DNA from: Candidatus Woesearchaeota archaeon | GTDB lineage: Archaea > Nanobdellota > Nanobdellia > Woesearchaeales > CALCXY01 | DNA: 49,955 nt | Assembly: GCA_937906345.1 (NCBI GenBank) | Contig: CALCXY010000034.1 | Coordinates: 1-49,955, forward strand | Reading direction: 5' to 3' | Part shown: positions 1 to 49,955 of the stretch, piece after piece | Layout: each line of letters starts with the position of its first letter | Position numbering within the stretch: position 1 is the stretch's first letter | Notes under the pieces: generated by a model | The model's database searches: none | Seen by the model: only the letters and a program-made list of their open reading frames with translations | What the model was told of the DNA's origin: nothing | Position numbers and translations under genes: made by a program

Positions 1-1
1 A

Positions 2-367
2 ACCTCATTGTTCATTTTTGGAATGCTTGCAAAAGAAGTATATTGGGTTTTTACAATTTTATTTTTTAGAGTAATAACATTTATAGCTAGTATCTTATTT
101 TTTACAGTAAAAAAAATCTCTCTTAAAATTCCTGAAAAAAATACCCTTGGAATTATGGCAACAGTAGGTATTTTAGACACTTTAGGATCTATTTTCTTTG
201 CAATTGGAGCAACTAAAGAACTATTATCAATAGTAGGACCAATTGGAGCATTATACCCTGCAATTACTTTAATCCTTGCTCGATTACTCCTAAAAGAAAA
301 AGTTTTGAATATTCAAAAACTAGGAATTGTAGGTATTCTTATTGGATTAGTTATCCTTTCTTTGTAA
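2..367 (+). CDS. EamA/DMT-family transporter, C-terminal part (gene begins before the window)
   Basis: The frame is open to the left edge, so this is the 3' part of a gene that starts outside the window. About 120 residues are visible. They form roughly four hydrophobic helices and end in GILIGLVILSL. The final two helices follow the EamA pattern: a GPIGALYPAITLILARLLLKE segment, then a short polar turn and a last glycine-rich helix. EamA proteins are drug/metabolite-type membrane transporters. The substrate cannot be told from this fragment. A TTG at position 8 could be read as a start, but nothing supports it over continuation upstream. Confidence 0.7.
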   Translation, partial: TSLFIFGMLAKEVYWVFTILFFRVITFIASILFFTVKKISLKIPEKNTLGIMATVGILDTLGSIFFAIGATKELLSIVGPIGALYPAITLILARLLLKEKVLNIQKLGIVGILIGLVILSL

Positions 368-429
368 GAAGAGTAGTAACATTTTTAAACAATCTAAGAC
401 TTTATTCTATGCAAGGGGACGTAGTATAA

Positions 430-449
430 ACCAATTTTATTGGGTACAT
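430..449 (+). other. predicted 20-nt noncanonical intron in the D-loop of tRNA-Trp
   Basis: The helix GTAT (424-427)/GTAC (444-447) has four pairs (one G-U). It is flanked by a 3-nt bulge AAA (428-430) on the 5' strand and ATC (448-450) on the 3' strand. The inner helix CCAAT (431-435)/ATTGG (439-443) has a TTT loop and stacks directly on the central helix. Cutting each bulge after its second base, as the archaeal splicing endonuclease does, removes 430-449. There is no outer exon helix, so this would be a relaxed motif. Confidence 0.65.
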
Positions 450-473
450 CCTGGCGATTATTACTGGCTCCAG

Positions 474-512
474 TAATGGAACGATGAGTCGAAAGACAAT
501 GACTGTGGTGAT
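474..512 (+). other. 39-nt intron at canonical position 37/38 of tRNA-Trp
   Basis: The junctions fit a bulge-helix-bulge. Central strands CTCC (468-471) and GGTG (507-510) give three C-G pairs and one U-U. Bulge AGT (472-474) is cut after G473 and bulge ATA (511-513) after T512. Inside is a small hairpin GTC-GAAA-GAC (488-497). Archaeal tRNA-Trp introns at this site are common and in some euryarchaea act as C/D guide RNAs. This one looks too short for that. Confidence 0.8.
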
Positions 513-547
513 ACCGGTGGATTTGGGTTCGAATCCCAACGTCCCCA

Positions 548-1174
548 TTATTTTACTATCTCGAGATACCTATCTACATGCTTCTTATTTCTTGGTTGAA
601 CAAAGGTAAAAAACTTGTCAATTTCTTGTTGTTTTGACAGGTAAAATTTCCAATGAATATAATTACCGGATACTCCTTTTTGAATTCTAGTTGGTTTAAA
701 TCCGAGTAGTAAAAAAGCTCTATGCACTGACTGGGTAGTTTCCAAGCAAGCAAATTTTATCTGGATTTGTTTAAAATAATCGTATTTACGATAAACACAT
801 CCGTCTGTATCAAATATTCCTCTGATACAACATTTTAACCAGAGCTTCCTTTTAAATATCCACTCTGGAATCGTAGCTTTGTATTTAAGTTTACTTCCAA
901 CTTTCAGCTTTGCATACAAAAATTGTTCTCCAACAAAAACAGACACATTAGTAAGTTGGTTACAAAATTTTAAATCTTTAAAATAAAACTTATACCCAAA
1001 ATATTCTTCAAATAATTTTTTAACATAGTTCTTGTAAGCTACTTCGTTTTTATGAAAAGTTACTGTTGAATGATATTTGTTTTTATAATCTTTATATAAA
1101 CATCCATCACCTAACATGATTCCAACAATTTCTGCCAAATTTGAATTGTATTTTAATTTATTTTTAAATTTCAT
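548..1174 (-). CDS. LAGLIDADG homing endonuclease, free-standing
   Basis: This 208-residue protein has two LAGLIDADG-type helices. One is near residue 16 (AEIVGIMLGDGC, acidic catalytic Asp) and one near residue 115 (IRGIFDTDGCVY). That makes it a two-domain, monomer-type DNA endonuclease that would cut a long target site. The start is an ATG preceded by GGTGAT at a 6-nt spacing. The stop codon lies 1 nt past the 3' end of the tRNA-Trp gene, on the opposite strand. The gene is outside both predicted introns, so it is not a classic intron-encoded enzyme. The endonuclease may be a remnant of invasion at this tRNA or may target another locus. Length and motifs look intact. Confidence 0.88.
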   Translation of the reverse strand: MKFKNKLKYNSNLAEIVGIMLGDGCLYKDYKNKYHSTVTFHKNEVAYKNYVKKLFEEYFGYKFYFKDLKFCNQLTNVSVFVGEQFLYAKLKVGSKLKYKATIPEWIFKRKLWLKCCIRGIFDTDGCVYRKYDYFKQIQIKFACLETTQSVHRAFLLLGFKPTRIQKGVSGNYIHWKFYLSKQQEIDKFFTFVQPRNKKHVDRYLEIVK

Positions 1175-1346
1175 TTTAAATCACCATCTTTTCCCAATTT
1201 GAATCTATCTAATTGATTTTATAAACTCCACTCCTACTTGTCCAGTGGTTGTGGAAAATCTTCCGAGAATACGCATGTAAAGTCGGAAGAATTTCGAAAA
1301 AAAATCATAATTTAATAGTTTAATGATATTTTAGGTGATTTAAAAT
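1173..1346. repeat. 13-bp inverted repeat flanking the intergenic region upstream of the endonuclease gene
   Basis: ATTTTAAATCACC (1173-1185) and GGTGATTTAAAAT (1334-1346) are exact reverse complements. The left copy is the ribosome site and start codon region of the endonuclease gene. The right copy looks like the same ribosome site without a start codon. Between them TCTTCCGA (1259-1266) and TCGGAAGA (1283-1290) form a second, 8-bp stem with a 16-nt loop. No gene is seen in 1186-1366. Confidence 0.55.
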
Positions 1347-1366
1347 AATTAAAATAATCAATAACC

Positions 1367-1374
1367 TTTAAAAA
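1367..1374 (+). promoter_or_regulatory. TATA box for the amino acid permease
   Basis: TTTAAAAA is centred about 26 nt before the ATG at 1397, so transcription should begin at or next to the start codon. Confidence 0.6.
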
Positions 1375-1396
1375 CCCAATTCATAATTTGGAGAGA

Positions 1397-2548
1397 ATGG
1401 AAAAAGAATACATTGAAGGAGTTGCAACATATGTAGGTTTTGTTATTGGTGCTGGAATTCTAGGTATTCCTTTTGTTGTTGCAAAATCAGGATACTTAGT
1501 AGGCTTAATCGATATTATCCTCATTGGACTTATTTTCCTGGTTTTAAATATGTATCTAGGAGAAATTGTATTAAGAACTAAAGGGTCTCATCAATTAGTT
1601 GGCTATGCAAATATTTACCTTGGCTCAAAAGGAAAAATGCTTATGGCATTCTCAGTTATTTTTGGAATGACAGGATCCTTAATTGCTTACATTGTAAAAG
1701 GTGGAGAATTTTTACAAACTGTTTTAGCACCTTATTTAGGAGGATTCCATATTATCTACTCATTAATATTTATTATACCCTTAACAATTTTAGTGTATCG
1801 TGGATTAAAAAGCGTAAAACATTCTGAGGTTATTATGGTAGCTATTATCTTATTTATTATTATACTTTTCACAGTTATTAGTTTACCCCATATTGAAATT
1901 CAAAACCTTCAAGGATTTAATAAAGAACTTTTTTTCTTGCCTTTCGGAGTTGTCATGTTCGCATTTTTAGGAACAGGCGCAGTTCCAGAAATTAGAGAAG
2001 AATTAAAAAAGAAAAAATATTTGATGAAAAAAACCATTATGACTGGAGCTTTAATTGTATTAGCAGTATATGTTATTTTTGCAACAGTAGTTGTAGGAAT
2101 ATCTGGAACTAATGTTACAGATGGTGCAGTTATTGGATTAGGAAATATTTTAGGACCAAAATTCTTAGTACTTGGAGTGATTTTTGGTTTATTAACTATG
2201 GGCACATCGTTTATTGCAATTGGAATGGCTCTTAAAGAATGTTATATGTTTGATTATAAAATGAAAAAAACCACTGCATACTTATTAACATCACTTCTCC
2301 CATTAGGAATCGCAACTATCATTATTCTTATGGATATTCAAAATGCTTTTTTTAGAATAATAGATATAACAGGAATTATTGCTGGAGGCCTAGCAGGATT
2401 TGTAATTGTTCCAATGATTTGGAAAGCAAAAAAATTTGGTAAAAGAAAACCTGAATATACTATCAAAGATAATAAAATTTTAGAATCTGCAATTATCTTA
2501 GTTTTCTTATTAGGAGTGTTATTTGAATTTTATAGAATATTATTTTGA
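1397..2548 (+). CDS. amino acid permease, aromatic/hydroxy amino acid type
   Basis: The protein has about 383 residues and 10-11 hydrophobic helices. The first helix carries the GAGILGIPFVVAKSG signature, which in the Aa_trans/Trp-Tyr permease families forms the unwound substrate-binding segment. The role inferred is cation-coupled amino acid uptake at the cytoplasmic membrane. The exact substrate is unknown. The ATG at 1397 is preferred over the TTG nine bases upstream because the TATA box is 26 nt before it. GGAG also lies just upstream. The 3' end overlaps the convergent surface-protein gene by 9 nt. Its position near tRNA-Trp is suggestive but is not evidence for tryptophan transport. Confidence 0.8.
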   Translation: MEKEYIEGVATYVGFVIGAGILGIPFVVAKSGYLVGLIDIILIGLIFLVLNMYLGEIVLRTKGSHQLVGYANIYLGSKGKMLMAFSVIFGMTGSLIAYIVKGGEFLQTVLAPYLGGFHIIYSLIFIIPLTILVYRGLKSVKHSEVIMVAIILFIIILFTVISLPHIEIQNLQGFNKELFFLPFGVVMFAFLGTGAVPEIREELKKKKYLMKKTIMTGALIVLAVYVIFATVVVGISGTNVTDGAVIGLGNILGPKFLVLGVIFGLLTMGTSFIAIGMALKECYMFDYKMKKTTAYLLTSLLPLGIATIIILMDIQNAFFRIIDITGIIAGGLAGFVIVPMIWKAKKFGKRKPEYTIKDNKILESAIILVFLLGVLFEFYRILF

Positions 2549-5500
2549 CTTTCTTTTCTTCCTAACAGGTTTTTCTTCTTCCTCTAAGAAATGGAGAATA
2601 GGTTTTCTATAATAGATGAGCAAAATTAAAAACACAAGAATGCCAAATCCAACTAATATAAATATTTTATATGCTTGAGTAAAAGTTAAAACTTTATTGT
2701 TAAAAGATTCCATTTTCTCTCCTAACGAAGAACTTAATGCTCGTATTTTTGGTAAAGACACTTTTTGAACACATAAATTAATTATTCCTGATGTAGCTTT
2801 TCCACCTTTTCCATCATCTGCTGATATTACTATAAAATCATTTCCTGTAAAACCTTCCTTAGGTGTAAGTTGAGCTTCACTTCCTTCAATAACCACTTCC
2901 AAATTCTTAGGAGTGGTAGTTTGAAAATCTAATAAATCCATATCTGGATCATTAAAACTTGCACTTAAATCTAATGTATGAGTAGTACCCTGATCAATAG
3001 TAATATCACACTTGATTTCTTCTTTAGGAACTTGTTTCACAGGCTCTTTCGTAGGTTCTTTCACTGGATCTTCTTGAACTGGTTCTTGAGTTCCTTCTTG
3101 AGGTAAAACAAATGCTCTATAAGCCACAATTCCTAACAATAATATTGCCAATATAATAAGAGGTAATAGGATGACTTTCCATTTCCCTGGTTCTTTTGTT
3201 TGTTTAGATTTCTTTTCTTTTTTCGCTTTTTTCTTTGCTTCTTTTTTAACTTCTTTCTTTATTTCCTTTTCTTTAACAGGTTCTTCTATCTCTTCAGATT
3301 CAACAAAATCTTGTATTGATCCTTTTACCTTTCTTCTCCTAAAGATTTCCCAAATAATAATGATAACAGCTAAAATTACTAATCCTAAAACTATAAACTT
3401 CCAATACGTTGTAAAAAATCCTGGACCTGTTTCAGCAGCAACTTCTTTTACAACTTCCTTTACAGGTTCTGCTTTCTCAGGAATCAATCCAGATAATTGA
3501 GGCCAAAATAAATATCCTAATGCTATTAAAATAAGTAATCCAATAATAACTAAATATCTTTTCCAATTTTTAAATCCTTGAGAAGGTTCTTTTTGAGTTA
3601 TTGCTTTTAATTCTTTTTTAACTTCTTTTGGAGCTTCTTTAGGCTCTTCTTTTATTTCTTTAACTTCCTCGACTTCTTTAGGAGTTTCAATAACATCAGA
3701 GGTTTTCTTTTTTCTTCTCTTTTGAAATTCTGATATGATAATAATAAGAATAACCACAAGTAACCCTAAGACAATATACCAAAAGAAAGGAATCTTATCA
3801 GATATTGGTTTGAGTTTTTCTTTAATAGTATCTACAAATGTAAGCTCTCCAGCTTCCTGCTCTGCACCTGATGAAATAATAACAGGTTTAGCTATCTCTC
3901 CTTCTTCAGATCCTAAGAAAGGTAATATCTTATCTTTAAATACAACTACACTTGTAAGTAAAGCAATTGCAACAACTGCTAATATGATATAAAAGTATAA
4001 ATTTTTAATAGGACCTTTTTTCTTAGCTACCTTTTTTACTTTTTTAGTAGTTGTTTTCTTTTTCTTTAAAAAATTAAAAATTTCTCTAGGGATTAATAAA
4101 TACCCTAATACAATAAAAAATAATCCTATGAAGAATACAGCTGTTAGAGTTCTTTGTAAATTCTTACTAGTATCAACTAAATTAAATTCAATATCTCTTT
4201 CATATATTGCACCATTTTGTGAAACAAAAGATAATCTTGCTGAATATCTTCCTTCTTCTACTGTTTCATCTGGAACTGTTTGTACTCCTACTTGTGCAAC
4301 TTTTCCTGGTTCAATAACTAATAAGGTATCTCTAACACTTATCCAATCTTCTCCAGATACACTTACATTATATACTGCATTTTGTGTCCCTATATTTTCA
4401 ACATCAAAGAAACTTAAAATTCCTGAATAATTTATTTTTGCTTTATTCTCAACTATTTGAGGAAAATAACAACTTTCTATTTTTACATTAAGAACACCTG
4501 ATTTCTTATATTCTCCAAATAAAGTAGTAATATCAACAGGTAAACTTGTAGATACATTTACTCCCTCACCAGGTTGTAATAATACTCTAATAAATGTTTG
4601 CTGATTTGGATTTAAGCTAAACTCAGTAGAATCGATTCCTGCCACTCCTTGCCCATCAAATTCTACACTATATGCATTTGATATATTGGATGTGTGTTTT
4701 ACTAAAATAGGAACAATTAAACTTTCTTTTTCACATAAACTATATGATCCTGCATAAGCTTCAAAATCTACTGATACATTTGAAGGAACTATTTCTTTTC
4801 CAAAAGCAACTTCATAATCATAACAGTCTTGATCTAAATTAAGTTCAAATACTAATGGAGTAACTTGTTGAGTATTCTCAGCTATAACACTAATAGGAAT
4901 CTCTTGATAACCATATACGTCACATGGGCTATTCACAAACATTTGTACAACAGTTGTTGCTCCTGGAGCTAATGTAACAGGATGTGCACTTAATGCAATA
5001 TATTCTCCTAACCAATGATTAACTTCTACTTTATAGGTTTCTACAAAAGTACCACTATTTGTTATTCTAAATGAAAATTGTGAAGGACTACATGGACAAA
5101 CTTGTTGTTGAGAAACAATTGGTTGAACAGCAATATTAACGCAGTCTTGAACACTTACGACTTGATTTAATTGCTTAAATACTCCATCACCTGTCGCTAT
5201 TTGAGTTGTTAAAGAAAAATCACCTATAATCCCGCATGGAACCGCTATCACATTTTTGAAAGTTCCTGTTTGACCTTGATCTAATGAGAAAATACTAGGC
5301 GTAGATGAAGTAAATACAGCTGCATCTCCTCCATGGCTAATAGTATAGGTACTTGGTGATACCGCAACAACACTAGATTCTTGAACCACATCAGTTACTA
5401 CAAATGTCTTTGATTCTACACCTGAATTCTGATTTAAAATAGAAACAAAATCTTCTGTTGCAGTACAACCACATACAGGAATAGAATTTCTTGAATTGAG

Positions 5501-5581
5501 TATTGAAAAATCCTCTGCAGCATGAACACTTATCATTAAGAACAAAAAAACAATGCCCATCAATGCTGCTTTTTTAAACAT
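2540..5581 (-). CDS. large zigzag membrane surface protein with NEW3-like ectodomains
   Basis: This 1013-residue protein has a signal peptide (about residues 1-21, ending SVHA). About 450 residues of beta-rich extracellular sequence follow. They include a segment near 400-465 that resembles NPCBM/NEW3-type Ig domains (SVSGEDWISV, then EPGKVAQVGV). Seven further TM helices lie near 478, 530, 602, 680, 736, 818 and 975. Lys-rich or Lys/Glu-rich loops (KKKK, RRKKK, RRRK) follow every helix predicted to run outside-to-inside. A second ectodomain of about 120 residues (CDITIDQGTTHTLDL onward) sits between the last two helices. Several N-X-S/T sequons lie in the first ectodomain. It is the last of five minus-strand envelope genes. 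A GGGGGAT ribosome site precedes ATG. The function is not recognised; structural or anchoring is the best guess. Confidence 0.72.
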   Translation of the reverse strand: MFKKAALMGIVFLFLMISVHAAEDFSILNSRNSIPVCGCTATEDFVSILNQNSGVESKTFVVTDVVQESSVVAVSPSTYTISHGGDAAVFTSSTPSIFSLDQGQTGTFKNVIAVPCGIIGDFSLTTQIATGDGVFKQLNQVVSVQDCVNIAVQPIVSQQQVCPCSPSQFSFRITNSGTFVETYKVEVNHWLGEYIALSAHPVTLAPGATTVVQMFVNSPCDVYGYQEIPISVIAENTQQVTPLVFELNLDQDCYDYEVAFGKEIVPSNVSVDFEAYAGSYSLCEKESLIVPILVKHTSNISNAYSVEFDGQGVAGIDSTEFSLNPNQQTFIRVLLQPGEGVNVSTSLPVDITTLFGEYKKSGVLNVKIESCYFPQIVENKAKINYSGILSFFDVENIGTQNAVYNVSVSGEDWISVRDTLLVIEPGKVAQVGVQTVPDETVEEGRYSARLSFVSQNGAIYERDIEFNLVDTSKNLQRTLTAVFFIGLFFIVLGYLLIPREIFNFLKKKKTTTKKVKKVAKKKGPIKNLYFYIILAVVAIALLTSVVVFKDKILPFLGSEEGEIAKPVIISSGAEQEAGELTFVDTIKEKLKPISDKIPFFWYIVLGLLVVILIIIISEFQKRRKKKTSDVIETPKEVEEVKEIKEEPKEAPKEVKKELKAITQKEPSQGFKNWKRYLVIIGLLILIALGYLFWPQLSGLIPEKAEPVKEVVKEVAAETGPGFFTTYWKFIVLGLVILAVIIIIWEIFRRRKVKGSIQDFVESEEIEEPVKEKEIKKEVKKEAKKKAKKEKKSKQTKEPGKWKVILLPLIILAILLLGIVAYRAFVLPQEGTQEPVQEDPVKEPTKEPVKQVPKEEIKCDITIDQGTTHTLDLSASFNDPDMDLLDFQTTTPKNLEVVIEGSEAQLTPKEGFTGNDFIVISADDGKGGKATSGIINLCVQKVSLPKIRALSSSLGEKMESFNNKVLTFTQAYKIFILVGFGILVFLILLIYYRKPILHFLEEEEKPVRKKRKSK

Positions 5582-5639
5582 TTATATCCCCCATGATTAT
5601 TGAGTCCAGTAGTGCCATCTCAGACAAAGAAACTAATAG

Positions 5640-5658
5640 AAAAAATGGTAAAAAAAAA
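5640..5658 (-). terminator. oligo-T terminator after the S-layer-like gene
   Basis: On the minus strand nine T residues directly follow the stop codon, and a second run of six T comes a few bases later. Oligo-T without a hairpin is the usual archaeal terminator. It would separate this gene from the downstream multi-TM gene. Confidence 0.6.
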
Positions 5659-6963
5659 TTAATAATAAGTTTGGCCTTCATCAGAACCTTCTTGGTCAGA
5701 ACCTTTTAACTTGTTGAATCCTATGATTAATCCTAAGATAACCAGTAAAACAACTAAGATAACAAGTCCTAATTCAAGTGCTTTCTTAACTCCGCCTGAA
5801 ACAATTCCACCTGCAACATTTGCTGTTAATGGAATTTGTTTTAAAACATTGCCATTTGAGCTTACACTCACTGAAAACATTCTTGGACCTTGAGTTCCTG
5901 AAGCAGCTGAAACATACACATAAACTGATTCTGTTTCACCTTTTCCTAGAACAATTGTGTTAGTTGGTGTAATAGTTGTACTACCCCAATCAGATAAACC
6001 TGATACACTTACTGTGTAAGTTCTACTTGAACTTCCACCATTTGTTAAAGTAATAGGGTATGTAGCTCCTCCAACACCTGCAGTAACATCTTGTGCTACT
6101 GAACCAACATTTATGATTGTTTGTGGTGTTGTACCGCTTGAACTTGAACCACTTGAAGGTTTTACACCACAAGTATCACTGTCTAAAACTTCAACAGCAC
6201 TTGATCGTGTTTCAGTTTCAAATCCTTCATCGTATCTTACTTCGATAACAACATCGTATCGTCCAGGTTCTGTACAATCAGGTATTCTCATATATAATTC
6301 TTCTGAGGTTACCTCATCATCGCTTCCTGAACCTTCTTTTTCAACTTCGTCAATGTAATCACTTGCACTAATTCCTAATTCAGGAATAGCAACTCTGATT
6401 CTTACACCTTCTTCGTCTTTTTCTCCTCTGTTAGATACTCTTACAGTTGTAAGTAAAGCTCTTCCAGCTTTAACATATCCTTCAGGTGAAAAAATAACAT
6501 CATCAATAGTAATAGAGTGTCTTGGAACATCTAATTTTAAATTAAAACTTTCAATTAATTCGTCTCCATCTCTATCAGTTATTAAAATTCTTAATCTGTA
6601 AGTGTCTTCGTCAACCCTCTCAGGAAGTCTTAATTCAAGTCTTTTAACATAAGTAACATTTGCATCCATATCGAAAACATGGGAAGTATCTGATAGTCTC
6701 TCTCTATCATTATATTCATAACCTGATATGAAAGCTTCAATTTCAACATCTTTAACATCAGCAATAGATTTTAATTCTACCCTTACATCAAAGGTTTGTC
6801 CTCTTTCAATATCTAATGTTTGAGCTCCAGCATTACCAGTTGCAGTTAATTCAGTACCATCAACCTTAACTTCTTCCAAAGTTATAGTTAAAGCACTTGC
6901 TAAACCACTTACTAGAACTAAACTAATTAAACATAAAAATATCAATGTTATTTTATTTTTCAT
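5659..6963 (-). CDS. S-layer-like secreted protein with C-terminal membrane anchor
   Basis: The 434-residue protein has a signal peptide (MKNKITLIFLCLISLVLVSG region). Two or three Ig-like beta domains and a Ser/Gly-rich linker (KPSSGSSSSGTT, near 275) follow. Then come another beta domain, one TM helix (about 393-415) and a short acidic cytoplasmic tail. This resembles the COG1361 S-layer-type proteins of small archaea. Codon use is more G/C-rich and regular than in the neighbours, as expected for a very highly expressed gene. The ATG at 6963 is chosen over one 18 nt upstream because GGGGGT lies 7 nt before it and the TATA box leaves about 17 nt of leader. It is a candidate major envelope protein. 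Confidence 0.75.
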   Translation of the reverse strand: MKNKITLIFLCLISLVLVSGLASALTITLEEVKVDGTELTATGNAGAQTLDIERGQTFDVRVELKSIADVKDVEIEAFISGYEYNDRERLSDTSHVFDMDANVTYVKRLELRLPERVDEDTYRLRILITDRDGDELIESFNLKLDVPRHSITIDDVIFSPEGYVKAGRALLTTVRVSNRGEKDEEGVRIRVAIPELGISASDYIDEVEKEGSGSDDEVTSEELYMRIPDCTEPGRYDVVIEVRYDEGFETETRSSAVEVLDSDTCGVKPSSGSSSSGTTPQTIINVGSVAQDVTAGVGGATYPITLTNGGSSSRTYTVSVSGLSDWGSTTITPTNTIVLGKGETESVYVYVSAASGTQGPRMFSVSVSSNGNVLKQIPLTANVAGGIVSGGVKKALELGLVILVVLLVILGLIIGFNKLKGSDQEGSDEGQTYY

Positions 6964-7002
6964 AGTTGATACCCCCAACATTTACTTTGTAAATACCCCT
7001 GT

Positions 7003-7012
7003 TATATATAAA
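7003..7012 (-). promoter_or_regulatory. TATA box for the S-layer-like gene
   Basis: On the minus strand TTTATATATAAC lies about 44 nt before the ATG, preceded by purine-rich GGAAAGG that could act as a BRE. The expected leader of about 17 nt holds the GGGGGT ribosome site. Confidence 0.65.
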
Positions 7013-7020
7013 CCTTTCCT

Positions 7021-7051
7021 TTTTTGTTAATTTAATAGTAGTTAACAAAAA
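7021..7051. promoter_or_regulatory. 10-bp inverted repeat just upstream of the S-layer-like promoter
   Basis: TTTTTGTTAA (7021-7030) and TTAACAAAAA (7042-7051) are exact reverse complements with an 11-nt spacer. They sit about 10-40 nt upstream of the TATA box, the usual place for an archaeal activator site. They could instead be a hairpin in the 3' end of the preceding 1311-codon gene's transcript. Confidence 0.4.
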
Positions 7052-7120
7052 CAACTATCCATTAGTAATCACAACTCATATTTAAATATTTAGATAATTG
7101 AATATATATTATTCTTATCA

Positions 7121-10100
7121 TTATTCCACCAATATTTCTCTATGCACAACTCTCCTTACCTTATCATTACTAATCACAAATCTTGCATCATATAATCCAG
7201 GCTCTAGTGTCGGTAATTCAAGGAATAATTTCCTAGATTGTGTTCCTCTCTTTGATAAATCAAAATGCCTACTCTTAGCAACTGCTCCAAATTCAGTTAA
7301 GGTTGCTGTCATTTGCAAATTTCTTAAATTAGTCTCTCCATCATTCCTTACTGTTATTTGAGCAAAATATAAGCTAGATCCTCTAACACTTCCTGCCCCT
7401 CTCAATGAAATATGCTCTACTTTTAATCCTGGTTGAGGCTTTGAAAGACATTGTCCATTTAAACATCCAAATCTACATGATTGTACAAAATTTGGCGTAT
7501 CACTAGCTACACAACTACTTGTTGGAGTTCCTGCACTCAAACATACAAAGCTTCTAAAGTTTTGCACAATATCATTACCACTGCAAGTAAACTTCCCTAT
7601 AATATTATCAGCACCACAATCAGTATTCACTAAACATAAAATATTTTGGAATCCGCAGAAACTTGCACCTGTTCCAGGATTAGTACATGTATCCTGAGTA
7701 AATGGATTATTATCATCACAATCATTATCATTAAAACATGCAACATCAGTACATGCATCGTTTTCACATACTTGAGTATTATTACAATCTTGGAATAATG
7801 TAGGAATATCTTGAATCTGACATGTTGCACTTCCTGTTCCAGCATTTAAACAAGTGTGATCCCTAAACGTATCAGACACATTACCATTAATATCACAAAA
7901 TGGATTTCCTAAAAATCCATCTATTCCACAATCAGTTTCTAGATTACAAGCAACATTTGCACAAGCCGCATTCTCACAAACTTGATTATTAGCACAATCA
8001 GTTACTAATTGAGTAGAATCTACAAAACTACAACTACTATTTGCTTGACCTGCTAAATTACAAGTATGATCTCTAAACGTATCAGACACATTACCATCAC
8101 CATCACAAAAAGTATTACCTAGTAAACCATCAACACCACAATCACTCTCTTGGCTACATGCTACATTGAAACAAGCACCGTTTTCACACGTTTCACTTGC
8201 TGTACAATCATCTATAACTTGGAATACTCCTCCTACTTGACATTCAGATGCATTTGTTCCTGGATTAACACAGGTATGATCAATAAACGTGTCAGCTGCA
8301 TCATCATTACCATCACAAAAAGGACTTCCTAAAAAACCATCTACTCCACAATCACTCTCTTGACTACATGCTATAGCAGTATTCAAACAAGTAGCATTAG
8401 CAGCACCTGGATTAATACAATCATCTTGAGTATTCACATTCCCATCATCACAATCACCATTAACAAAACAAGCAACAGTATGACAAGCGCCATTCTCACA
8501 AGCTTCACTAGCAGTACAATCAGTTGCTAACTGCACATTATCATTAAAATTACAAAAACTCGTACCAGTCCCAGCATTATTACACAAATGAGACCTAAAA
8601 GTATCAGACACATCCCCACTACCATCACAAAAAGTATTACCTAGTAAACCATCAACACCACAATCACCATTAACAAAACAAGTAATAGCAGTATTCACAC
8701 AAGTAGCATTAGCAGTACCAGGACCAACACAAACATCCTCAGTATTCACATTCCCATCATCACAATCACCATTAACAAAACACGCAACAGTCTGACAAGC
8801 ACCATTCTCACAAGCTTCACTAGCAGTACAATCATCAAATAACAAAACAGTATCTACTGCACTACAAGAACTAGTATTAGTTCCTGCATTATTACATGTA
8901 TGATCTCTTAACGTATCAGACACATCTCCACTACCATCACAAAAAGTATTACCTAAAAAACCATCTATTCCACAATCACTCTCTTGATTACATACTATAG
9001 CAGTATTCAAACAAAAACTTGCTCCTGTTCCAGGACTTATGCAATCATCTTGAGTATTCACATTCCCATCATCACAATCACCATTAACAAAACACGCAAC
9101 ACTCACACATGCCCCATTTTCACATGTTTCAGTTGCAGTACAATCATCAATTACCATAGGAGTTGTAGTTGCAGTACAAGCTGCGTTTCCAGTCCCACCA
9201 TTATTACATGTATGATCTATGAAAGTGTCAGCTGCATCATTATTACCATCACAAAAAGGCTGTCCTAAAAAACCATCAACACCACAATCTCCTTCAACAA
9301 AACACGCAATAGGATTATTTTGACATACTGAATTAACAGTTCCAGCATTTAAGCACAAATCTTCAGTATTTGCATCATTATCATCACAATCACCATTAAC
9401 AAAACAATTAAAATAAAAAACATTTACACTTGAAGATGCACTAGCACCTTTAGGATCAGTTAAAACAAAATCAACAAGAGTTTGCCCTAAAAAATTAAGA
9501 GTAGGAGTTATTGTTAATACATGAGTTAAAGCATCAACACTTGTGATGATTCCATTTGAAGGATTAGCAGTCCATGTTAAACTTGATTGAGGATCATCTA
9601 TATCATCCCCATATAAATCCAAATCAAAAATGATTTGTTTATTCTTCACTTGTTCTTGATCTGGAATAGGTAAAATAAAAGGTGCATTATTTGTTGTTGA
9701 CATTTGTCTAGCAATATCTAAATCAGTAGTTAAAATAACAAAAGAATCTTGAATAGTGTTAAATCCATTAAGAGCAATAGTATAAGTGTATGTTCCTGTA
9801 ACAAATCCTGATAAGACTAATTGTCCAAGCGCATCTGTAACTCCATTAAAACCATTATTAACAGTTATAGCAGCTCCTGGTAACACTGTTCCTGTTCCTT
9901 CTTCACTTATACTCCAAGTAACTGAAGATGTTGGTTGCTTATCTACAAAAACGGTTTTACTAATACTATCTTTAATATTATCTAACGCAGTAGCAGGACA
10001 ATTAAGTGCTTCACCTTCTAAAGAAACTAAAAACTGCCCATCATTTGGAAATGTAACATCAAAATTTACTTTTTTCGCTTTATCATCAGGATTAGAAGCA

Positions 10101-11056
10101 AATTGTATAGTAGTATCTAAAATATTTGTACCTGATTTTGTAACTTTTAAATCAACCTCAGTTCCTAAAGGCGTATTAACCCCTCCATTATTCATATAAT
10201 TACTAATTTTTTCTACATCAAAGGTAACTAATTCTCCTTCAACAGGAAAACTATCTCTTGGAAGTAAATCATTTAAGATTGTATAACATTTATTTAAGGG
10301 CCTTGCTGGTTGCACTTGTATTACTTTAGTAGAAGCTTGATTTACTTTTGAAGAACATTGACAATCTGTAACATCAGTTGTCGCTTCAACTGTAAATTGA
10401 CCAGTTGATGCAGGTGTAAAAGTAAAGGTTCTCTTATCAGTAGAATCCATCCTTAAGTTAAGATTTTTAGTTTTTGAAAAAACAACTGTATTGGATGCAT
10501 CTTTTACAGTAATTTTAAGCTTTGTTTCAGCTGAATAATGATCATCAAATCCATTTGGAGTAAAAAAAGGAGGTTGTTGATTTTCTCTAAAAGCACTTTG
10601 AGTTGTAGTAGAGATATCAGCATCAATACCTATTACTATAGGTTCATTTACAAATCCTGAATTAACCACTTTAATAGATACAGGACTTCTACAATTCTTT
10701 GCCTGGTTAAAGAAATTGTTATAAGTTATAGCACCATCTCCTTGAGAAAATACTCTAAATTCTTTAGGAATAAAACAATTAGCATAAAAATATTCTCCAT
10801 AATAAACAATATTATTGGTGCTTGGAAAAGGAATAACTAATTTATTAGATCCTCCTGAATTTTGATCAAATATTTTATTTCCTACATTAACACAATTAGT
10901 ATCTTGACACTTGTAAACTACACCTTGGACTTGTGTAACAGGATTATTATTAGATTTCTCAAAGAAAAAATTCTTTTCATCAAAGGTTGCAGAAGCTACC
11001 ACTATCTGCATCAAAAGGATTAATGTTAGTACCCCCAAAACTCTCTTTACACCCAT
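7121..11056 (-). CDS. giant secreted Cys-rich repeat surface protein
   Basis: The 1311-residue protein has a signal peptide (VLGVLTLILLMQIVVASA). About 530 residues of beta-type domains follow, including a carboxypeptidase-regulatory-like segment (GAAITVNNGFNGVTDALGQL, near 395) and a cadherin/Ig-like segment near 455-545. Residues of about 550-1205 are Cys-rich modules: five short (about 34 residues, DCDDGN..T.D.C) and seven long (about 70 residues, DCG.DG.LG..FCDG). A beta domain of about 105 residues ends the protein. No C-terminal TM helix is visible, so it is released or held by other proteins. Many modules contain N-X-S/T sequons. The Asp-rich DCDDGNVNT loops suggest calcium binding. 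Its job is unknown; adhesion or envelope structure is plausible. Confidence 0.75.
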   Translation of the reverse strand: MGVKRVLGVLTLILLMQIVVASATFDEKNFFFEKSNNNPVTQVQGVVYKCQDTNCVNVGNKIFDQNSGGSNKLVIPFPSTNNIVYYGEYFYANCFIPKEFRVFSQGDGAITYNNFFNQAKNCRSPVSIKVVNSGFVNEPIVIGIDADISTTTQSAFRENQQPPFFTPNGFDDHYSAETKLKITVKDASNTVVFSKTKNLNLRMDSTDKRTFTFTPASTGQFTVEATTDVTDCQCSSKVNQASTKVIQVQPARPLNKCYTILNDLLPRDSFPVEGELVTFDVEKISNYMNNGGVNTPLGTEVDLKVTKSGTNILDTTIQFASNPDDKAKKVNFDVTFPNDGQFLVSLEGEALNCPATALDNIKDSISKTVFVDKQPTSSVTWSISEEGTGTVLPGAAITVNNGFNGVTDALGQLVLSGFVTGTYTYTIALNGFNTIQDSFVILTTDLDIARQMSTTNNAPFILPIPDQEQVKNKQIIFDLDLYGDDIDDPQSSLTWTANPSNGIITSVDALTHVLTITPTLNFLGQTLVDFVLTDPKGASASSSVNVFYFNCFVNGDCDDNDANTEDLCLNAGTVNSVCQNNPIACFVEGDCGVDGFLGQPFCDGNNDAADTFIDHTCNNGGTGNAACTATTTPMVIDDCTATETCENGACVSVACFVNGDCDDGNVNTQDDCISPGTGASFCLNTAIVCNQESDCGIDGFLGNTFCDGSGDVSDTLRDHTCNNAGTNTSSCSAVDTVLLFDDCTASEACENGACQTVACFVNGDCDDGNVNTEDVCVGPGTANATCVNTAITCFVNGDCGVDGLLGNTFCDGSGDVSDTFRSHLCNNAGTGTSFCNFNDNVQLATDCTASEACENGACHTVACFVNGDCDDGNVNTQDDCINPGAANATCLNTAIACSQESDCGVDGFLGSPFCDGNDDAADTFIDHTCVNPGTNASECQVGGVFQVIDDCTASETCENGACFNVACSQESDCGVDGLLGNTFCDGDGNVSDTFRDHTCNLAGQANSSCSFVDSTQLVTDCANNQVCENAACANVACNLETDCGIDGFLGNPFCDINGNVSDTFRDHTCLNAGTGSATCQIQDIPTLFQDCNNTQVCENDACTDVACFNDNDCDDNNPFTQDTCTNPGTGASFCGFQNILCLVNTDCGADNIIGKFTCSGNDIVQNFRSFVCLSAGTPTSSCVASDTPNFVQSCRFGCLNGQCLSKPQPGLKVEHISLRGAGSVRGSSLYFAQITVRNDGETNLRNLQMTATLTEFGAVAKSRHFDLSKRGTQSRKLFLELPTLEPGLYDARFVISNDKVRRVVHREILVE
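7442..9408 (-). repeat. array of twelve Cys-rich module repeats inside the giant surface gene
   Basis: In protein order the modules run A B A B A B A B B B A B, with A about 34 and B about 70 residues. Several copies are nearly identical in DNA. For example, the stretch covering ATTCACATTCCCATCATCAC recurs near 8430, 8740 and 9055 with the same flanks. Such identity points to recent duplication or gene conversion. Outer copies have diverged more than the middle ones. Confidence 0.85.
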
Positions 11057-11097
11057 GTCTTCTCTTCTCTACCATATTCCTCTTTTTCAACCCCTAT

Positions 11098-11111
11098 TTT
11101 TTAAATTTAAA
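11098..11111 (-). promoter_or_regulatory. TATA box for the giant Cys-rich surface gene
   Basis: TTTAAATTTAAA on the minus strand is centred about 48 nt before the ATG at 11056, giving a leader of about 20 nt that contains the purine stretch GAGAAGAG. Confidence 0.5.
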
Positions 11112-11133
11112 CAATAATAGCAATAGTGAATCA

Positions 11134-12849
11134 TTATCTATTTATAATAACTTCGCCTGTTTCAGGGTCAACAATTACATCTGATGGATCAAATACATCA
11201 AAAGCATCTCCACTACCATCTCTTCCATGCTTTCCTTTCTTTTTAACAACATCTCTTATTTTCCTTGATCCTGATTTAGCCTTATTAAGAAGATAAGCAA
11301 AAAGTCCATAAGTAAGAGTTTCGGGTATAACTTGAACTATAGGCCTGTTTAAATCTCCACTTCTACTATGATTTTTTGTAACAAATTGTGAAGTTACTGG
11401 AAAAGTATAAGCTATTTTTGATAATCCATCTAATAATTTATTATTAGACCTAATTCTTTTTTCTAAAGTAACAGCTGGATCTCCTGCTTGTAATTTTAAT
11501 TTTTGTTTTGCAGCTGTAAAATTACCAGGATAAAAAACATCAGCATCAGCACCAGTACCATAATCTTGGCCTCTAAGAACTCTAGTAACATGATAAACTA
11601 CTCCACTTGCAATATCTTCAGGAACATTATGTTTATTTTTTCCACTTATTTTTCCAATTGCTCGTAAACCACCATCTGTTGGTAATCCAACTACTAAATT
11701 TGTACCAGCTCTAACAACATTACCTACTGGAATATAATCAAGTACTCTTTTCTTTTCACCGCTTAATGTATTTTTACTAAAAATATTCTTTAATAATCTC
11801 CCAGATTGTACAAATCTAGATTTTACTCTATCTCGTAATCTATCTTTACGAACATGATCACCATACTCATTAACATTTTCTCTATATTGTGAAAATCCTC
11901 TTCTAAACCATCCTTTTCTTTTCTCAACTTTTGCATATGATTTCATCCCACTTGGAACTGCAATAGCATCAGGATCTGGTTTTGATTCTTTTTTATAAGA
12001 TGCCATTCCACTTGGAACAGGAACTAAATCATCTTTAGGCTCAACTGGTTTAATTTTTTCTTCTAAACTAGTAGGCACTGTACTTTTCTTACTTTCATAA
12101 GATACCATTCCACTTGGAACTACAATATCTTCTTTTACCTCTTTAACAGGTTCTAAAACTCCACCATACTTACTTTTAACTTGTGGAGCAGAAGCAATAA
12201 TTGGTTTTGGAAAAATTGTATGTGCAATCTCTTCTTCTAAAACAGTAGGTGCTGAACTTCTTATACTCTTATAAGAACTCATACCACTAGGAACCGGAAT
12301 TGAATCATCAATTTTAATAACTCTAGCACTAGATGTTCTTCCTCTTACAGGTGAAGATCCTCTTGCATATAAACTATCAACAAAAGGTCCTAATAAAATA
12401 GTGCCAGTTAAAATAGCAGCTAAAGCTTTTTGTCTTCCACTATTGAAAACTCTCCTATACATAGGAACATGATCTACTTTATCATCAGAATCTGAATAAG
12501 TTTCAGCTTGTGATTGTGCAACAGGTTTAACTGATTCTACTGGTTTAACATAAGCAGCATCAGGTTTTGATTGTGAAACAATTGGTTCAGTTACTGTAAC
12601 TTCTGTTAAATTTTCAGGAGTACTTACTCTTTGAGTTAAATCTACATTCCCTCTAACAGGTTGCGCAACATAAGATTGCCTTGAAAAATCAACTTCTGGA
12701 GTTGGTTCACTACGTGTATAAGAGGTATTTGGTAAAGCATTAATTTTAGATAATCGTAATGATTCTTGAAACCCAACTGAAGCAGGAGAAAACGTATTAT
12801 TATTGCTTCGAGTAAAATGCTCTTTGATTTGTTTAATGATTGTGACCAC
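11134..12849 (-). CDS. TM-anchored protein with four PSGMxSY repeats, unknown family
   Basis: The 571-residue protein opens without a signal peptide. A polar, low-complexity N-terminus of about 135 residues leads to one probable TM helix (ALAAILTGTILLGPFVDSLY, about 138-160). Four copies of the motif VPSGM.SY follow near residues 187, 246, 281 and 299, each in a disordered Pro/Ser/Glu-rich setting. A basic region (about 310-370) and a globular stretch of about 180 residues follow. The end is again basic then acidic. The start is GTG with GGGA just upstream; no other Met occurs before residue 128. It shares polarity and setting with the upstream TM protein gene. No family is recognised. Confidence 0.6.
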   Translation of the reverse strand: MVTIIKQIKEHFTRSNNNTFSPASVGFQESLRLSKINALPNTSYTRSEPTPEVDFSRQSYVAQPVRGNVDLTQRVSTPENLTEVTVTEPIVSQSKPDAAYVKPVESVKPVAQSQAETYSDSDDKVDHVPMYRRVFNSGRQKALAAILTGTILLGPFVDSLYARGSSPVRGRTSSARVIKIDDSIPVPSGMSSYKSIRSSAPTVLEEEIAHTIFPKPIIASAPQVKSKYGGVLEPVKEVKEDIVVPSGMVSYESKKSTVPTSLEEKIKPVEPKDDLVPVPSGMASYKKESKPDPDAIAVPSGMKSYAKVEKRKGWFRRGFSQYRENVNEYGDHVRKDRLRDRVKSRFVQSGRLLKNIFSKNTLSGEKKRVLDYIPVGNVVRAGTNLVVGLPTDGGLRAIGKISGKNKHNVPEDIASGVVYHVTRVLRGQDYGTGADADVFYPGNFTAAKQKLKLQAGDPAVTLEKRIRSNNKLLDGLSKIAYTFPVTSQFVTKNHSRSGDLNRPIVQVIPETLTYGLFAYLLNKAKSGSRKIRDVVKKKGKHGRDGSGDAFDVFDPSDVIVDPETGEVIINR

Positions 12850-12867
12850 TCCCGTTAAATTGAAATG

Positions 12868-12897
12868 AAAAAAATAAAAACAAGATCTTTAGATCTT
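12868..12897 (-). terminator. hairpin plus T-run after the 560-codon TM protein gene
   Basis: Overlapping the stop codon on the minus strand, AAGATCT-AA-AGATCTT forms a 7-bp stem (12882-12897) followed by G, five T, A and seven T. This looks like an intrinsic terminator. It lies within the 46 nt separating two same-strand genes, so it may only partly stop readthrough. Confidence 0.55.
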
Positions 12898-14578
12898 ATT
12901 GTAATAATTGCGGACCAGTATACATTAATTCAATTCTACCGTTTTTTGATACTTTGTCAACAGCAGCTTTTTGTTCAGCAGTCCAACCAGTATGTGGATT
13001 GAGTGCTATAACAGTATCACTTACTAATTCATCATCTGCATTGTCTCCTCTTCCAAATCCACCGTTAATATAGATTGATTCTCTATCAGCTTTAGGTACT
13101 AACATTTGTCCTAATAGCGCATCCATAACCTTTCTTGCTTTTTTATCTCCTAAAAGCTCTTCAAGAGGTAAATCTGAAAGCTTTATTTGGAAAGGTGTAG
13201 TATCTTCTAAGACTCTATCAGTTCCACCAGCTGCATTCCTAAATTTACCATCAATTTTAGTTGTTGAAACAGTAAACTCATATTGATCCAAATCAGTTTG
13301 CATATCTGCTAAAGTTTTGTAAAGTTCTTTAGCAGCACCTTTATCAGATCCTTCATTTCTATACTCATCTAGCGCATTTTGAAGTTTTTGACCTGTTAAT
13401 TGCCTTTCAGGACTTCCATCATGAGCTTCTGCTTGTCCATATGTAAAATTATCAATTTCATATCTGTTGTTTCTATCTACTTTATTGAAAACTTTTCCAT
13501 CACTTACTCTGATAGCAGATACTCCATTTTCAGTTAAAGCTAAAATATATTTTTTATCTGTGGTTTGCGTTAAAGCTGAACCTAAACTTTGTGATAAGCC
13601 TGCATATGCATCAATCTTTTCAGTTAATGAAAGACCCCTATGCTCTGCATCAAATTTATCTTGAAGTTCATCAGATAAAGTATCTTTTAATCCAGCAAAC
13701 TCATCTTTAGCATGAGTAAGTTTTCCATCTAAATCTCCAAGAAATTTCTTACCTGATTTATAATCACTTGTTACAATAGTTTGAGTAACCATTCCAATTA
13801 TATCACGGAATGATTTACCAGTTGTTGATTCTCCAGTTAAAGCATTATACTCTTTAGCTAAATCTTTTGTAGCAACAACATTATCACCTAATGATATTAA
13901 TGCTGTTCTTGGATCATCAAATTTTGTTGGTAATGTTTGTAATTTAATTGCTTCAACAGATTTTACTGCATCATCTATACTTAAACCATTTAGATATGAT
14001 ACAATCCCATTATTTAAGTTAGATACATCAGAAGATGTAGCAGCTTGATGAGTTATAGTCTCATACATTAATTGATATTCAGTTTTAGGAGGAGGTGTTC
14101 CACTTGTTGTAGTAGGTGGTGGTGCAGTTACTAATGGAGGGAGAACATTTAATCTTTGAAGTTCTAATTGTGCTTGTGCTAATTGATCAGTTACATCAGC
14201 AAGACCAATTGTATATTCACCTTGTGCCTTTGTTAATGTAGCAATATTACTTTGACTAAGTTTTAAAGCTTCATCTCTTTGTTTATTTGATTCATTTAAT
14301 TCTGTAGATGTAATAGTATTAAGAAGATCATATTTGTCTGCTACCCATCCAGCAACAGATAAAGTAACTAATGCAGGTAAAACAACACGATATCCCAGAA
14401 ACTCAAGAACTTTTCGTTTTCTACTCCTTGTATCTACAGTTACATCAGCAAGACCAATTGTAACAGGATTTTCAAGTTGTACTGCCTCAAATGTTCCTGT
14501 ATCAGGTCCATTATCTTGTTCTTCACCTTGTCCATCACCACTTTGTTCAGTTAAAAAGTCATCATCATTTTCAGCCAT
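12896..14578 (-). CDS. single-TM protein with coiled coil and large extracellular region, unknown family
   Basis: The protein has about 560 residues. The N-terminal 50 residues are acidic and cytoplasmic. A basic RSRKRK precedes one TM helix (about 58-80), which predicts N-in, C-out topology. A Gln/Leu-rich coiled coil (about 85-145) and a Pro/Thr linker (PPPTTTSGTPPP) follow. The remaining 400 residues are mixed alpha/beta with no recognised domain. The octapeptide TIGLADVT occurs twice, on either side of the TM helix, encoded by an identical 26-nt DNA repeat. The ATG at 14578 is chosen over an upstream TTG because GAGGT ends about 9 nt before it. A TATA box gives a leader of about 26 nt. 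Confidence 0.65.
   Translation of the reverse strand: MAENDDDFLTEQSGDGQGEEQDNGPDTGTFEAVQLENPVTIGLADVTVDTRSRKRKVLEFLGYRVVLPALVTLSVAGWVADKYDLLNTITSTELNESNKQRDEALKLSQSNIATLTKAQGEYTIGLADVTDQLAQAQLELQRLNVLPPLVTAPPPTTTSGTPPPKTEYQLMYETITHQAATSSDVSNLNNGIVSYLNGLSIDDAVKSVEAIKLQTLPTKFDDPRTALISLGDNVVATKDLAKEYNALTGESTTGKSFRDIIGMVTQTIVTSDYKSGKKFLGDLDGKLTHAKDEFAGLKDTLSDELQDKFDAEHRGLSLTEKIDAYAGLSQSLGSALTQTTDKKYILALTENGVSAIRVSDGKVFNKVDRNNRYEIDNFTYGQAEAHDGSPERQLTGQKLQNALDEYRNEGSDKGAAKELYKTLADMQTDLDQYEFTVSTTKIDGKFRNAAGGTDRVLEDTTPFQIKLSDLPLEELLGDKKARKVMDALLGQMLVPKADRESIYINGGFGRGDNADDELVSDTVIALNPHTGWTAEQKAAVDKVSKNGRIELMYTGPQLLQ
14188..14462 (-). repeat. pair of exact 26-nt direct repeats flanking the TM-coding segment
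   Basis: The units are 14188-14213 and 14437-14462, identical over 26 nt and offset by 249 nt (83 codons). Both read TIGLADVT in the same frame. The segment between them encodes the only TM helix and most of the coiled coil. Confidence 0.85.
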
Positions 14579-14626
14579 TTTATCATTACCTCGCAAGTAT
14601 TATCTAAACAGGTAATACAGTATCAT

Positions 14627-14634
14627 TTATAAAC
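14627..14634 (-). promoter_or_regulatory. TATA box for the single-TM protein gene
   Basis: TTTATAAA (minus strand) is about 52 nt before the ATG at 14578, which leaves a leader of about 26 nt carrying the GAGGT ribosome site. Confidence 0.6.
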
Positions 14635-14755
14635 TTTTCGTTTTTGTTACTATTACGTAATGAATACAAAATAAGGGTTTTTTCAGTGTATACTCCTTAA
14701 CATTAAAGAATTAATAAACAATATCTTTTTTAAGTTTGAAAAATTCCATCTTATA

Positions 14756-15793
14756 ATGATATATATTATTGGTGCAGGACACGCAGGATGTTACGCTGCA
14801 TACCTTTTAGCAAAACAAAACCACACAGTTGAAATATTAGAAAAAAACAAGATTATAGGCTCTCCTGCGCAATGCACTGGCATTGTTACGAGAGATATTG
14901 ATTCCTTATTAAAAATACCAAATAAACTCATCCATACTACAATAAATCACGCTAGAATCCATGCACCAAACAAAGAATTTGTTAAAGTTAAGCTCAAAAA
15001 CGGAAATTATATCTTAAAAAGAACACAATTTGTTCAACACATAGCTGATTTAGCTGAAAAACAAGGTGTAAAAATAAAACAACAAAAATTCACACCTTCA
15101 ACTAAACTTAACTCACAATATATTATAGGAGCAGATTCTCCTAATTCAACTATTGGAAAAACCTATGGTTTCAAAACACAAAGAAAATTCTTTGAAGCAC
15201 CTCAAATATTAGCAGAATTCCCTAACGATAATATTATCGACTTATACACAAACCTAGGAACATTTGCTTGGGTCACGCCAGTAACTAAAAACACAGCATT
15301 AATTGGATTATTAGCTTACAAAGATTCTTTAAAATTAATGCAATCCTTCATGACTCGTCTTAACATAACCAAATCTCAAATCCTAGAACGTAATGGAGGC
15401 TATGTTCCTATTTTTGATCCTTATTTGAAAACACAAAAAAATAATATTTTTCTTTTAGGAGATGCTGCTACTCAAGTCAAAGCCACAACAGCTGGAGGAA
15501 TTATCCAAAGCATGATTGCTGCAAAAGCCTTAACTCATTCAATTATCCACAAAAAAAATTATGATGTTGAGTGGAGAAAAAAGCTATTCTTTGATTTATA
15601 CCTCCATCTCAAAACACATAAGATTTTACAAAAACTTAAAGCTCATGATTGGAATAAACTCATTGCTTTATTCCAACAGCCAAAACTAAAATCTATTTTA
15701 GAAAATAATAATAGAGAAAAAATATCAAAGTTTTTATTTCAATTACCCTTAACAGAACCAAAGCTATTAACTTATCTAAAATTCATATTGTAA
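14756..15793 (+). CDS. geranylgeranyl reductase family flavoprotein
   Basis: The 345-residue protein has an N-terminal FAD-binding GAGHAGCYAAYLL motif and an acidic residue ending strand 2 (VEILEK). A CTGIVT motif near residue 40 is typical of geranylgeranyl reductases, and the second FAD motif LLGDAATQVKATTAGGI lies near 240. In archaea this family saturates the isoprenoid chains of membrane lipids or of dolichol-type glycan carriers. Next to AglB, a role in saturating the dolichol phosphate carrier is an attractive guess, but membrane lipid reduction is equally possible. The ATG has a weak TTTTTTAAG box about 25 nt upstream, so it is probably leaderless. The C-terminus is shorter than in most digeranylgeranylglycerophospholipid reductases. 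Confidence 0.8.
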   Translation: MIYIIGAGHAGCYAAYLLAKQNHTVEILEKNKIIGSPAQCTGIVTRDIDSLLKIPNKLIHTTINHARIHAPNKEFVKVKLKNGNYILKRTQFVQHIADLAEKQGVKIKQQKFTPSTKLNSQYIIGADSPNSTIGKTYGFKTQRKFFEAPQILAEFPNDNIIDLYTNLGTFAWVTPVTKNTALIGLLAYKDSLKLMQSFMTRLNITKSQILERNGGYVPIFDPYLKTQKNNIFLLGDAATQVKATTAGGIIQSMIAAKALTHSIIHKKNYDVEWRKKLFFDLYLHLKTHKILQKLKAHDWNKLIALFQQPKLKSILENNNREKISKFLFQLPLTEPKLLTYLKFIL

Positions 15794-15857
15794 AAGGAAA
15801 ACCAAAAAAGAAAGCTTTTTAACCTCCCTAACTTTCCATTTCATTACTTGATCTAAA

Positions 15858-18800
15858 ATGAAAGAAGATAAAACAGAGGATGAAGATTTAGAATTAGATT
15901 TCTCATGGATGAAAAAAATCTTTAAAGGCAAGAAGGATCAAGTAAAACAAGTTGAATCCCAAGCCGAACAATTAGAAAAAGATATTAAACATCGTGAATC
16001 TGATTCTCCTCAAGACCCTACTAAACTCAAAGAAGAAGAAAATAAAGTAAAAGAAATTGAAAAAGATACTAAAGTTCTTGAAAAATCTGCTACTCAAATA
16101 GATAAATCATCTACTCAATTTGATAAAAAATTAGAAGAGCAAGAAGCTAAGCTAGAACAAGTTGAAGAAGAAGTAGATGAAGAGATTGATTGGGGAAAAG
16201 TTTCATCTGGCATTAAAGGATTCTGGAAAAAAGGTAAAACCGCATTTTCCCAAGAAGATGATAATGACATTAACGTTGATTGGAAACGCGCATCTGCTAT
16301 ACTAAAAAAATATCATGTGTTATTATTAATTTTAATTCCTTTATTAGTGAGTATATATTTTAGATCATTACCAGCAACATTACCTATAACTGATAATTGG
16401 GCTATTAGTTCTGTTGATTCTAATATATTAAATCAAATTCGCAACCAAGTCAATCAAAATTATCCTAATCTTCCAGATCAAAATAAAGATGTTTTAGTGA
16501 ATGAAGAATTGATTAAATTTAGAATAGAAAACAAAGACGCCTATGAGGCCCAAATCAAATCCACATCAGAATTTTTCAAATCACGCTTACAAAATGATAA
16601 TGGACAAACATATCTTATTGCTATTGATCCTTGGTTCTGGTACAGGCATGCTCGCAACATCGTAGAGAATGGCCATCCAGGAGATAAACTTGTTGATGGA
16701 AAACAAATTGATGATCATATGCTTGCCCCTAGAGGAAGAGAAGTTCCTCCGGATAAATTCCATGCTTATCTTGAAGCGTATAGCTATAATTTCCTCAAAA
16801 TATTCAATAAAGATCTTGACTTATTGACTGTAGCTTTTTTCTTACCTATGATTATAGCATCATTAGCTATTATTCCTGCGTTTTTCATTGCTAAAAAAAT
16901 TGGAGGTAACTTTGGAGGGATTATCGCATCTTTAATTGTTGCATTGCATCCAAGTGTCATGTCCAGAACAACAGCAGGATTCTCAGATACAGATGCTTAC
17001 AATATTTTCTTTCCTTTATTTATCACATGGTTTTTCTTACTTGCACTTGATGCTAAAGATAATAAAAAAATGATTGCCTATTCCATTGCAGCAGCTTTCT
17101 CAACAGGATTGTATGCCTATGCTTGGTCAGGATGGTGGCATATCTTTCATTTCCTTTTAATCTCATCTATTTTGATTATATTATATTTGATAGTAATTCA
17201 TAGAAGCTCCATTAAAAATAATCTTAAAGGATTCATAACTTCAGATACGTTCAAAAAACCATTAATTATTCTTTTATTATTCTTGATAGGTACCATAATA
17301 TTTGTTTCACTTTTTACATTTTATGGTGTTGTCAAATCAGGGTTCATATCTCCTTTTGGATTCTCACAAATCAAAGAAGTAGGAATCTCTAGTGCATATC
17401 CAAATGTTTTTACAACTGTTGCTGAGCAAAATGAAGTTAATTTACCTGGAATTATTTCCCAGTTTGGAGGTAAATTACTATTCTATCTTGCTTTAATAGG
17501 AATTACCTTAACTCTTTGGTCTACCAAAAATAAAAAATTACACGAAATAACATATCTCATTGTTTCAGCTCTGTATTATTTAGTGGTTGTTAACTATTTT
17601 GCCGTTGATCCTACAACGTTCATGGTTTTAATTATCATTCCTATTGCTATCAAGATTTTTTGGGCAATGTATAAAAAAGACGAATCCATTGATATCAAAT
17701 ATTCTACAATTCTTATTATTTGGCTTATCGCAACAATATTCGCAGCAACAAAAGGTATTCGTTGGGTATTATTAGGTGCAGCACCTTTGGGTATAGCTAT
17801 TGGTATTACTTTAGGATTAACATTAAAAAACGGCACTCGCTACCTAAACAAAGAATTTAAAATAAATAAAATTATCTCTATGGTTGTATTAATCATCATA
17901 TTATTATTAGTTATTGGTATAGCGCCTTTCCCTCCATTTTGTAAATTTGGAATTTGTGCATCAGGAAAAAATACTGCATTTCATGAAGTTCCTTCTATGA
18001 ATGATGCATGGTATAATACTCTTGATAAAATTAATAGAGAAGCAACACACGATGCAATTATAAACTCTTGGTGGGATTTTGGACATTGGTTTAAAGCTAT
18101 TGGTGATAGAGCTGTCACATTTGATGGAACAACACAAAACACACCTATGGCTCATTTTGTAGGTAACGCTTTACTTAATGACGATGAACAACAAGCCATA
18201 GGAACATTACGTATGCTTGATTGTGGCTCATCTTCTGCAGTTGAGAGACTTGAAACGTATCTAGGAAGAACCTATAAAGCCATTGAATTATTAAGAAGTG
18301 TATATTCCTTAGATAGAGCTGCTGCCCTTAAAGTATATCAAAACACTATACTAACACCTGAACAAATAGATGAAGTTATTGAATTAACTCATTGTGATCC
18401 ACCTGAAAATTATTTTATTACTTCACAAGACATGGTAGGAAAATCAGGAGTATGGGCCCATTTTGGAATTTGGGATTTTAGAAAAGCAACAATGTATAAT
18501 CAAGTGTATGGTGCTGAAAAAAATCCATCAATTGAATTATTAACATCTGAATTCAATATGACAAAGGAAGACGCATCTTCGTTATACTTTGAAATTCAAA
18601 CCATTGATCCTAATAGAGATTCAAATACTTGGATTGCACCATGGCCAAGCTACTCATCTGGAGTAGATGGCTGTCAAAAAGAAGGAAATCAATTAACTTG
18701 TGTAAATAATTTTAAGATTGATCTAGATACTCATCACGCAGAGGTCTTAACAGCTGAAGGAATTAGGCACCCAAGAAGATTAACTATAATTACAAAAGAA

Positions 18801-19160
18801 GGTTTAATTCAAAAAGACTATACTGAAAATTTTATATCTCTAAGTAATGGTAGACCATTAGGATTAGCTATTATTCCAACAGACACTGAAGGAACAAATT
18901 ATGCTACCCTCTTCCAGGATTTCAACTTAGCTGGAAGTATGTTTACACGACTTTTCTATATGGATGGACACGGTCTAGAGTGCTTTGAAAAATTTGATCA
19001 ACAAACAAGCACATTTGGAACAAAAATAATTACTTGGAAAGTCAATTGGGATTGTAATACTAATAGAAAAGTATATCTCCAAGTTCCAGAACTAGCACCA
19101 GTATCAACACCTTTAAACGATACCGTTGAAGAAGAACCTGCTAATGAATCTGCAGCTTAA
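15858..19160 (+). CDS. aglB: oligosaccharyltransferase STT3/AglB
   Basis: This 1100-residue protein is the catalytic enzyme of archaeal N-glycosylation. It moves a lipid-linked glycan to Asn in N-X-S/T sequons on the outer face of the membrane. Hallmarks seen are the first acidic loop (IDPWFWYRHARN, near 255), the second DxD-type loop (GFSDTDAYN, near 377), about 12 TM helices from residue 150 to 690, and the WWDFG signature at 738-742 (usually WWDYG). A soluble C-terminal domain of about 400 residues follows. Unusual is the charged, coiled-coil N-terminal extension of about 140 residues before TM1. A CTTTTTAAC element lies about 39 nt before the ATG. Confidence 0.95.
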   Translation: MKEDKTEDEDLELDFSWMKKIFKGKKDQVKQVESQAEQLEKDIKHRESDSPQDPTKLKEEENKVKEIEKDTKVLEKSATQIDKSSTQFDKKLEEQEAKLEQVEEEVDEEIDWGKVSSGIKGFWKKGKTAFSQEDDNDINVDWKRASAILKKYHVLLLILIPLLVSIYFRSLPATLPITDNWAISSVDSNILNQIRNQVNQNYPNLPDQNKDVLVNEELIKFRIENKDAYEAQIKSTSEFFKSRLQNDNGQTYLIAIDPWFWYRHARNIVENGHPGDKLVDGKQIDDHMLAPRGREVPPDKFHAYLEAYSYNFLKIFNKDLDLLTVAFFLPMIIASLAIIPAFFIAKKIGGNFGGIIASLIVALHPSVMSRTTAGFSDTDAYNIFFPLFITWFFLLALDAKDNKKMIAYSIAAAFSTGLYAYAWSGWWHIFHFLLISSILIILYLIVIHRSSIKNNLKGFITSDTFKKPLIILLLFLIGTIIFVSLFTFYGVVKSGFISPFGFSQIKEVGISSAYPNVFTTVAEQNEVNLPGIISQFGGKLLFYLALIGITLTLWSTKNKKLHEITYLIVSALYYLVVVNYFAVDPTTFMVLIIIPIAIKIFWAMYKKDESIDIKYSTILIIWLIATIFAATKGIRWVLLGAAPLGIAIGITLGLTLKNGTRYLNKEFKINKIISMVVLIIILLLVIGIAPFPPFCKFGICASGKNTAFHEVPSMNDAWYNTLDKINREATHDAIINSWWDFGHWFKAIGDRAVTFDGTTQNTPMAHFVGNALLNDDEQQAIGTLRMLDCGSSSAVERLETYLGRTYKAIELLRSVYSLDRAAALKVYQNTILTPEQIDEVIELTHCDPPENYFITSQDMVGKSGVWAHFGIWDFRKATMYNQVYGAEKNPSIELLTSEFNMTKEDASSLYFEIQTIDPNRDSNTWIAPWPSYSSGVDGCQKEGNQLTCVNNFKIDLDTHHAEVLTAEGIRHPRRLTIITKEGLIQKDYTENFISLSNGRPLGLAIIPTDTEGTNYATLFQDFNLAGSMFTRLFYMDGHGLECFEKFDQQTSTFGTKIITWKVNWDCNTNRKVYLQVPELAPVSTPLNDTVEEEPANESAA

Positions 19161-19183
19161 TTCTATTCCTCAAATGCATAAGC

Positions 19184-19191
19184 TTTTTAAA
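19184..19191 (+). promoter_or_regulatory. TATA box for the GT2-DUF2304-GT4 operon
   Basis: TTTTTAAA is centred 26 nt before the ATG at 19214, which predicts a leaderless transcript. Confidence 0.65.
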
Positions 19192-19213
19192 TTAAATTTT
19201 ATCCTTTGTTAAA

Positions 19214-19867
19214 ATGAAAACATTCGCTATTATTCCGGCATATAATGAAGAGAAAAACATTAGAGAAGTAATTAAAAAAGTCAAAAAATATGTTAAACAT
19301 ATTGTAGTGGTTGATGATGGTAGCAAAGATAATACGTATGAAACTGCTAAAAAAGAAAAAATACCTGTTTTAAGACATGTTATCAACCTTGGCAAAGGAG
19401 GAGCATTAAAAACAGGCTGCGAATTCGCTATTAAAAATCTCGCAACCAACTTAATCTTAATTGATTCTGATATGCAACATGATCCTAATGAAATTCCTCG
19501 ATTTTTAAAAGAATTAAAAAATGTAGATATTGTATTTGGATATAGAAAGATAGATAAAACCATGCCTGCTATATTACGTTTTGGTAATTGGTTCATAAAT
19601 GCTTCCGCAAAACTTTTATATGGATTAAATCTCTATGATACTACATGCGGCTATAGAGCATTAACCACATCCACATATAAAAAAATCCGATGGGAAACCA
19701 CTGGATATTTTGTAGAAGGTGAAATGATTGCTAATGTAGGTAGAGAACATTTAAGTTTTGCCCAAATTCCCATTCAAACCATTTATTCAGATAAGTACAA
19801 AGGAACAAATGTGCTCGATGGCATGCAAATTGTTTTAAACATGATTTTATGGAGGCTACGTAAATGA
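19214..19867 (+). CDS. GT2 glycosyltransferase, dolichol-phosphate sugar synthase-like
   Basis: The 217-residue GT-A protein opens with IIPAYNEEKNI. It has VVVDDGSKDNT (nucleotide-binding Asp pair) near 35, LGKGGALKTG near 62, and the metal-binding IDSDMQHDP near 87. The length and lack of C-terminal TM helices match DPM1-type enzymes, which transfer a sugar from a nucleotide donor to polyprenyl phosphate on the cytoplasmic face. The stop codon overlaps the next start as ATGA, so translation is coupled to the small DUF2304 protein. Confidence 0.88.
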   Translation: MKTFAIIPAYNEEKNIREVIKKVKKYVKHIVVVDDGSKDNTYETAKKEKIPVLRHVINLGKGGALKTGCEFAIKNLATNLILIDSDMQHDPNEIPRFLKELKNVDIVFGYRKIDKTMPAILRFGNWFINASAKLLYGLNLYDTTCGYRALTTSTYKKIRWETTGYFVEGEMIANVGREHLSFAQIPIQTIYSDKYKGTNVLDGMQIVLNMILWRLRK

Positions 19868-20208
19868 TTATAGGAATACAAATTATAGGAATTTTATTTT
19901 CACTCTTTATGATATATTATACTTTCATTCATTATAAGAAAAACGAATTTACAGTAAAGGAATCTGTATTTTGGTTTGTGATTTGGACTCTTTTCTTATT
20001 TCTTACATTAGTCCCTCAAATTCTTGACCCTGTTATTAGTACTTTAAGAATTGCAAGAACTTTAGATTTATTTGTTATCCTAGGATTTATGTTTTTAATT
20101 GGGTGTGTAATCTATACGTATGGTCTTGTAAGAATAAATCAAAAACGTTTAGATGGAATTGTAAGAAAAGTTGCTTTTGATATCGAAAAAAAAGAGCAAA
20201 AGAAATGA
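19864..20208 (+). CDS. DUF2304 small membrane protein
   Basis: The 114 residues include three hydrophobic helices (about 3-20, 33-52 and 67-90) and a basic Lys-rich C-terminus. The pattern and position, directly after a DPM-like GT2, match DUF2304 proteins, which are widely found beside such transferases and probably help anchor or assist them. It overlaps both neighbours by ATGA, so the three genes form one tightly coupled operon. The biochemical role is not established. Confidence 0.78.
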   Translation: MIIGIQIIGILFSLFMIYYTFIHYKKNEFTVKESVFWFVIWTLFLFLTLVPQILDPVISTLRIARTLDLFVILGFMFLIGCVIYTYGLVRINQKRLDGIVRKVAFDIEKKEQKK

Positions 20209-21329
20209 AAATTCTATTTATTTTGGAAAATTATCTCCCTCATATAGGAGGAGTTGAAATAGTTTTCAAAAATCTCATCTCTGGGTTAGTAAAGCAAGGC
20301 CATGATCTAACAGTCCTTACACATAAACTCCCTAATACCCCTAAAGAAGAAATTATTGATGGTGCTAAAATTATCAGAATAAGTTGTTTTAATTCTCGAT
20401 ACCTATTTAGTTTTTTTGCAATACCTAAAGCAATAAAGCTTGCTAAACAAGCTGATATTATTCATGCAACAACCTTTAATGGTGCTCCACCTGGATGGTT
20501 CTCTTCAAAAGTTACAGGAAAACCTATTCTCTTAACAGTACATGAGGTTTGGATTAATAGATGGACTCAACTTACTCAATTAAATCCTATAAGTGCGTTT
20601 ATCCATGACCTATTAGAAAGAATGATTTATTTTCTATCATATGATAAATATGCTTGCGTTTCAAAATCTACTCAAAATCAACTTTTAGAAAGAAATATTA
20701 AACAAAACAAAACCTCTGTTATCTACAATGGTCTCGATTATAATTTATGGGATCCTAAAAAATACAGCAAATCAATAATGAGAAAAAAATTAAATCTTAA
20801 TACGTTTACATTATTTTGCTCTGGTAGACCTGGAGTCTCAAAAGGAATTGAATATGCTGTAAAAGCACTCCCTATTGTCCTTAAATCTATTCCAGATGCA
20901 AAACTTCTCCTTATCCTTAGTAAAGATCCTGCTTACAAAAAAAGATACAATATGATTCTCAAACTAATTGATCAACTCAACTTAAAACAAAACATTATCT
21001 TAAAGGATCCTGTTCCTTATCATGAATTACCCAATTATATGATAGCATCAGATTGTGTTGTTATTCCTTCTATCGCAGAAGGATTTGGTTTTTCTGCAGC
21101 AGAAGCCTCTGCATTAGGAATTCCTGTTGCAGTTTCTAACACCACTTCTTTACCAGAAGTAGTCTCTGGAAAGTTTGTTTTAGTAAAACCAAAAAATCCA
21201 GAAAGTATTGCTAAAGGCATCATAGCAATAAAGAACAAAAAATACCAAACAAAACCTTTAGTGAAATTTACTTGGGAAGATAATGTGAAAAAATATCTTA
21301 ATTTGTATAAATCACTTCTTAAGAATTAA
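20205..21329 (+). CDS. GT4 family glycosyltransferase
   Basis: This 374-residue GT-B protein has an N-terminal acceptor domain with the glycine-rich PHIGGVEIVFKNL loop. The donor domain shows the family signature EGFGFSAAEASALGIPV (E-x7-E) near 288, which binds the nucleotide sugar diphosphate. It would add a hexose from GDP- or UDP-sugar to a growing lipid-linked glycan at the inner membrane face. Its stop codon overlaps the stop of the convergent reductase gene by 4 nt. Confidence 0.9.
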   Translation: MKILFILENYLPHIGGVEIVFKNLISGLVKQGHDLTVLTHKLPNTPKEEIIDGAKIIRISCFNSRYLFSFFAIPKAIKLAKQADIIHATTFNGAPPGWFSSKVTGKPILLTVHEVWINRWTQLTQLNPISAFIHDLLERMIYFLSYDKYACVSKSTQNQLLERNIKQNKTSVIYNGLDYNLWDPKKYSKSIMRKKLNLNTFTLFCSGRPGVSKGIEYAVKALPIVLKSIPDAKLLLILSKDPAYKKRYNMILKLIDQLNLKQNIILKDPVPYHELPNYMIASDCVVIPSIAEGFGFSAAEASALGIPVAVSNTTSLPEVVSGKFVLVKPKNPESIAKGIIAIKNKKYQTKPLVKFTWEDNVKKYLNLYKSLLKN

Positions 21330-22243
21330 ATCTCTTTCTCCCAATATTCAACCATATCTCCTAGAGTATCACTAAGCTTGTATTTTTGTTGCCATTGAGT
21401 ATCCTTAATAAATTTACTGTGATCTCCTACTAATTCTGGAATATCTACTTTTCTATCCCAATCAGGATTCTTAGTTACTGAGATGGTTTTCCCAATAACT
21501 TTGCCAAGCATTTCAATAATCTCTCTAAGTGAAACAGATGTTCCTGAACAAAGATTATATGTTTCTCCTTTTTTACCTTTTTGTAAAGCAAGAAGATACG
21601 CAATCACTATATCTCTCACATCTGAAAAATCTCGTCTAACACTTGGATCTCCTAACATCACTTCTGCTTCTCTTTTACCTTTATTAATCTCAGCAACTTG
21701 TTTAGTGATAGTTGGACATACAAATTTATCTGGTTGTTTAGGCCCTGTATGATTAAAACTCCTGCTCACTACAATATGTAATTTATCTGCATACTTTTTA
21801 CACAATTTTTCTTGTCCTACTCGTGAAACACCATAAGGACTAATAGGCTGTAAAGGATGACTTTCTTGAATAGGTAAACTTTTAGGAATTCCATACACTT
21901 CTGCAGAACTAACAACTAAAATTTTAGGAGTAATTCCCACTTGGATAATAGCTTTAAATAAATTTTCTGTTCCATCAATATTAATTTTTTGTGTTAATTC
22001 AGGTTCTTTAAAACTAATATCCACACTACTTTGCCCAGCTAAATGGAAAATTAAATCAGGCTTCTCAGTTTCAAGAATCTTCACCATAGAATCAATATCC
22101 AATAAATCTGCTTCATAGGTAGTAGCATCTTTAACATTGCTCTTCACTCGGTCAAATCCACTCACTACAATACCTTCAGATTGTAGATGCTCAGCTAGAT
22201 ATGAACCAACAAAACCTCCAATGCCTGTTATTAATGCTTTCAT
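21326..22243 (-). CDS. GDP-6-deoxy-D-mannose reductase-like SDR (Rmd-like)
   Basis: This 305-residue extended SDR has a GIGGFVGSYLAEHL Rossmann motif, a FHLAGQSSV segment and SRSFNHTGPKQ near 165, typical of GDP-4-dehydro-6-deoxy-D-mannose reductases. With the adjacent Gmd it would convert GDP-mannose to GDP-D-rhamnose. The SDR catalytic YxxxK is YGVSR here (Tyr137, Arg141, codon CGA), so the usual Lys is replaced. It may still work, act on another product, or be impaired. It has its own TATA box 27 nt upstream of its ATG. Confidence 0.82.
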   Translation of the reverse strand: MKALITGIGGFVGSYLAEHLQSEGIVVSGFDRVKSNVKDATTYEADLLDIDSMVKILETEKPDLIFHLAGQSSVDISFKEPELTQKINIDGTENLFKAIIQVGITPKILVVSSAEVYGIPKSLPIQESHPLQPISPYGVSRVGQEKLCKKYADKLHIVVSRSFNHTGPKQPDKFVCPTITKQVAEINKGKREAEVMLGDPSVRRDFSDVRDIVIAYLLALQKGKKGETYNLCSGTSVSLREIIEMLGKVIGKTISVTKNPDWDRKVDIPELVGDHSKFIKDTQWQQKYKLSDTLGDMVEYWEKEI

Positions 22244-22266
22244 AAGAAATCTGAATATTTTTGTTC

Positions 22267-22274
22267 TTTTAAAA
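22267..22274 (-). promoter_or_regulatory. TATA box for the Rmd-like gene
   Basis: TTTTAAAA is centred 27 nt before the ATG at 22243, which implies a separate leaderless transcript from gmd. Confidence 0.55.
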
Positions 22275-22300
22275 CTTTACCATTAGAGTACCCTTTATTC

Positions 22301-23302
22301 TTAAGCAACTTCCTTATAGGATGCATTGTGCATTTCCTTTTCTACTAATTTAATATCAGCATCCACCATTATTTTTACTAATTCTTTAAATTTTGTCTTA
22401 GGTTCCCATCCTAATTTTTCTTTTGCCTTAGAAACATCTCCAACAAGAAGTTGCACCTCAGCAGGTCTCATAAATTTAGGGTCTGTTTTGACATAATCTT
22501 GATATTTTAATCCTACAGAATTAAACGCAGCTTCAACAAATTCTTTTACAGAATGAGTTTCACCTGTTGCAACAACATAATCATCTGGTTCATCTTGTTG
22601 TAGCATAGTCCACATCATCTCCACATAGTCTTTTGCATAGCCCCAATCTCGCTTTGCATCTAAATTTCCTAATAATAATTCTTTTTGGAGTCCTTTTTTA
22701 ATTCGAGCAACAGCATAAGTTATCTTTCTTGTAACAAATTCTTTTCCACGTCTAGGAGATTCATGATTAAATAAAATTCCTGAACATGCAAAAATATTAT
22801 AGCTTTCTCGATAATTTACAGTAATAAAATGTCCGTATACTTTTGCAACTCCATATGGACTTCTTGGATAAAAAGGTGTAGTTTCTTTTTGAGGTGTCTC
22901 ACGAACCTTTCCAAACATTTCGCTTGAAGAAGCTTGGTAAAACTTAATTTTTGGATTTACAACTTTAACAGCATCTAAAACTCTTGTAACTCCTAATGCT
23001 GTAAACTCTCCTGTTAAAACAGGCTGTTGAAATGAAGTAGGAACAAAGCTTTGTGCAGCCAAATTATACACTTCATCTGGCTTTGATTCTTTTAACGCAT
23101 CAATAAGAGATATCTGATCTAGCAAATCAGCTTCAATCAAAGTTATCTTATCTTTAATATGATCAATTCTATCAAAATTCTCAGTAGAATTCCTCCTAAC
23201 AACTCCAAATACTTTGTAGCCTTTTTCTAAAAGAAACTCAGCTAAGTATGATCCATCTTGTCCTGTTATTCCAGTTATTAATGCTGTTTTTTGTTCTGAC
23301 AT
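22301..23302 (-). CDS. gmd: GDP-mannose 4,6-dehydratase
   Basis: The protein has about 333 residues. The N-terminus [20 protein letters not shown] is the classic NADP-binding motif of Gmd. It is followed by [24 protein letters not shown], catalytic YGVAK and the substrate loop [18 protein letters not shown]. It converts GDP-D-mannose to GDP-4-dehydro-6-deoxy-D-mannose, the branch point for GDP-D-rhamnose (reductase next door) and GDP-perosamine (DegT aminotransferases elsewhere in the window). The ATG at 23302 is preferred to one 24 nt upstream because the TATA box lies exactly 27 nt before it. Confidence 0.95.
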
Positions 23303-23325
23303 TAAAAAATAGGTTAAAGAACTCA

Positions 23326-23333
23326 TATATAAA
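23326..23333 (-). promoter_or_regulatory. TATA box for gmd
   Basis: TTTATATA is centred 27 nt before the ATG at 23302. It overlaps the alternative upstream start, so that start would not be transcribed. Confidence 0.65.
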
Positions 23334-23365
23334 GTCTATGAATCTTTAGTATAGAAGTCCACAAG

Positions 23366-23375
23366 TTATATAAAA
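23366..23375 (+). promoter_or_regulatory. TATA box for the HAD hydrolase gene
   Basis: TTATATAAAA is centred 26 nt before the ATG at 23397. The gene is divergent from gmd. Confidence 0.65.
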
Positions 23376-23396
23376 CAACACACTCTCTTTTTTCTA

Positions 23397-24050
23397 ATGA
23401 TAAAAGCAATAATCTTTGACATGGATGATCTTATGGTGAATTGTTTACAATTACATATTGATGCTTGGGATGTGATGCTGAAAGAATATAATCATTCTAT
23501 TGATGAACTCCCTGAAAAAATGGCACATGATTTCATGGGAAGAAGAGTAAGTGAAATTGGAAAAGAAATTATTGATTTTTACAAGATTGATGTTAATTAT
23601 GAAGAGTTTATGAAAAAACGAAACCAAATTTTCTTAGATTTAATTAAAAAAGACCTTCCCTTAATGCCAGGATTTTTAGAAACTGTTCAACTTGTTAAAG
23701 AAAAATACAAAATAGCTCTAACAACTTCAAGTTTAATAGAATATTCTAGCCTTGTAATTGAAAAACTCAACCTATCTGATTTTTTTGATGTTGTTGTTAC
23801 AGGTGAAGATGTTTCTAAAGGAAAACCAGATCCAGAACCTTATGCTATAACAGCTGAAAAGCTAAACATCCTCCCAAATCAATGCCTTGTATTAGAAGAT
23901 GCATGGAATGGCATTGATTCAGCTAAAGCAGCTGGATGTAAGTGTATAGCAGTTGAAAACCCTTTCACACCTAAACAAGATCTTTCCAAAGCTGATAAAA
24001 TAATATCTTCTCTTCATGATTTAACCTTAGATATGATAAATACAATTTAA
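23397..24050 (+). CDS. HAD-superfamily hydrolase, phosphoglucomutase/phosphatase-like
   Basis: The 217-residue protein has a HAD Rossmann core with an alpha-helical cap. Motif I is IIFDMDDLMVN, with nucleophile Asp8 and Asp10; the usual DGxxxDS is altered to DDLMVN. Motif II is LTTSS near 118, and the loop Lys and motif IV are GKPDPEPY and LEDAWNGIDSAKAAG. This matches the beta-phosphoglucomutase/sugar-phosphatase branch. It may hydrolyse or move a phosphate on a sugar phosphate feeding the nearby GDP-sugar steps, but the substrate is not predictable. Confidence 0.85.
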   Translation: MIKAIIFDMDDLMVNCLQLHIDAWDVMLKEYNHSIDELPEKMAHDFMGRRVSEIGKEIIDFYKIDVNYEEFMKKRNQIFLDLIKKDLPLMPGFLETVQLVKEKYKIALTTSSLIEYSSLVIEKLNLSDFFDVVVTGEDVSKGKPDPEPYAITAEKLNILPNQCLVLEDAWNGIDSAKAAGCKCIAVENPFTPKQDLSKADKIISSLHDLTLDMINTI

Positions 24051-24062
24051 ACAATCATAAAC

Positions 24063-24070
24063 AATATAAA
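24063..24070 (+). promoter_or_regulatory. TATA box for the GT4-MT-GT-C operon
   Basis: AATATAAA is centred about 27 nt before the ATG at 24093. Confidence 0.5.
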
Positions 24071-24092
24071 CCATATTGAATTTTAAAATACA

Positions 24093-25103
24093 ATGAAGAT
24101 AGCAATCTTAACACCAACATTCTCTAAATTCTCTGGAATAGATAGATTAATTGAAAATAAACTCCCTGATTATAAAAAAAATGGAGATGAAGTAACCATA
24201 TTCTGCTTTGATGCAGATATTGAAACTAACTTAGCTAATATTGAAAAAATAGGCATGCCAAAATCTCCTTTCTGGCAAAGAATCTATAGACTCTTCTTTT
24301 TCTTTCATAGAAAAAAAATTAAACAAACAGTAGAAAAATTAAAACCCTTCAAACATATCATAGCTCATCAATATCCAATGACTATTATCGCATCTAAAGC
24401 AAGAAAAAAATATAAAACAAAATACACATACCATGATGCAGGAATAGCCTATCCAAGATTATTCTCAAAATTCTCTGAACGTTTATACCTTAGACTATTC
24501 TCATTTTTCACTAAACGCTCTATAAAAAATGCAGATGAATTTATTTTTATATCCAATTTTCTAAGACAAGAGATGAAAAAAACATATGGAAAACCTACTT
24601 CTATTGAATATGTTAAAATTGATACTAAACGTTTTCATAAAGATGTGAAAGGAACCGATGTTAAAAAACAACTCAACCTTGAATTCCCTACGTTGCTGTA
24701 TGTTGGTAGAATTTCCCCTCATAAAAATGTGCACACATTAATTGAAGCCTTTAATTTAGTCTTAAATCATTTTCCCAATGCTAAACTACTTATTATTGGT
24801 AAACCCACTTTTAAAAAATATATTAAAAAACTTAAAAAAATAGCAGATGATAATGTTATTTTCCCAGGATTTGTTGCTGATGAAGCATTACCCGAATATT
24901 ATGCAGCATCTGATCTTTATGTTACCGCATCTCTCTGGGAAGGTTTTGATATTCCCTGTGTTGAAGCTCAAGCCATAGGAAAAGAAGTTGTATGCTTTGA
25001 TATAGGATCACATCAAGAAGTTGTTAAAGAAGGAATTTTAGTAAAAGAATTAAATCATACTGCGTTAGCAAGTGCTATCTTAAAGGTTTTGAAAAAAGAA
25101 TAA
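24093..25103 (+). CDS. GT4 family glycosyltransferase
   Basis: The 336-residue GT-B enzyme has the donor-site signature EGFDIPCVEAQAIGKEV near 289 and the hinge LLYVGRISPHKNVHTLIEAF near 197. The N-terminal glycine-rich loop is short (FSKFSGIDRLI). It is first in a four-gene operon with a methyltransferase, a GT-C-like membrane protein and a small membrane protein. It is expected to extend a lipid-linked glycan on the cytoplasmic side. Confidence 0.88.
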   Translation: MKIAILTPTFSKFSGIDRLIENKLPDYKKNGDEVTIFCFDADIETNLANIEKIGMPKSPFWQRIYRLFFFFHRKKIKQTVEKLKPFKHIIAHQYPMTIIASKARKKYKTKYTYHDAGIAYPRLFSKFSERLYLRLFSFFTKRSIKNADEFIFISNFLRQEMKKTYGKPTSIEYVKIDTKRFHKDVKGTDVKKQLNLEFPTLLYVGRISPHKNVHTLIEAFNLVLNHFPNAKLLIIGKPTFKKYIKKLKKIADDNVIFPGFVADEALPEYYAASDLYVTASLWEGFDIPCVEAQAIGKEVVCFDIGSHQEVVKEGILVKELNHTALASAILKVLKKE

Positions 25104-25118
25104 AACAACATCAAAAAA

Positions 25119-25643
25119 ATGAAAGCAATCTTTAGAAAATTTTCACATATTTTGTTTAGAACACGCCCTTTTGTTAATAAACACCTCAAAAAGTTTGCTA
25201 AAAATTGCAATAATAAAAAAATTTTAGAACTTGGATCTGGAAAAAGTGAGAAAGGTAAACATTCCTATAGCTCAAAAAAATTCTTCAACCTTACAAATGA
25301 TTTTTTGCAAACAGATATGAATCCTGATTTTGGGCATAAGGTTCTAGACGCAACAAAAATGAATTATAAAAATGAGTTTGATGTTATTCTTTGTCTAAAT
25401 GTCCTCGAGCATGTGTATGAATTTCAAAAAGCAATAGATAACATCCACGCAGCGTTAAAACCACAAGGAACCCTTCTTTTTTTTGTTCCAGGATATTATC
25501 CTTTACACGATGAACCTCATGATTATTGGCGTTTTACTGAACATTCTTTAAAGAAAATCTTCCAAAACTTTTCAAACATCAAAATATCCCATTCAGGAGT
25601 AAGACAATACCCTTTTGGTTATTTTATTGAGGCTAATAAATGA
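25119..25643 (+). CDS. SAM-dependent methyltransferase, class I
   Basis: The 174-residue protein has motif I ILELGSGKSEKGKHS near 37, the acidic FDVILCLNVLEHVYE near 88, and a substrate segment HDEPHDYWRFTEHSLKKIF typical of Methyltransf_11 proteins in polysaccharide clusters. Its small size indicates a minimal catalytic domain. It probably methylates a sugar or glycolipid in this pathway. The stop overlaps the next start (ATGA), which couples it to the GT-C gene. Confidence 0.82.
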   Translation: MKAIFRKFSHILFRTRPFVNKHLKKFAKNCNNKKILELGSGKSEKGKHSYSSKKFFNLTNDFLQTDMNPDFGHKVLDATKMNYKNEFDVILCLNVLEHVYEFQKAIDNIHAALKPQGTLLFFVPGYYPLHDEPHDYWRFTEHSLKKIFQNFSNIKISHSGVRQYPFGYFIEANK

Positions 25644-27289
25644 ACTTCCCAAAAATTAAATTTGAACATATCTTCTTAATTATCTTCCTTGCACTTATGC
25701 TCACAACAGGAATTGCAAACTTATGGAATAAACAAATAACACATGATCGTCCCTACTCATACCTTGCAGGAGATACCTTCCAACATTGGGTAAGAACAGA
25801 GGGTATTAAAGATGCAGGTAATTATCGTAATAGAGCAAGTTTTCAAACGTATGGTTATGATGATGTTATTGGAGATTATCCTCCTTTATTGTTCCACCTC
25901 TCAATTATTTTCAGCAACGTCTCGGGTTTACCAACCTATGACGCAATTCTTTTCCTCATCTTCCTAACAGCAATCTTAGCAACATTAATCATCTATTTCA
26001 TTTTAAAAGATTTTAATAAACATATTGCTATAATTTCATTACCATTCTCTTTACTTATTTTCTCAGGCGCTTCCTATACTGGATTTACTTGGGGACATTG
26101 GCCATCTTTATTAGCACAATTTTATTTAATAGCTGTTCTTTGGAGCATTAAAAATATTGATCTCAAAAAATCATATCTTTTAATTGCAGCTTTCTTCACA
26201 GCAACAATTTTAGCGCATACAAGTGAAGCTATAATGGGATTTTTCTTTATTATTTTTTACCTTGCAATTATGTTTTGGCACAAAAACAAGCCTAAAGAAA
26301 AATTCTTTACATTTTTGAAAGCGGGTATACTCTCATTCATTCTCTCACTTTGGTATTTAATTATCTTTAAAGGAACTTGGACTCATAATCAAGGGTATGA
26401 ATTTTCAATAATCACCTCAACAGGGGGCTCTCCAAGCGTGCAATTTGCAGATTATGGAATCTTTGCATTTATTATCATCATAGGATTTATTCTTTCACTC
26501 TTACTCTTAAAACAAAAGAAAAACCAGCTACCTATTATCTCTTCTATCTTCTTTTTAATTATGGGTTACACAAATTATATTGGTTTTCATAGTAGAGCTT
26601 TTCAAATCAGATATTTTTGGCCAATCTACCTTTGTTTTTTCATTGGTTTAATATTTTACACTATTCCAAAAAAATTCTTGAAATGGAATATTATGTATTC
26701 TTACATAATAGCATTTGTCCTATTAGCACTTTTTGCAAATCTAGGGAATGTATCTGCATCTATTCCAAATGTTCCTTTTTATGAAAAATTATCTTCTCCT
26801 GGAATGATGGATCCTTATCATTGGGAAGCGTATTCTTGGATGCACGAAAACTCTCCTAAAGATGCTAAAGTCCTTTTCCTATATGGTGATCAATTTTCTC
26901 AAACAAACTATCTTCTTTCAGTTAAAAGAGTCCCTTACAAAGTAGATCCACAAGATTTTTTCACTACCCTTCAAAACCCTCAACCTGAGAGAGAATTTAT
27001 TATCAATATCTATGGAGATAACGTTAACAGCTACCCTTATTGGAAATCATTTTTATCTTTTGGCTATTATTTAGACGAAACTACTGAATTTGAACACGGC
27101 CTTAAACATGATATTTGTAACTTTGATTATTATATTTATGATAAAGCCTCATTCATAAACCAAGAATTTCCTATTTTTAACAATGCTATAACAACAATTT
27201 TCAAAAATCATGGAATGAAAGAATTATTTGCTAATCAATTAGTTGGAATTATTTTCAACCCTAAACCAGGTGAAGACTGTGTTGGATAG
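25640..27289 (+). CDS. GT-C-like multi-TM protein, large member of a paired module
   Basis: The 549-residue protein has about 11 TM helices. After TM1 an extracytoplasmic loop holds AGDTFQHW, then DYPPLLFHL and WGHWPSLLAQF, and a soluble domain of about 170 residues ends it. The Asp in the first loop and the overall layout resemble GT-C transferases using lipid-phosphate sugars. The same three motifs appear as GDSAWHF, EYPPPSHL and WGQRPSLLSF in the convergent gene at 27909-29507, so the two are paralogues. Donor and acceptor are unknown. A small membrane protein gene overlaps its end. Confidence 0.7.
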   Translation: MNFPKIKFEHIFLIIFLALMLTTGIANLWNKQITHDRPYSYLAGDTFQHWVRTEGIKDAGNYRNRASFQTYGYDDVIGDYPPLLFHLSIIFSNVSGLPTYDAILFLIFLTAILATLIIYFILKDFNKHIAIISLPFSLLIFSGASYTGFTWGHWPSLLAQFYLIAVLWSIKNIDLKKSYLLIAAFFTATILAHTSEAIMGFFFIIFYLAIMFWHKNKPKEKFFTFLKAGILSFILSLWYLIIFKGTWTHNQGYEFSIITSTGGSPSVQFADYGIFAFIIIIGFILSLLLLKQKKNQLPIISSIFFLIMGYTNYIGFHSRAFQIRYFWPIYLCFFIGLIFYTIPKKFLKWNIMYSYIIAFVLLALFANLGNVSASIPNVPFYEKLSSPGMMDPYHWEAYSWMHENSPKDAKVLFLYGDQFSQTNYLLSVKRVPYKVDPQDFFTTLQNPQPEREFIINIYGDNVNSYPYWKSFLSFGYYLDETTEFEHGLKHDICNFDYYIYDKASFINQEFPIFNNAITTIFKNHGMKELFANQLVGIIFNPKPGEDCVG

Positions 27290-27641
27290 ACTAAAGCAAG
27301 AATTAACACAATTAGGCATCATCTTAGTAGGTTCTATTATTTTATTTAAACTTATTTTCTTAAATGAACCATTAGGAAGCATAATTAGGATTATCTTATC
27401 AATTTTTTACATATTTATAATTCCAGGATATCTTATGTTATATTATTGGAATGCTAAAATTGAATTTATTGAAAGAACTGTTTTAGGAATTGCTCTAAGT
27501 GGAGCAATACTAGGAGTTGTAAGTTATTATATTGCACTTATAGGATTAAATGTAAATTTTCACTTTATTCTTCCTTTACTGTTAATCCTAGCTGGGTTCT
27601 ATATCGCTTTAATAAAAACCCCACACCCACAACCAAAATAA
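27279..27641 (+). CDS. small membrane protein paired with GT-C-like protein (DUF1616-like)
   Basis: About 120 residues form four hydrophobic helices. The start is taken as GTG at 27279 because GGTGA ends 5 nt before it. A frame start at 27243 would overlap the upstream gene heavily with no ribosome site. It overlaps the upstream stop by 11 nt. The segment IFIIPGYLMLYYWN and the following ERTVLGIALSGAIL resemble the N-terminal half of DUF1616 proteins. The last 77 nt overlap the convergent small-membrane-protein gene, so their tails are encoded on opposite strands of the same DNA. Confidence 0.62.
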   Translation: MLDRLKQELTQLGIILVGSIILFKLIFLNEPLGSIIRIILSIFYIFIIPGYLMLYYWNAKIEFIERTVLGIALSGAILGVVSYYIALIGLNVNFHFILPLLLILAGFYIALIKTPHPQPK

Positions 27642-27912
27642 AAGTAACAAATAAGGACAACTTTAAACTTGGTAAAATTCTATCAACAAACCAAACAGCT
27701 AAAGTAAACAAGCTCAACCCTAAAAATAAAGAAAAGAATATTTTCTCATCTGTCTCAAGATTAAAATTATTAAGAATCATATACGTAGGAATAACATAAA
27801 TCAAAACCATAGCTAACACACTTCTCACTCCTTCAAATTGAAATAAATACAATACATAGATGAGTATAATAATGCTGCATACCCCTCCTAAAATCTTATT
27901 ATTTAGTTTCAT
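27565..27912 (-). CDS. small membrane protein, counterpart of the convergent one
   Basis: The 115 residues form four hydrophobic helices with IYVIPTYMILNNFNLETDEKIFFSL-type spacing comparable to the convergent partner (IPGYLMLYYWN, then E-R start of the next helix). It begins by ATGA overlap with the preceding GT-C-like gene. The short polar tail (KRYRTQLGLTVKEE) is where the two convergent genes overlap. The role is unknown; a stabilising or flipping partner of the large protein is a guess. Confidence 0.62.
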   Translation of the reverse strand: MKLNNKILGGVCSIIILIYVLYLFQFEGVRSVLAMVLIYVIPTYMILNNFNLETDEKIFFSLFLGLSLFTLAVWFVDRILPSLKLSLFVTFILVVGVGFLLKRYRTQLGLTVKEE

Positions 27913-29507
27913 GCTATCTCCTCTAAGGGTTGGATAACTTCATAGAGCCTAATATCATCTTTATTGTATAAAGGCACCTGATTTTCAAAATTTTTGATCT
28001 CAAAATTCTGCAAGTCTTTTAACTTTTGTGCATACTGCGCATTTTGCGTTAAATATCTTAAATCAGAATAATCTGCAATAAAATATTGCTTACCAGTTAA
28101 ATAGGTATCATTTCTCATTTTACCATACCATTGTGCAATATGCCTATTTGAAACACTTAACTGCCATCTTACTTTTGGATATGTAATAGTGCCCCTATTG
28201 TAAATAAAAGCATCTTGAGGAATATCACTTAGCCTTAACCATTCAGCGAATTCATATTGTTGCTGAGTCATTCTTCCTAAACTTGAATAAGCTCCCTCTA
28301 ATGTTTGTAATGCTTCTGGACTTTTTGTTTGAAAAATAAATACAAGCAATACAACAAAAACCATAATCTTCGCAATTTTTTTAACTTGAGTTTTTGTAGG
28401 TAATAAACTTACTAAAGACATAACTCCTATACTAATTAATGCAAAAAACACTGGAGGCTCTGTAACCATCATTCTAATGAGCCTAGGACTTGTTGTCCCT
28501 AAAAACACATCAAAATGTAAAGCTAAGTAAATCCCTCCCAACCAAGATAAAATAAGTAAATCCTTATTTTTTCTTCTCATTAATAAAAGTAAAACACCTA
28601 AAGCTACTAATACTAATAATATCCAATGATAATGCCCTGATAACTCAACATAACTCTCAGGATAACTTCCTTGATAAGTTCCTTTTTGAACATTCCACAT
28701 TAATAATCTTGATAGAGGAACTGTTCGTTCTCCAGATGCTTCTCCTAATTCCAATCCATAATAAATTGGTGCGAAAGGAGCAATTATTATTAAAAGAAGT
28801 AATCCAGAGATAAGTACATGTTTTAGATTATCTTTTCCAATAGGTATTTTTTTGTATTTTATGGACATTGTTATGACATACACTAAACTACAAAGAAAAC
28901 TAATAACTGATCCTTGAATATGCAATAAAAACTGCGCAGCAACTAGCAATAGAAAAATATAAAGATAAACCACTCTCTGGTTTTTTGTATAATATCCATC
29001 AAGATACTTATAGAGTGCATAAAGTATGATAGGAACAAAAATAAAGCTTAACAAACTAGGCCTTTGTCCCCAAAGATAAAGCATTATTTCTCTCATAGAA
29101 TAAATTAAGGGAAACGCTGCTAAAAAACCAATCATAGGACTGTATAATTTTCTAATGAAAAAATAAGTAACTAATACACCTAAAAACCCTGTTATAGCCA
29201 TGTAAAGAAACGGACTCAATATTCGTTCTCCTCCTGCTATTTGCATAAGCGCATAATTCAAATGACTTGGTGGAGGATACTCAGGATATAAAGGTCCTAA
29301 ACTGCTTAAATTATAATACCATAATCCAATAAAATAAGGCATTTTAGTAGTTGAACGATCTAAATTAAATTGAGGATCACCATTTGCAAAATGCCATGCA
29401 CTATCTCCTTCTCCAAATGGCAGCCAACTTTCTTGTAAAGGCAAGGTCCATGTAAAAAAAGCTACTAAAAACAAAATTGTTAAGAATAAAATATCTTTAT
29501 AGTTCAT
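27909..29507 (-). CDS. GT-C-like multi-TM protein, second large member
   Basis: The 532-residue protein has about 11 TM helices and then a soluble domain of about 140 residues. The first loop carries GEGDSAWHF (near 37), then YPEYPPPSHLNYALM and LWGQRPSLLSF, the same motifs as the convergent 549-residue protein. It is third in a coupled operon: GT2, DegT aminotransferase, this gene, small membrane protein. The context suggests transfer of a polyprenyl-phosphate-linked amino or deoxy sugar on the outer membrane face. The start is by ATGA overlap with the aminotransferase stop. Confidence 0.72.
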   Translation of the reverse strand: MNYKDILFLTILFLVAFFTWTLPLQESWLPFGEGDSAWHFANGDPQFNLDRSTTKMPYFIGLWYYNLSSLGPLYPEYPPPSHLNYALMQIAGGERILSPFLYMAITGFLGVLVTYFFIRKLYSPMIGFLAAFPLIYSMREIMLYLWGQRPSLLSFIFVPIILYALYKYLDGYYTKNQRVVYLYIFLLLVAAQFLLHIQGSVISFLCSLVYVITMSIKYKKIPIGKDNLKHVLISGLLLLIIIAPFAPIYYGLELGEASGERTVPLSRLLMWNVQKGTYQGSYPESYVELSGHYHWILLVLVALGVLLLLMRRKNKDLLILSWLGGIYLALHFDVFLGTTSPRLIRMMVTEPPVFFALISIGVMSLVSLLPTKTQVKKIAKIMVFVVLLVFIFQTKSPEALQTLEGAYSSLGRMTQQQYEFAEWLRLSDIPQDAFIYNRGTITYPKVRWQLSVSNRHIAQWYGKMRNDTYLTGKQYFIADYSDLRYLTQNAQYAQKLKDLQNFEIKNFENQVPLYNKDDIRLYEVIQPLEEIA

Positions 29508-30601
29508 TGTAGTGATTTTAACACATTACAAATATGTAAAACCTCTTCTTTTGTTAAATGAGCACTTGAAGGCAAGCTAATCCCTTGTAAGGATAGTGCT
29601 TTAGAAACTGGATATTCTTTAGTTTCTTTATACATTGGCATTAAATGCATAGGAATAAAAAATGGCCTTGTCCCTATTCCCTTTTCTGATAATTTGTTAA
29701 TAAGCTCATCCCTACTCATACCAAAATTTTTATCTATAAGAATACAATACATCCAATATACATTTTTACAATGGTCTTGTTCTGGAGGTAAAATAACTCC
29801 TTTCACATTGCCTAGTTGCTCATTATACCATTGTGCTATCTGCCTTTTATTAGTAATAGTTTTTTCAATATTTTCCAATTGTGCTAAACCTATTGCTGCT
29901 TGCACATTTGTTAATCTTAAATTAAATCCAATCTCTGGATGATAATATCTTTTATCAGGATCCATAGCATGATCTTTAAGAAAACGCATTCTTTCAGCAA
30001 GTTTAGGATCATCTGTTACAATCATTCCTCCTTCTCCTGTTGTAATAGTTTTATTACCATAAAAACTAAAACAACCTACATGACCTATACTCCCAACTTT
30101 AGCGCCTTTATATGTTGCACCATGTGCCTCTGCTGCATCTTCTATGACTTTAAGATTATATTTCTCAGCCAATTCCATAATAGGATCCATATCACAAGGA
30201 TGCCCATACAAATGAACCGGCATAATTGCCTTAGTTTTCTTTGTGATCTTTTTTTCAATTTGAGTAACATCCATACACCATGTTTCTTTATCAGCATCAA
30301 CAAATACAGGTTTAGCACCTACATACGTAACAGCATTTGGACTAGCAACAAAAGTCAAATCAGGAACAATAACCTCATCACCCTCTCCAATATTTAGTCC
30401 TTTTAATGCAATATGTAACGCTGCAGTCCCATTACAAACACTAACTCCTAATTTAGAACCACAAAACTCTGCAAAACCTGTTTCAAATAAACTAATGTAT
30501 TTTCCTAAAGAACTTATCCATGTGCTTTTAACAGCCTCTGTAACATACTTTAATTCGTTTCCTTCCAATGTTGGTTCATAAATAGGTATAAAATCTTTCA
30601 T
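29504..30601 (-). CDS. DegT/DnrJ/EryC1 PLP aminotransferase, perosamine synthase-like
   Basis: The protein has about 365 residues. The PLP Lys lies in FSFYGNKTITTGEGG, cofactor residues in IEDAAEAHGATYKG, and the phosphate site in VCNGTAALHIAL. The N-terminal PIYEPTLEGNELKYVTEAVKSTWISS is typical of sugar aminotransferases acting on 4-keto-6-deoxyhexoses. With Gmd in the window, GDP-perosamine synthesis is a reasonable prediction. The start is the ATG at 30601 sharing one base with the upstream stop (TAATG). An in-frame start 36 nt upstream would lie inside the GT2 gene. Confidence 0.9.
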   Translation of the reverse strand: MKDFIPIYEPTLEGNELKYVTEAVKSTWISSLGKYISLFETGFAEFCGSKLGVSVCNGTAALHIALKGLNIGEGDEVIVPDLTFVASPNAVTYVGAKPVFVDADKETWCMDVTQIEKKITKKTKAIMPVHLYGHPCDMDPIMELAEKYNLKVIEDAAEAHGATYKGAKVGSIGHVGCFSFYGNKTITTGEGGMIVTDDPKLAERMRFLKDHAMDPDKRYYHPEIGFNLRLTNVQAAIGLAQLENIEKTITNKRQIAQWYNEQLGNVKGVILPPEQDHCKNVYWMYCILIDKNFGMSRDELINKLSEKGIGTRPFFIPMHLMPMYKETKEYPVSKALSLQGISLPSSAHLTKEEVLHICNVLKSLQ

Positions 30602-31365
30602 TATCCAAAAAACCTCAATTGTAATGCACGTTTCCAATAAAGATAAGCATAATAAATATAACTTTGAGATTTAGAATGTCCTTCTTCTCTGTATTTGTAA
30701 ACAAAAGGAATTTCTTTAATAGTATATCCTCTTCGTATAGCTCGATAAAATAATTCCATATCAAATTCTCCCCATCGTGCTTTGTATTTGAAAGGCAATG
30801 CTAAAAATTTATCTCTTTTCATAGCGTGAAAGCCACCTGTAAAATCTGTTACCTTAAATCCAAGAATAATTCGCAAGAAAAGATTCAAACTAAAAGTAGC
30901 TAATCGTTTAAACCAAGGCATCTCAACTCCTCCTCCTGGTGCAAACCTTGAACAATTCACAATATCTGCTTCATTCATATAAGATAATAATTCAATAATC
31001 TTTGCTGGAGGATGTGAAAAATCCGCATCCATAATAACAACCACATTACTCCTTGCAGCTTTAATTCCATCTTGCAATGCAGAAAATATTCCTTTTTCTT
31101 GATATCTGTGTAAAGCAACAACATAATCTTTATCATAACTATCTATAATCTCTGGAGTTTTATCCTTGCTATTATCATCAACAATAATAACCTCGAATTG
31201 ATATCTTCCATTTAAAGTTTCAATTATAGAATCAATCATTCGTTTAATACCTTCTTCCTCATTATAGGTAGGAAGAATAACAGATACTTCTTTTGTTTGC
31301 TTAAAATCAAGAATAGTATCAAATTCCTGAGTCTTTTTCCCAGATTTATATTTATAAGCTTTCAT
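30601..31365 (-). CDS. GT2 glycosyltransferase, dolichol-phosphate mannose synthase-like
   Basis: The 254-residue protein has VSVILPTYNEEEGI near 28, VDDNSKDKT near 61 and metal-binding MDADFSHPP near 112. CSRFAPGGGVEMPWFKR and DFTGGFHAMKRD follow, in the order found in DPM1-type enzymes. An extra N-terminal stretch of 25 polar residues is present. It should load a sugar onto polyprenyl phosphate to feed the GT-C-like protein encoded two genes later. It heads a four-gene coupled operon. Confidence 0.9.
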   Translation of the reverse strand: MKAYKYKSGKKTQEFDTILDFKQTKEVSVILPTYNEEEGIKRMIDSIIETLNGRYQFEVIIVDDNSKDKTPEIIDSYDKDYVVALHRYQEKGIFSALQDGIKAARSNVVVIMDADFSHPPAKIIELLSYMNEADIVNCSRFAPGGGVEMPWFKRLATFSLNLFLRIILGFKVTDFTGGFHAMKRDKFLALPFKYKARWGEFDMELFYRAIRRGYTIKEIPFVYKYREEGHSKSQSYIYYAYLYWKRALQLRFFG

Positions 31366-31388
31366 ATTGATTTGGGAACAGATTATGC

Positions 31389-31397
31389 TTTAAAAAG
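31389..31397 (-). promoter_or_regulatory. TATA box for the GT2-DegT-GT-C operon
   Basis: CTTTTTAAAG on the minus strand is centred about 28 nt before the ATG at 31365. Confidence 0.55.
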
Positions 31398-31439
31398 GTA
31401 ATGAATTAAAGATTCATTACTGTTAAAATATACAAAAAT

Positions 31440-31447
31440 TTTATAAA
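31440..31447 (+). promoter_or_regulatory. TATA box for the YdjM-like gene
   Basis: TTTATAAA is centred 26 nt before the ATG at 31469. Confidence 0.6.
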
Positions 31448-31468
31448 CAACCCTAAATAAATAAATTC

Positions 31469-31864
31469 ATGCCACCATTATTCCACATCATTCTCTCAAC
31501 AATTATAGCAGCTATACTCTACCCATTCTACGGAATCTGGGTCTTAGCAGCATACATATCAGGAGTATTAGTTGATGTGGATCATCTTATTGAATACTTT
31601 AAAACAGAAAAAGCATTATCATTCAAGAAATTAAAACATTATTATAAAACAACAGACTTTGATAACATATTCCAGCCTTTTCATTCTGTAGAATTCTTAA
31701 TCATCCTAATAATCCTATCATTTTATCATGAAGTTTTCATTGTTTTAGCTGTAAGCTATAGTTTCCATTACGCTGTTGACTTTATTTTCCAGATAAATAA
31801 TGACTTTCTACATCATAGGAACTTTTCTTTTTTCTATTGGATTTACCAAAAATCATTTAAATAG
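31469..31864 (+). CDS. membrane protein, YdjM-like metal-dependent hydrolase family
   Basis: The 131-residue protein has three or four hydrophobic helices and conserved-looking His/Asp residues at their edges: VDVDHLIEYF near 34, FHSVEFL near 72 and SYSFHYAVDFI near 93. This Asp/His layout is that of YdjM-type membrane-bound putative metal-dependent hydrolases (COG1988), though the protein is shorter than usual. The substrate is unknown. It is followed after 18 nt by a P-loop protein gene on the same strand. Confidence 0.58.
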   Translation: MPPLFHIILSTIIAAILYPFYGIWVLAAYISGVLVDVDHLIEYFKTEKALSFKKLKHYYKTTDFDNIFQPFHSVEFLIILIILSFYHEVFIVLAVSYSFHYAVDFIFQINNDFLHHRNFSFFYWIYQKSFK

Positions 31865-31882
31865 ATATTAAATAGCTTTCTC

Positions 31883-32416
31883 ATGGTAAAAAACAAAGTT
31901 ATCTTACTCTTAGGTCCTGCAGGAAGCGGAAAAACAAGCACTGCTGATCGTATAGCTAAAAACAAAGACTGGATTCACCTATCAGAAGATGATTTTTGGG
32001 TAGAAATAAAAAAAGGTCGCCCGCCTGGAGAATTTAGAACAGTCAAAGAACAAAAAATTGTTCAGCCCATGGCAGTTAAAAAAATATTAAAAATCTTAAA
32101 GAAGGGAAAAAATGTAGTTTTTGAATTTATTATTTATGAAAATCCTCCAAAACCCTTAATTTTTTATGAAAAAGCACTATTAAAGCATAATGTTGATGTT
32201 GTAGTTAAAGTTTTAAGACCCACAGCATCTGCCATAATGAAAAGAATTAAAATTAGGGGTCGAGAAAATGATAAGCAAAATAAACAGATTAAGGAACATG
32301 TAAAAAATCAGGTTAATTGCGTAAAATCAAAGCATATTAAGAAAGAATGGGTTGTCAATAATAGTAAGGATTCTTTGGAAGAAGTGTATAAGAAACATTT
32401 CAAACCTTTGTTATGA
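31883..32416 (+). CDS. P-loop ATPase/kinase-like protein
   Basis: The 177-residue protein has Walker A GPAGSGKTSTADRIAK at 9-24, and LSEDDFW near 34 with two acidic residues in the position of the zeta-toxin/kinase catalytic Asp. A basic lid region (KIRGRENDKQNKQIKEHVKNQV) lies near 120-140. This is the arrangement of small nucleotide or sugar kinases such as AAA_33 proteins. No antitoxin-like neighbour is seen, so a metabolic kinase is preferred over a zeta toxin. Confidence 0.7.
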   Translation: MVKNKVILLLGPAGSGKTSTADRIAKNKDWIHLSEDDFWVEIKKGRPPGEFRTVKEQKIVQPMAVKKILKILKKGKNVVFEFIIYENPPKPLIFYEKALLKHNVDVVVKVLRPTASAIMKRIKIRGRENDKQNKQIKEHVKNQVNCVKSKHIKKEWVVNNSKDSLEEVYKKHFKPLL

Positions 32417-32460
32417 ATTTGTAGCAATAGCTTCAACTCAATTTAAAGCTTAAAAAAGGT

Positions 32461-32470
32461 ATTTATATAT
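32461..32470 (+). promoter_or_regulatory. TATA box for the beta-propeller lipoprotein gene
   Basis: ATTTATATAT is centred about 35 nt before the ATG at 32501, which leaves a very short leader with GGTGA at 32490-32494. Confidence 0.55.
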
Positions 32471-32500
32471 ACTATCTATTCTATATTTTGGTGAATACAC

Positions 32501-34516
32501 ATGAAAAAAACACTTATATCAATGATTTTAATGTTAATAGTAGTATTAGGCTGTCAACCCTACATACCACAAGATAATACCAATAATGGGCAAACCTATG
32601 TAATTAAGGATAATAATCTACCTACTTTTTCAAGTGGGAAAGAATTATTAAAAGCATTTGAAGATGCTCAACAAAATAGAGGAAGAGGATTCCCTGAATT
32701 AGCAATTTTCAAATCATTTGCAACAACAGCTGAATCAGCACCAGTAACATCAGCAGACGCATCTGCAAGTGTTGATTTTTCAGAAACTAATATTCAAGTT
32801 GCAGGAGTAGATGAAGCAGATATTATCAAAACAGATGGAGAATATATTTATGCTGTTGCTCAAAACATATTATATATCATAAAAGCATATCCTGCTTCAC
32901 AAGTAGAAATAGTTTCACAAATTGATTTAGATCGTTTCTCACCACGAGAGCTTTTTATTCAAAAAAATAGAGTTTTAATTTTCGGTTCTCAAAGCTATGA
33001 ATTTGATATTCAAGAACCTACACCTATAATTGGAGAAATTTTGAGAATTGCACCTCGATACCCATCCTACTATAGCACTATGGCTGTAAAACTTATTGAC
33101 ACATCAATTAAAACCCAGCCAAAAATAATCAAAACAATTGATATTGAAGGAAATTACTTAACTTCAAGAAAAATAGATAATTATGCATACTTTGTTGTAA
33201 ACACCTATCCAAGGTATTTTGATAATCCTAGAGATTGTGTAGAGATTTTACCAAAGTTATATGAAAGTGCATCAACATTAGATCCTCAACAAGAAGATTT
33301 CATACCCATTGCAAGATGCACAGATATTGGTTATATTGAAGATGTAAAAGCTTCACAATTCATTACAATAGCAAGTATCTCATTAGAATCTGGAGAACTT
33401 GAAAAACAAGTAATTGTTGGATCTGGAGAAAACGTTTACGCTTCCCAAAACAATATCTATATTGCACAAACAGATTATGCAAATTATGGTGGAATAGGAA
33501 ATCCTGTTGAGGAAGATGAAGAGAAAACAGTTATCACAAAATTTGCTATTGAAAATGGTGATATTTTCTACCAAAACACAGGTTCTGTTAAAGGAACTAT
33601 CCTAAACCAATTTTCAATGGACGAATTTGAAAATCATTTTAGAATCGCTACCACTAGAGGTAATGTTTGGGATGAACCGCAAAAATCAACAAATAATATT
33701 TACATTCTCAATCAAGACCTTGAACAAGTAAGTGAAGTAGAAGATCTTGCACCTGGAGAGAAAATTTACTCAGTTAGATTTATGGGTAAAAAAGGATACA
33801 TTGTAACTTTCAAAAAAGTAGATCCTTTATTTGTTATTGACCTAGATCCTGAAGATCCAAGTGTATTAGGTAAACTAAAAATTCCTGGATACTCTGATTA
33901 TCTACATCCTTATGATGAAAATCATTTAATTGGAATTGGAAAGGATACTGTTGAAGCTGAAGAATCACTTCAAAATCAAAGAAATCTTAACTTTGCTTGG
34001 TATCAAGGCATTAAAATGGCTATCTTTGATGTTTCAGATGTAAATAATCCAATTGAATTGCATAAAGTAATTATTGGAGATCGTGGAACTGAAAGTGAAG
34101 CTCTACATGACCACAAAGCTTTCCTCTTCGATAAAGAAAAAAACCTCTTAGTCTTACCTATTACTTTAGCTAAGATTAAAGGAGAAAAATCTAGAGATAA
34201 TCAATATGGAGATTTTGTTTTCCAAGGAGCATATGTGTATGACCTTACTTTAAAAGATGGATTCCAACTTAGAGGAGAAGTTTCCCATTATGATGATCCA
34301 GAGATTTACTTAAAATCTGGTTATTATTTTAATGGTGATGCAAATATTAGAAGAAGTCTCTATATTGAGAATTTCCTTTACACATTTTCAAATGCTCGTT
34401 TACAATTAAACAATTTGAAAACTTTGGTTAAGGAAAAAATTGTTCCTTTCAAAACACAAGAAAAACCAATAATCTATTATGAAGAAGATGTAGTTACAAT
34501 CCAATCACTGCCATAG
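32501..34516 (+). CDS. secreted beta-propeller lipoprotein (COG4880-type)
   Basis: The 671-residue protein has a lipoprotein signal (MKKTLISMILMLIVVLGCQP) with Cys18 as the likely lipidated residue. After a Ser/Ala-rich spacer comes TNIQVAGVDEADIIKTDGEYIYAV, the hallmark opening of the C-terminal beta-propeller family distantly related to WD40 (Beta_propel). Repeated beta blades run to the end. It is exported and membrane-tethered. Family members are found across archaea without a known activity. The 3' end overlaps the convergent radical SAM gene by 23 nt. Confidence 0.85.
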   Translation: MKKTLISMILMLIVVLGCQPYIPQDNTNNGQTYVIKDNNLPTFSSGKELLKAFEDAQQNRGRGFPELAIFKSFATTAESAPVTSADASASVDFSETNIQVAGVDEADIIKTDGEYIYAVAQNILYIIKAYPASQVEIVSQIDLDRFSPRELFIQKNRVLIFGSQSYEFDIQEPTPIIGEILRIAPRYPSYYSTMAVKLIDTSIKTQPKIIKTIDIEGNYLTSRKIDNYAYFVVNTYPRYFDNPRDCVEILPKLYESASTLDPQQEDFIPIARCTDIGYIEDVKASQFITIASISLESGELEKQVIVGSGENVYASQNNIYIAQTDYANYGGIGNPVEEDEEKTVITKFAIENGDIFYQNTGSVKGTILNQFSMDEFENHFRIATTRGNVWDEPQKSTNNIYILNQDLEQVSEVEDLAPGEKIYSVRFMGKKGYIVTFKKVDPLFVIDLDPEDPSVLGKLKIPGYSDYLHPYDENHLIGIGKDTVEAEESLQNQRNLNFAWYQGIKMAIFDVSDVNNPIELHKVIIGDRGTESEALHDHKAFLFDKEKNLLVLPITLAKIKGEKSRDNQYGDFVFQGAYVYDLTLKDGFQLRGEVSHYDDPEIYLKSGYYFNGDANIRRSLYIENFLYTFSNARLQLNNLKTLVKEKIVPFKTQEKPIIYYEEDVVTIQSLP

Positions 34517-35939
34517 CTCCATCCCAATAGCCTTTTATTTGGTTTAAATTCCTTATAGCCATAATTTGCTTCATAATATAGCTAGGCCTTAAAAAGAATT
34601 CACTATAGCACTTTTTAACAAACAGTGCTATCTCTTTTTCTGTTAAACCATCTGGAACATATGCTAGCTTTGCAGAGTCTGGATCTATCATCTCATGATA
34701 AAAGTCATAATCATTATGTCGTATTTTCCCTTCTTTAACTAATTCTTGGAAAGCTTGAGTTCCATGGTAAGGAGTAAAAACATAAAAACTCGCTACATCA
34801 AGTGGAATACTTTTAGCAAAATCAAGAGTATCTTGCATAGTCTCCTTAGTTTCTCCAGGATATCCTACTACAAAAGATCCTCTTACGTTTAATCCTGCTT
34901 TTTTCGCAGCTCTAACACTTTCAGCAGCTTTATCTATTGTAAACCCTTTTTTCATTTTTTCAAGCATCCTATTATTACCATGCTCTAAACCAAATAAAAC
35001 CTGCCAGCATCCTGCTTTTTTCATAGCTTTATACAAATCATAATCAGCAGCATCAACTCGTGTTAAACAAGCCCATACAACTTTTATTTTTCGCTTATAA
35101 ATCTCTTCACAAAGATCATAAACCCTTTTTTTGTTTAGAGTAAAAGTATCATCCCAAAACTTAATTTCTTTAGCACCAAACCTTTTTACAAGCAATTCCA
35201 TTTCATCCGCAATCCTCTTAGGAGAATGTGCCCTAAATCTATTCCCAAACACAGTTCTATCACAAAACTTACATTGTGCTGGGCATCCTCTACTTGACAT
35301 AATACTCCCAACAGGATGTTTCATTGAACTTGCTATAGTAGCTTTATAATCTGATAAAGGAGGAAGTAAATGCCTTGCTGGAATAGGCAGCTCATCTAAA
35401 TCACTAATAAATCCTCTTGAAGGAGTTGATCTAAATGCACCATTTTCACTATATACAACACCTTTAATCTCATCTATCCCTAAAATTTTAGTATCTTGAG
35501 TTTTTCCATCTCGAATTCTCTCTGCTAATTCTAAAAATGTATATTCTGCTTCTCCTGTTACTCCTAATTCAAAAATATCATTATCTACTGATCCTTTTGG
35601 GTCTGCTGCAACGTGAGGACCTCCTACAATAAGATGTGTTTCTGGCAAAGCCTTTTTGATCAAACTAGCAGCTTTAAGCGTATTATTAAAACTAAGCGTT
35701 GTGCATGAAAATCCAATTAATTTAGGTTTTAACTCAGCAACTTTATCTCTTAATTCAGGTATACTCACATCCATTTGTGGACAATCATAAATAACAACCT
35801 CAAATCCTGCTTTCTCTAATATAGCTCCAATATAAGCAATTCCTAAAGGCTGTTGTAAATTCCCTACTTTAGCTAAAGAACTGTTTCCTGCTTGTTCTGC
35901 TAAGCTAAGAGGTGCATTAATAATTAATACTTTCATCAT
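34494..35939 (-). CDS. B12-binding-domain radical SAM enzyme
   Basis: The protein has about 481 residues. The N-terminal 150 residues form a Rossmann-like cobalamin-binding domain (QPLGIAYIGAILEKAGFEVVIYD; LIVGGPHVAADP). The radical SAM core carries SRGCPAQCKFCDR, the CxxxCxxC that binds the 4Fe-4S cluster, near 225. A C-terminal extension follows. Relatives (BchE, HpnP, TsrM-like groups) methylate or rearrange unactivated carbons. Here lipid or glycolipid methylation is possible but unproven. The start ATG at 35939 (or the adjacent ATG at 35936) follows GAGGT. It is divergent from a methyltransferase/flavoenzyme gene set. Confidence 0.88.
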   Translation of the reverse strand: MMKVLIINAPLSLAEQAGNSSLAKVGNLQQPLGIAYIGAILEKAGFEVVIYDCPQMDVSIPELRDKVAELKPKLIGFSCTTLSFNNTLKAASLIKKALPETHLIVGGPHVAADPKGSVDNDIFELGVTGEAEYTFLELAERIRDGKTQDTKILGIDEIKGVVYSENGAFRSTPSRGFISDLDELPIPARHLLPPLSDYKATIASSMKHPVGSIMSSRGCPAQCKFCDRTVFGNRFRAHSPKRIADEMELLVKRFGAKEIKFWDDTFTLNKKRVYDLCEEIYKRKIKVVWACLTRVDAADYDLYKAMKKAGCWQVLFGLEHGNNRMLEKMKKGFTIDKAAESVRAAKKAGLNVRGSFVVGYPGETKETMQDTLDFAKSIPLDVASFYVFTPYHGTQAFQELVKEGKIRHNDYDFYHEMIDPDSAKLAYVPDGLTEKEIALFVKKCYSEFFLRPSYIMKQIMAIRNLNQIKGYWDGAMAVIGL

Positions 35940-35940
35940 T

Positions 35941-35956
35941 TTGAGGATTACCTCAA
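35941..35956. promoter_or_regulatory. 6-bp inverted repeat between divergent genes
   Basis: TTGAGG-ATTA-CCTCAA lies between the radical SAM start codon and the divergent TATA box. It overlaps the radical SAM ribosome site, so it could be an operator or a translational hairpin; it is short and may be chance. Confidence 0.3.
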
Positions 35957-35958
35957 GA

Positions 35959-35966
35959 TTTAAATA
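35959..35966 (+). promoter_or_regulatory. TATA box for the methyltransferase gene
   Basis: TTTAAATA is centred 26 nt before the ATG at 35989. It lies upstream of the two other in-frame ATG/AGG-region starts, which it therefore argues against. Confidence 0.6.
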
Positions 35967-35988
35967 CTTTATGGAATTAATCAAAACC

Positions 35989-36654
35989 ATGGAAAATGAG
36001 TTTAAAAAGTCAGTAGATGCTGCATACTTAGAGTTTAAAGTAGAACCTATGGATCAACTATATTCAAATAAAATAGCAGGTTACTTTTCTAGGCTAAGAG
36101 TAAAGAAAATACTCAAAGAAGCCAATTTTAAAGATAAAAAGGTTTTAGATTTAGGTTGTGAAGCTGGATATGTTTCCTTAATGATGAACCAGGCACATGC
36201 TAAAGTTACAAGTTTTGATCTTTGTATTCCAGCTTTAAAAAAATTTAAAGAAAAACTCATTAAACATAATATTAAAGACATCACACCTTTCGCTGCTATA
36301 GCACAAAAACTTCCCTTAAAAGATTCTCAATTTGATTATGTTGTTGCAACAGAAGTCTTTGAACACATGCCTGAATTGGATAAAGTAATTAGCGAATCTT
36401 TCAGAGTGTTAAAACCTGGAGGAAAACTTATAGTTACCTTTCCTAATGAATATTTAAGAAAAAAAGTATATTGGATAGCAAAACTCTTTGGAATCCACAC
36501 AGAAGTTGAAGATGAAGTTACTTTGTATGAATATTCTAAAAAAGAAATCATTGACAAACTAAGTAAAAAATTCACTGTGAAGAAAGTCTACACCTTCCCT
36601 TGGTATTTCAGAATAACCCACATGATGGTCAGTGAGAAACATTTAACCAATTAA
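35989..36654 (+). CDS. SAM-dependent methyltransferase
   Basis: The protein has about 221 residues, with motif I VLDLGCEAGYVSLMM near 45, the FDYVVATEVFEHMPELD segment near 105, and FRVLKPGGKLIVTFPNEYL near 132. It is a Methyltransf_11/25-type enzyme similar to ubiquinone/lipid or glycan methyltransferases. The ATG at 35989 is preferred over ATGs at 35971 and 35941-frame alternatives on promoter spacing. It is followed after 30 nt by two overlapping flavoenzyme genes, which may share its pathway, although a TATA box in front of them allows separate expression. Confidence 0.82.
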   Translation: MENEFKKSVDAAYLEFKVEPMDQLYSNKIAGYFSRLRVKKILKEANFKDKKVLDLGCEAGYVSLMMNQAHAKVTSFDLCIPALKKFKEKLIKHNIKDITPFAAIAQKLPLKDSQFDYVVATEVFEHMPELDKVISESFRVLKPGGKLIVTFPNEYLRKKVYWIAKLFGIHTEVEDEVTLYEYSKKEIIDKLSKKFTVKKVYTFPWYFRITHMMVSEKHLTN

Positions 36655-36662
36655 TTTATAAA
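36655..36662 (+). promoter_or_regulatory. TATA box for the flavoenzyme pair
   Basis: TTTATAAA is centred 26-27 nt before the ATG at 36685; it starts right after the methyltransferase stop codon. Confidence 0.6.
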
Positions 36663-36684
36663 TCCTAATTCTAATGAAAAGCCT

Positions 36685-37920
36685 ATGGTAAAAAAGAGCT
36701 ATGATGTAATTATAGTAGGTGCTGGATTAGGTGGTTTAAAGCTTGCAGAACTTTTAAACAATTCTAAACTTAATGTTCTTTTGATTGAGAAAAGAAGTAC
36801 AATTAAAACATTAACTAAAAATTACTTTGGCACATTTCTTGAATATATTCAACGTTGGAAACTACAAAAATATTTGATCTATAAATGTGGTTGGGGATTT
36901 TATACTACAAGAAGTCAAACTTTTAAAAAATTGAAAGGTAAATCTTTATGTGTATTAGAAATGAATAAATGGACAAGATCATTAAAATTAAAATGTGATA
37001 AAAAAACTAATATTCAGATTGTAAAATTAAAGAGAGAAAAGGAACAAATTACTCTATATGATCAAAAAAATCATAAGTATACTGCAAAACTGGTTGTAGA
37101 TTGTAGTGGAATTGCACAAACCATATCAACATTGTTAGGTATTAAAAAAAGTAAGTGTGATTTTCTAAATTATGTTTTTATTATGAAAAATCATAAATCA
37201 AAGAATAGAAACGAAATGTTTTATTTTCAGGATTCTAATCTTACAAATTGTGGAGGATGGTTTCATACCCTTGAAAATGGGAAATGCTTAGTTGGTTGTG
37301 CAGAATTTACTGGACCTAATACACTTGGCAAAAAAGAATTAAGAAAAAGATTAATCTCTTATGTTAAAAACTTTTATCCATTAAATAAATATTTGAAAAA
37401 TGCAAAAATTATAGAAGAGTTTTGCATGGCTGGACCAACAACTACAATGCATTCTTCAATTGTAGAGGATAATTATATAGCAGTTGGTGACGCTGCAGGT
37501 GCAGGAGGCCCATTTATTGGAGATGGCTTTAGGATGACATTTGCAATGGCAGATTCAGCATATGATACCATAAAAGAAGTTTTTAAATTAAATGATTTTT
37601 CAAAAAGAGCTCTCCAGATATATAGTAAAAAGTTCAATGATGAATTTGGAAAATGGTATAAATGGTCTTATCTTTGGAGATTTATGTATTTAAGATATAC
37701 TACAAATAAAGAATTAAACCTATTTACAGAAAAACTTAAAAAATTTAATGATCAGGATTATTATGATATTCTTGTATCTAAACTAACTCCAAAAATATTA
37801 ATTAAACTTTTTACCGCAAAATCCTTTTTTTTGTTGATTAAAAATATGTTTATATTTCATATTTTAGAACCATTAAAAATTTCAAAATTACCTCGTAGGC
37901 CTATAGTGCTTAAAAAATGA
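36685..37920 (+). CDS. FAD-dependent oxidoreductase, geranylgeranyl reductase/cyclase-like
   Basis: The 411-residue protein has the FAD motif VIIVGAGLGGLKLAELL at 8-24, acidic strand end LLIEK, LVVDCSGIAQTISTLLG near 141, and the second FAD motif IAVGDAAGAGGPFIGDGFRMTFAMADSA near 268. This is the GR2-type fold of geranylgeranyl reductases, lycopene cyclases and halogenase-like monooxygenases. The CTG-type motif of true geranylgeranyl reductases is not evident. An isoprenoid or quinone-like substrate is the best guess. The C-terminal third is Lys/Tyr-rich and probably membrane-facing. It overlaps the next gene by ATGA. Confidence 0.75.
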   Translation: MVKKSYDVIIVGAGLGGLKLAELLNNSKLNVLLIEKRSTIKTLTKNYFGTFLEYIQRWKLQKYLIYKCGWGFYTTRSQTFKKLKGKSLCVLEMNKWTRSLKLKCDKKTNIQIVKLKREKEQITLYDQKNHKYTAKLVVDCSGIAQTISTLLGIKKSKCDFLNYVFIMKNHKSKNRNEMFYFQDSNLTNCGGWFHTLENGKCLVGCAEFTGPNTLGKKELRKRLISYVKNFYPLNKYLKNAKIIEEFCMAGPTTTMHSSIVEDNYIAVGDAAGAGGPFIGDGFRMTFAMADSAYDTIKEVFKLNDFSKRALQIYSKKFNDEFGKWYKWSYLWRFMYLRYTTNKELNLFTEKLKKFNDQDYYDILVSKLTPKILIKLFTAKSFFLLIKNMFIFHILEPLKISKLPRRPIVLKK

Positions 37921-39056
37921 AAATTCATGAAACAATTATCATCGGAGCAGGAATATCTGGATTAGCTTGTGCACACACACTAAGCCAAGCAAATAAAAAG
38001 TTCAAAATAATATCTGAAAATATAGGAGGTAGAATTGTAGAATCCTCAGAAGATCATGTTGAATATGGTGCTTTCTATGTAATGAAAGGATATAGCCATA
38101 TATTACCTTTCATAAAATTGGGAAGGAGAATTGAATTGGGAAAATTTAAATTTCACAAAGGTCATAATACTTATAAATTATTTACACCAAGATCCCTCCC
38201 TTACATTCCTCAACTTGTAAGATCTTTATTGCTATTAAAAAAATTCAAGAAACATTATCGAAAATTTAAAAAAAATAGTATGTTTATGTCTCAAGTAGAA
38301 GCATTACAATCAGATCCATTTTTATTCAAACTATATAAACAAAAAGCAACTCAGCTCATTAAAGAATATAACATAAAAGAAATCACTTATGATTACTATG
38401 CTGAATGTTTACATGGAACCACATTTACTGACATAAAAAATATTAATGCATTTTCCTTTTTACATTTCACATTACCAACAATTGTCCCATGTTATGAATT
38501 TATTTTTGAAAAAAATAAAATGACAAATAAATTTAAAAAGAACATAATTAAAGAATCAGTAAAAAGTCTTACAAAAAAGAACAAATTACATTGTATCAAA
38601 ACAAAAACAAAATCCTATTTAGCAAAAAATATTGTAGTAGCAACACCTCCACATATTTCTCAAAAACTATTAAAAATGAAAAAATGTAGAGGACCTGTTT
38701 CAGCACATATGTTCCATATAAAAGGCACTATTAAAAAAGAATGGGATTATTGTGAAGAAAATTTCTTTGCAGACAATAATCGAATGCTTGCTATCGCACA
38801 CCAACCAAATGATACGTATCTTTTTTATTCTAGAGGAAAAAATCCTAAATTTGATGAATATTTTACAAAGTATAAAATTATTAAACATAAATTTTGGAAC
38901 CCTGCATTTAATATCGAAGGAAATGTTTTATGGGATTCTAACCATGCAAAAAATCTCTATCTTATTGGTGATCACAATGTATGTGGTTTAGAAGACTCAT
39001 TTATAACAGGAGTCTACGCTGCAAATCAAATAATCAAGAAAAATTCTAAATTATAA
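37917..39056 (+). CDS. FAD-dependent amine-oxidase/phytoene-desaturase-like protein
   Basis: The 379-residue protein has the N-terminal FAD motif TIIIGAGISGLACAHTL, then SENIGGRIVES (the GGR loop of amine oxidase and desaturase families). VEYGAFYV follows, where many relatives bind substrate. The C-terminal FAD motif is NLYLIGDHNVCGLEDSFITGVYAANQI near 345. It is shorter than phytoene desaturases (about 500). Coupled by ATGA overlap to the preceding flavoenzyme, it likely acts on the same molecule. Substrate unknown; protoporphyrinogen oxidase-like activity is unsupported because no heme genes are nearby. Confidence 0.72.
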   Translation: MKIHETIIIGAGISGLACAHTLSQANKKFKIISENIGGRIVESSEDHVEYGAFYVMKGYSHILPFIKLGRRIELGKFKFHKGHNTYKLFTPRSLPYIPQLVRSLLLLKKFKKHYRKFKKNSMFMSQVEALQSDPFLFKLYKQKATQLIKEYNIKEITYDYYAECLHGTTFTDIKNINAFSFLHFTLPTIVPCYEFIFEKNKMTNKFKKNIIKESVKSLTKKNKLHCIKTKTKSYLAKNIVVATPPHISQKLLKMKKCRGPVSAHMFHIKGTIKKEWDYCEENFFADNNRMLAIAHQPNDTYLFYSRGKNPKFDEYFTKYKIIKHKFWNPAFNIEGNVLWDSNHAKNLYLIGDHNVCGLEDSFITGVYAANQIIKKNSKL

Positions 39057-39061
39057 GAATT

Positions 39062-39087
39062 AAAAAAATAAAGAAAAAAAGAAAAAA
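39062..39087 (-). terminator. oligo-T terminator after the cold-shock gene
   Basis: On the minus strand, T-runs of 6, 7 and 7 lie within 26 nt, starting about 30 nt after the cold-shock stop codon. This is typical archaeal termination. Confidence 0.6.
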
Positions 39088-39117
39088 GTTTTACTGTTTA
39101 TTCCACATTCAGAATAC

Positions 39118-39411
39118 TTATTCTTCTTGTGTTTCTGAAGCTTCGTCTGAACCTGCATCTTCTGCACCAGCATCTGAACTATCATCTGCATCAGCGCCTG
39201 AATCAGCATCAGAACTACCACTTCCTAAAGCAACGTTTTCAGCCTTTGGGCCTCTATCGCCTTCAGTAACATCAAAAGTAACTGCATCGTTTTCACGTAA
39301 TGTTGTTCCTTCTTGAATTCCAGTAGTGTGCACGAAGTATTCTTTTCCGTCTTCACCAGTTATGAATCCAAATCCTTTAGATTCATTAAAAAATTTTACT
39401 GTTCCGTTCAT
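39118..39411 (-). CDS. cold-shock domain protein with acidic tail
   Basis: The 97-residue protein starts with a complete cold-shock OB fold of about 62 residues: [21 protein letters not shown] (RNP1-like KGFGFI) and EYFVHTTGI (RNP2-like). It binds single-stranded RNA or DNA and probably acts as an RNA chaperone. The last 35 residues are almost only Asp, Glu, Ser, Gly and Ala. G/C-richer codons and a perfect GGAGGTGA ribosome site suggest very high expression. It is 26 nt downstream of the epimerase gene on the same strand. Confidence 0.92.
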
Positions 39412-39417
39412 ATTTAC

Positions 39418-39425
39418 TCACCTCC
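39418..39425 (-). promoter_or_regulatory. full-length Shine-Dalgarno of the cold-shock gene
   Basis: GGAGGTGA on the minus strand ends 6 nt before the ATG at 39411. It is the longest match to the 16S anti-SD seen in the window. Confidence 0.75.
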
Positions 39426-39437
39426 TATCAATTACTC

Positions 39438-40424
39438 TTACCACCCTTCGGGTAAGTGTTCCCTTACTTCTATATTTTCAAAAGGCTTACTTTCACGAAT
39501 TCCTGCGCTTTTCGCCCATTCACTCATTTTAGCTATACCTTCCTGTAAAGAGGTATTCTGCATCCCTTTAAAAACCTTTTTGATTTTGTCATGAGAACTG
39601 AAAGCATGCTTTACTTCATGCCTAGTCTCTAAATAGTTCATTTTTACCTCTTTATTCATAGATTTCATGATTTCTTTGGCTAATTCATTGATAGAATACG
39701 CTTTATCAGCACCAATGTTAAATATCTCATTATAAGCCTCTTTTACGCTTATACTAGATGCCATAACCTTTGCCATGTCTCCAATATAAGAAAATGCACG
39801 TGTTTGCTCTCCATCGCCAAAAATAGTTAATGTTTTGCCTTGCATAATCTGATTCATAAAGATTCCTAACACATTTCTATATTTATCTCCTAAATTTTGC
39901 CTTTCTCCATAAACATTATGAGGTCTAAAAATAATATAATTAAGTCCAAAAAGATCTTTTGCATTTTTTAAGTCAATCTCAACTGCATACTTGCTAGTCC
40001 CATAAGGATCTGCAGGTACCGGCACGGTTTTTTCATCAAATGGAGGTTTCTGATTTCCATAAACACCAATTGAAGAAGTAAATACAAAGCATTTTACTTT
40101 ATTATTTACAGAAGCATTAATCAAATTAGCACTTCCTACTAAATTAACCATATAATTAAAACGCCGTATATGAGGACTTAAAATCTCAGCTGCATAAGCA
40201 GCTAAATGAAAAACATAATCAATCTTATGATCAGCAAAAATCTTATCAACTAACTCATGATCTACAACACTTCCTTCTACAAAAGTTGCTTTACTATTAA
40301 CATTATCAGTAAAACCCCCTGATAAATCATCTAGCACAACAACTTCATACCCTAATGCAAGAAGTTCATCTACTATATGGCTTCCTATAAAACCAGCTCC
40401 TCCTGTTACTAACACTTTTTCCAT
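39438..40424 (-). CDS. NAD-dependent sugar epimerase, GalE-like
   Basis: This extended SDR has about 328 residues, with VTGGAGFIGSHIVDELL at 5-21, DDLSGG strand end, FHLAAYAAE near 78, and catalytic Ser in FTSSIGVYG with YGTSK near 147. It resembles UDP-glucose/UDP-GlcNAc 4-epimerases; the NAD motif is intact. It would supply UDP-galactose-type or related sugars for surface glycans. The ATG at 40424 is chosen over one 18 nt upstream because the TATA box is 26 nt before it. The C-terminus ends within 27 nt of the cold-shock start. Confidence 0.87.
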   Translation of the reverse strand: MEKVLVTGGAGFIGSHIVDELLALGYEVVVLDDLSGGFTDNVNSKATFVEGSVVDHELVDKIFADHKIDYVFHLAAYAAEILSPHIRRFNYMVNLVGSANLINASVNNKVKCFVFTSSIGVYGNQKPPFDEKTVPVPADPYGTSKYAVEIDLKNAKDLFGLNYIIFRPHNVYGERQNLGDKYRNVLGIFMNQIMQGKTLTIFGDGEQTRAFSYIGDMAKVMASSISVKEAYNEIFNIGADKAYSINELAKEIMKSMNKEVKMNYLETRHEVKHAFSSHDKIKKVFKGMQNTSLQEGIAKMSEWAKSAGIRESKPFENIEVREHLPEGW

Positions 40425-40446
40425 GAAAATTATCAACCCCATACCA

Positions 40447-40454
40447 TATATAAA
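40447..40454 (-). promoter_or_regulatory. TATA box for the epimerase gene
   Basis: TTTATATA on the minus strand is centred 26 nt before the ATG at 40424. Confidence 0.65.
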
Positions 40455-40491
40455 CGTTGTGGATATCTGTTCCTGCAGTAAATAAGTATAC

Positions 40492-40500
40492 TTTTAAATA
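40492..40500 (+). promoter_or_regulatory. TATA box for the 286-codon unknown gene
   Basis: TTTTAAATA is centred 27 nt before the ATG at 40523. Confidence 0.6.
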
Positions 40501-40522
40501 GTCATATTAAACTCTCTATATA

Positions 40523-41383
40523 ATGTATCAAACAAATTTATTTAGAAAAAATGTAAGAAAGCAGGCCCAAAACTTTTCAAATACTGATACAGTTGAAACT
40601 GCTTTATTTGATTTTGTAAATGGTTTAAAAATTCCTGATTTTGGTGAGAAATACATTGAAAGACATGTTAAAGAATCCCACACATTATCTAAAAAACAAA
40701 GAGATAAATATACTCTTCGCTTTGATGTGCCTGCACATGGTTTTTTTAGATTAAAAGATAATGGCTATGCTAAAAGAAGCAGAGACTTTTTCTCCTTAGG
40801 AGAATCACGATATTTTGAAAACCCCTTCAATTTTTCTTTATTCTATGGTTGGAGCTGCATTGCATCTTTAGGATTTGAACCTGGCTTTGATAATATTATG
40901 ATTAGAGAACTTAAAGGAACCACTGTCAGAGTAAATCCCTTACAAAAAATTAAATGGACTCATGCATTAGTAAGTTTTGCAGTTGATTGGGCAAAAGCAT
41001 TAAACATTCCAGAAGTAAGAATATTATCTGCAAGTAATAATTATTTAGCTCAAAGAACATATCAAAATCTACAAGAATTAGGATATCTTCCAAGAGATAT
41101 GACTTTTCAAGAATCTTTACGCCATGAAATTGATCAAGAAACAAAAAATCAAATAGCAAAACATAGTGAGTGGGAAGTAAAACCTTTACCCAACGATACA
41201 TTTATGCTCTATGATGTTACTGCAAGAAGGCTTAAATTTAATACCTTGCGCAATGGAAACTATTCACTAATACTTACTCCAAAACCTGTTTCAAAGCCTC
41301 AGCAACCTTCTGAATCTCCTCATCAGTCAAATCAGAGCTACTTGGCAGATAAAACCCTTTCTCACCAAGCCATTCAGCAATAG
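40523..41383 (+). CDS. unknown protein, possibly GNAT-like
   Basis: The 286-residue protein has no signal peptide or TM helix. I do not recognise the family. A stretch near 150-195 (HALVSFAVDWAKALNIPEVR, then a helix ending in NLQELGYLP) has the order of the acetyl-CoA-binding and C-terminal parts of a GNAT acetyltransferase, but the pyrophosphate-binding Q/RxxGxG/A loop is not clear. The last 37 residues (Pro, Ser, Gln-rich) are encoded antisense to the end of the DegT gene, a 110-nt convergent overlap. It is likely expressed, because it has a well-placed TATA box. Confidence 0.55.
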   Translation: MYQTNLFRKNVRKQAQNFSNTDTVETALFDFVNGLKIPDFGEKYIERHVKESHTLSKKQRDKYTLRFDVPAHGFFRLKDNGYAKRSRDFFSLGESRYFENPFNFSLFYGWSCIASLGFEPGFDNIMIRELKGTTVRVNPLQKIKWTHALVSFAVDWAKALNIPEVRILSASNNYLAQRTYQNLQELGYLPRDMTFQESLRHEIDQETKNQIAKHSEWEVKPLPNDTFMLYDVTARRLKFNTLRNGNYSLILTPKPVSKPQQPSESPHQSNQSYLADKTLSHQAIQQ

Positions 41384-42386
41384 AATATTCTCCACTACAA
41401 TCTGGAGCATTTTCAACAGTTTTATCAACATAAACTGGCTGCTTATGCATAGGAATAAAAAAACTCCTAGTATCAACTCCCTTTTCCTTCAATTCAGACA
41501 TAACCTCTTCCTTACTCTTACTCACCGAATCATCCAAAACAACACCATACATCCAATACACATTTTTATAACCCTTTAATTCAACAGGTAAAATAAGTGG
41601 CAATCCTTTAAGTGCTTTCCCATACCTTTCTCCAAGACTTCTACGAGCTGAAACAAGTTTTTCAGCATTTTCAACTTGTGCAACTCCTATTGCTGCTTGA
41701 ATATTAGTAAGCCTATAATTAAAACCAACTTTCTTATGGATAAAACGAGGAACCTCAAAAGCATGATTGCGTAATTTCTTCATTTCATCAGCCAACTCAG
41801 AATCATTCGTTACACACATGCCTCCTTCACCTGTTGTAAAAATCTTATTAGCATAAAAACTAAAACATCCAATATCTCCTATACTTCCTGCTTTTTTACC
41901 ATTTAATTCAGCACCATGTGCTTCTGCTGCATCTTCAATAACTTTCAATCCTTTATCTTTAGCAATCTCCATAATTGTATCCATATCACACATATGTCCA
42001 TACACATGCACAACCATAATTGCTTTAGTATTCTTAGTAATTTTCTCAATTATCTTCCCAGCATCCATACACCATGTTTCTTTATCTGCATCAACAAAAA
42101 CAGGTGTTGCGCCTGTAAAGATAATCGCATTAATTGTTGCAGCCATAGTAAAAGTAGGAACTATTACCTCATCTCCTTTTTTTAATCCAAGAGCTGCAGT
42201 TGCTAAATGTAAAGCACCTAATCCACTAGAACAACTTACTCCAAATTTTGATCCACAAAACTCTGCAAATCCTGATTCAAATTGATCTATAAACTTTCCT
42301 GCACTAGAAATCCAATTAGTATCTAAAGCCTCATCCACATATTTTTTCTCATTTCCTGGAAGCCAAGGCTTACATACTGGAATCAT
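41274..42386 (-). CDS. DegT/DnrJ/EryC1 PLP aminotransferase, second paralogue
   Basis: The 370-residue protein has the PLP Lys in FSFYANKIFTTGEGG, VIEDAAEAHGAELNGKKAG, and CSSGLGALHLATAAL for phosphate binding. It closely parallels the aminotransferase at 29504-30601 (shared FIDQFESGFAEFCGSK-type, PVFVDADKETWCMD and RSFFIPMH-type segments), so they are paralogues with probably similar 4-keto-6-deoxy sugar substrates. It is last in a six-gene operon and begins by ATGA overlap with the cupin gene, so the cupin is probably its pathway partner. Confidence 0.9.
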   Translation of the reverse strand: MIPVCKPWLPGNEKKYVDEALDTNWISSAGKFIDQFESGFAEFCGSKFGVSCSSGLGALHLATAALGLKKGDEVIVPTFTMAATINAIIFTGATPVFVDADKETWCMDAGKIIEKITKNTKAIMVVHVYGHMCDMDTIMEIAKDKGLKVIEDAAEAHGAELNGKKAGSIGDIGCFSFYANKIFTTGEGGMCVTNDSELADEMKKLRNHAFEVPRFIHKKVGFNYRLTNIQAAIGVAQVENAEKLVSARRSLGERYGKALKGLPLILPVELKGYKNVYWMYGVVLDDSVSKSKEEVMSELKEKGVDTRSFFIPMHKQPVYVDKTVENAPDCSGEYSIAEWLGEKGFYLPSSSDLTDEEIQKVAEALKQVLE

Positions 42387-42793
42387 TCTACTTTACCTTG
42401 TTTTTCAATTTGGTCTCGAGGAACTCTGAATACATCTTCTTCATATCCTTTCCCATGTCTAGATTTCCTTGTAAAAAATAATAACTTACTTTTCTCAAGC
42501 GCAATCATACAATGCCACTCAAAAGGATCACACTCAACTTTATCTCCTTCTTCAAGAATAACTTCATTTACCTTAGTTCCATCTTTACTCAAATCTTTTG
42601 TTAAATAACGAATTTTCCCAGATAAAATATAATTAATTTGATCTGTTTCTTTATGATAATGCGCTGCACGTTCTACACCTTCTTTTTCAAAGGTGCAAAT
42701 TCCTGCATGCACAAATGATTCCCCATCTACAACATCAATAATATCTCCTCGATCATCAGTATGTGCTGGTTTTATTTTTTCTACATTTGGCAT
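42383..42793 (-). CDS. cupin, sugar isomerase/epimerase-like
   Basis: The 136-residue single-domain cupin has motif 1 RAAHYHKETDQINYILSG with His ligands near 44 and 46, and motif 2 EEGDKVECDPFEWHCM near 82. It resembles RmlC/FdtA-type nucleotide-sugar ketoisomerases and WxcM-like proteins that sit beside DegT aminotransferases. A 3,4-ketoisomerase step before transamination would give a 3-amino-3,6-dideoxy sugar; this is inference. GAGGTGAT precedes the ATG. Confidence 0.78.
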   Translation of the reverse strand: MPNVEKIKPAHTDDRGDIIDVVDGESFVHAGICTFEKEGVERAAHYHKETDQINYILSGKIRYLTKDLSKDGTKVNEVILEEGDKVECDPFEWHCMIALEKSKLLFFTRKSRHGKGYEEDVFRVPRDQIEKQGKVE

Positions 42794-42802
42794 TGTATCA
42801 CC

Positions 42803-44035
42803 TCATTCTACAATTTTCGGTTCAGGAATAGGAATAATAAATTTCCCTCCTGCTTTTCTAAACTTTTCATTATTTTTAATAATCTCTTCTGCAAAATTCC
42901 ATGCTAATAACAATGCATACTCTGTTTTATCTTCAAGTAATTTTTCATCAGGATAAACAGGAATATGAGTCCCTGGAGTATACTTTCCAATTTTAATCTG
43001 CGCCTTTTCCGTAACAAAATCTAGGATCTCTGTATCAATTTTACAATACGTAAGTAAAGTATTTCCTTTTGCAGGAGCACTCATTCCAGCTATTTTCTTT
43101 CCTTGTTTTTTAAGATCCATCAATAAATTCCTTAACTTTTCTTTATGCTCTTTAACTTTAACAGCAAATTCTTTCATTCTTTCAATATCGTGAATTTTTT
43201 CTTTTTCCTCATTATCAAGATATTCTTTTACCATACCTTGAATAGGATAATTTCCTTTTCTACTAACAAAACATCTAAGAGAACCGCCATGAATTGTTTT
43301 TTCTTCAATTTTAAACAATTCCCAACCATGCCTCTCAAAAAAAGCAACTAAAGGCTTAATAGATAAATAACTTAAATGTTCATGATAAATCGTATCATAT
43401 TCTAATTGATCTAATAAATGTTTAAAATACGGTGCTTCAAAAACAAAAATACCTTTTTCATTTACTAATGCACTAGCAGATTCCATAAATTCATCTAAAT
43501 CATGAATATGTGCAAAAACATTGGTCGCAGTAAGAACACTTGCTTGACCTTTTTCTTTTAAAATTTGATCAACTGCTTCTTTTCCAAAAAATGCAGGGAT
43601 AGTTGCTATACCATTTTCAATAGCTTTCTTCATAATGTTTAAACTAGGTTCAATTCCCATTACTTCCATTCCACATTCTTTAAAACCCATAAGTAAAACT
43701 CCAACATTACTTCCTAAATCAACAGCTAAACTTCCATCTTCAACTTTAAATTCTTCAATAATGTCTTTAGCCATTTTTGTAAAATGCTCTCTTCCTGTTT
43801 TAGTTGTTGAAGATTCATAAGGATAATCCATATTATACATTAATGTTGGATCAACAACATAATCTAATTGAGCTAATCCACAATTTTTACAAAGAACAAC
43901 TCGTAAAGGGAAAAACATCTCTTTATCATGTAATTTTCCAGGACTCAAAAAATTATCAGCTAATGCTGTGAAACCTAAATCTAGAAACATCTCAAATTCC
44001 TTACTTAAACACATTCTACATTGAGTTAATTTCAT
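42803..44035 (-). CDS. sugar C-methyltransferase (TylCIII/NovU-type)
   Basis: The 410-residue protein has an N-terminal zinc-binding domain with CRMC and CKNC pairs and the family phrase LDLGFTALADNFL. The SAM domain has AVDLGSNVGVLLMGF near 108 and ATNVFAHIHDLDEF near 176. The C-terminal domain has GMSAPAKGNTLLTYC near 320. This three-part layout is that of enzymes that C-methylate nucleotide-linked deoxyketosugars. It implies that a branched, methylated deoxy sugar is made here. GGGGAAAG precedes the ATG. Confidence 0.88.
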   Translation of the reverse strand: MKLTQCRMCLSKEFEMFLDLGFTALADNFLSPGKLHDKEMFFPLRVVLCKNCGLAQLDYVVDPTLMYNMDYPYESSTTKTGREHFTKMAKDIIEEFKVEDGSLAVDLGSNVGVLLMGFKECGMEVMGIEPSLNIMKKAIENGIATIPAFFGKEAVDQILKEKGQASVLTATNVFAHIHDLDEFMESASALVNEKGIFVFEAPYFKHLLDQLEYDTIYHEHLSYLSIKPLVAFFERHGWELFKIEEKTIHGGSLRCFVSRKGNYPIQGMVKEYLDNEEKEKIHDIERMKEFAVKVKEHKEKLRNLLMDLKKQGKKIAGMSAPAKGNTLLTYCKIDTEILDFVTEKAQIKIGKYTPGTHIPVYPDEKLLEDKTEYALLLAWNFAEEIIKNNEKFRKAGGKFIIPIPEPKIVE

Positions 44036-44061
44036 TAAACTTTCCCCATAAAAAACTAATT

Positions 44062-45135
44062 TTAAGGCACTTTTAAATGTTTTGCAACTATAATCGCAGT
44101 TGCCTCATGCCCTTTCACATTAAGATGAGAATCAATAGGAAAGTATAAATCTTCATCTAGCTTCTTAAAAACAGGCAATAAATCAATATGTTCTATTCCC
44201 TCTTCTTCTAAAAATAATAATAAACGAGTATGCAACACATCTAAATTCCCTAAATTTTCCAAAACAGAATCCGGCTTATCATATACTTCTTTTATTTTTT
44301 CCTTAAAAGATTCCATAAACTCTTCACTAACTTGTTCTTTAGTTGGAATAATAATAACAGTTAATTCTACACCTTTATTATCCAAATAATTCTTCATCTC
44401 TTTCATAATCTCTTGAAAAAATGAAAACCCATTATTCAAAGTTTCTTCATCTAAAAGAAAAGGATACACCTCTGGAGTGTAAGGATTTACTTTTCCAGCA
44501 TTAACATCTAATCTAAATTTTATTAAATGCAAATAATTATACAAAACGAGTTTATGTGCTAAATACTGTCTTACTTGTAATGAAAATGATGCTTTGGGCA
44601 AAGTTTTATCAACCAAAACCCCATTTTCAATTGAAAATAATTCTTGACCTTGTGATCCTATATCATTGCCTATATACAAAGCAATTAATACTTTATCAGG
44701 GTTATACTTCATTCCTTCTTTTTTAAGAAATTTTAAAATGTGCTGTGGCCCATATCCACTTAATCCTGCATTAATAATTTCATACTCCCCCAAATTTTCA
44801 CCCAATAAAGATAAATAAGTCTCATCATCTTCTACTCCATACCCAAACGTAAATGAATCTCCTAATCCAAGAATCCTATTAACCTCATTTTTCTCATAAG
44901 AAAATTCTTTGCCACGTAATCCTTTAGAATTATAGGTATTTGTTACGGAAAACTCATCAAATCCTGATATGAATTGGTATGAAGTATCAGGTAAGTATCT
45001 TATCCCTATTTCTTCATCATACTTATAATCTAATAAACGTGTAGGTAAAAAAACTCTAACACTTACCTCTGCAACTACTAAACCCAAAATCAACACTACA
45101 ACTAATAAACAAATATTTTTCCAAATATCTTTCAT
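44062..45135 (-). CDS. SGNH/GDSL hydrolase-like protein, membrane-anchored
   Basis: The 357-residue protein has one N-terminal TM helix (about 8-28) and then an extracytoplasmic domain. The catalytic Ser is in LGLGDSFTFGYG near 92. The oxyanion Asn is in ALYIGNDIG near 155. The Asp/His pair is in IDSHLNVKGHEA near 338. This is the SGNH layout used by O-acyl esterases and acetyltransferase partners of surface polysaccharides. It would add or remove acyl groups on glycans outside the cell. Confidence 0.82.
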   Translation of the reverse strand: MKDIWKNICLLVVVLILGLVVAEVSVRVFLPTRLLDYKYDEEIGIRYLPDTSYQFISGFDEFSVTNTYNSKGLRGKEFSYEKNEVNRILGLGDSFTFGYGVEDDETYLSLLGENLGEYEIINAGLSGYGPQHILKFLKKEGMKYNPDKVLIALYIGNDIGSQGQELFSIENGVLVDKTLPKASFSLQVRQYLAHKLVLYNYLHLIKFRLDVNAGKVNPYTPEVYPFLLDEETLNNGFSFFQEIMKEMKNYLDNKGVELTVIIIPTKEQVSEEFMESFKEKIKEVYDKPDSVLENLGNLDVLHTRLLLFLEEEGIEHIDLLPVFKKLDEDLYFPIDSHLNVKGHEATAIIVAKHLKVP

Positions 45136-45160
45136 GTATATGAAAAACAGAGTCTATTTC

Positions 45161-45889
45161 TTAAATCTTTCGTGCAACACAGAAAATACTTACTCCAAAG
45201 GGTAAAGAAATCAATGAAACCATCATTGTCTCTATTTTTAATAAACCATACAATGCACCATTAATAAATCCAGGTAAAGGCTTTAAGTCTGTTTTAGGTG
45301 CTCCAGATAACAAATTACTCAATTTTCTCATTATAAATACTAAAGGAAATAAAAAAAAGTTGAAATAACTTATTTTTTCAATTTCAAACCCTGCTAACTC
45401 TAATTTTTGTTGAAGATCTTTTTTTGTATATCTTCTTGCTGCTTGACTTGCAACATCATGTTTTCCCCATAACATAGGAAATGCAGAATCTGTTATAAAC
45501 ACTTCACCATTTTTCTTTAAAACTCTATGAATCTCTTTCATCACTTTTACATCATTTAAAATCCATTTATGATACATCACATCTAAAATAAATACAGCTT
45601 CAAAACTATTACTATCATAAGGCAAATCCATTGCATCCCCTTCTTTTACTTTTACTAATCCCCTATTTTTACAAAACGTAATAGCCTCTTTACTAAAATC
45701 CACTCCACTTATATCACATACCTTTTTAAATTCCTTCATGACTATTCCTGTTCCACAACCAATATCCAAAACTTTTGGCCTGCCACGATAATATTTAAGA
45801 AAAAATGTTTTTAATAAATGTCTCTTACCCTTAAACCACCAATAATTCTCTTCAAAGTCATACATTCTTTGATATTCGTCTTCTAACAT
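45161..45889 (-). CDS. SAM-dependent methyltransferase
   Basis: The 242-residue protein has YDFEENYWWFKGKRHLL at the N-terminus, as seen in many glycan-cluster methyltransferases. Motif I VLDIGCGTGIVMKEF is near 40, FEAVFILDVMYHK near 95, and KKNGEVFITDSAFPML near 125. The C-terminal 60 residues are hydrophobic and may lie against the membrane. Second gene of the six-gene operon; the target is probably the lipid-linked sugar. Confidence 0.82.
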   Translation of the reverse strand: MLEDEYQRMYDFEENYWWFKGKRHLLKTFFLKYYRGRPKVLDIGCGTGIVMKEFKKVCDISGVDFSKEAITFCKNRGLVKVKEGDAMDLPYDSNSFEAVFILDVMYHKWILNDVKVMKEIHRVLKKNGEVFITDSAFPMLWGKHDVASQAARRYTKKDLQQKLELAGFEIEKISYFNFFLFPLVFIMRKLSNLLSGAPKTDLKPLPGFINGALYGLLKIETMMVSLISLPFGVSIFCVARKI

Positions 45890-45906
45890 TTTTTTTAGTA
45901 TCTAGC

Positions 45907-46617
45907 CTATTTGGAAAATCTAATCTTCCATAAACCAGTTCCATAGTTCCATCCATGCTTTAACAAATCCCAATGACTTGAGATACTTTTACTCTCTCCT
46001 TGTGTTCTTTCTCTATTAACAAAAGGAATATCTTTAATAGTAAACTTTTCTCTTACACAATCTCTTAGGAACTTAATACAATACAATGCATACCCTGTAT
46101 CCATTAATTTTACTTTATCAAAAACCTCTCTTTTCGCTACAACAAATCCAGTATGCCAATCACTTACCTTAAAGGTTCCTAAAACAGCTCCTGTATACCA
46201 ATTAAGCATTTTACTAGTTATAATACGAAGCCCTTCTCGATCATCCCCTCCACCAGGAACATACCTAGAACCAATAACAATATCAAACTCAGGTAAAAAT
46301 TTAACCATTTTTCCCATTGTTTCAGGAGGATGAGCTAAATCAGCATCCATCCAACCAATCATATTACCAGTTGATTCAGAAACTCCTCGTGCAATTGCAC
46401 TTCCTAGTCCTCTTTCCCGAGTTCTATGAATTAATTTAATCCTAGAATCCTTTTTAGCTAACTGTCCAACAAGTTTCCATGTTTCATCAGGACTATTATC
46501 ATCAACAACAACCACTTCATGCATCCCTTCTACATGTTTAAATAACCCTTCGATAACTAATTTAATATTCTCTTTCTCATTATACGTTGCCAATACAATA
46601 GAAACTTTTTTTTCCAC
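45907..46617 (-). CDS. GT2 glycosyltransferase, dolichol-phosphate mannose synthase-like
   Basis: The 236-residue protein opens VSIVLATYNEKENI. It has VVVDDNSPDETW near 36, MDADLAHPPETM near 92, IGSRYVPGGGDD and WHTGFVVAKREVF, the full DPM1 order. It would form polyprenyl-phosphate sugar at the cytoplasmic face. The start is GTG at 46617; no ATG is close. First gene of a six-gene minus-strand operon. It shares the short intergenic TATA region with the divergent GT4 gene. Confidence 0.88.
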   Translation of the reverse strand: MEKKVSIVLATYNEKENIKLVIEGLFKHVEGMHEVVVVDDNSPDETWKLVGQLAKKDSRIKLIHRTRERGLGSAIARGVSESTGNMIGWMDADLAHPPETMGKMVKFLPEFDIVIGSRYVPGGGDDREGLRIITSKMLNWYTGAVLGTFKVSDWHTGFVVAKREVFDKVKLMDTGYALYCIKFLRDCVREKFTIKDIPFVNRERTQGESKSISSHWDLLKHGWNYGTGLWKIRFSK

Positions 46618-46648
46618 TTTATATCACATTGAATAGAATTTCATCAGA

Positions 46649-46656
46649 TTTATATA
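46649..46656. promoter_or_regulatory. TATA region between divergent GT2 and GT4 genes
   Basis: TTTATATA is 27 nt before the ATG at 46679. Read on the other strand (TATATAAA) it lies about 35 nt before the GTG at 46617. One near-symmetric element could serve both operons. Confidence 0.55.
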
Positions 46657-46678
46657 CCTATCGAAATTATCTATAACT

Positions 46679-47716
46679 ATGAAAATAGGCTTAGTTTCAA
46701 GGTTTCCACCTGAACAATGCGGTATAGGTATTTATTCGGATAACCTCTATAAAGGGTTAAAAAACAATAATGTAGAAGTTATTAGAATAGGTAATCTTAA
46801 ATCTGATACTGAATATAAAATTGATCTCACCTCATTTAATCTAAAAAAAGAACTCAAAACAATAATAGAAAAAGAAAACCTAGATTTGCTTCATATTCAA
46901 TACATAGCTCCTTATTTTGGAAAATTTAATCTAAATCAAAACCTAATACAATCCCTTAAATTAAAAATTCCTATTATTGTAACTCTTCACGAAGTCCAAT
47001 ATAGTAATAAAGGACTAAAAAACAAAATTTTACGATTTATTGAAAAACAAATTATAAAAAAATCTGATAAAATTGTTGTACATTCTCCTTTACAAAAAGA
47101 ATTTTTAGAAAAAAGCAATTATACAAACATAGAACACGTGTTAATGGGAATAACTCCTTTAGAGCATAAACCAAAAAATAATAAATCCTTACTTTGCTTT
47201 GGTATTGTTTCTAGAGAAAAAGGCCATCCCTTTCTTATCAATGCAATGAAATCTCTTAAAGATCATTCTTTAATCATAGCAGGAAAACCTGTTGATCATA
47301 CCTATGAAAGCCAATTAAACAATTTAATTCAAGAAAACTCACTTCCAAACGTTATTGCAGATTTTGGCTGGATTAGTGAAGAAGCTAAAGATAAATATTA
47401 CCTAAACTCTTCAATGGTCATTCTTCCTTATACTTGGGGCCCCTACACCTCAGCAGTTATCCACGATGCACTATCTTATAATCTGCCAGTGGTAGTTACT
47501 AAAGTAGGTGCTGTTTGGGAAATCCCTTCAACATATGGAATTGGATCTGTTATCTCTTCAGAATCCCCAGAAGAAATTGTAAAAGGAATTAAAGATATTG
47601 AGAAAAACTACGCAAAATACCAATCTTCAATTAAAAAATATCGTGAATTAGCTGATTGGAATGTGTTAGGAAAAACATATACTACATTATATGAACAAAT
47701 GGTTAAAAATGGTTGA
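46679..47716 (+). CDS. GT4 family glycosyltransferase
   Basis: This 345-residue GT-B enzyme opens with SRFPPEQCGIGIYSDNL, the glycine loop of the acceptor domain. The donor domain has LLCFGIVSREKGHPFLINAM near 172. The usual E-x7-E is replaced by a weaker SAVIHDALSYNLPVVVTKVGAV region near 258, so the first Glu of the signature is missing. It may still be active, since GT4 enzymes vary here. It is translationally coupled to the YfhO-like gene. Confidence 0.82.
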   Translation: MKIGLVSRFPPEQCGIGIYSDNLYKGLKNNNVEVIRIGNLKSDTEYKIDLTSFNLKKELKTIIEKENLDLLHIQYIAPYFGKFNLNQNLIQSLKLKIPIIVTLHEVQYSNKGLKNKILRFIEKQIIKKSDKIVVHSPLQKEFLEKSNYTNIEHVLMGITPLEHKPKNNKSLLCFGIVSREKGHPFLINAMKSLKDHSLIIAGKPVDHTYESQLNNLIQENSLPNVIADFGWISEEAKDKYYLNSSMVILPYTWGPYTSAVIHDALSYNLPVVVTKVGAVWEIPSTYGIGSVISSESPEEIVKGIKDIEKNYAKYQSSIKKYRELADWNVLGKTYTTLYEQMVKNG

Positions 47717-49871
47717 AAAAAAAGAAATAAAATTTGCATTGATCCTTTTTTTAGTTCTAACAATGATTTTTTTCCACACGTTAATTCTAAATCCTGATGA
47801 AATGATGTATAGTGAAGCATCTGATGTTGTATTTTATCATTACAAAATGCAAAAAATGAAATTTGATGCAGTAAGAGAAAACACGATTCTGCTTTGGAAC
47901 CCCATCTACACAATGGGAATCTCCTATGTTGGTGACCCAGAGAGTTTTATGTTTTATCCACTGTATATCCCATTTTACTTTTTTGAGCCAGACTTTCTTT
48001 TTGGGCTATTTTCAATGATCCATGTTTTCTTAGCAGGACTTTTCATGTATCTCTTTACAAGAGCTATTAAACTAAAACATTATCCTGCAATAATCTCTTC
48101 AATCCTATTTATGTTTTCTCCTAAATTAATGGCGCATCTCTTTGCAGGCCATTATGTATTTACTGCAATTTGCTATACTCCTTTACTTTTATACCTAACC
48201 GAGAAGTATATTCAAAAGAAAAAAACAAAATACCTAGCTTTTTTCGCTTTAGCTCTAGCCTTACAGCTACTCTCTCTACATCCCCAAATAGTATTATACT
48301 CTAGTAGTTTAGTTGGAGTATATGCTCTCTTCCGGTTGTTAAAAAAAGAAAAATCATCTAGAAAAATAGGAAAGCAGATACTCTTTTTTTCCTTAGCTGT
48401 TTTCTTAGCTTTGCTAATATCAGCTGCATATATTCTTCCCATACGAGATGGAGTAATACAATCAGATCGAGCTGCACCTGATTTTGCATTTGTATCAGAA
48501 TTTTCGATGCCTCCTACTCATCTCATCACCTTATTTGTACCAAACCTTTTTGGCACGCCCTTATCCCACACATATTGGGGTGCAGAAAACTTTTGGGAAT
48601 TAACGATCTTTGTTGGAGTTATTGCTTTACTGCTTTCACTCACAGCCTTACTTTATCATAGAAACCTTTTCACATACTTTTTTAGCTTCACAGCTTTGAT
48701 TAGTGTAATTTTTGCATTAGGCAGCAATACCCCCTTATTCCGTCTCTTCCTGTATCTGCCAGGTTTTGCGCTTTTTAGAGCTCCTTCGAGAATTTTAATC
48801 CTCTTTGTTTTAGCAGTTGCAATTGTTTCAGGATTTGGTGTTCAATCATTAATGGAAAATCAAAAAGCAAGAAAAAAACTTGGAATAATTACATTAATAC
48901 TATCTGCTATTCTACTTTCAAGTGTTTTAGTGATACATTCACAGAATCAAGAGATTATTTCCCTAGGTCAAGATATGGTTCAAACACGGCTAGCATCTGG
49001 TTTGCTTCCAACAGAAGGCCCTTTTGCCAAATCCATTGAATACTATCTAAGCAATGTACCCTTAGTCTTTAATCAAATTATGCGTGACTTAATTATTTTG
49101 ACCATATCAATCATAGCGCTTAGCATTACCCTCCTCTACTCAATTAAAAATAATACATTCAATCAAAAAGCAAAAATTGCACTTATAATCATTATCTTCA
49201 TAGAAATAGGAGCATTCTCCCTTCCATTAATAGATACAAAACCTGTTCATGAACTCTATACACCTGACAGAATCATAACTGGCCTGCAGCAAGACTCAGA
49301 TATGTATCGAATTTTTGATGCAAGCAAAAAATACCCTGATTACCTTGCTCAAGTGCATGACATTGATACAATTGACGTAGGATCAAATGTTATCCCGAAT
49401 GATTACTTAGATATCTATAACAATCTCAATAATAATCCTGATATGCTTAATTTACTCAATGTGAAGTATTTTATAAAAACAAGTCAATATGATTATACAG
49501 TAGAATTAAATAAAGACTATCTCCCAAGAGTATTCTTTACTGAAACACTAGATATAAACAAAGACACTATTCAATCAGTAGAAATAATCACATTCTCACC
49601 AAATAAAATTAAAGTAAAATCAGAAACAAACACATCAGGCTATGTATTCTTCTCAGAGCAATACTATCCTGGCTGGAAAGCCTACATTAATAATCAACCC
49701 ACAGAAATCATAAAATCCCATAAAATCTTTAGAGCAGTTAAACTATCTCCTGGGAAAAACAAAATTACCTTATCCTATTTTCCACAATCTCTCAAATATG
49801 GATTAATAATATCCTTAATAGGAATTCTTATTCTTATTTACCTCTTTAGTAAATATAGAAGCGGACAATAA
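47709..49871 (+). CDS. YfhO-like multi-TM membrane protein
   Basis: The protein has about 720 residues and 12-13 TM helices. The first extracytoplasmic loop is YSEASDVVFYHYKMQ, with an acidic residue as in GT-C enzymes, and ILLWNPIYTMGISYVGDPES follows. The C-terminal soluble domain ends with LPRVFFTE and SEQYYPGWKAYINNQPTEI, the typical YfhO closing motif, and then a last TM helix. YfhO proteins are linked to glycosylation of surface polymers. The ATG at 47709 overlaps the GT4 stop by 8 nt; an in-frame ATG at 47691 is further inside that gene. Confidence 0.82.
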   Translation: MVEKKEIKFALILFLVLTMIFFHTLILNPDEMMYSEASDVVFYHYKMQKMKFDAVRENTILLWNPIYTMGISYVGDPESFMFYPLYIPFYFFEPDFLFGLFSMIHVFLAGLFMYLFTRAIKLKHYPAIISSILFMFSPKLMAHLFAGHYVFTAICYTPLLLYLTEKYIQKKKTKYLAFFALALALQLLSLHPQIVLYSSSLVGVYALFRLLKKEKSSRKIGKQILFFSLAVFLALLISAAYILPIRDGVIQSDRAAPDFAFVSEFSMPPTHLITLFVPNLFGTPLSHTYWGAENFWELTIFVGVIALLLSLTALLYHRNLFTYFFSFTALISVIFALGSNTPLFRLFLYLPGFALFRAPSRILILFVLAVAIVSGFGVQSLMENQKARKKLGIITLILSAILLSSVLVIHSQNQEIISLGQDMVQTRLASGLLPTEGPFAKSIEYYLSNVPLVFNQIMRDLIILTISIIALSITLLYSIKNNTFNQKAKIALIIIIFIEIGAFSLPLIDTKPVHELYTPDRIITGLQQDSDMYRIFDASKKYPDYLAQVHDIDTIDVGSNVIPNDYLDIYNNLNNNPDMLNLLNVKYFIKTSQYDYTVELNKDYLPRVFFTETLDINKDTIQSVEIITFSPNKIKVKSETNTSGYVFFSEQYYPGWKAYINNQPTEIIKSHKIFRAVKLSPGKNKITLSYFPQSLKYGLIISLIGILILIYLFSKYRSGQ

Positions 49872-49924
49872 TAATTAATAATAGATTTCCGCTTATTGAC
49901 AATTCAAGCCTAAAACCTCATATG

Positions 49925-49945
49925 TCAGAAACCTTCGGTTTCTGA
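49925..49945. other. 9-bp perfect hairpin near the window edge
   Basis: TCAGAAACC-TTC-GGTTTCTGA pairs over 9 bp. It starts 53 nt after the YfhO-like stop. No T-run follows before the window ends, so it may be a terminator stem, a repeat unit or part of an RNA gene. The stretch 49872-49924 shows nothing else. Confidence 0.5.
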
Positions 49946-49955
49946 GCATGCCAAA

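Follow-up and report, generated by a model that had tools for sequence, protein, structure and literature searches.

A predicted D-loop intron at position 15/16 of tRNA-Trp in Woesearchaeales

The tRNA-Trp gene at the beginning of contig CALCXY010000034.1 (C34 in our numbering), from an uncultured Candidatus Woesearchaeota archaeon of the order Woesearchaeales (DPANN), carries extra nucleotides in its D-arm in addition to an intron at position 37/38. The 49,955-nt stretch that was analysed is hereafter called the window. The locus raises the question of whether the D-arm insert is removed by the tRNA splicing machinery or belongs to the mature molecule. From the sequence comparisons described below, we consider it very probable that nucleotides 430-449 form a genuine bulge-helix-bulge (BHB) intron between A15 and C16, which would be cut by EndA and whose flanking exons would be joined by RtcB.

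The interrupted gene and the fold of its precursor

The window belongs to a MAG of 1.64 Mb in 123 contigs with a completeness of 77%. Its tRNA-Trp gene was matched neither by ARAGORN nor by Rfam at the gathering cut-off, but it was recovered end to end, with a score of 99.3 bits, by a covariance model made for the purpose from 13 tRNA-Trp sequences, including that of the window without its D-loop insert. A preliminary description had placed the gene at 415-546; the start was right, whereas the end has to be moved by one nucleotide, as the discriminator A547 belongs to the gene (Table 1). The 39-nt intron at 37/38 was found where that description had put it. Finders that do not model such introns, here ARAGORN and Rfam, miss the gene, and tRNA-Trp would therefore be scored as absent from genomes of this kind. 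Elsewhere in the window, nucleotides 7121-11056 of the reverse strand encode a protein of 1311 aa that is predicted to be secreted and contains numerous Cys/Asp-rich repeats, each about 50 aa long.

Table 1 Features of the tRNA-Trp locus in the window, with the basis of each assignment
Feature	Position	Strand	Basis
TATA-like box TTTTTAAA, putative, ~29 nt upstream of the tRNA	382-389	+	sequence only
tRNA-Trp(CCA) gene, two introns	415-547	+	covariance model, full length; orthologues
Acceptor stem	415-421/540-546	+	sequence
Exon 1, positions 1-15 (acceptor 5' strand, U8, A9, G10-U13, A14, A15)	415-429	+	orthologues
GTAT (G10-U13), 5' strand shared by the D-stem (mature tRNA) and the central helix with 444-447 (precursor)	424-427	+	
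5' bulge, AAA	428-430	+	fold
Predicted 20-nt D-loop intron at 15/16	430-449	+	no insert at this join in orthologues; introns at the site in 48 genomes; covariation
CCAAT, 5' strand of the intron-internal helix, pairs with 439-443	431-435	+	fold; first three pairs covary
ATTGG, 3' strand of the intron-internal helix	439-443	+	fold, covariation
GTAC at the intron 3' end, paired to 424-427 of the D-stem	444-447	+	fold, covariation
3' bulge, ATC	448-450	+	fold
Exon 2, positions 16-37 (G18-G19 at 453-454)	450-473	+	orthologues
Anticodon CCA	470-472	+	sequence
Canonical 39-nt intron at 37/38	474-512	+	homologous intron in 84/90 tRNA-Trp genes
Guide-like TGGAACG, then D'-box-like ATGA	477-487	+	conserved in relatives; putative function, from known tRNA-Trp box C/D introns
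C'-box-like AATGA, putative, after a GTC-GAAA-GAC hairpin (488-497)	498-502	+	sequence and relatives
Exon 3, positions 38-73	513-547	+	sequence, orthologues
T-arm	523-539	+	sequence
Discriminator	547	+	sequence
Free-standing LAGLIDADG homing endonuclease gene, convergent with tRNA-Trp, abutting its 3' end	548-1174	-	Pfam LAGLIDADG_3, 1e-05

The D-arm had been described as 20 nt too long, and the orthologues agree: the region from nt 10 to nt 26 spans 39 nt in the window versus 19 nt (sometimes 18) in intronless orthologues, leaving 20 extra nucleotides, ACCAATTTTATTGGGTACAT, between A15 and C16. When the whole pre-tRNA was folded without constraints, the MFE structure (-42.9 kcal/mol) included exactly the elements proposed earlier, namely the GTAT/GTAC helix, both bulges, and the CCAAT/ATTGG hairpin. 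A 4-bp central helix thus lies between two 3-nt bulges on opposite strands. A helix is present on the intron side, whereas no exon-exon helix is found beyond the 3' bulge as in the strict hBHBh' form, and the motif is, in the modelled structure, of the relaxed HBh' type, an accepted BHB subtype (PMC6379350). The relaxed BHB of the preliminary description is thereby upheld and refined to a form without the outer exon-exon helix. A group I intron was rejected: the insert has 20 nt versus a catalytic core of about 200 nt or more, and Rfam gave no match anywhere in the window.

Excision by EndA and joining by RtcB are the most likely fate of the insert. In the precursor, GTAC (444-447) would pair with G10-U13, and the CCAAT/ATTGG hairpin would cap the intron. 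EndA would then cut at 429|430 and 449|450, two bases into each 3-nt bulge, and RtcB would ligate the tRNA-Trp exons, upon which the freed G10-U13 would pair with positions 22-25 to give the cloverleaf. The 37/38 intron would be removed in the same way. Since the D-stem strand is also the pairing partner of the intron's 3' end, the precursor helix and the mature D-arm are mutually exclusive. Cuts at these points yield the D-loop AACCTGGCGA with G18-G19, as first proposed and in agreement with the orthologues, in a mature tRNA of 74 nt.

Orthologues and covariation at the 15/16 join

In intronless relatives, the D-arm reads GTAT-AA-CCTGGCTAGAATA, and in the window GTAT-AA-[ACCAATTTTATTGGGTACAT]-CCTGGCGATTATT. 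Orthologues of the same order without an insert read GTATAACCTGGCTAG..., straight through the join GTATAA|CCTGG. The preliminary description had pointed to related tRNA-Trp genes as a check on the intron, and the lack of the extra D-arm bases in intronless orthologues favours it.

Of the 353 genomes searched in the order, 48 (about one in seven), from 34 genera and 22 families, had inserts at exactly the 15/16 join; this count is a lower bound, as the search patterns require conserved flanks. A pattern demanding GTACA matched 33 of the 353 genomes, 32 of them real (the match in G211 arose by chance and is not a tRNA gene), and a pattern without GTACA but with the anticodon demanded matched 45, of which 43 were real; the reversed-pattern control of the latter search gave no match. 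In these 43 genomes, the pairing 3' end of the intron was always GTAC or, in two genomes, GTAT. Two pattern matches were set aside upon inspection: that in G188 is not a tRNA gene, and that in G062 has its insert at another place in the D-loop. All inserts at 15/16 fold as a relaxed bulge-helix-bulge, and in three genes (L084, L085, and L107) the insert is the sole intron, the removal of which gives a standard tRNA-Trp. The 15/16 join is a recurrent intron site in the order and not a one-off.

The inserts measured 17-39 nt in the main set and were slightly longer in a few other genes. The shortness of the 20-nt intron had been regarded as noteworthy; its length is in fact ordinary, as published tRNA introns range from 11 to 129 nt, with most medians between 12 and 25 nt (PMC4090602).

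A stricter pattern applied across the phylum matched 18 of 199 genomes of the order versus none of 172 from other orders, whose D-arms may differ and escape the pattern. Scanning 84,980 prokaryote species gave 41 matching stretches, and the 40 that are tRNA-Trp came only from Woesearchaeota, Nanoarchaeota, or archaeal MAGs lacking a group name. The remaining match (L213, labelled Halobacteria) was inspected and is not a tRNA. Separately, D-arm inserts at a different place, after GGCTAG, were seen in the tRNA-Trp genes L039 (G034), which is without a 37/38 intron, and G062:C8:154835-154887.

The comparison also bears on the exact splice points. With both cuts placed behind the second bulge base, every intron-bearing gene gives GTATAA|CCTGG or the C/T variants of it found in orthologues. 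The intronless genes shown have A at position 15 and C or T at position 16, and the introns begin with A, G, or T. A shift by one base would place a variable intron base at the constant A15/Y16, unlike in the orthologues, and the cut frame is therefore fixed. It is thus very unlikely that the intron is real but spliced one or more bases away from 15/16: the 3' site of a relaxed BHB may be less constrained, and the exon-side helix is absent here, but only 15/16 turns every intron-bearing gene into the consensus GTATAA[CT][CT]TGG, and it is the terminal bases of the intron that vary, not A15 or Y16.

Pairing within the inserts was analyzed in 43 distinct sequences. Cells were paired in 98.3% of cases versus 79.2% after shuffling (0 of 500 shuffles were as high), and the covariation score was 0.430 versus 0.106 when shuffled and at most 0.141 when slid; the cells counted are sequences rather than independent events, so that related genomes inflate these numbers. 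The first intron pair was CG in 24 sequences, GC in 18, and UA in one, without any break, and the second was CG in 18, GC in 18, AU in three, UA in two, and UG in two. The flip of the intron helix from CC/GG to GG/CC is present across several families. Because the D-stem hardly varies, neither does the central helix, and its changes are of two kinds, GTAT at the intron end (two genomes) and GTAC in the D-stem (G290, where the pair with the intron end goes from U-G to C-G), and both keep the pairing. Given the pairing 3' end in all 43 genomes, the lack of reversed-pattern matches, and the covarying helix, the D-loop insert is not due to chance. Since base-pair changes compensate one another among the roughly one in seven relatives that are interrupted at this D-loop site, the splice structure is real.

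These data leave little room for a retained insert, which would give a mature tRNA-Trp with an expanded, hairpin-bearing D-arm. The hairpin of the insert is stable on its own, but its end pairs with G10-U13 and would abolish the mature D-stem, and the geometry of the BHB bulges is kept in all 43 distinct sequences. Moreover, the insert is absent from most orthologues, including some of the same genus: within g135, it is found in G177, G178, G179, G181, G183, G186, G189, and G193, but not in G187 and G192. Retention is thus extremely unlikely, and presence and absence inside one genus make gain and loss of the intron directly traceable.

That the gene is instead a decayed copy or an assembly error, unused by the organism, is scarcely credible. 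The assembly is fragmented and incomplete, as noted above, but the exons are intact with complete pairing, the same architecture occurs in 47 other genomes, and no second tRNA-Trp of comparable score was found among the covariance-model matches listed for the window genome. Because the assembly is 77% complete, the organism may nevertheless possess a second, uninterrupted tRNA-Trp gene.

Additional inserts in the variable region and the T-loop are predicted, from length and pairing, in some of the 71 tRNA-Trp genes that were parsed (the row for L087 was not used). Four inserts are predicted in L150 (G178) and five in L080 (G084), two of the latter in the D-arm; such numbers would exceed the maximum of three introns per tRNA gene reported previously (PMC4033280). 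Further predicted inserts (second D-arm site, variable region, T-loop) were also noted in L211/L255 (G350), L025 (G031), and L250-L252.

Splicing enzymes and neighbouring endonuclease genes

The window genome contains one gene for EndA (G000:C36:721-981), of single-unit type and about 180 aa. With this genome included, a single gene per genome was found in 45 of 47 genomes, with single-unit length in those read. The closest solved relative of the window-genome enzyme is the alpha subunit of Nanoarchaeum equitans (3IEY_A, E 2.4e-34), and the regions of the catalytic Tyr, His, and Lys are kept in its alignment to the homotetrameric enzyme of M. jannaschii. No gene for a beta subunit was found in the 47 genomes at E ≤ 0.01. 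As the N. equitans beta subunit is detectable from the window-genome EndA (4e-13), a beta gene of this type would be expected among the matches. In published work, the forms of EndA that cut relaxed motifs efficiently are (alpha-beta)2 and epsilon2, and homotetramers have narrow specificity (PMC6379350). The order may have either a homomeric EndA that accepts a wider range of motifs or a second subunit that has diverged strongly. Its apparent single-gene EndA allows a clear test of whether efficient processing of relaxed motifs is confined to (alpha-beta)2 and epsilon2 enzymes, as the rule states.

A gene for RtcB was present in all eight genomes searched, including that of the window. In the latter (G000:C87:17951-20749, reverse strand), it was matched in two pieces within one open frame of 987 aa and thus seems to carry an in-frame insert, possibly an intein.

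The LAGLIDADG endonuclease encoded next to tRNA-Trp has two motifs, GIMLGDG and GIFDTDG, and its stop codon abuts A547; the gene is a neighbour and not a part of the tRNA-Trp intron. Relatives of this homing endonuclease gene (HEG) adjoin four other tRNA genes of the window genome (L011, L014, L112, and L116). With one locus taken per genome (other genomes, L169-L197), a tRNA was found within 200 nt in 19 of 30 HEG loci, where about 1.3% would be expected (P ~1e-28). In 17 of the 19, the HEG reads toward the tRNA. The genes abut or overlap tRNA genes, and the C-terminus is sometimes encoded in the tRNA antisense strand. A tRNA-Gln(UUG)-like gene at G000:C52:21252-21350 (L014, ~1501-1600) adjoins another LAGLIDADG gene and appears to be interrupted directly after position 9 by some 24 nt; a similar long form of tRNA-Gln occurs in L171.

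It could be asked whether HEGs targeting tRNA genes spread or maintain the tRNA introns of the order, through co-conversion of introns next to the HEG or because the introns protect the target. The abutment at tRNA-Trp and the frequency of tRNA neighbours are consistent with this idea, as is the length of the HEG-adjacent tRNAs, which exceed 92 nt in 13 of 19 cases versus 33 of 91 in the background (p = 0.02). However, the HEG profile is derived from tRNA-neighbouring genes, most D-loop introns have no HEG nearby, and at tRNA-Trp the HEG and the D-loop intron were not significantly associated (6/40 vs 1/39, p = 0.11, uncorrected for kinship); the HEG is thus not supported as the cause of the D-loop intron. 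Such spread seems to us unlikely on balance, and we are similarly doubtful that the tRNA introns of Woesearchaeales, the D-loop intron included, and the tRNA-abutting LAGLIDADG genes make up one mobile system. In such a system, the endonuclease would cut uninterrupted tRNA genes, repair would copy the HEG plus neighbouring introns, and the introns would shield the recipient gene from further cutting. This proposal concerns the origin of the introns and not their splicing, and it is compatible with the splicing by EndA and RtcB that we favour.

The 37/38 intron and comparison with known systems

The intron at 37/38 is present in 84 of 90 distinct tRNA-Trp genes. A TGGA[GA]NN stretch occurs in 82 of these 84 introns, and the next four bases are NTGA in 69 of the 82 (ATGA in 45, CTGA in 13, and TTGA in 11). 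The fifth base upstream of the D/D'-like box faces C34 (470). The guide stretch and its NTGA box can be read as a conserved sign of guide function, and the intron probably guides 2'-O-methylation of C34. In Haloferax volcanii, the tRNA-Trp intron carries box C/D elements (Omer 2000, Clouet d'Orval 2001, and Singh 2004, cited in PMC4090602); it also lies at 37/38, and the fifth base upstream of its box likewise faces C34. The intron of the window is shorter (39 nt), the box in the order is mostly ATGA rather than CTGA, and the second guide (position 39) of the H. volcanii intron was not identified in the 37/38 introns studied here.

Sugahara and colleagues reportedly described, between 2006 and 2009, BHB introns at noncanonical positions in the tRNAs of archaea, Thermoproteales among them. 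Such introns are documented in Thermoproteales and other archaea (Chan et al. 2011, PMC3218864; PMC4090602; PMC6379350), and D-loop sites are known as a class (PMC6379350). In the open-access literature searched, with tRNA databases outside its scope, no description of the 15/16 site of tRNA-Trp or of tRNA introns in Woesearchaeota was found. D-loop tRNA introns are thus of a known kind, while the lineage-wide 15/16 site of tRNA-Trp appears to be undescribed; it adds a fixed, noncanonical tRNA intron site to a DPANN group for which we found no description of tRNA introns.

Nanoarchaeum equitans has split tRNAs and an (alpha-beta)2 EndA (PDB 3IEY), whereas the tRNA of the window is interrupted and not split. 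ARMAN (Micrarchaeum) also belongs to DPANN and has noncanonical tRNA introns, which are cut by an epsilon2 EndA (PDB 4FZ2), but its EndA is a three-unit fusion, in contrast to the single-unit enzyme of the window genome. Finally, the introns of the Thermoproteales type are likewise short, located outside 37/38, relaxed in their BHB, and cut after the second base of a 3-nt bulge; those described here differ in occupying one fixed join (15/16) of one isoacceptor, recurrent across a whole DPANN order.

Follow-up and report, generated by a model that had tools for sequence, protein, structure and literature searches.

Convergent large-small gene pairs of Woesearchaeales as candidate two-subunit GT-C glycosyltransferases

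The convergent locus

Two gene pairs, each encoding a large and a small membrane protein, face each other in the window analysed here, a 49,955-nt contig of a Candidatus Woesearchaeota archaeon (CALCXY010000034.1). A sequence-only reading proposed that each pair is a two-subunit membrane glycosyltransferase, with two versions for two sugars. The genes are as follows.

15858..19160, + strand: AglB/STT3 oligosaccharyltransferase with a WWDFG motif, context on the same contig
24093..25103, + strand: GT4 glycosyltransferase 5' of Large1, a flank outside the conserved module
25119..25643, + strand: methyltransferase 5' of Large1, a flank that is not conserved
25640..27289, + strand: Large1, GT-C-type membrane protein, 549 aa, with AGDTFQH, YPPLLFH and WGHWPSLL
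27279..27641, + strand: Small1, four-helix membrane protein, ~120 aa, start inferred
27565..27641: tail-to-tail overlap of Small1 and Small2, 77 nt
27565..27912, - strand: Small2, membrane protein homologous to Small1, 115 aa
27909..29507, - strand: Large2, GT-C-type membrane protein, 532 aa
29504..30637, - strand: DegT/LegC-like aminotransferase 5' of Large2, a flank
30601..31365, - strand: GT2 glycosyltransferase, a flank; best NCBIfam match dolichyl-phosphate hexose transferase, below cut-off

Large1-Small1 on the forward strand faces Small2-Large2 on the reverse strand, and the ORF coordinates agree both with the proposed operons (GT4 and methyltransferase genes on one side, GT2 and DegT genes on the other) and with the 77-nt overlap of the small genes, whose ORFs share 27565-27641. 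The ORF listing places the Small1 start at TTG 27243, which is probably too early; GTG 27279 or TTG 27282 is the likelier start because a GGTGA lies at 27269-27273. As for the motifs described earlier, GDxxxH and WGxxPSLL occur in both large proteins, but YPPxxH is exact in Large2 only (YPPPSH), the YPPLLFH of Large1 being one residue longer.

Large proteins

Large1 is homologous to Large2 (hhalign, 99.6%), with 18% identity in the profile alignment. An AlphaFold2 model of Large2 (pLDDT 88.4, pTM 0.89) was compared with the PDB by Foldseek, with STT3/OST (E 5.9e-9), AglB (1.4e-8) and ArnT (3.4e-6) as the top matches. Comparison by VIA gave a Z of 23.1 to STT3 (8agc_A, rmsd 4.8, 443 aligned), followed by Pmt4 (20.7), AglB (20.3) and ArnT (18.6). 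As modelled, Large2 has a GT-C_A fold with STT3 closest, and Large1 is placed in the GT-C_A superfamily through its profile homology to Large2 alone. The GT-C-like character proposed for the large proteins is borne out in these two ways.

D35, Y77, P79, H196, R345 and D479 are invariant in the Large2 family. D35 follows the first membrane helix (3-26), and its counterpart in the Large1 family is D45, conserved at 90% or above. Judged by the helix order of the model, the conserved residues would all lie on the outer membrane face: D35 and YPPxxH in the first outer loop, GQ147-148, H196, H331, R345, and D479 in the C-terminal domain.

Large2 scores 41.8 bits against Pfam DUF6541, above the cut-off of 29, and the window Large1 scores 18.7 bits, under it. 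No NCBIfam model matched the large proteins. A phmmer search of solved-structure sequences with Large2 gave one chance match and nothing useful, and profile searches of the same sequences returned no match for the Large2 family and one chance match for the Large1 family. A search of plasmid records with the large protein of one locus (L219) found no relative at E 1e-3.

Small proteins and DUF6541

Small1 and Small2 are homologous (96%, profile comparison). The AlphaFold2 model of Small1 (pLDDT 92.5) has helices at 2-26, 32-57, 63-87 and 92-112; this confident model, with the homology of Small2, upholds the four-helix small protein of the sequence-only reading. A fold search with the Small1 model gave no PDB match and listed no relevant structure, so any role given to the small protein is a guess. 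DUF1616 (PF07760) was matched in its N-terminal part by 10/28 Small1 proteins (best E 1.5e-6) and DUF6541 (PF20176) by 7/28 (best E 1.2e-4); the window Small1 scores under cut-off for both, and against NCBIfam gave one sub-cut-off chance match only.

Small1 matches the first ~66 positions of DUF6541, and the large proteins begin near position 80-90. Because Large2 passes the DUF6541 cut-off and the small protein matches the DUF6541 N-terminus, the pair is, at the level of sequence, a split DUF6541. One-chain relatives carry the N-terminal segment and GT-C core in the order small-large, whereas the window pairs encode that segment, one helix longer, in a gene of its own downstream of the core.

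Single ORFs exist in which the last three helices of the small protein are joined to the GT-C part, their match to DUF6541 beginning at positions 2-3 or near position 30. Since the Small1 and Small2 HMMs gave weak scores only against five fused proteins, they were compared profile to profile, with control segments alongside. The N-terminus of the fusions aligned to Small1 at 80-89%, six control comparisons giving 0.7-20%, and their C-terminal part aligned to the large proteins at 99%; a further fusion, at L262, which the loop pattern missed, was omitted from this comparison. Residues 19-94 of the fusion in G138 match the Small1 HMM at 19.2 bits. A separate small membrane ORF followed none of eight fusions.

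Pairing of large and small proteins

A small ORF matching a Small HMM lies directly after 114 of the 120 large ORFs of the Large1 and Large2 groups with room for one, and in 110 of these 114 the longest frame of the small begins before the large stop. Only large ORFs longer than 250 aa and with E no higher than 1e-20 entered the count, three at contig ends were set aside, and one genome was entered twice (G062, as L106 and L232). The six large ORFs without a matched small comprise four rows with an unmatched 4-TM ORF of 127-137 aa (three genes, one fetched twice), one frameshift fragment, and one without any small ORF. Related loci were searched for with an 11-row alignment subset, the 28-row alignment being too diverged. 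In the named set, Large2 is present and Small2 was not detected at L135. At ten DUF6541-type loci farther from these groups, pairing does not hold throughout: a Small-like ORF is present at one, a fusion at another and a 4-TM ORF resembling EamA/SMR at a third; five show no small, and two could not be judged. The sequence-only reading had named absence of smalls beside larges in other genomes, or lack of profile similarity, as what would speak against it; given the adjacency and the hhalign homology, neither was seen.

Each small protein also follows its own large partner in divergence, as judged over 42 genomes: partial r was 0.51 for the own partner against 0.32 for the other, and 0.48 against 0.11, with bootstrap 95% intervals of the differences excluding 0 before any correction for shared ancestry or joint transfer. 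The GT-C fold, the homologies, adjacency, co-divergence and fusions all support the two-subunit enzyme proposed earlier. We infer the complex itself, its activity, donor and pathway from these patterns, and consider it reasonably probable that the pairs are two-subunit, polyprenyl-phosphate-sugar-dependent GT-C_A enzymes of surface-glycan assembly.

The main rival is a three-component system in which the small protein is a polyprenyl-phosphate-sugar flippase, a counterpart of GtrA/SMR, the donor comes from the GT2 and is used by the GT-C, with no need of a complex. Gtr-type systems (GtrB, the small GtrA flippase, and a GT-C) have this layout of GT2 donor synthase, small membrane protein and GT-C in the available text of PMC11127046, and the small size, the four helices and the order of genes at several loci (GT2 - GT-C - small) resemble it. 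However, no GtrA, SMR or EamA model was listed for 57 small proteins at E 0.1, and no SMR structure was among the matches listed by Foldseek for the Small1 model, which by itself does not decide the matter. The fusions retain only the last three small helices, each large has its own co-diverging small, and the EamA/SMR-looking ORF adjoins a different GT-C in G033 (L246). We regard the flippase as possible but unlikely.

Distribution and genomic context

Convergent four-gene modules of this kind are found in many families of the same order, Woesearchaeales, so the arrangement is more than chance. Across 44 genomes with the convergent layout its spacing varies: the tails overlap by 4-150 nt in 16, are separated by 0-46 nt in 10, and lie farther apart, by as much as 10.7 kb, in 18. 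With 16/44 overlapping, the tail overlap was rejected as a rule. Of 371 genomes sampled, 46 carry at least one of the two modules: 40 have both, and 2 and 4 have a single one; the other 325 have neither (Fisher p 1e-46, uncorrected for shared ancestry or joint transfer). For this count the split Large1 of G005 was treated as a single gene, and Large1-like paralogues with weaker matches (E above 1e-120) did not count as Large1.

Flanking genes are not conserved, and were rejected as a guide to sugar identity. A same-strand DegT gene lies within 4 kb 5' of Large2 in 11/51 cases, and upstream of Large1 a GT4 was found in 6/52 and a methyltransferase in 1/52. Two separate sugar-specific versions, each set by its own operon, would fit large proteins that have diverged to 18% identity in separate convergent operons. 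With variable flanks and both modules so often kept together, this part of the sequence-only reading did not hold up, and we consider it quite improbable. The retention of both modules in 40/46 genomes instead suggests that they serve one pathway, which fits better than the alternatives.

Seven GT2 proteins picked beside Large1 all have AglJ as best match, below cut-off, and one of them also matched the solved DPM synthase 5mlz. STT3 was not enriched in genomes with Large2 (29/31 vs 94/114, p 0.16), so the link to N-glycosylation comes from gene neighbourhood only.

Proposed mechanism

In the two-subunit reading that we favour, the large chain would be the catalytic subunit of each pair, with D35 as a candidate base by analogy with other GT-C enzymes. 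The sugar donor would be a polyprenyl-phosphate carrier made inside by the DPM/AglJ-like GT2, and the sugar would be moved outside onto a lipid-linked or protein-bound glycan. The small four-helix protein may be an obligate, paralogue-specific membrane partner, a detached form of the N-terminal domain carried by single-chain DUF6541 relatives, and would probably stabilise the large chain or shape donor-lipid entry. The two pairs may have arisen by duplication of one pair and have stayed together because they work in the same surface-glycan pathway.

More tentatively, and on our estimate unlikely, Large1-Small1 and Large2-Small2 could form one obligate hetero-tetramer with two active sites that differ from each other and take turns on a single lipid-linked or protein-bound glycan; the conserved convergent block would then be its unit of inheritance. 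EmbA-EmbB-AcpM2 and Pmt1-Pmt2 are cases of two paralogous GT-C chains acting together, AcpM being a soluble protein, and both structures are among the VIA fold matches of the Large2 model. The proposed tetramer would be an archaeal GT-C complex on the lines of EmbA-EmbB or Pmt1-Pmt2, plus built-in small subunits.

Comparison with known systems

STT3/AglB/PglB share with the large proteins the GT-C_A fold, including the C-terminal outer domain, and the Asp after the first helix; the large proteins differ in lacking the WWD motif of the STT3 C-terminal domain, in being about half the length of the window AglB, and in having their own small partner. That they are divergent STT3-like oligosaccharyltransferases moving whole glycans, with the small protein as accessory subunit, is very improbable: STT3 is the best structural match and hhalign against an AglB family alignment gave 95.5% (6/7 sequences used, one-against-one E-value), but WWD is missing in 56/56 large proteins (0/28 Large2, 0/28 Large1), neither window large protein matches Pfam STT3 (PF02516) at E 1, and a normal STT3 is also present in most of these genomes (29/31).

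A parallel in architecture to the two-subunit reading is eukaryotic GPI-mannosyltransferase I, composed of a catalytic GT-C (PIG-M/Gpi14) and an essential non-catalytic partner (PIG-X/Pbn1). The available text of PMC9306709 calls this two-chain make-up unusual for a glycosyltransferase and gives the partner a single C-terminal transmembrane domain. A literature search of limited reach found nothing on DUF6541 or on Woesearchaeota GT-C glycosyltransferases, and DUF1616 appeared in the text found as a table entry, function unknown.

For these two Pfam families of unknown function, DUF6541 and DUF1616, the split and fused forms suggest a GT-C core whose membrane partner can be detached, and comparing them names the residues and the partner. 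If this is correct, an architecture that the available text of PMC9306709 calls unusual would be common in a large archaeal group. The pairs look like an unstudied two-part version of cell-surface sugar-chain machinery, and offer a specific candidate for the as yet unstudied assembly of surface glycans in the tiny, uncultured Woesearchaeota-type archaea.

Organization of the module

The 50-kb contig belongs to archaeal genome G000, which is incomplete (1.64 Mb, 77% complete), and carries, besides the genes below, an AglJ/DPM-like GT2, DUF2304 and many sugar genes.

15858-19160, +, aglB, on the same contig
25640-27289, +, Large1, GT-C-type membrane protein
end at 27641, +, Small1, small membrane protein
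27565-27912, -, Small2, small membrane protein
27909-29507, -, Large2, GT-C-type membrane protein

These coordinates bear out the four-gene arrangement proposed in the sequence-only reading, and the Small1 and Small2 genes share 77 nt. Because profile comparison indicates homology of both the large proteins (99.6% over 476 columns) and the small proteins (96% over 112 columns), we interpret the mirror-image modules as a duplicated pair and dismiss chance resemblance.

Pairing and distribution

Pairing was counted for large ORFs with E below 1e-20 and over 250 aa (n=123), with three at contig ends set aside. A Small-HMM match lay downstream of 114 of the remaining 120 (59 Large1-Small1, 50 Large2-Small2 and 5 Large1-like with Small2-like pairs), and the longest small reading frame began ahead of the large stop in 110 of these. 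Of the six large ORFs lacking a Small-HMM match, four (representing three genes, as one was entered twice) adjoin a 4-TM ORF that the HMM did not match, a fifth is a frameshift fragment and the sixth has no candidate at all. Across 42 genomes, the divergence of each small protein tracked that of its own large protein more closely than that of the other: partial correlations of each small protein with its own and the other large protein were 0.51/0.32 and 0.48/0.11, with bootstrap intervals for the own-minus-other differences above zero; joint transfer of adjacent genes could raise this signal.

Among 145 relatives searched at E 1e-5, Large2 was found in 31 genomes and Large1 in 37, the lowest-scoring Large1 matches being other paralogues. 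In the phylum sample of 371 genomes, 42 carry Large2 and 44 a Large1 orthologue (counted at E below 1e-120, with one split gene included); 40 carry both. The two were convergent on one contig in 38 of these 40, divergent and about 16.6 kb apart in G264, and on two contigs in G267. Co-occurrence gave a Fisher p of 1e-46, a statistic that ignores shared ancestry. Both small genes were present in 44 of 75 stretches examined and convergent in all 44; the 371-genome figure is fairer because many stretches were picked for closeness of both large genes. The Large2 search yielded 28 named loci, every one of them in an assembly labelled Woesearchaeota, Nanoarchaeota or Candidatus Nanoarchaeia; 24 held all four genes in convergent order. 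The module is interrupted at a contig end in L122; L129 and L130 lack Large1 within the stretch examined, and L135 lacks Large1 with Small2 not detected. The 28-locus and genome counts are not independent, since several loci are contigs of the compared genomes (L112 and G036, for example). Tail-to-tail spacing was as wide as 10.7 kb.

Fused relatives

When the phylum sample was searched with the Pfam DUF6541 profile, G351, G044, G098, G163, G227, G010, G131 and G022 showed single ORFs (about 620-700 aa) whose match began at profile positions 2-3 or about 30 and ended at about 390-495; in G292, G244 and G341, separate small ORFs matched positions 1-89 alone. In profile comparison, the fused N-termini (seven sequences) matched Small1 at 80% and 89% (alignments A3 and A7) and Small2 at 55%, while two other segments of the fused proteins, used as a control, gave 0.7-20% in six comparisons. 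The C-terminal parts matched both large proteins at 99%. Helices 2-4 of the small protein are the part represented in the fused N-terminal piece, and a small membrane ORF lay directly downstream of 0 of 8 fusions. A further fusion in G138 matched the Small1 HMM directly (residues 19-94; E-value computed for a single sequence). G000 itself encodes a fused small-plus-GT-C relative on contig C17 (L274, 2278-4077, -) with a DDDPWSHA loop, adjoining a PMT_2-type GT-C. The fusions are the strongest sign that the small and large proteins would be parts of one machine.

Ten more distant DUF6541-type loci gave mixed results on pairing. At L246 (G033:C30), a DUF6541-type GT-C (1219-3054) is followed by a 4-TM EamA/SMR-looking ORF, which may be how a GT-C and flippase pair looks in these archaea.

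Structure and predicted function

The Large2 model (pLDDT 88.4, pTM 0.89) had only GT-C enzymes as its best PDB matches: STT3 (Z 23.1, rmsd 4.8, 443 residues), Pmt4 (Z 20.7), AglB (20.3), PglB (18.9) and ArnT (18.6). Residues D35, Y77, P79, G147, Q148, H196, H331, R345 and D479 are conserved in A1, the Large2 alignment, or A6, and are predicted from helix order to lie on the outer side, taking the N-terminus as inside. D35 and the YPPxxH motif share one loop, which joins the first helix to helix 97-121. A DPWxHA or ADPFYH loop, similar to the DPWFWYR loop of AglB, is present in fused and distant relatives. Sequon-type N-glycan transfer appears unlikely because WWD is missing from all 56 aligned large proteins, whereas AglB of the same genome has WWDFG.

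Small1 was modeled as a confident four-helix protein (pLDDT 92.5) with conserved P49, G50, E65, Y83, G89 and P99. A fold search found no match among solved structures. Across 57 small proteins, the families listed included no GtrA, SMR or EamA model. A predicted partner role is favored over a flippase role, although the small protein may instead be a flippase of another fold.

All seven GT2 proteins picked beside Large1 had AglJ-type glycosyltransferases as best match, below cut-off, making them plausible donor makers; GT2b-type genes lay upstream of Large1 on the same strand within 4 kb in 13 of 52 cases. The suggestion of two versions for two sugars was not supported.

Elsewhere on the contig, an AglJ/PpgS-like GT2 with a small DUF2304 membrane protein directly downstream (19214-20208, +) lies beside aglB, and the pair again adjoins AglB in L074 and L086. 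The N-terminus of the window AglB is extended by about 150 residues, a long charged stretch ahead of the first membrane helix. A secreted-looking protein of 1311 aa (7121-11056, -) has many Cys-rich repeats of the 'CFVNGDCDDGN' type in tandem and is a possible surface protein. Two DegT-family aminotransferases (41274-42386, -; 29504-30637, -) match each other at phmmer E 1e-127, and another large multi-helix GT-C-like protein with a PF13231 match lies at the contig end (47691-49871, +).

Two-subunit GT-C enzymes are already known, as described for GPI-mannosyltransferase I in PMC9306709. The proposal of a two-subunit membrane glycosyltransferase is well supported on a genomic basis as a predicted complex, and the Large-Small module is a split, paired variant of the uncharacterized DUF6541 GT-C family.
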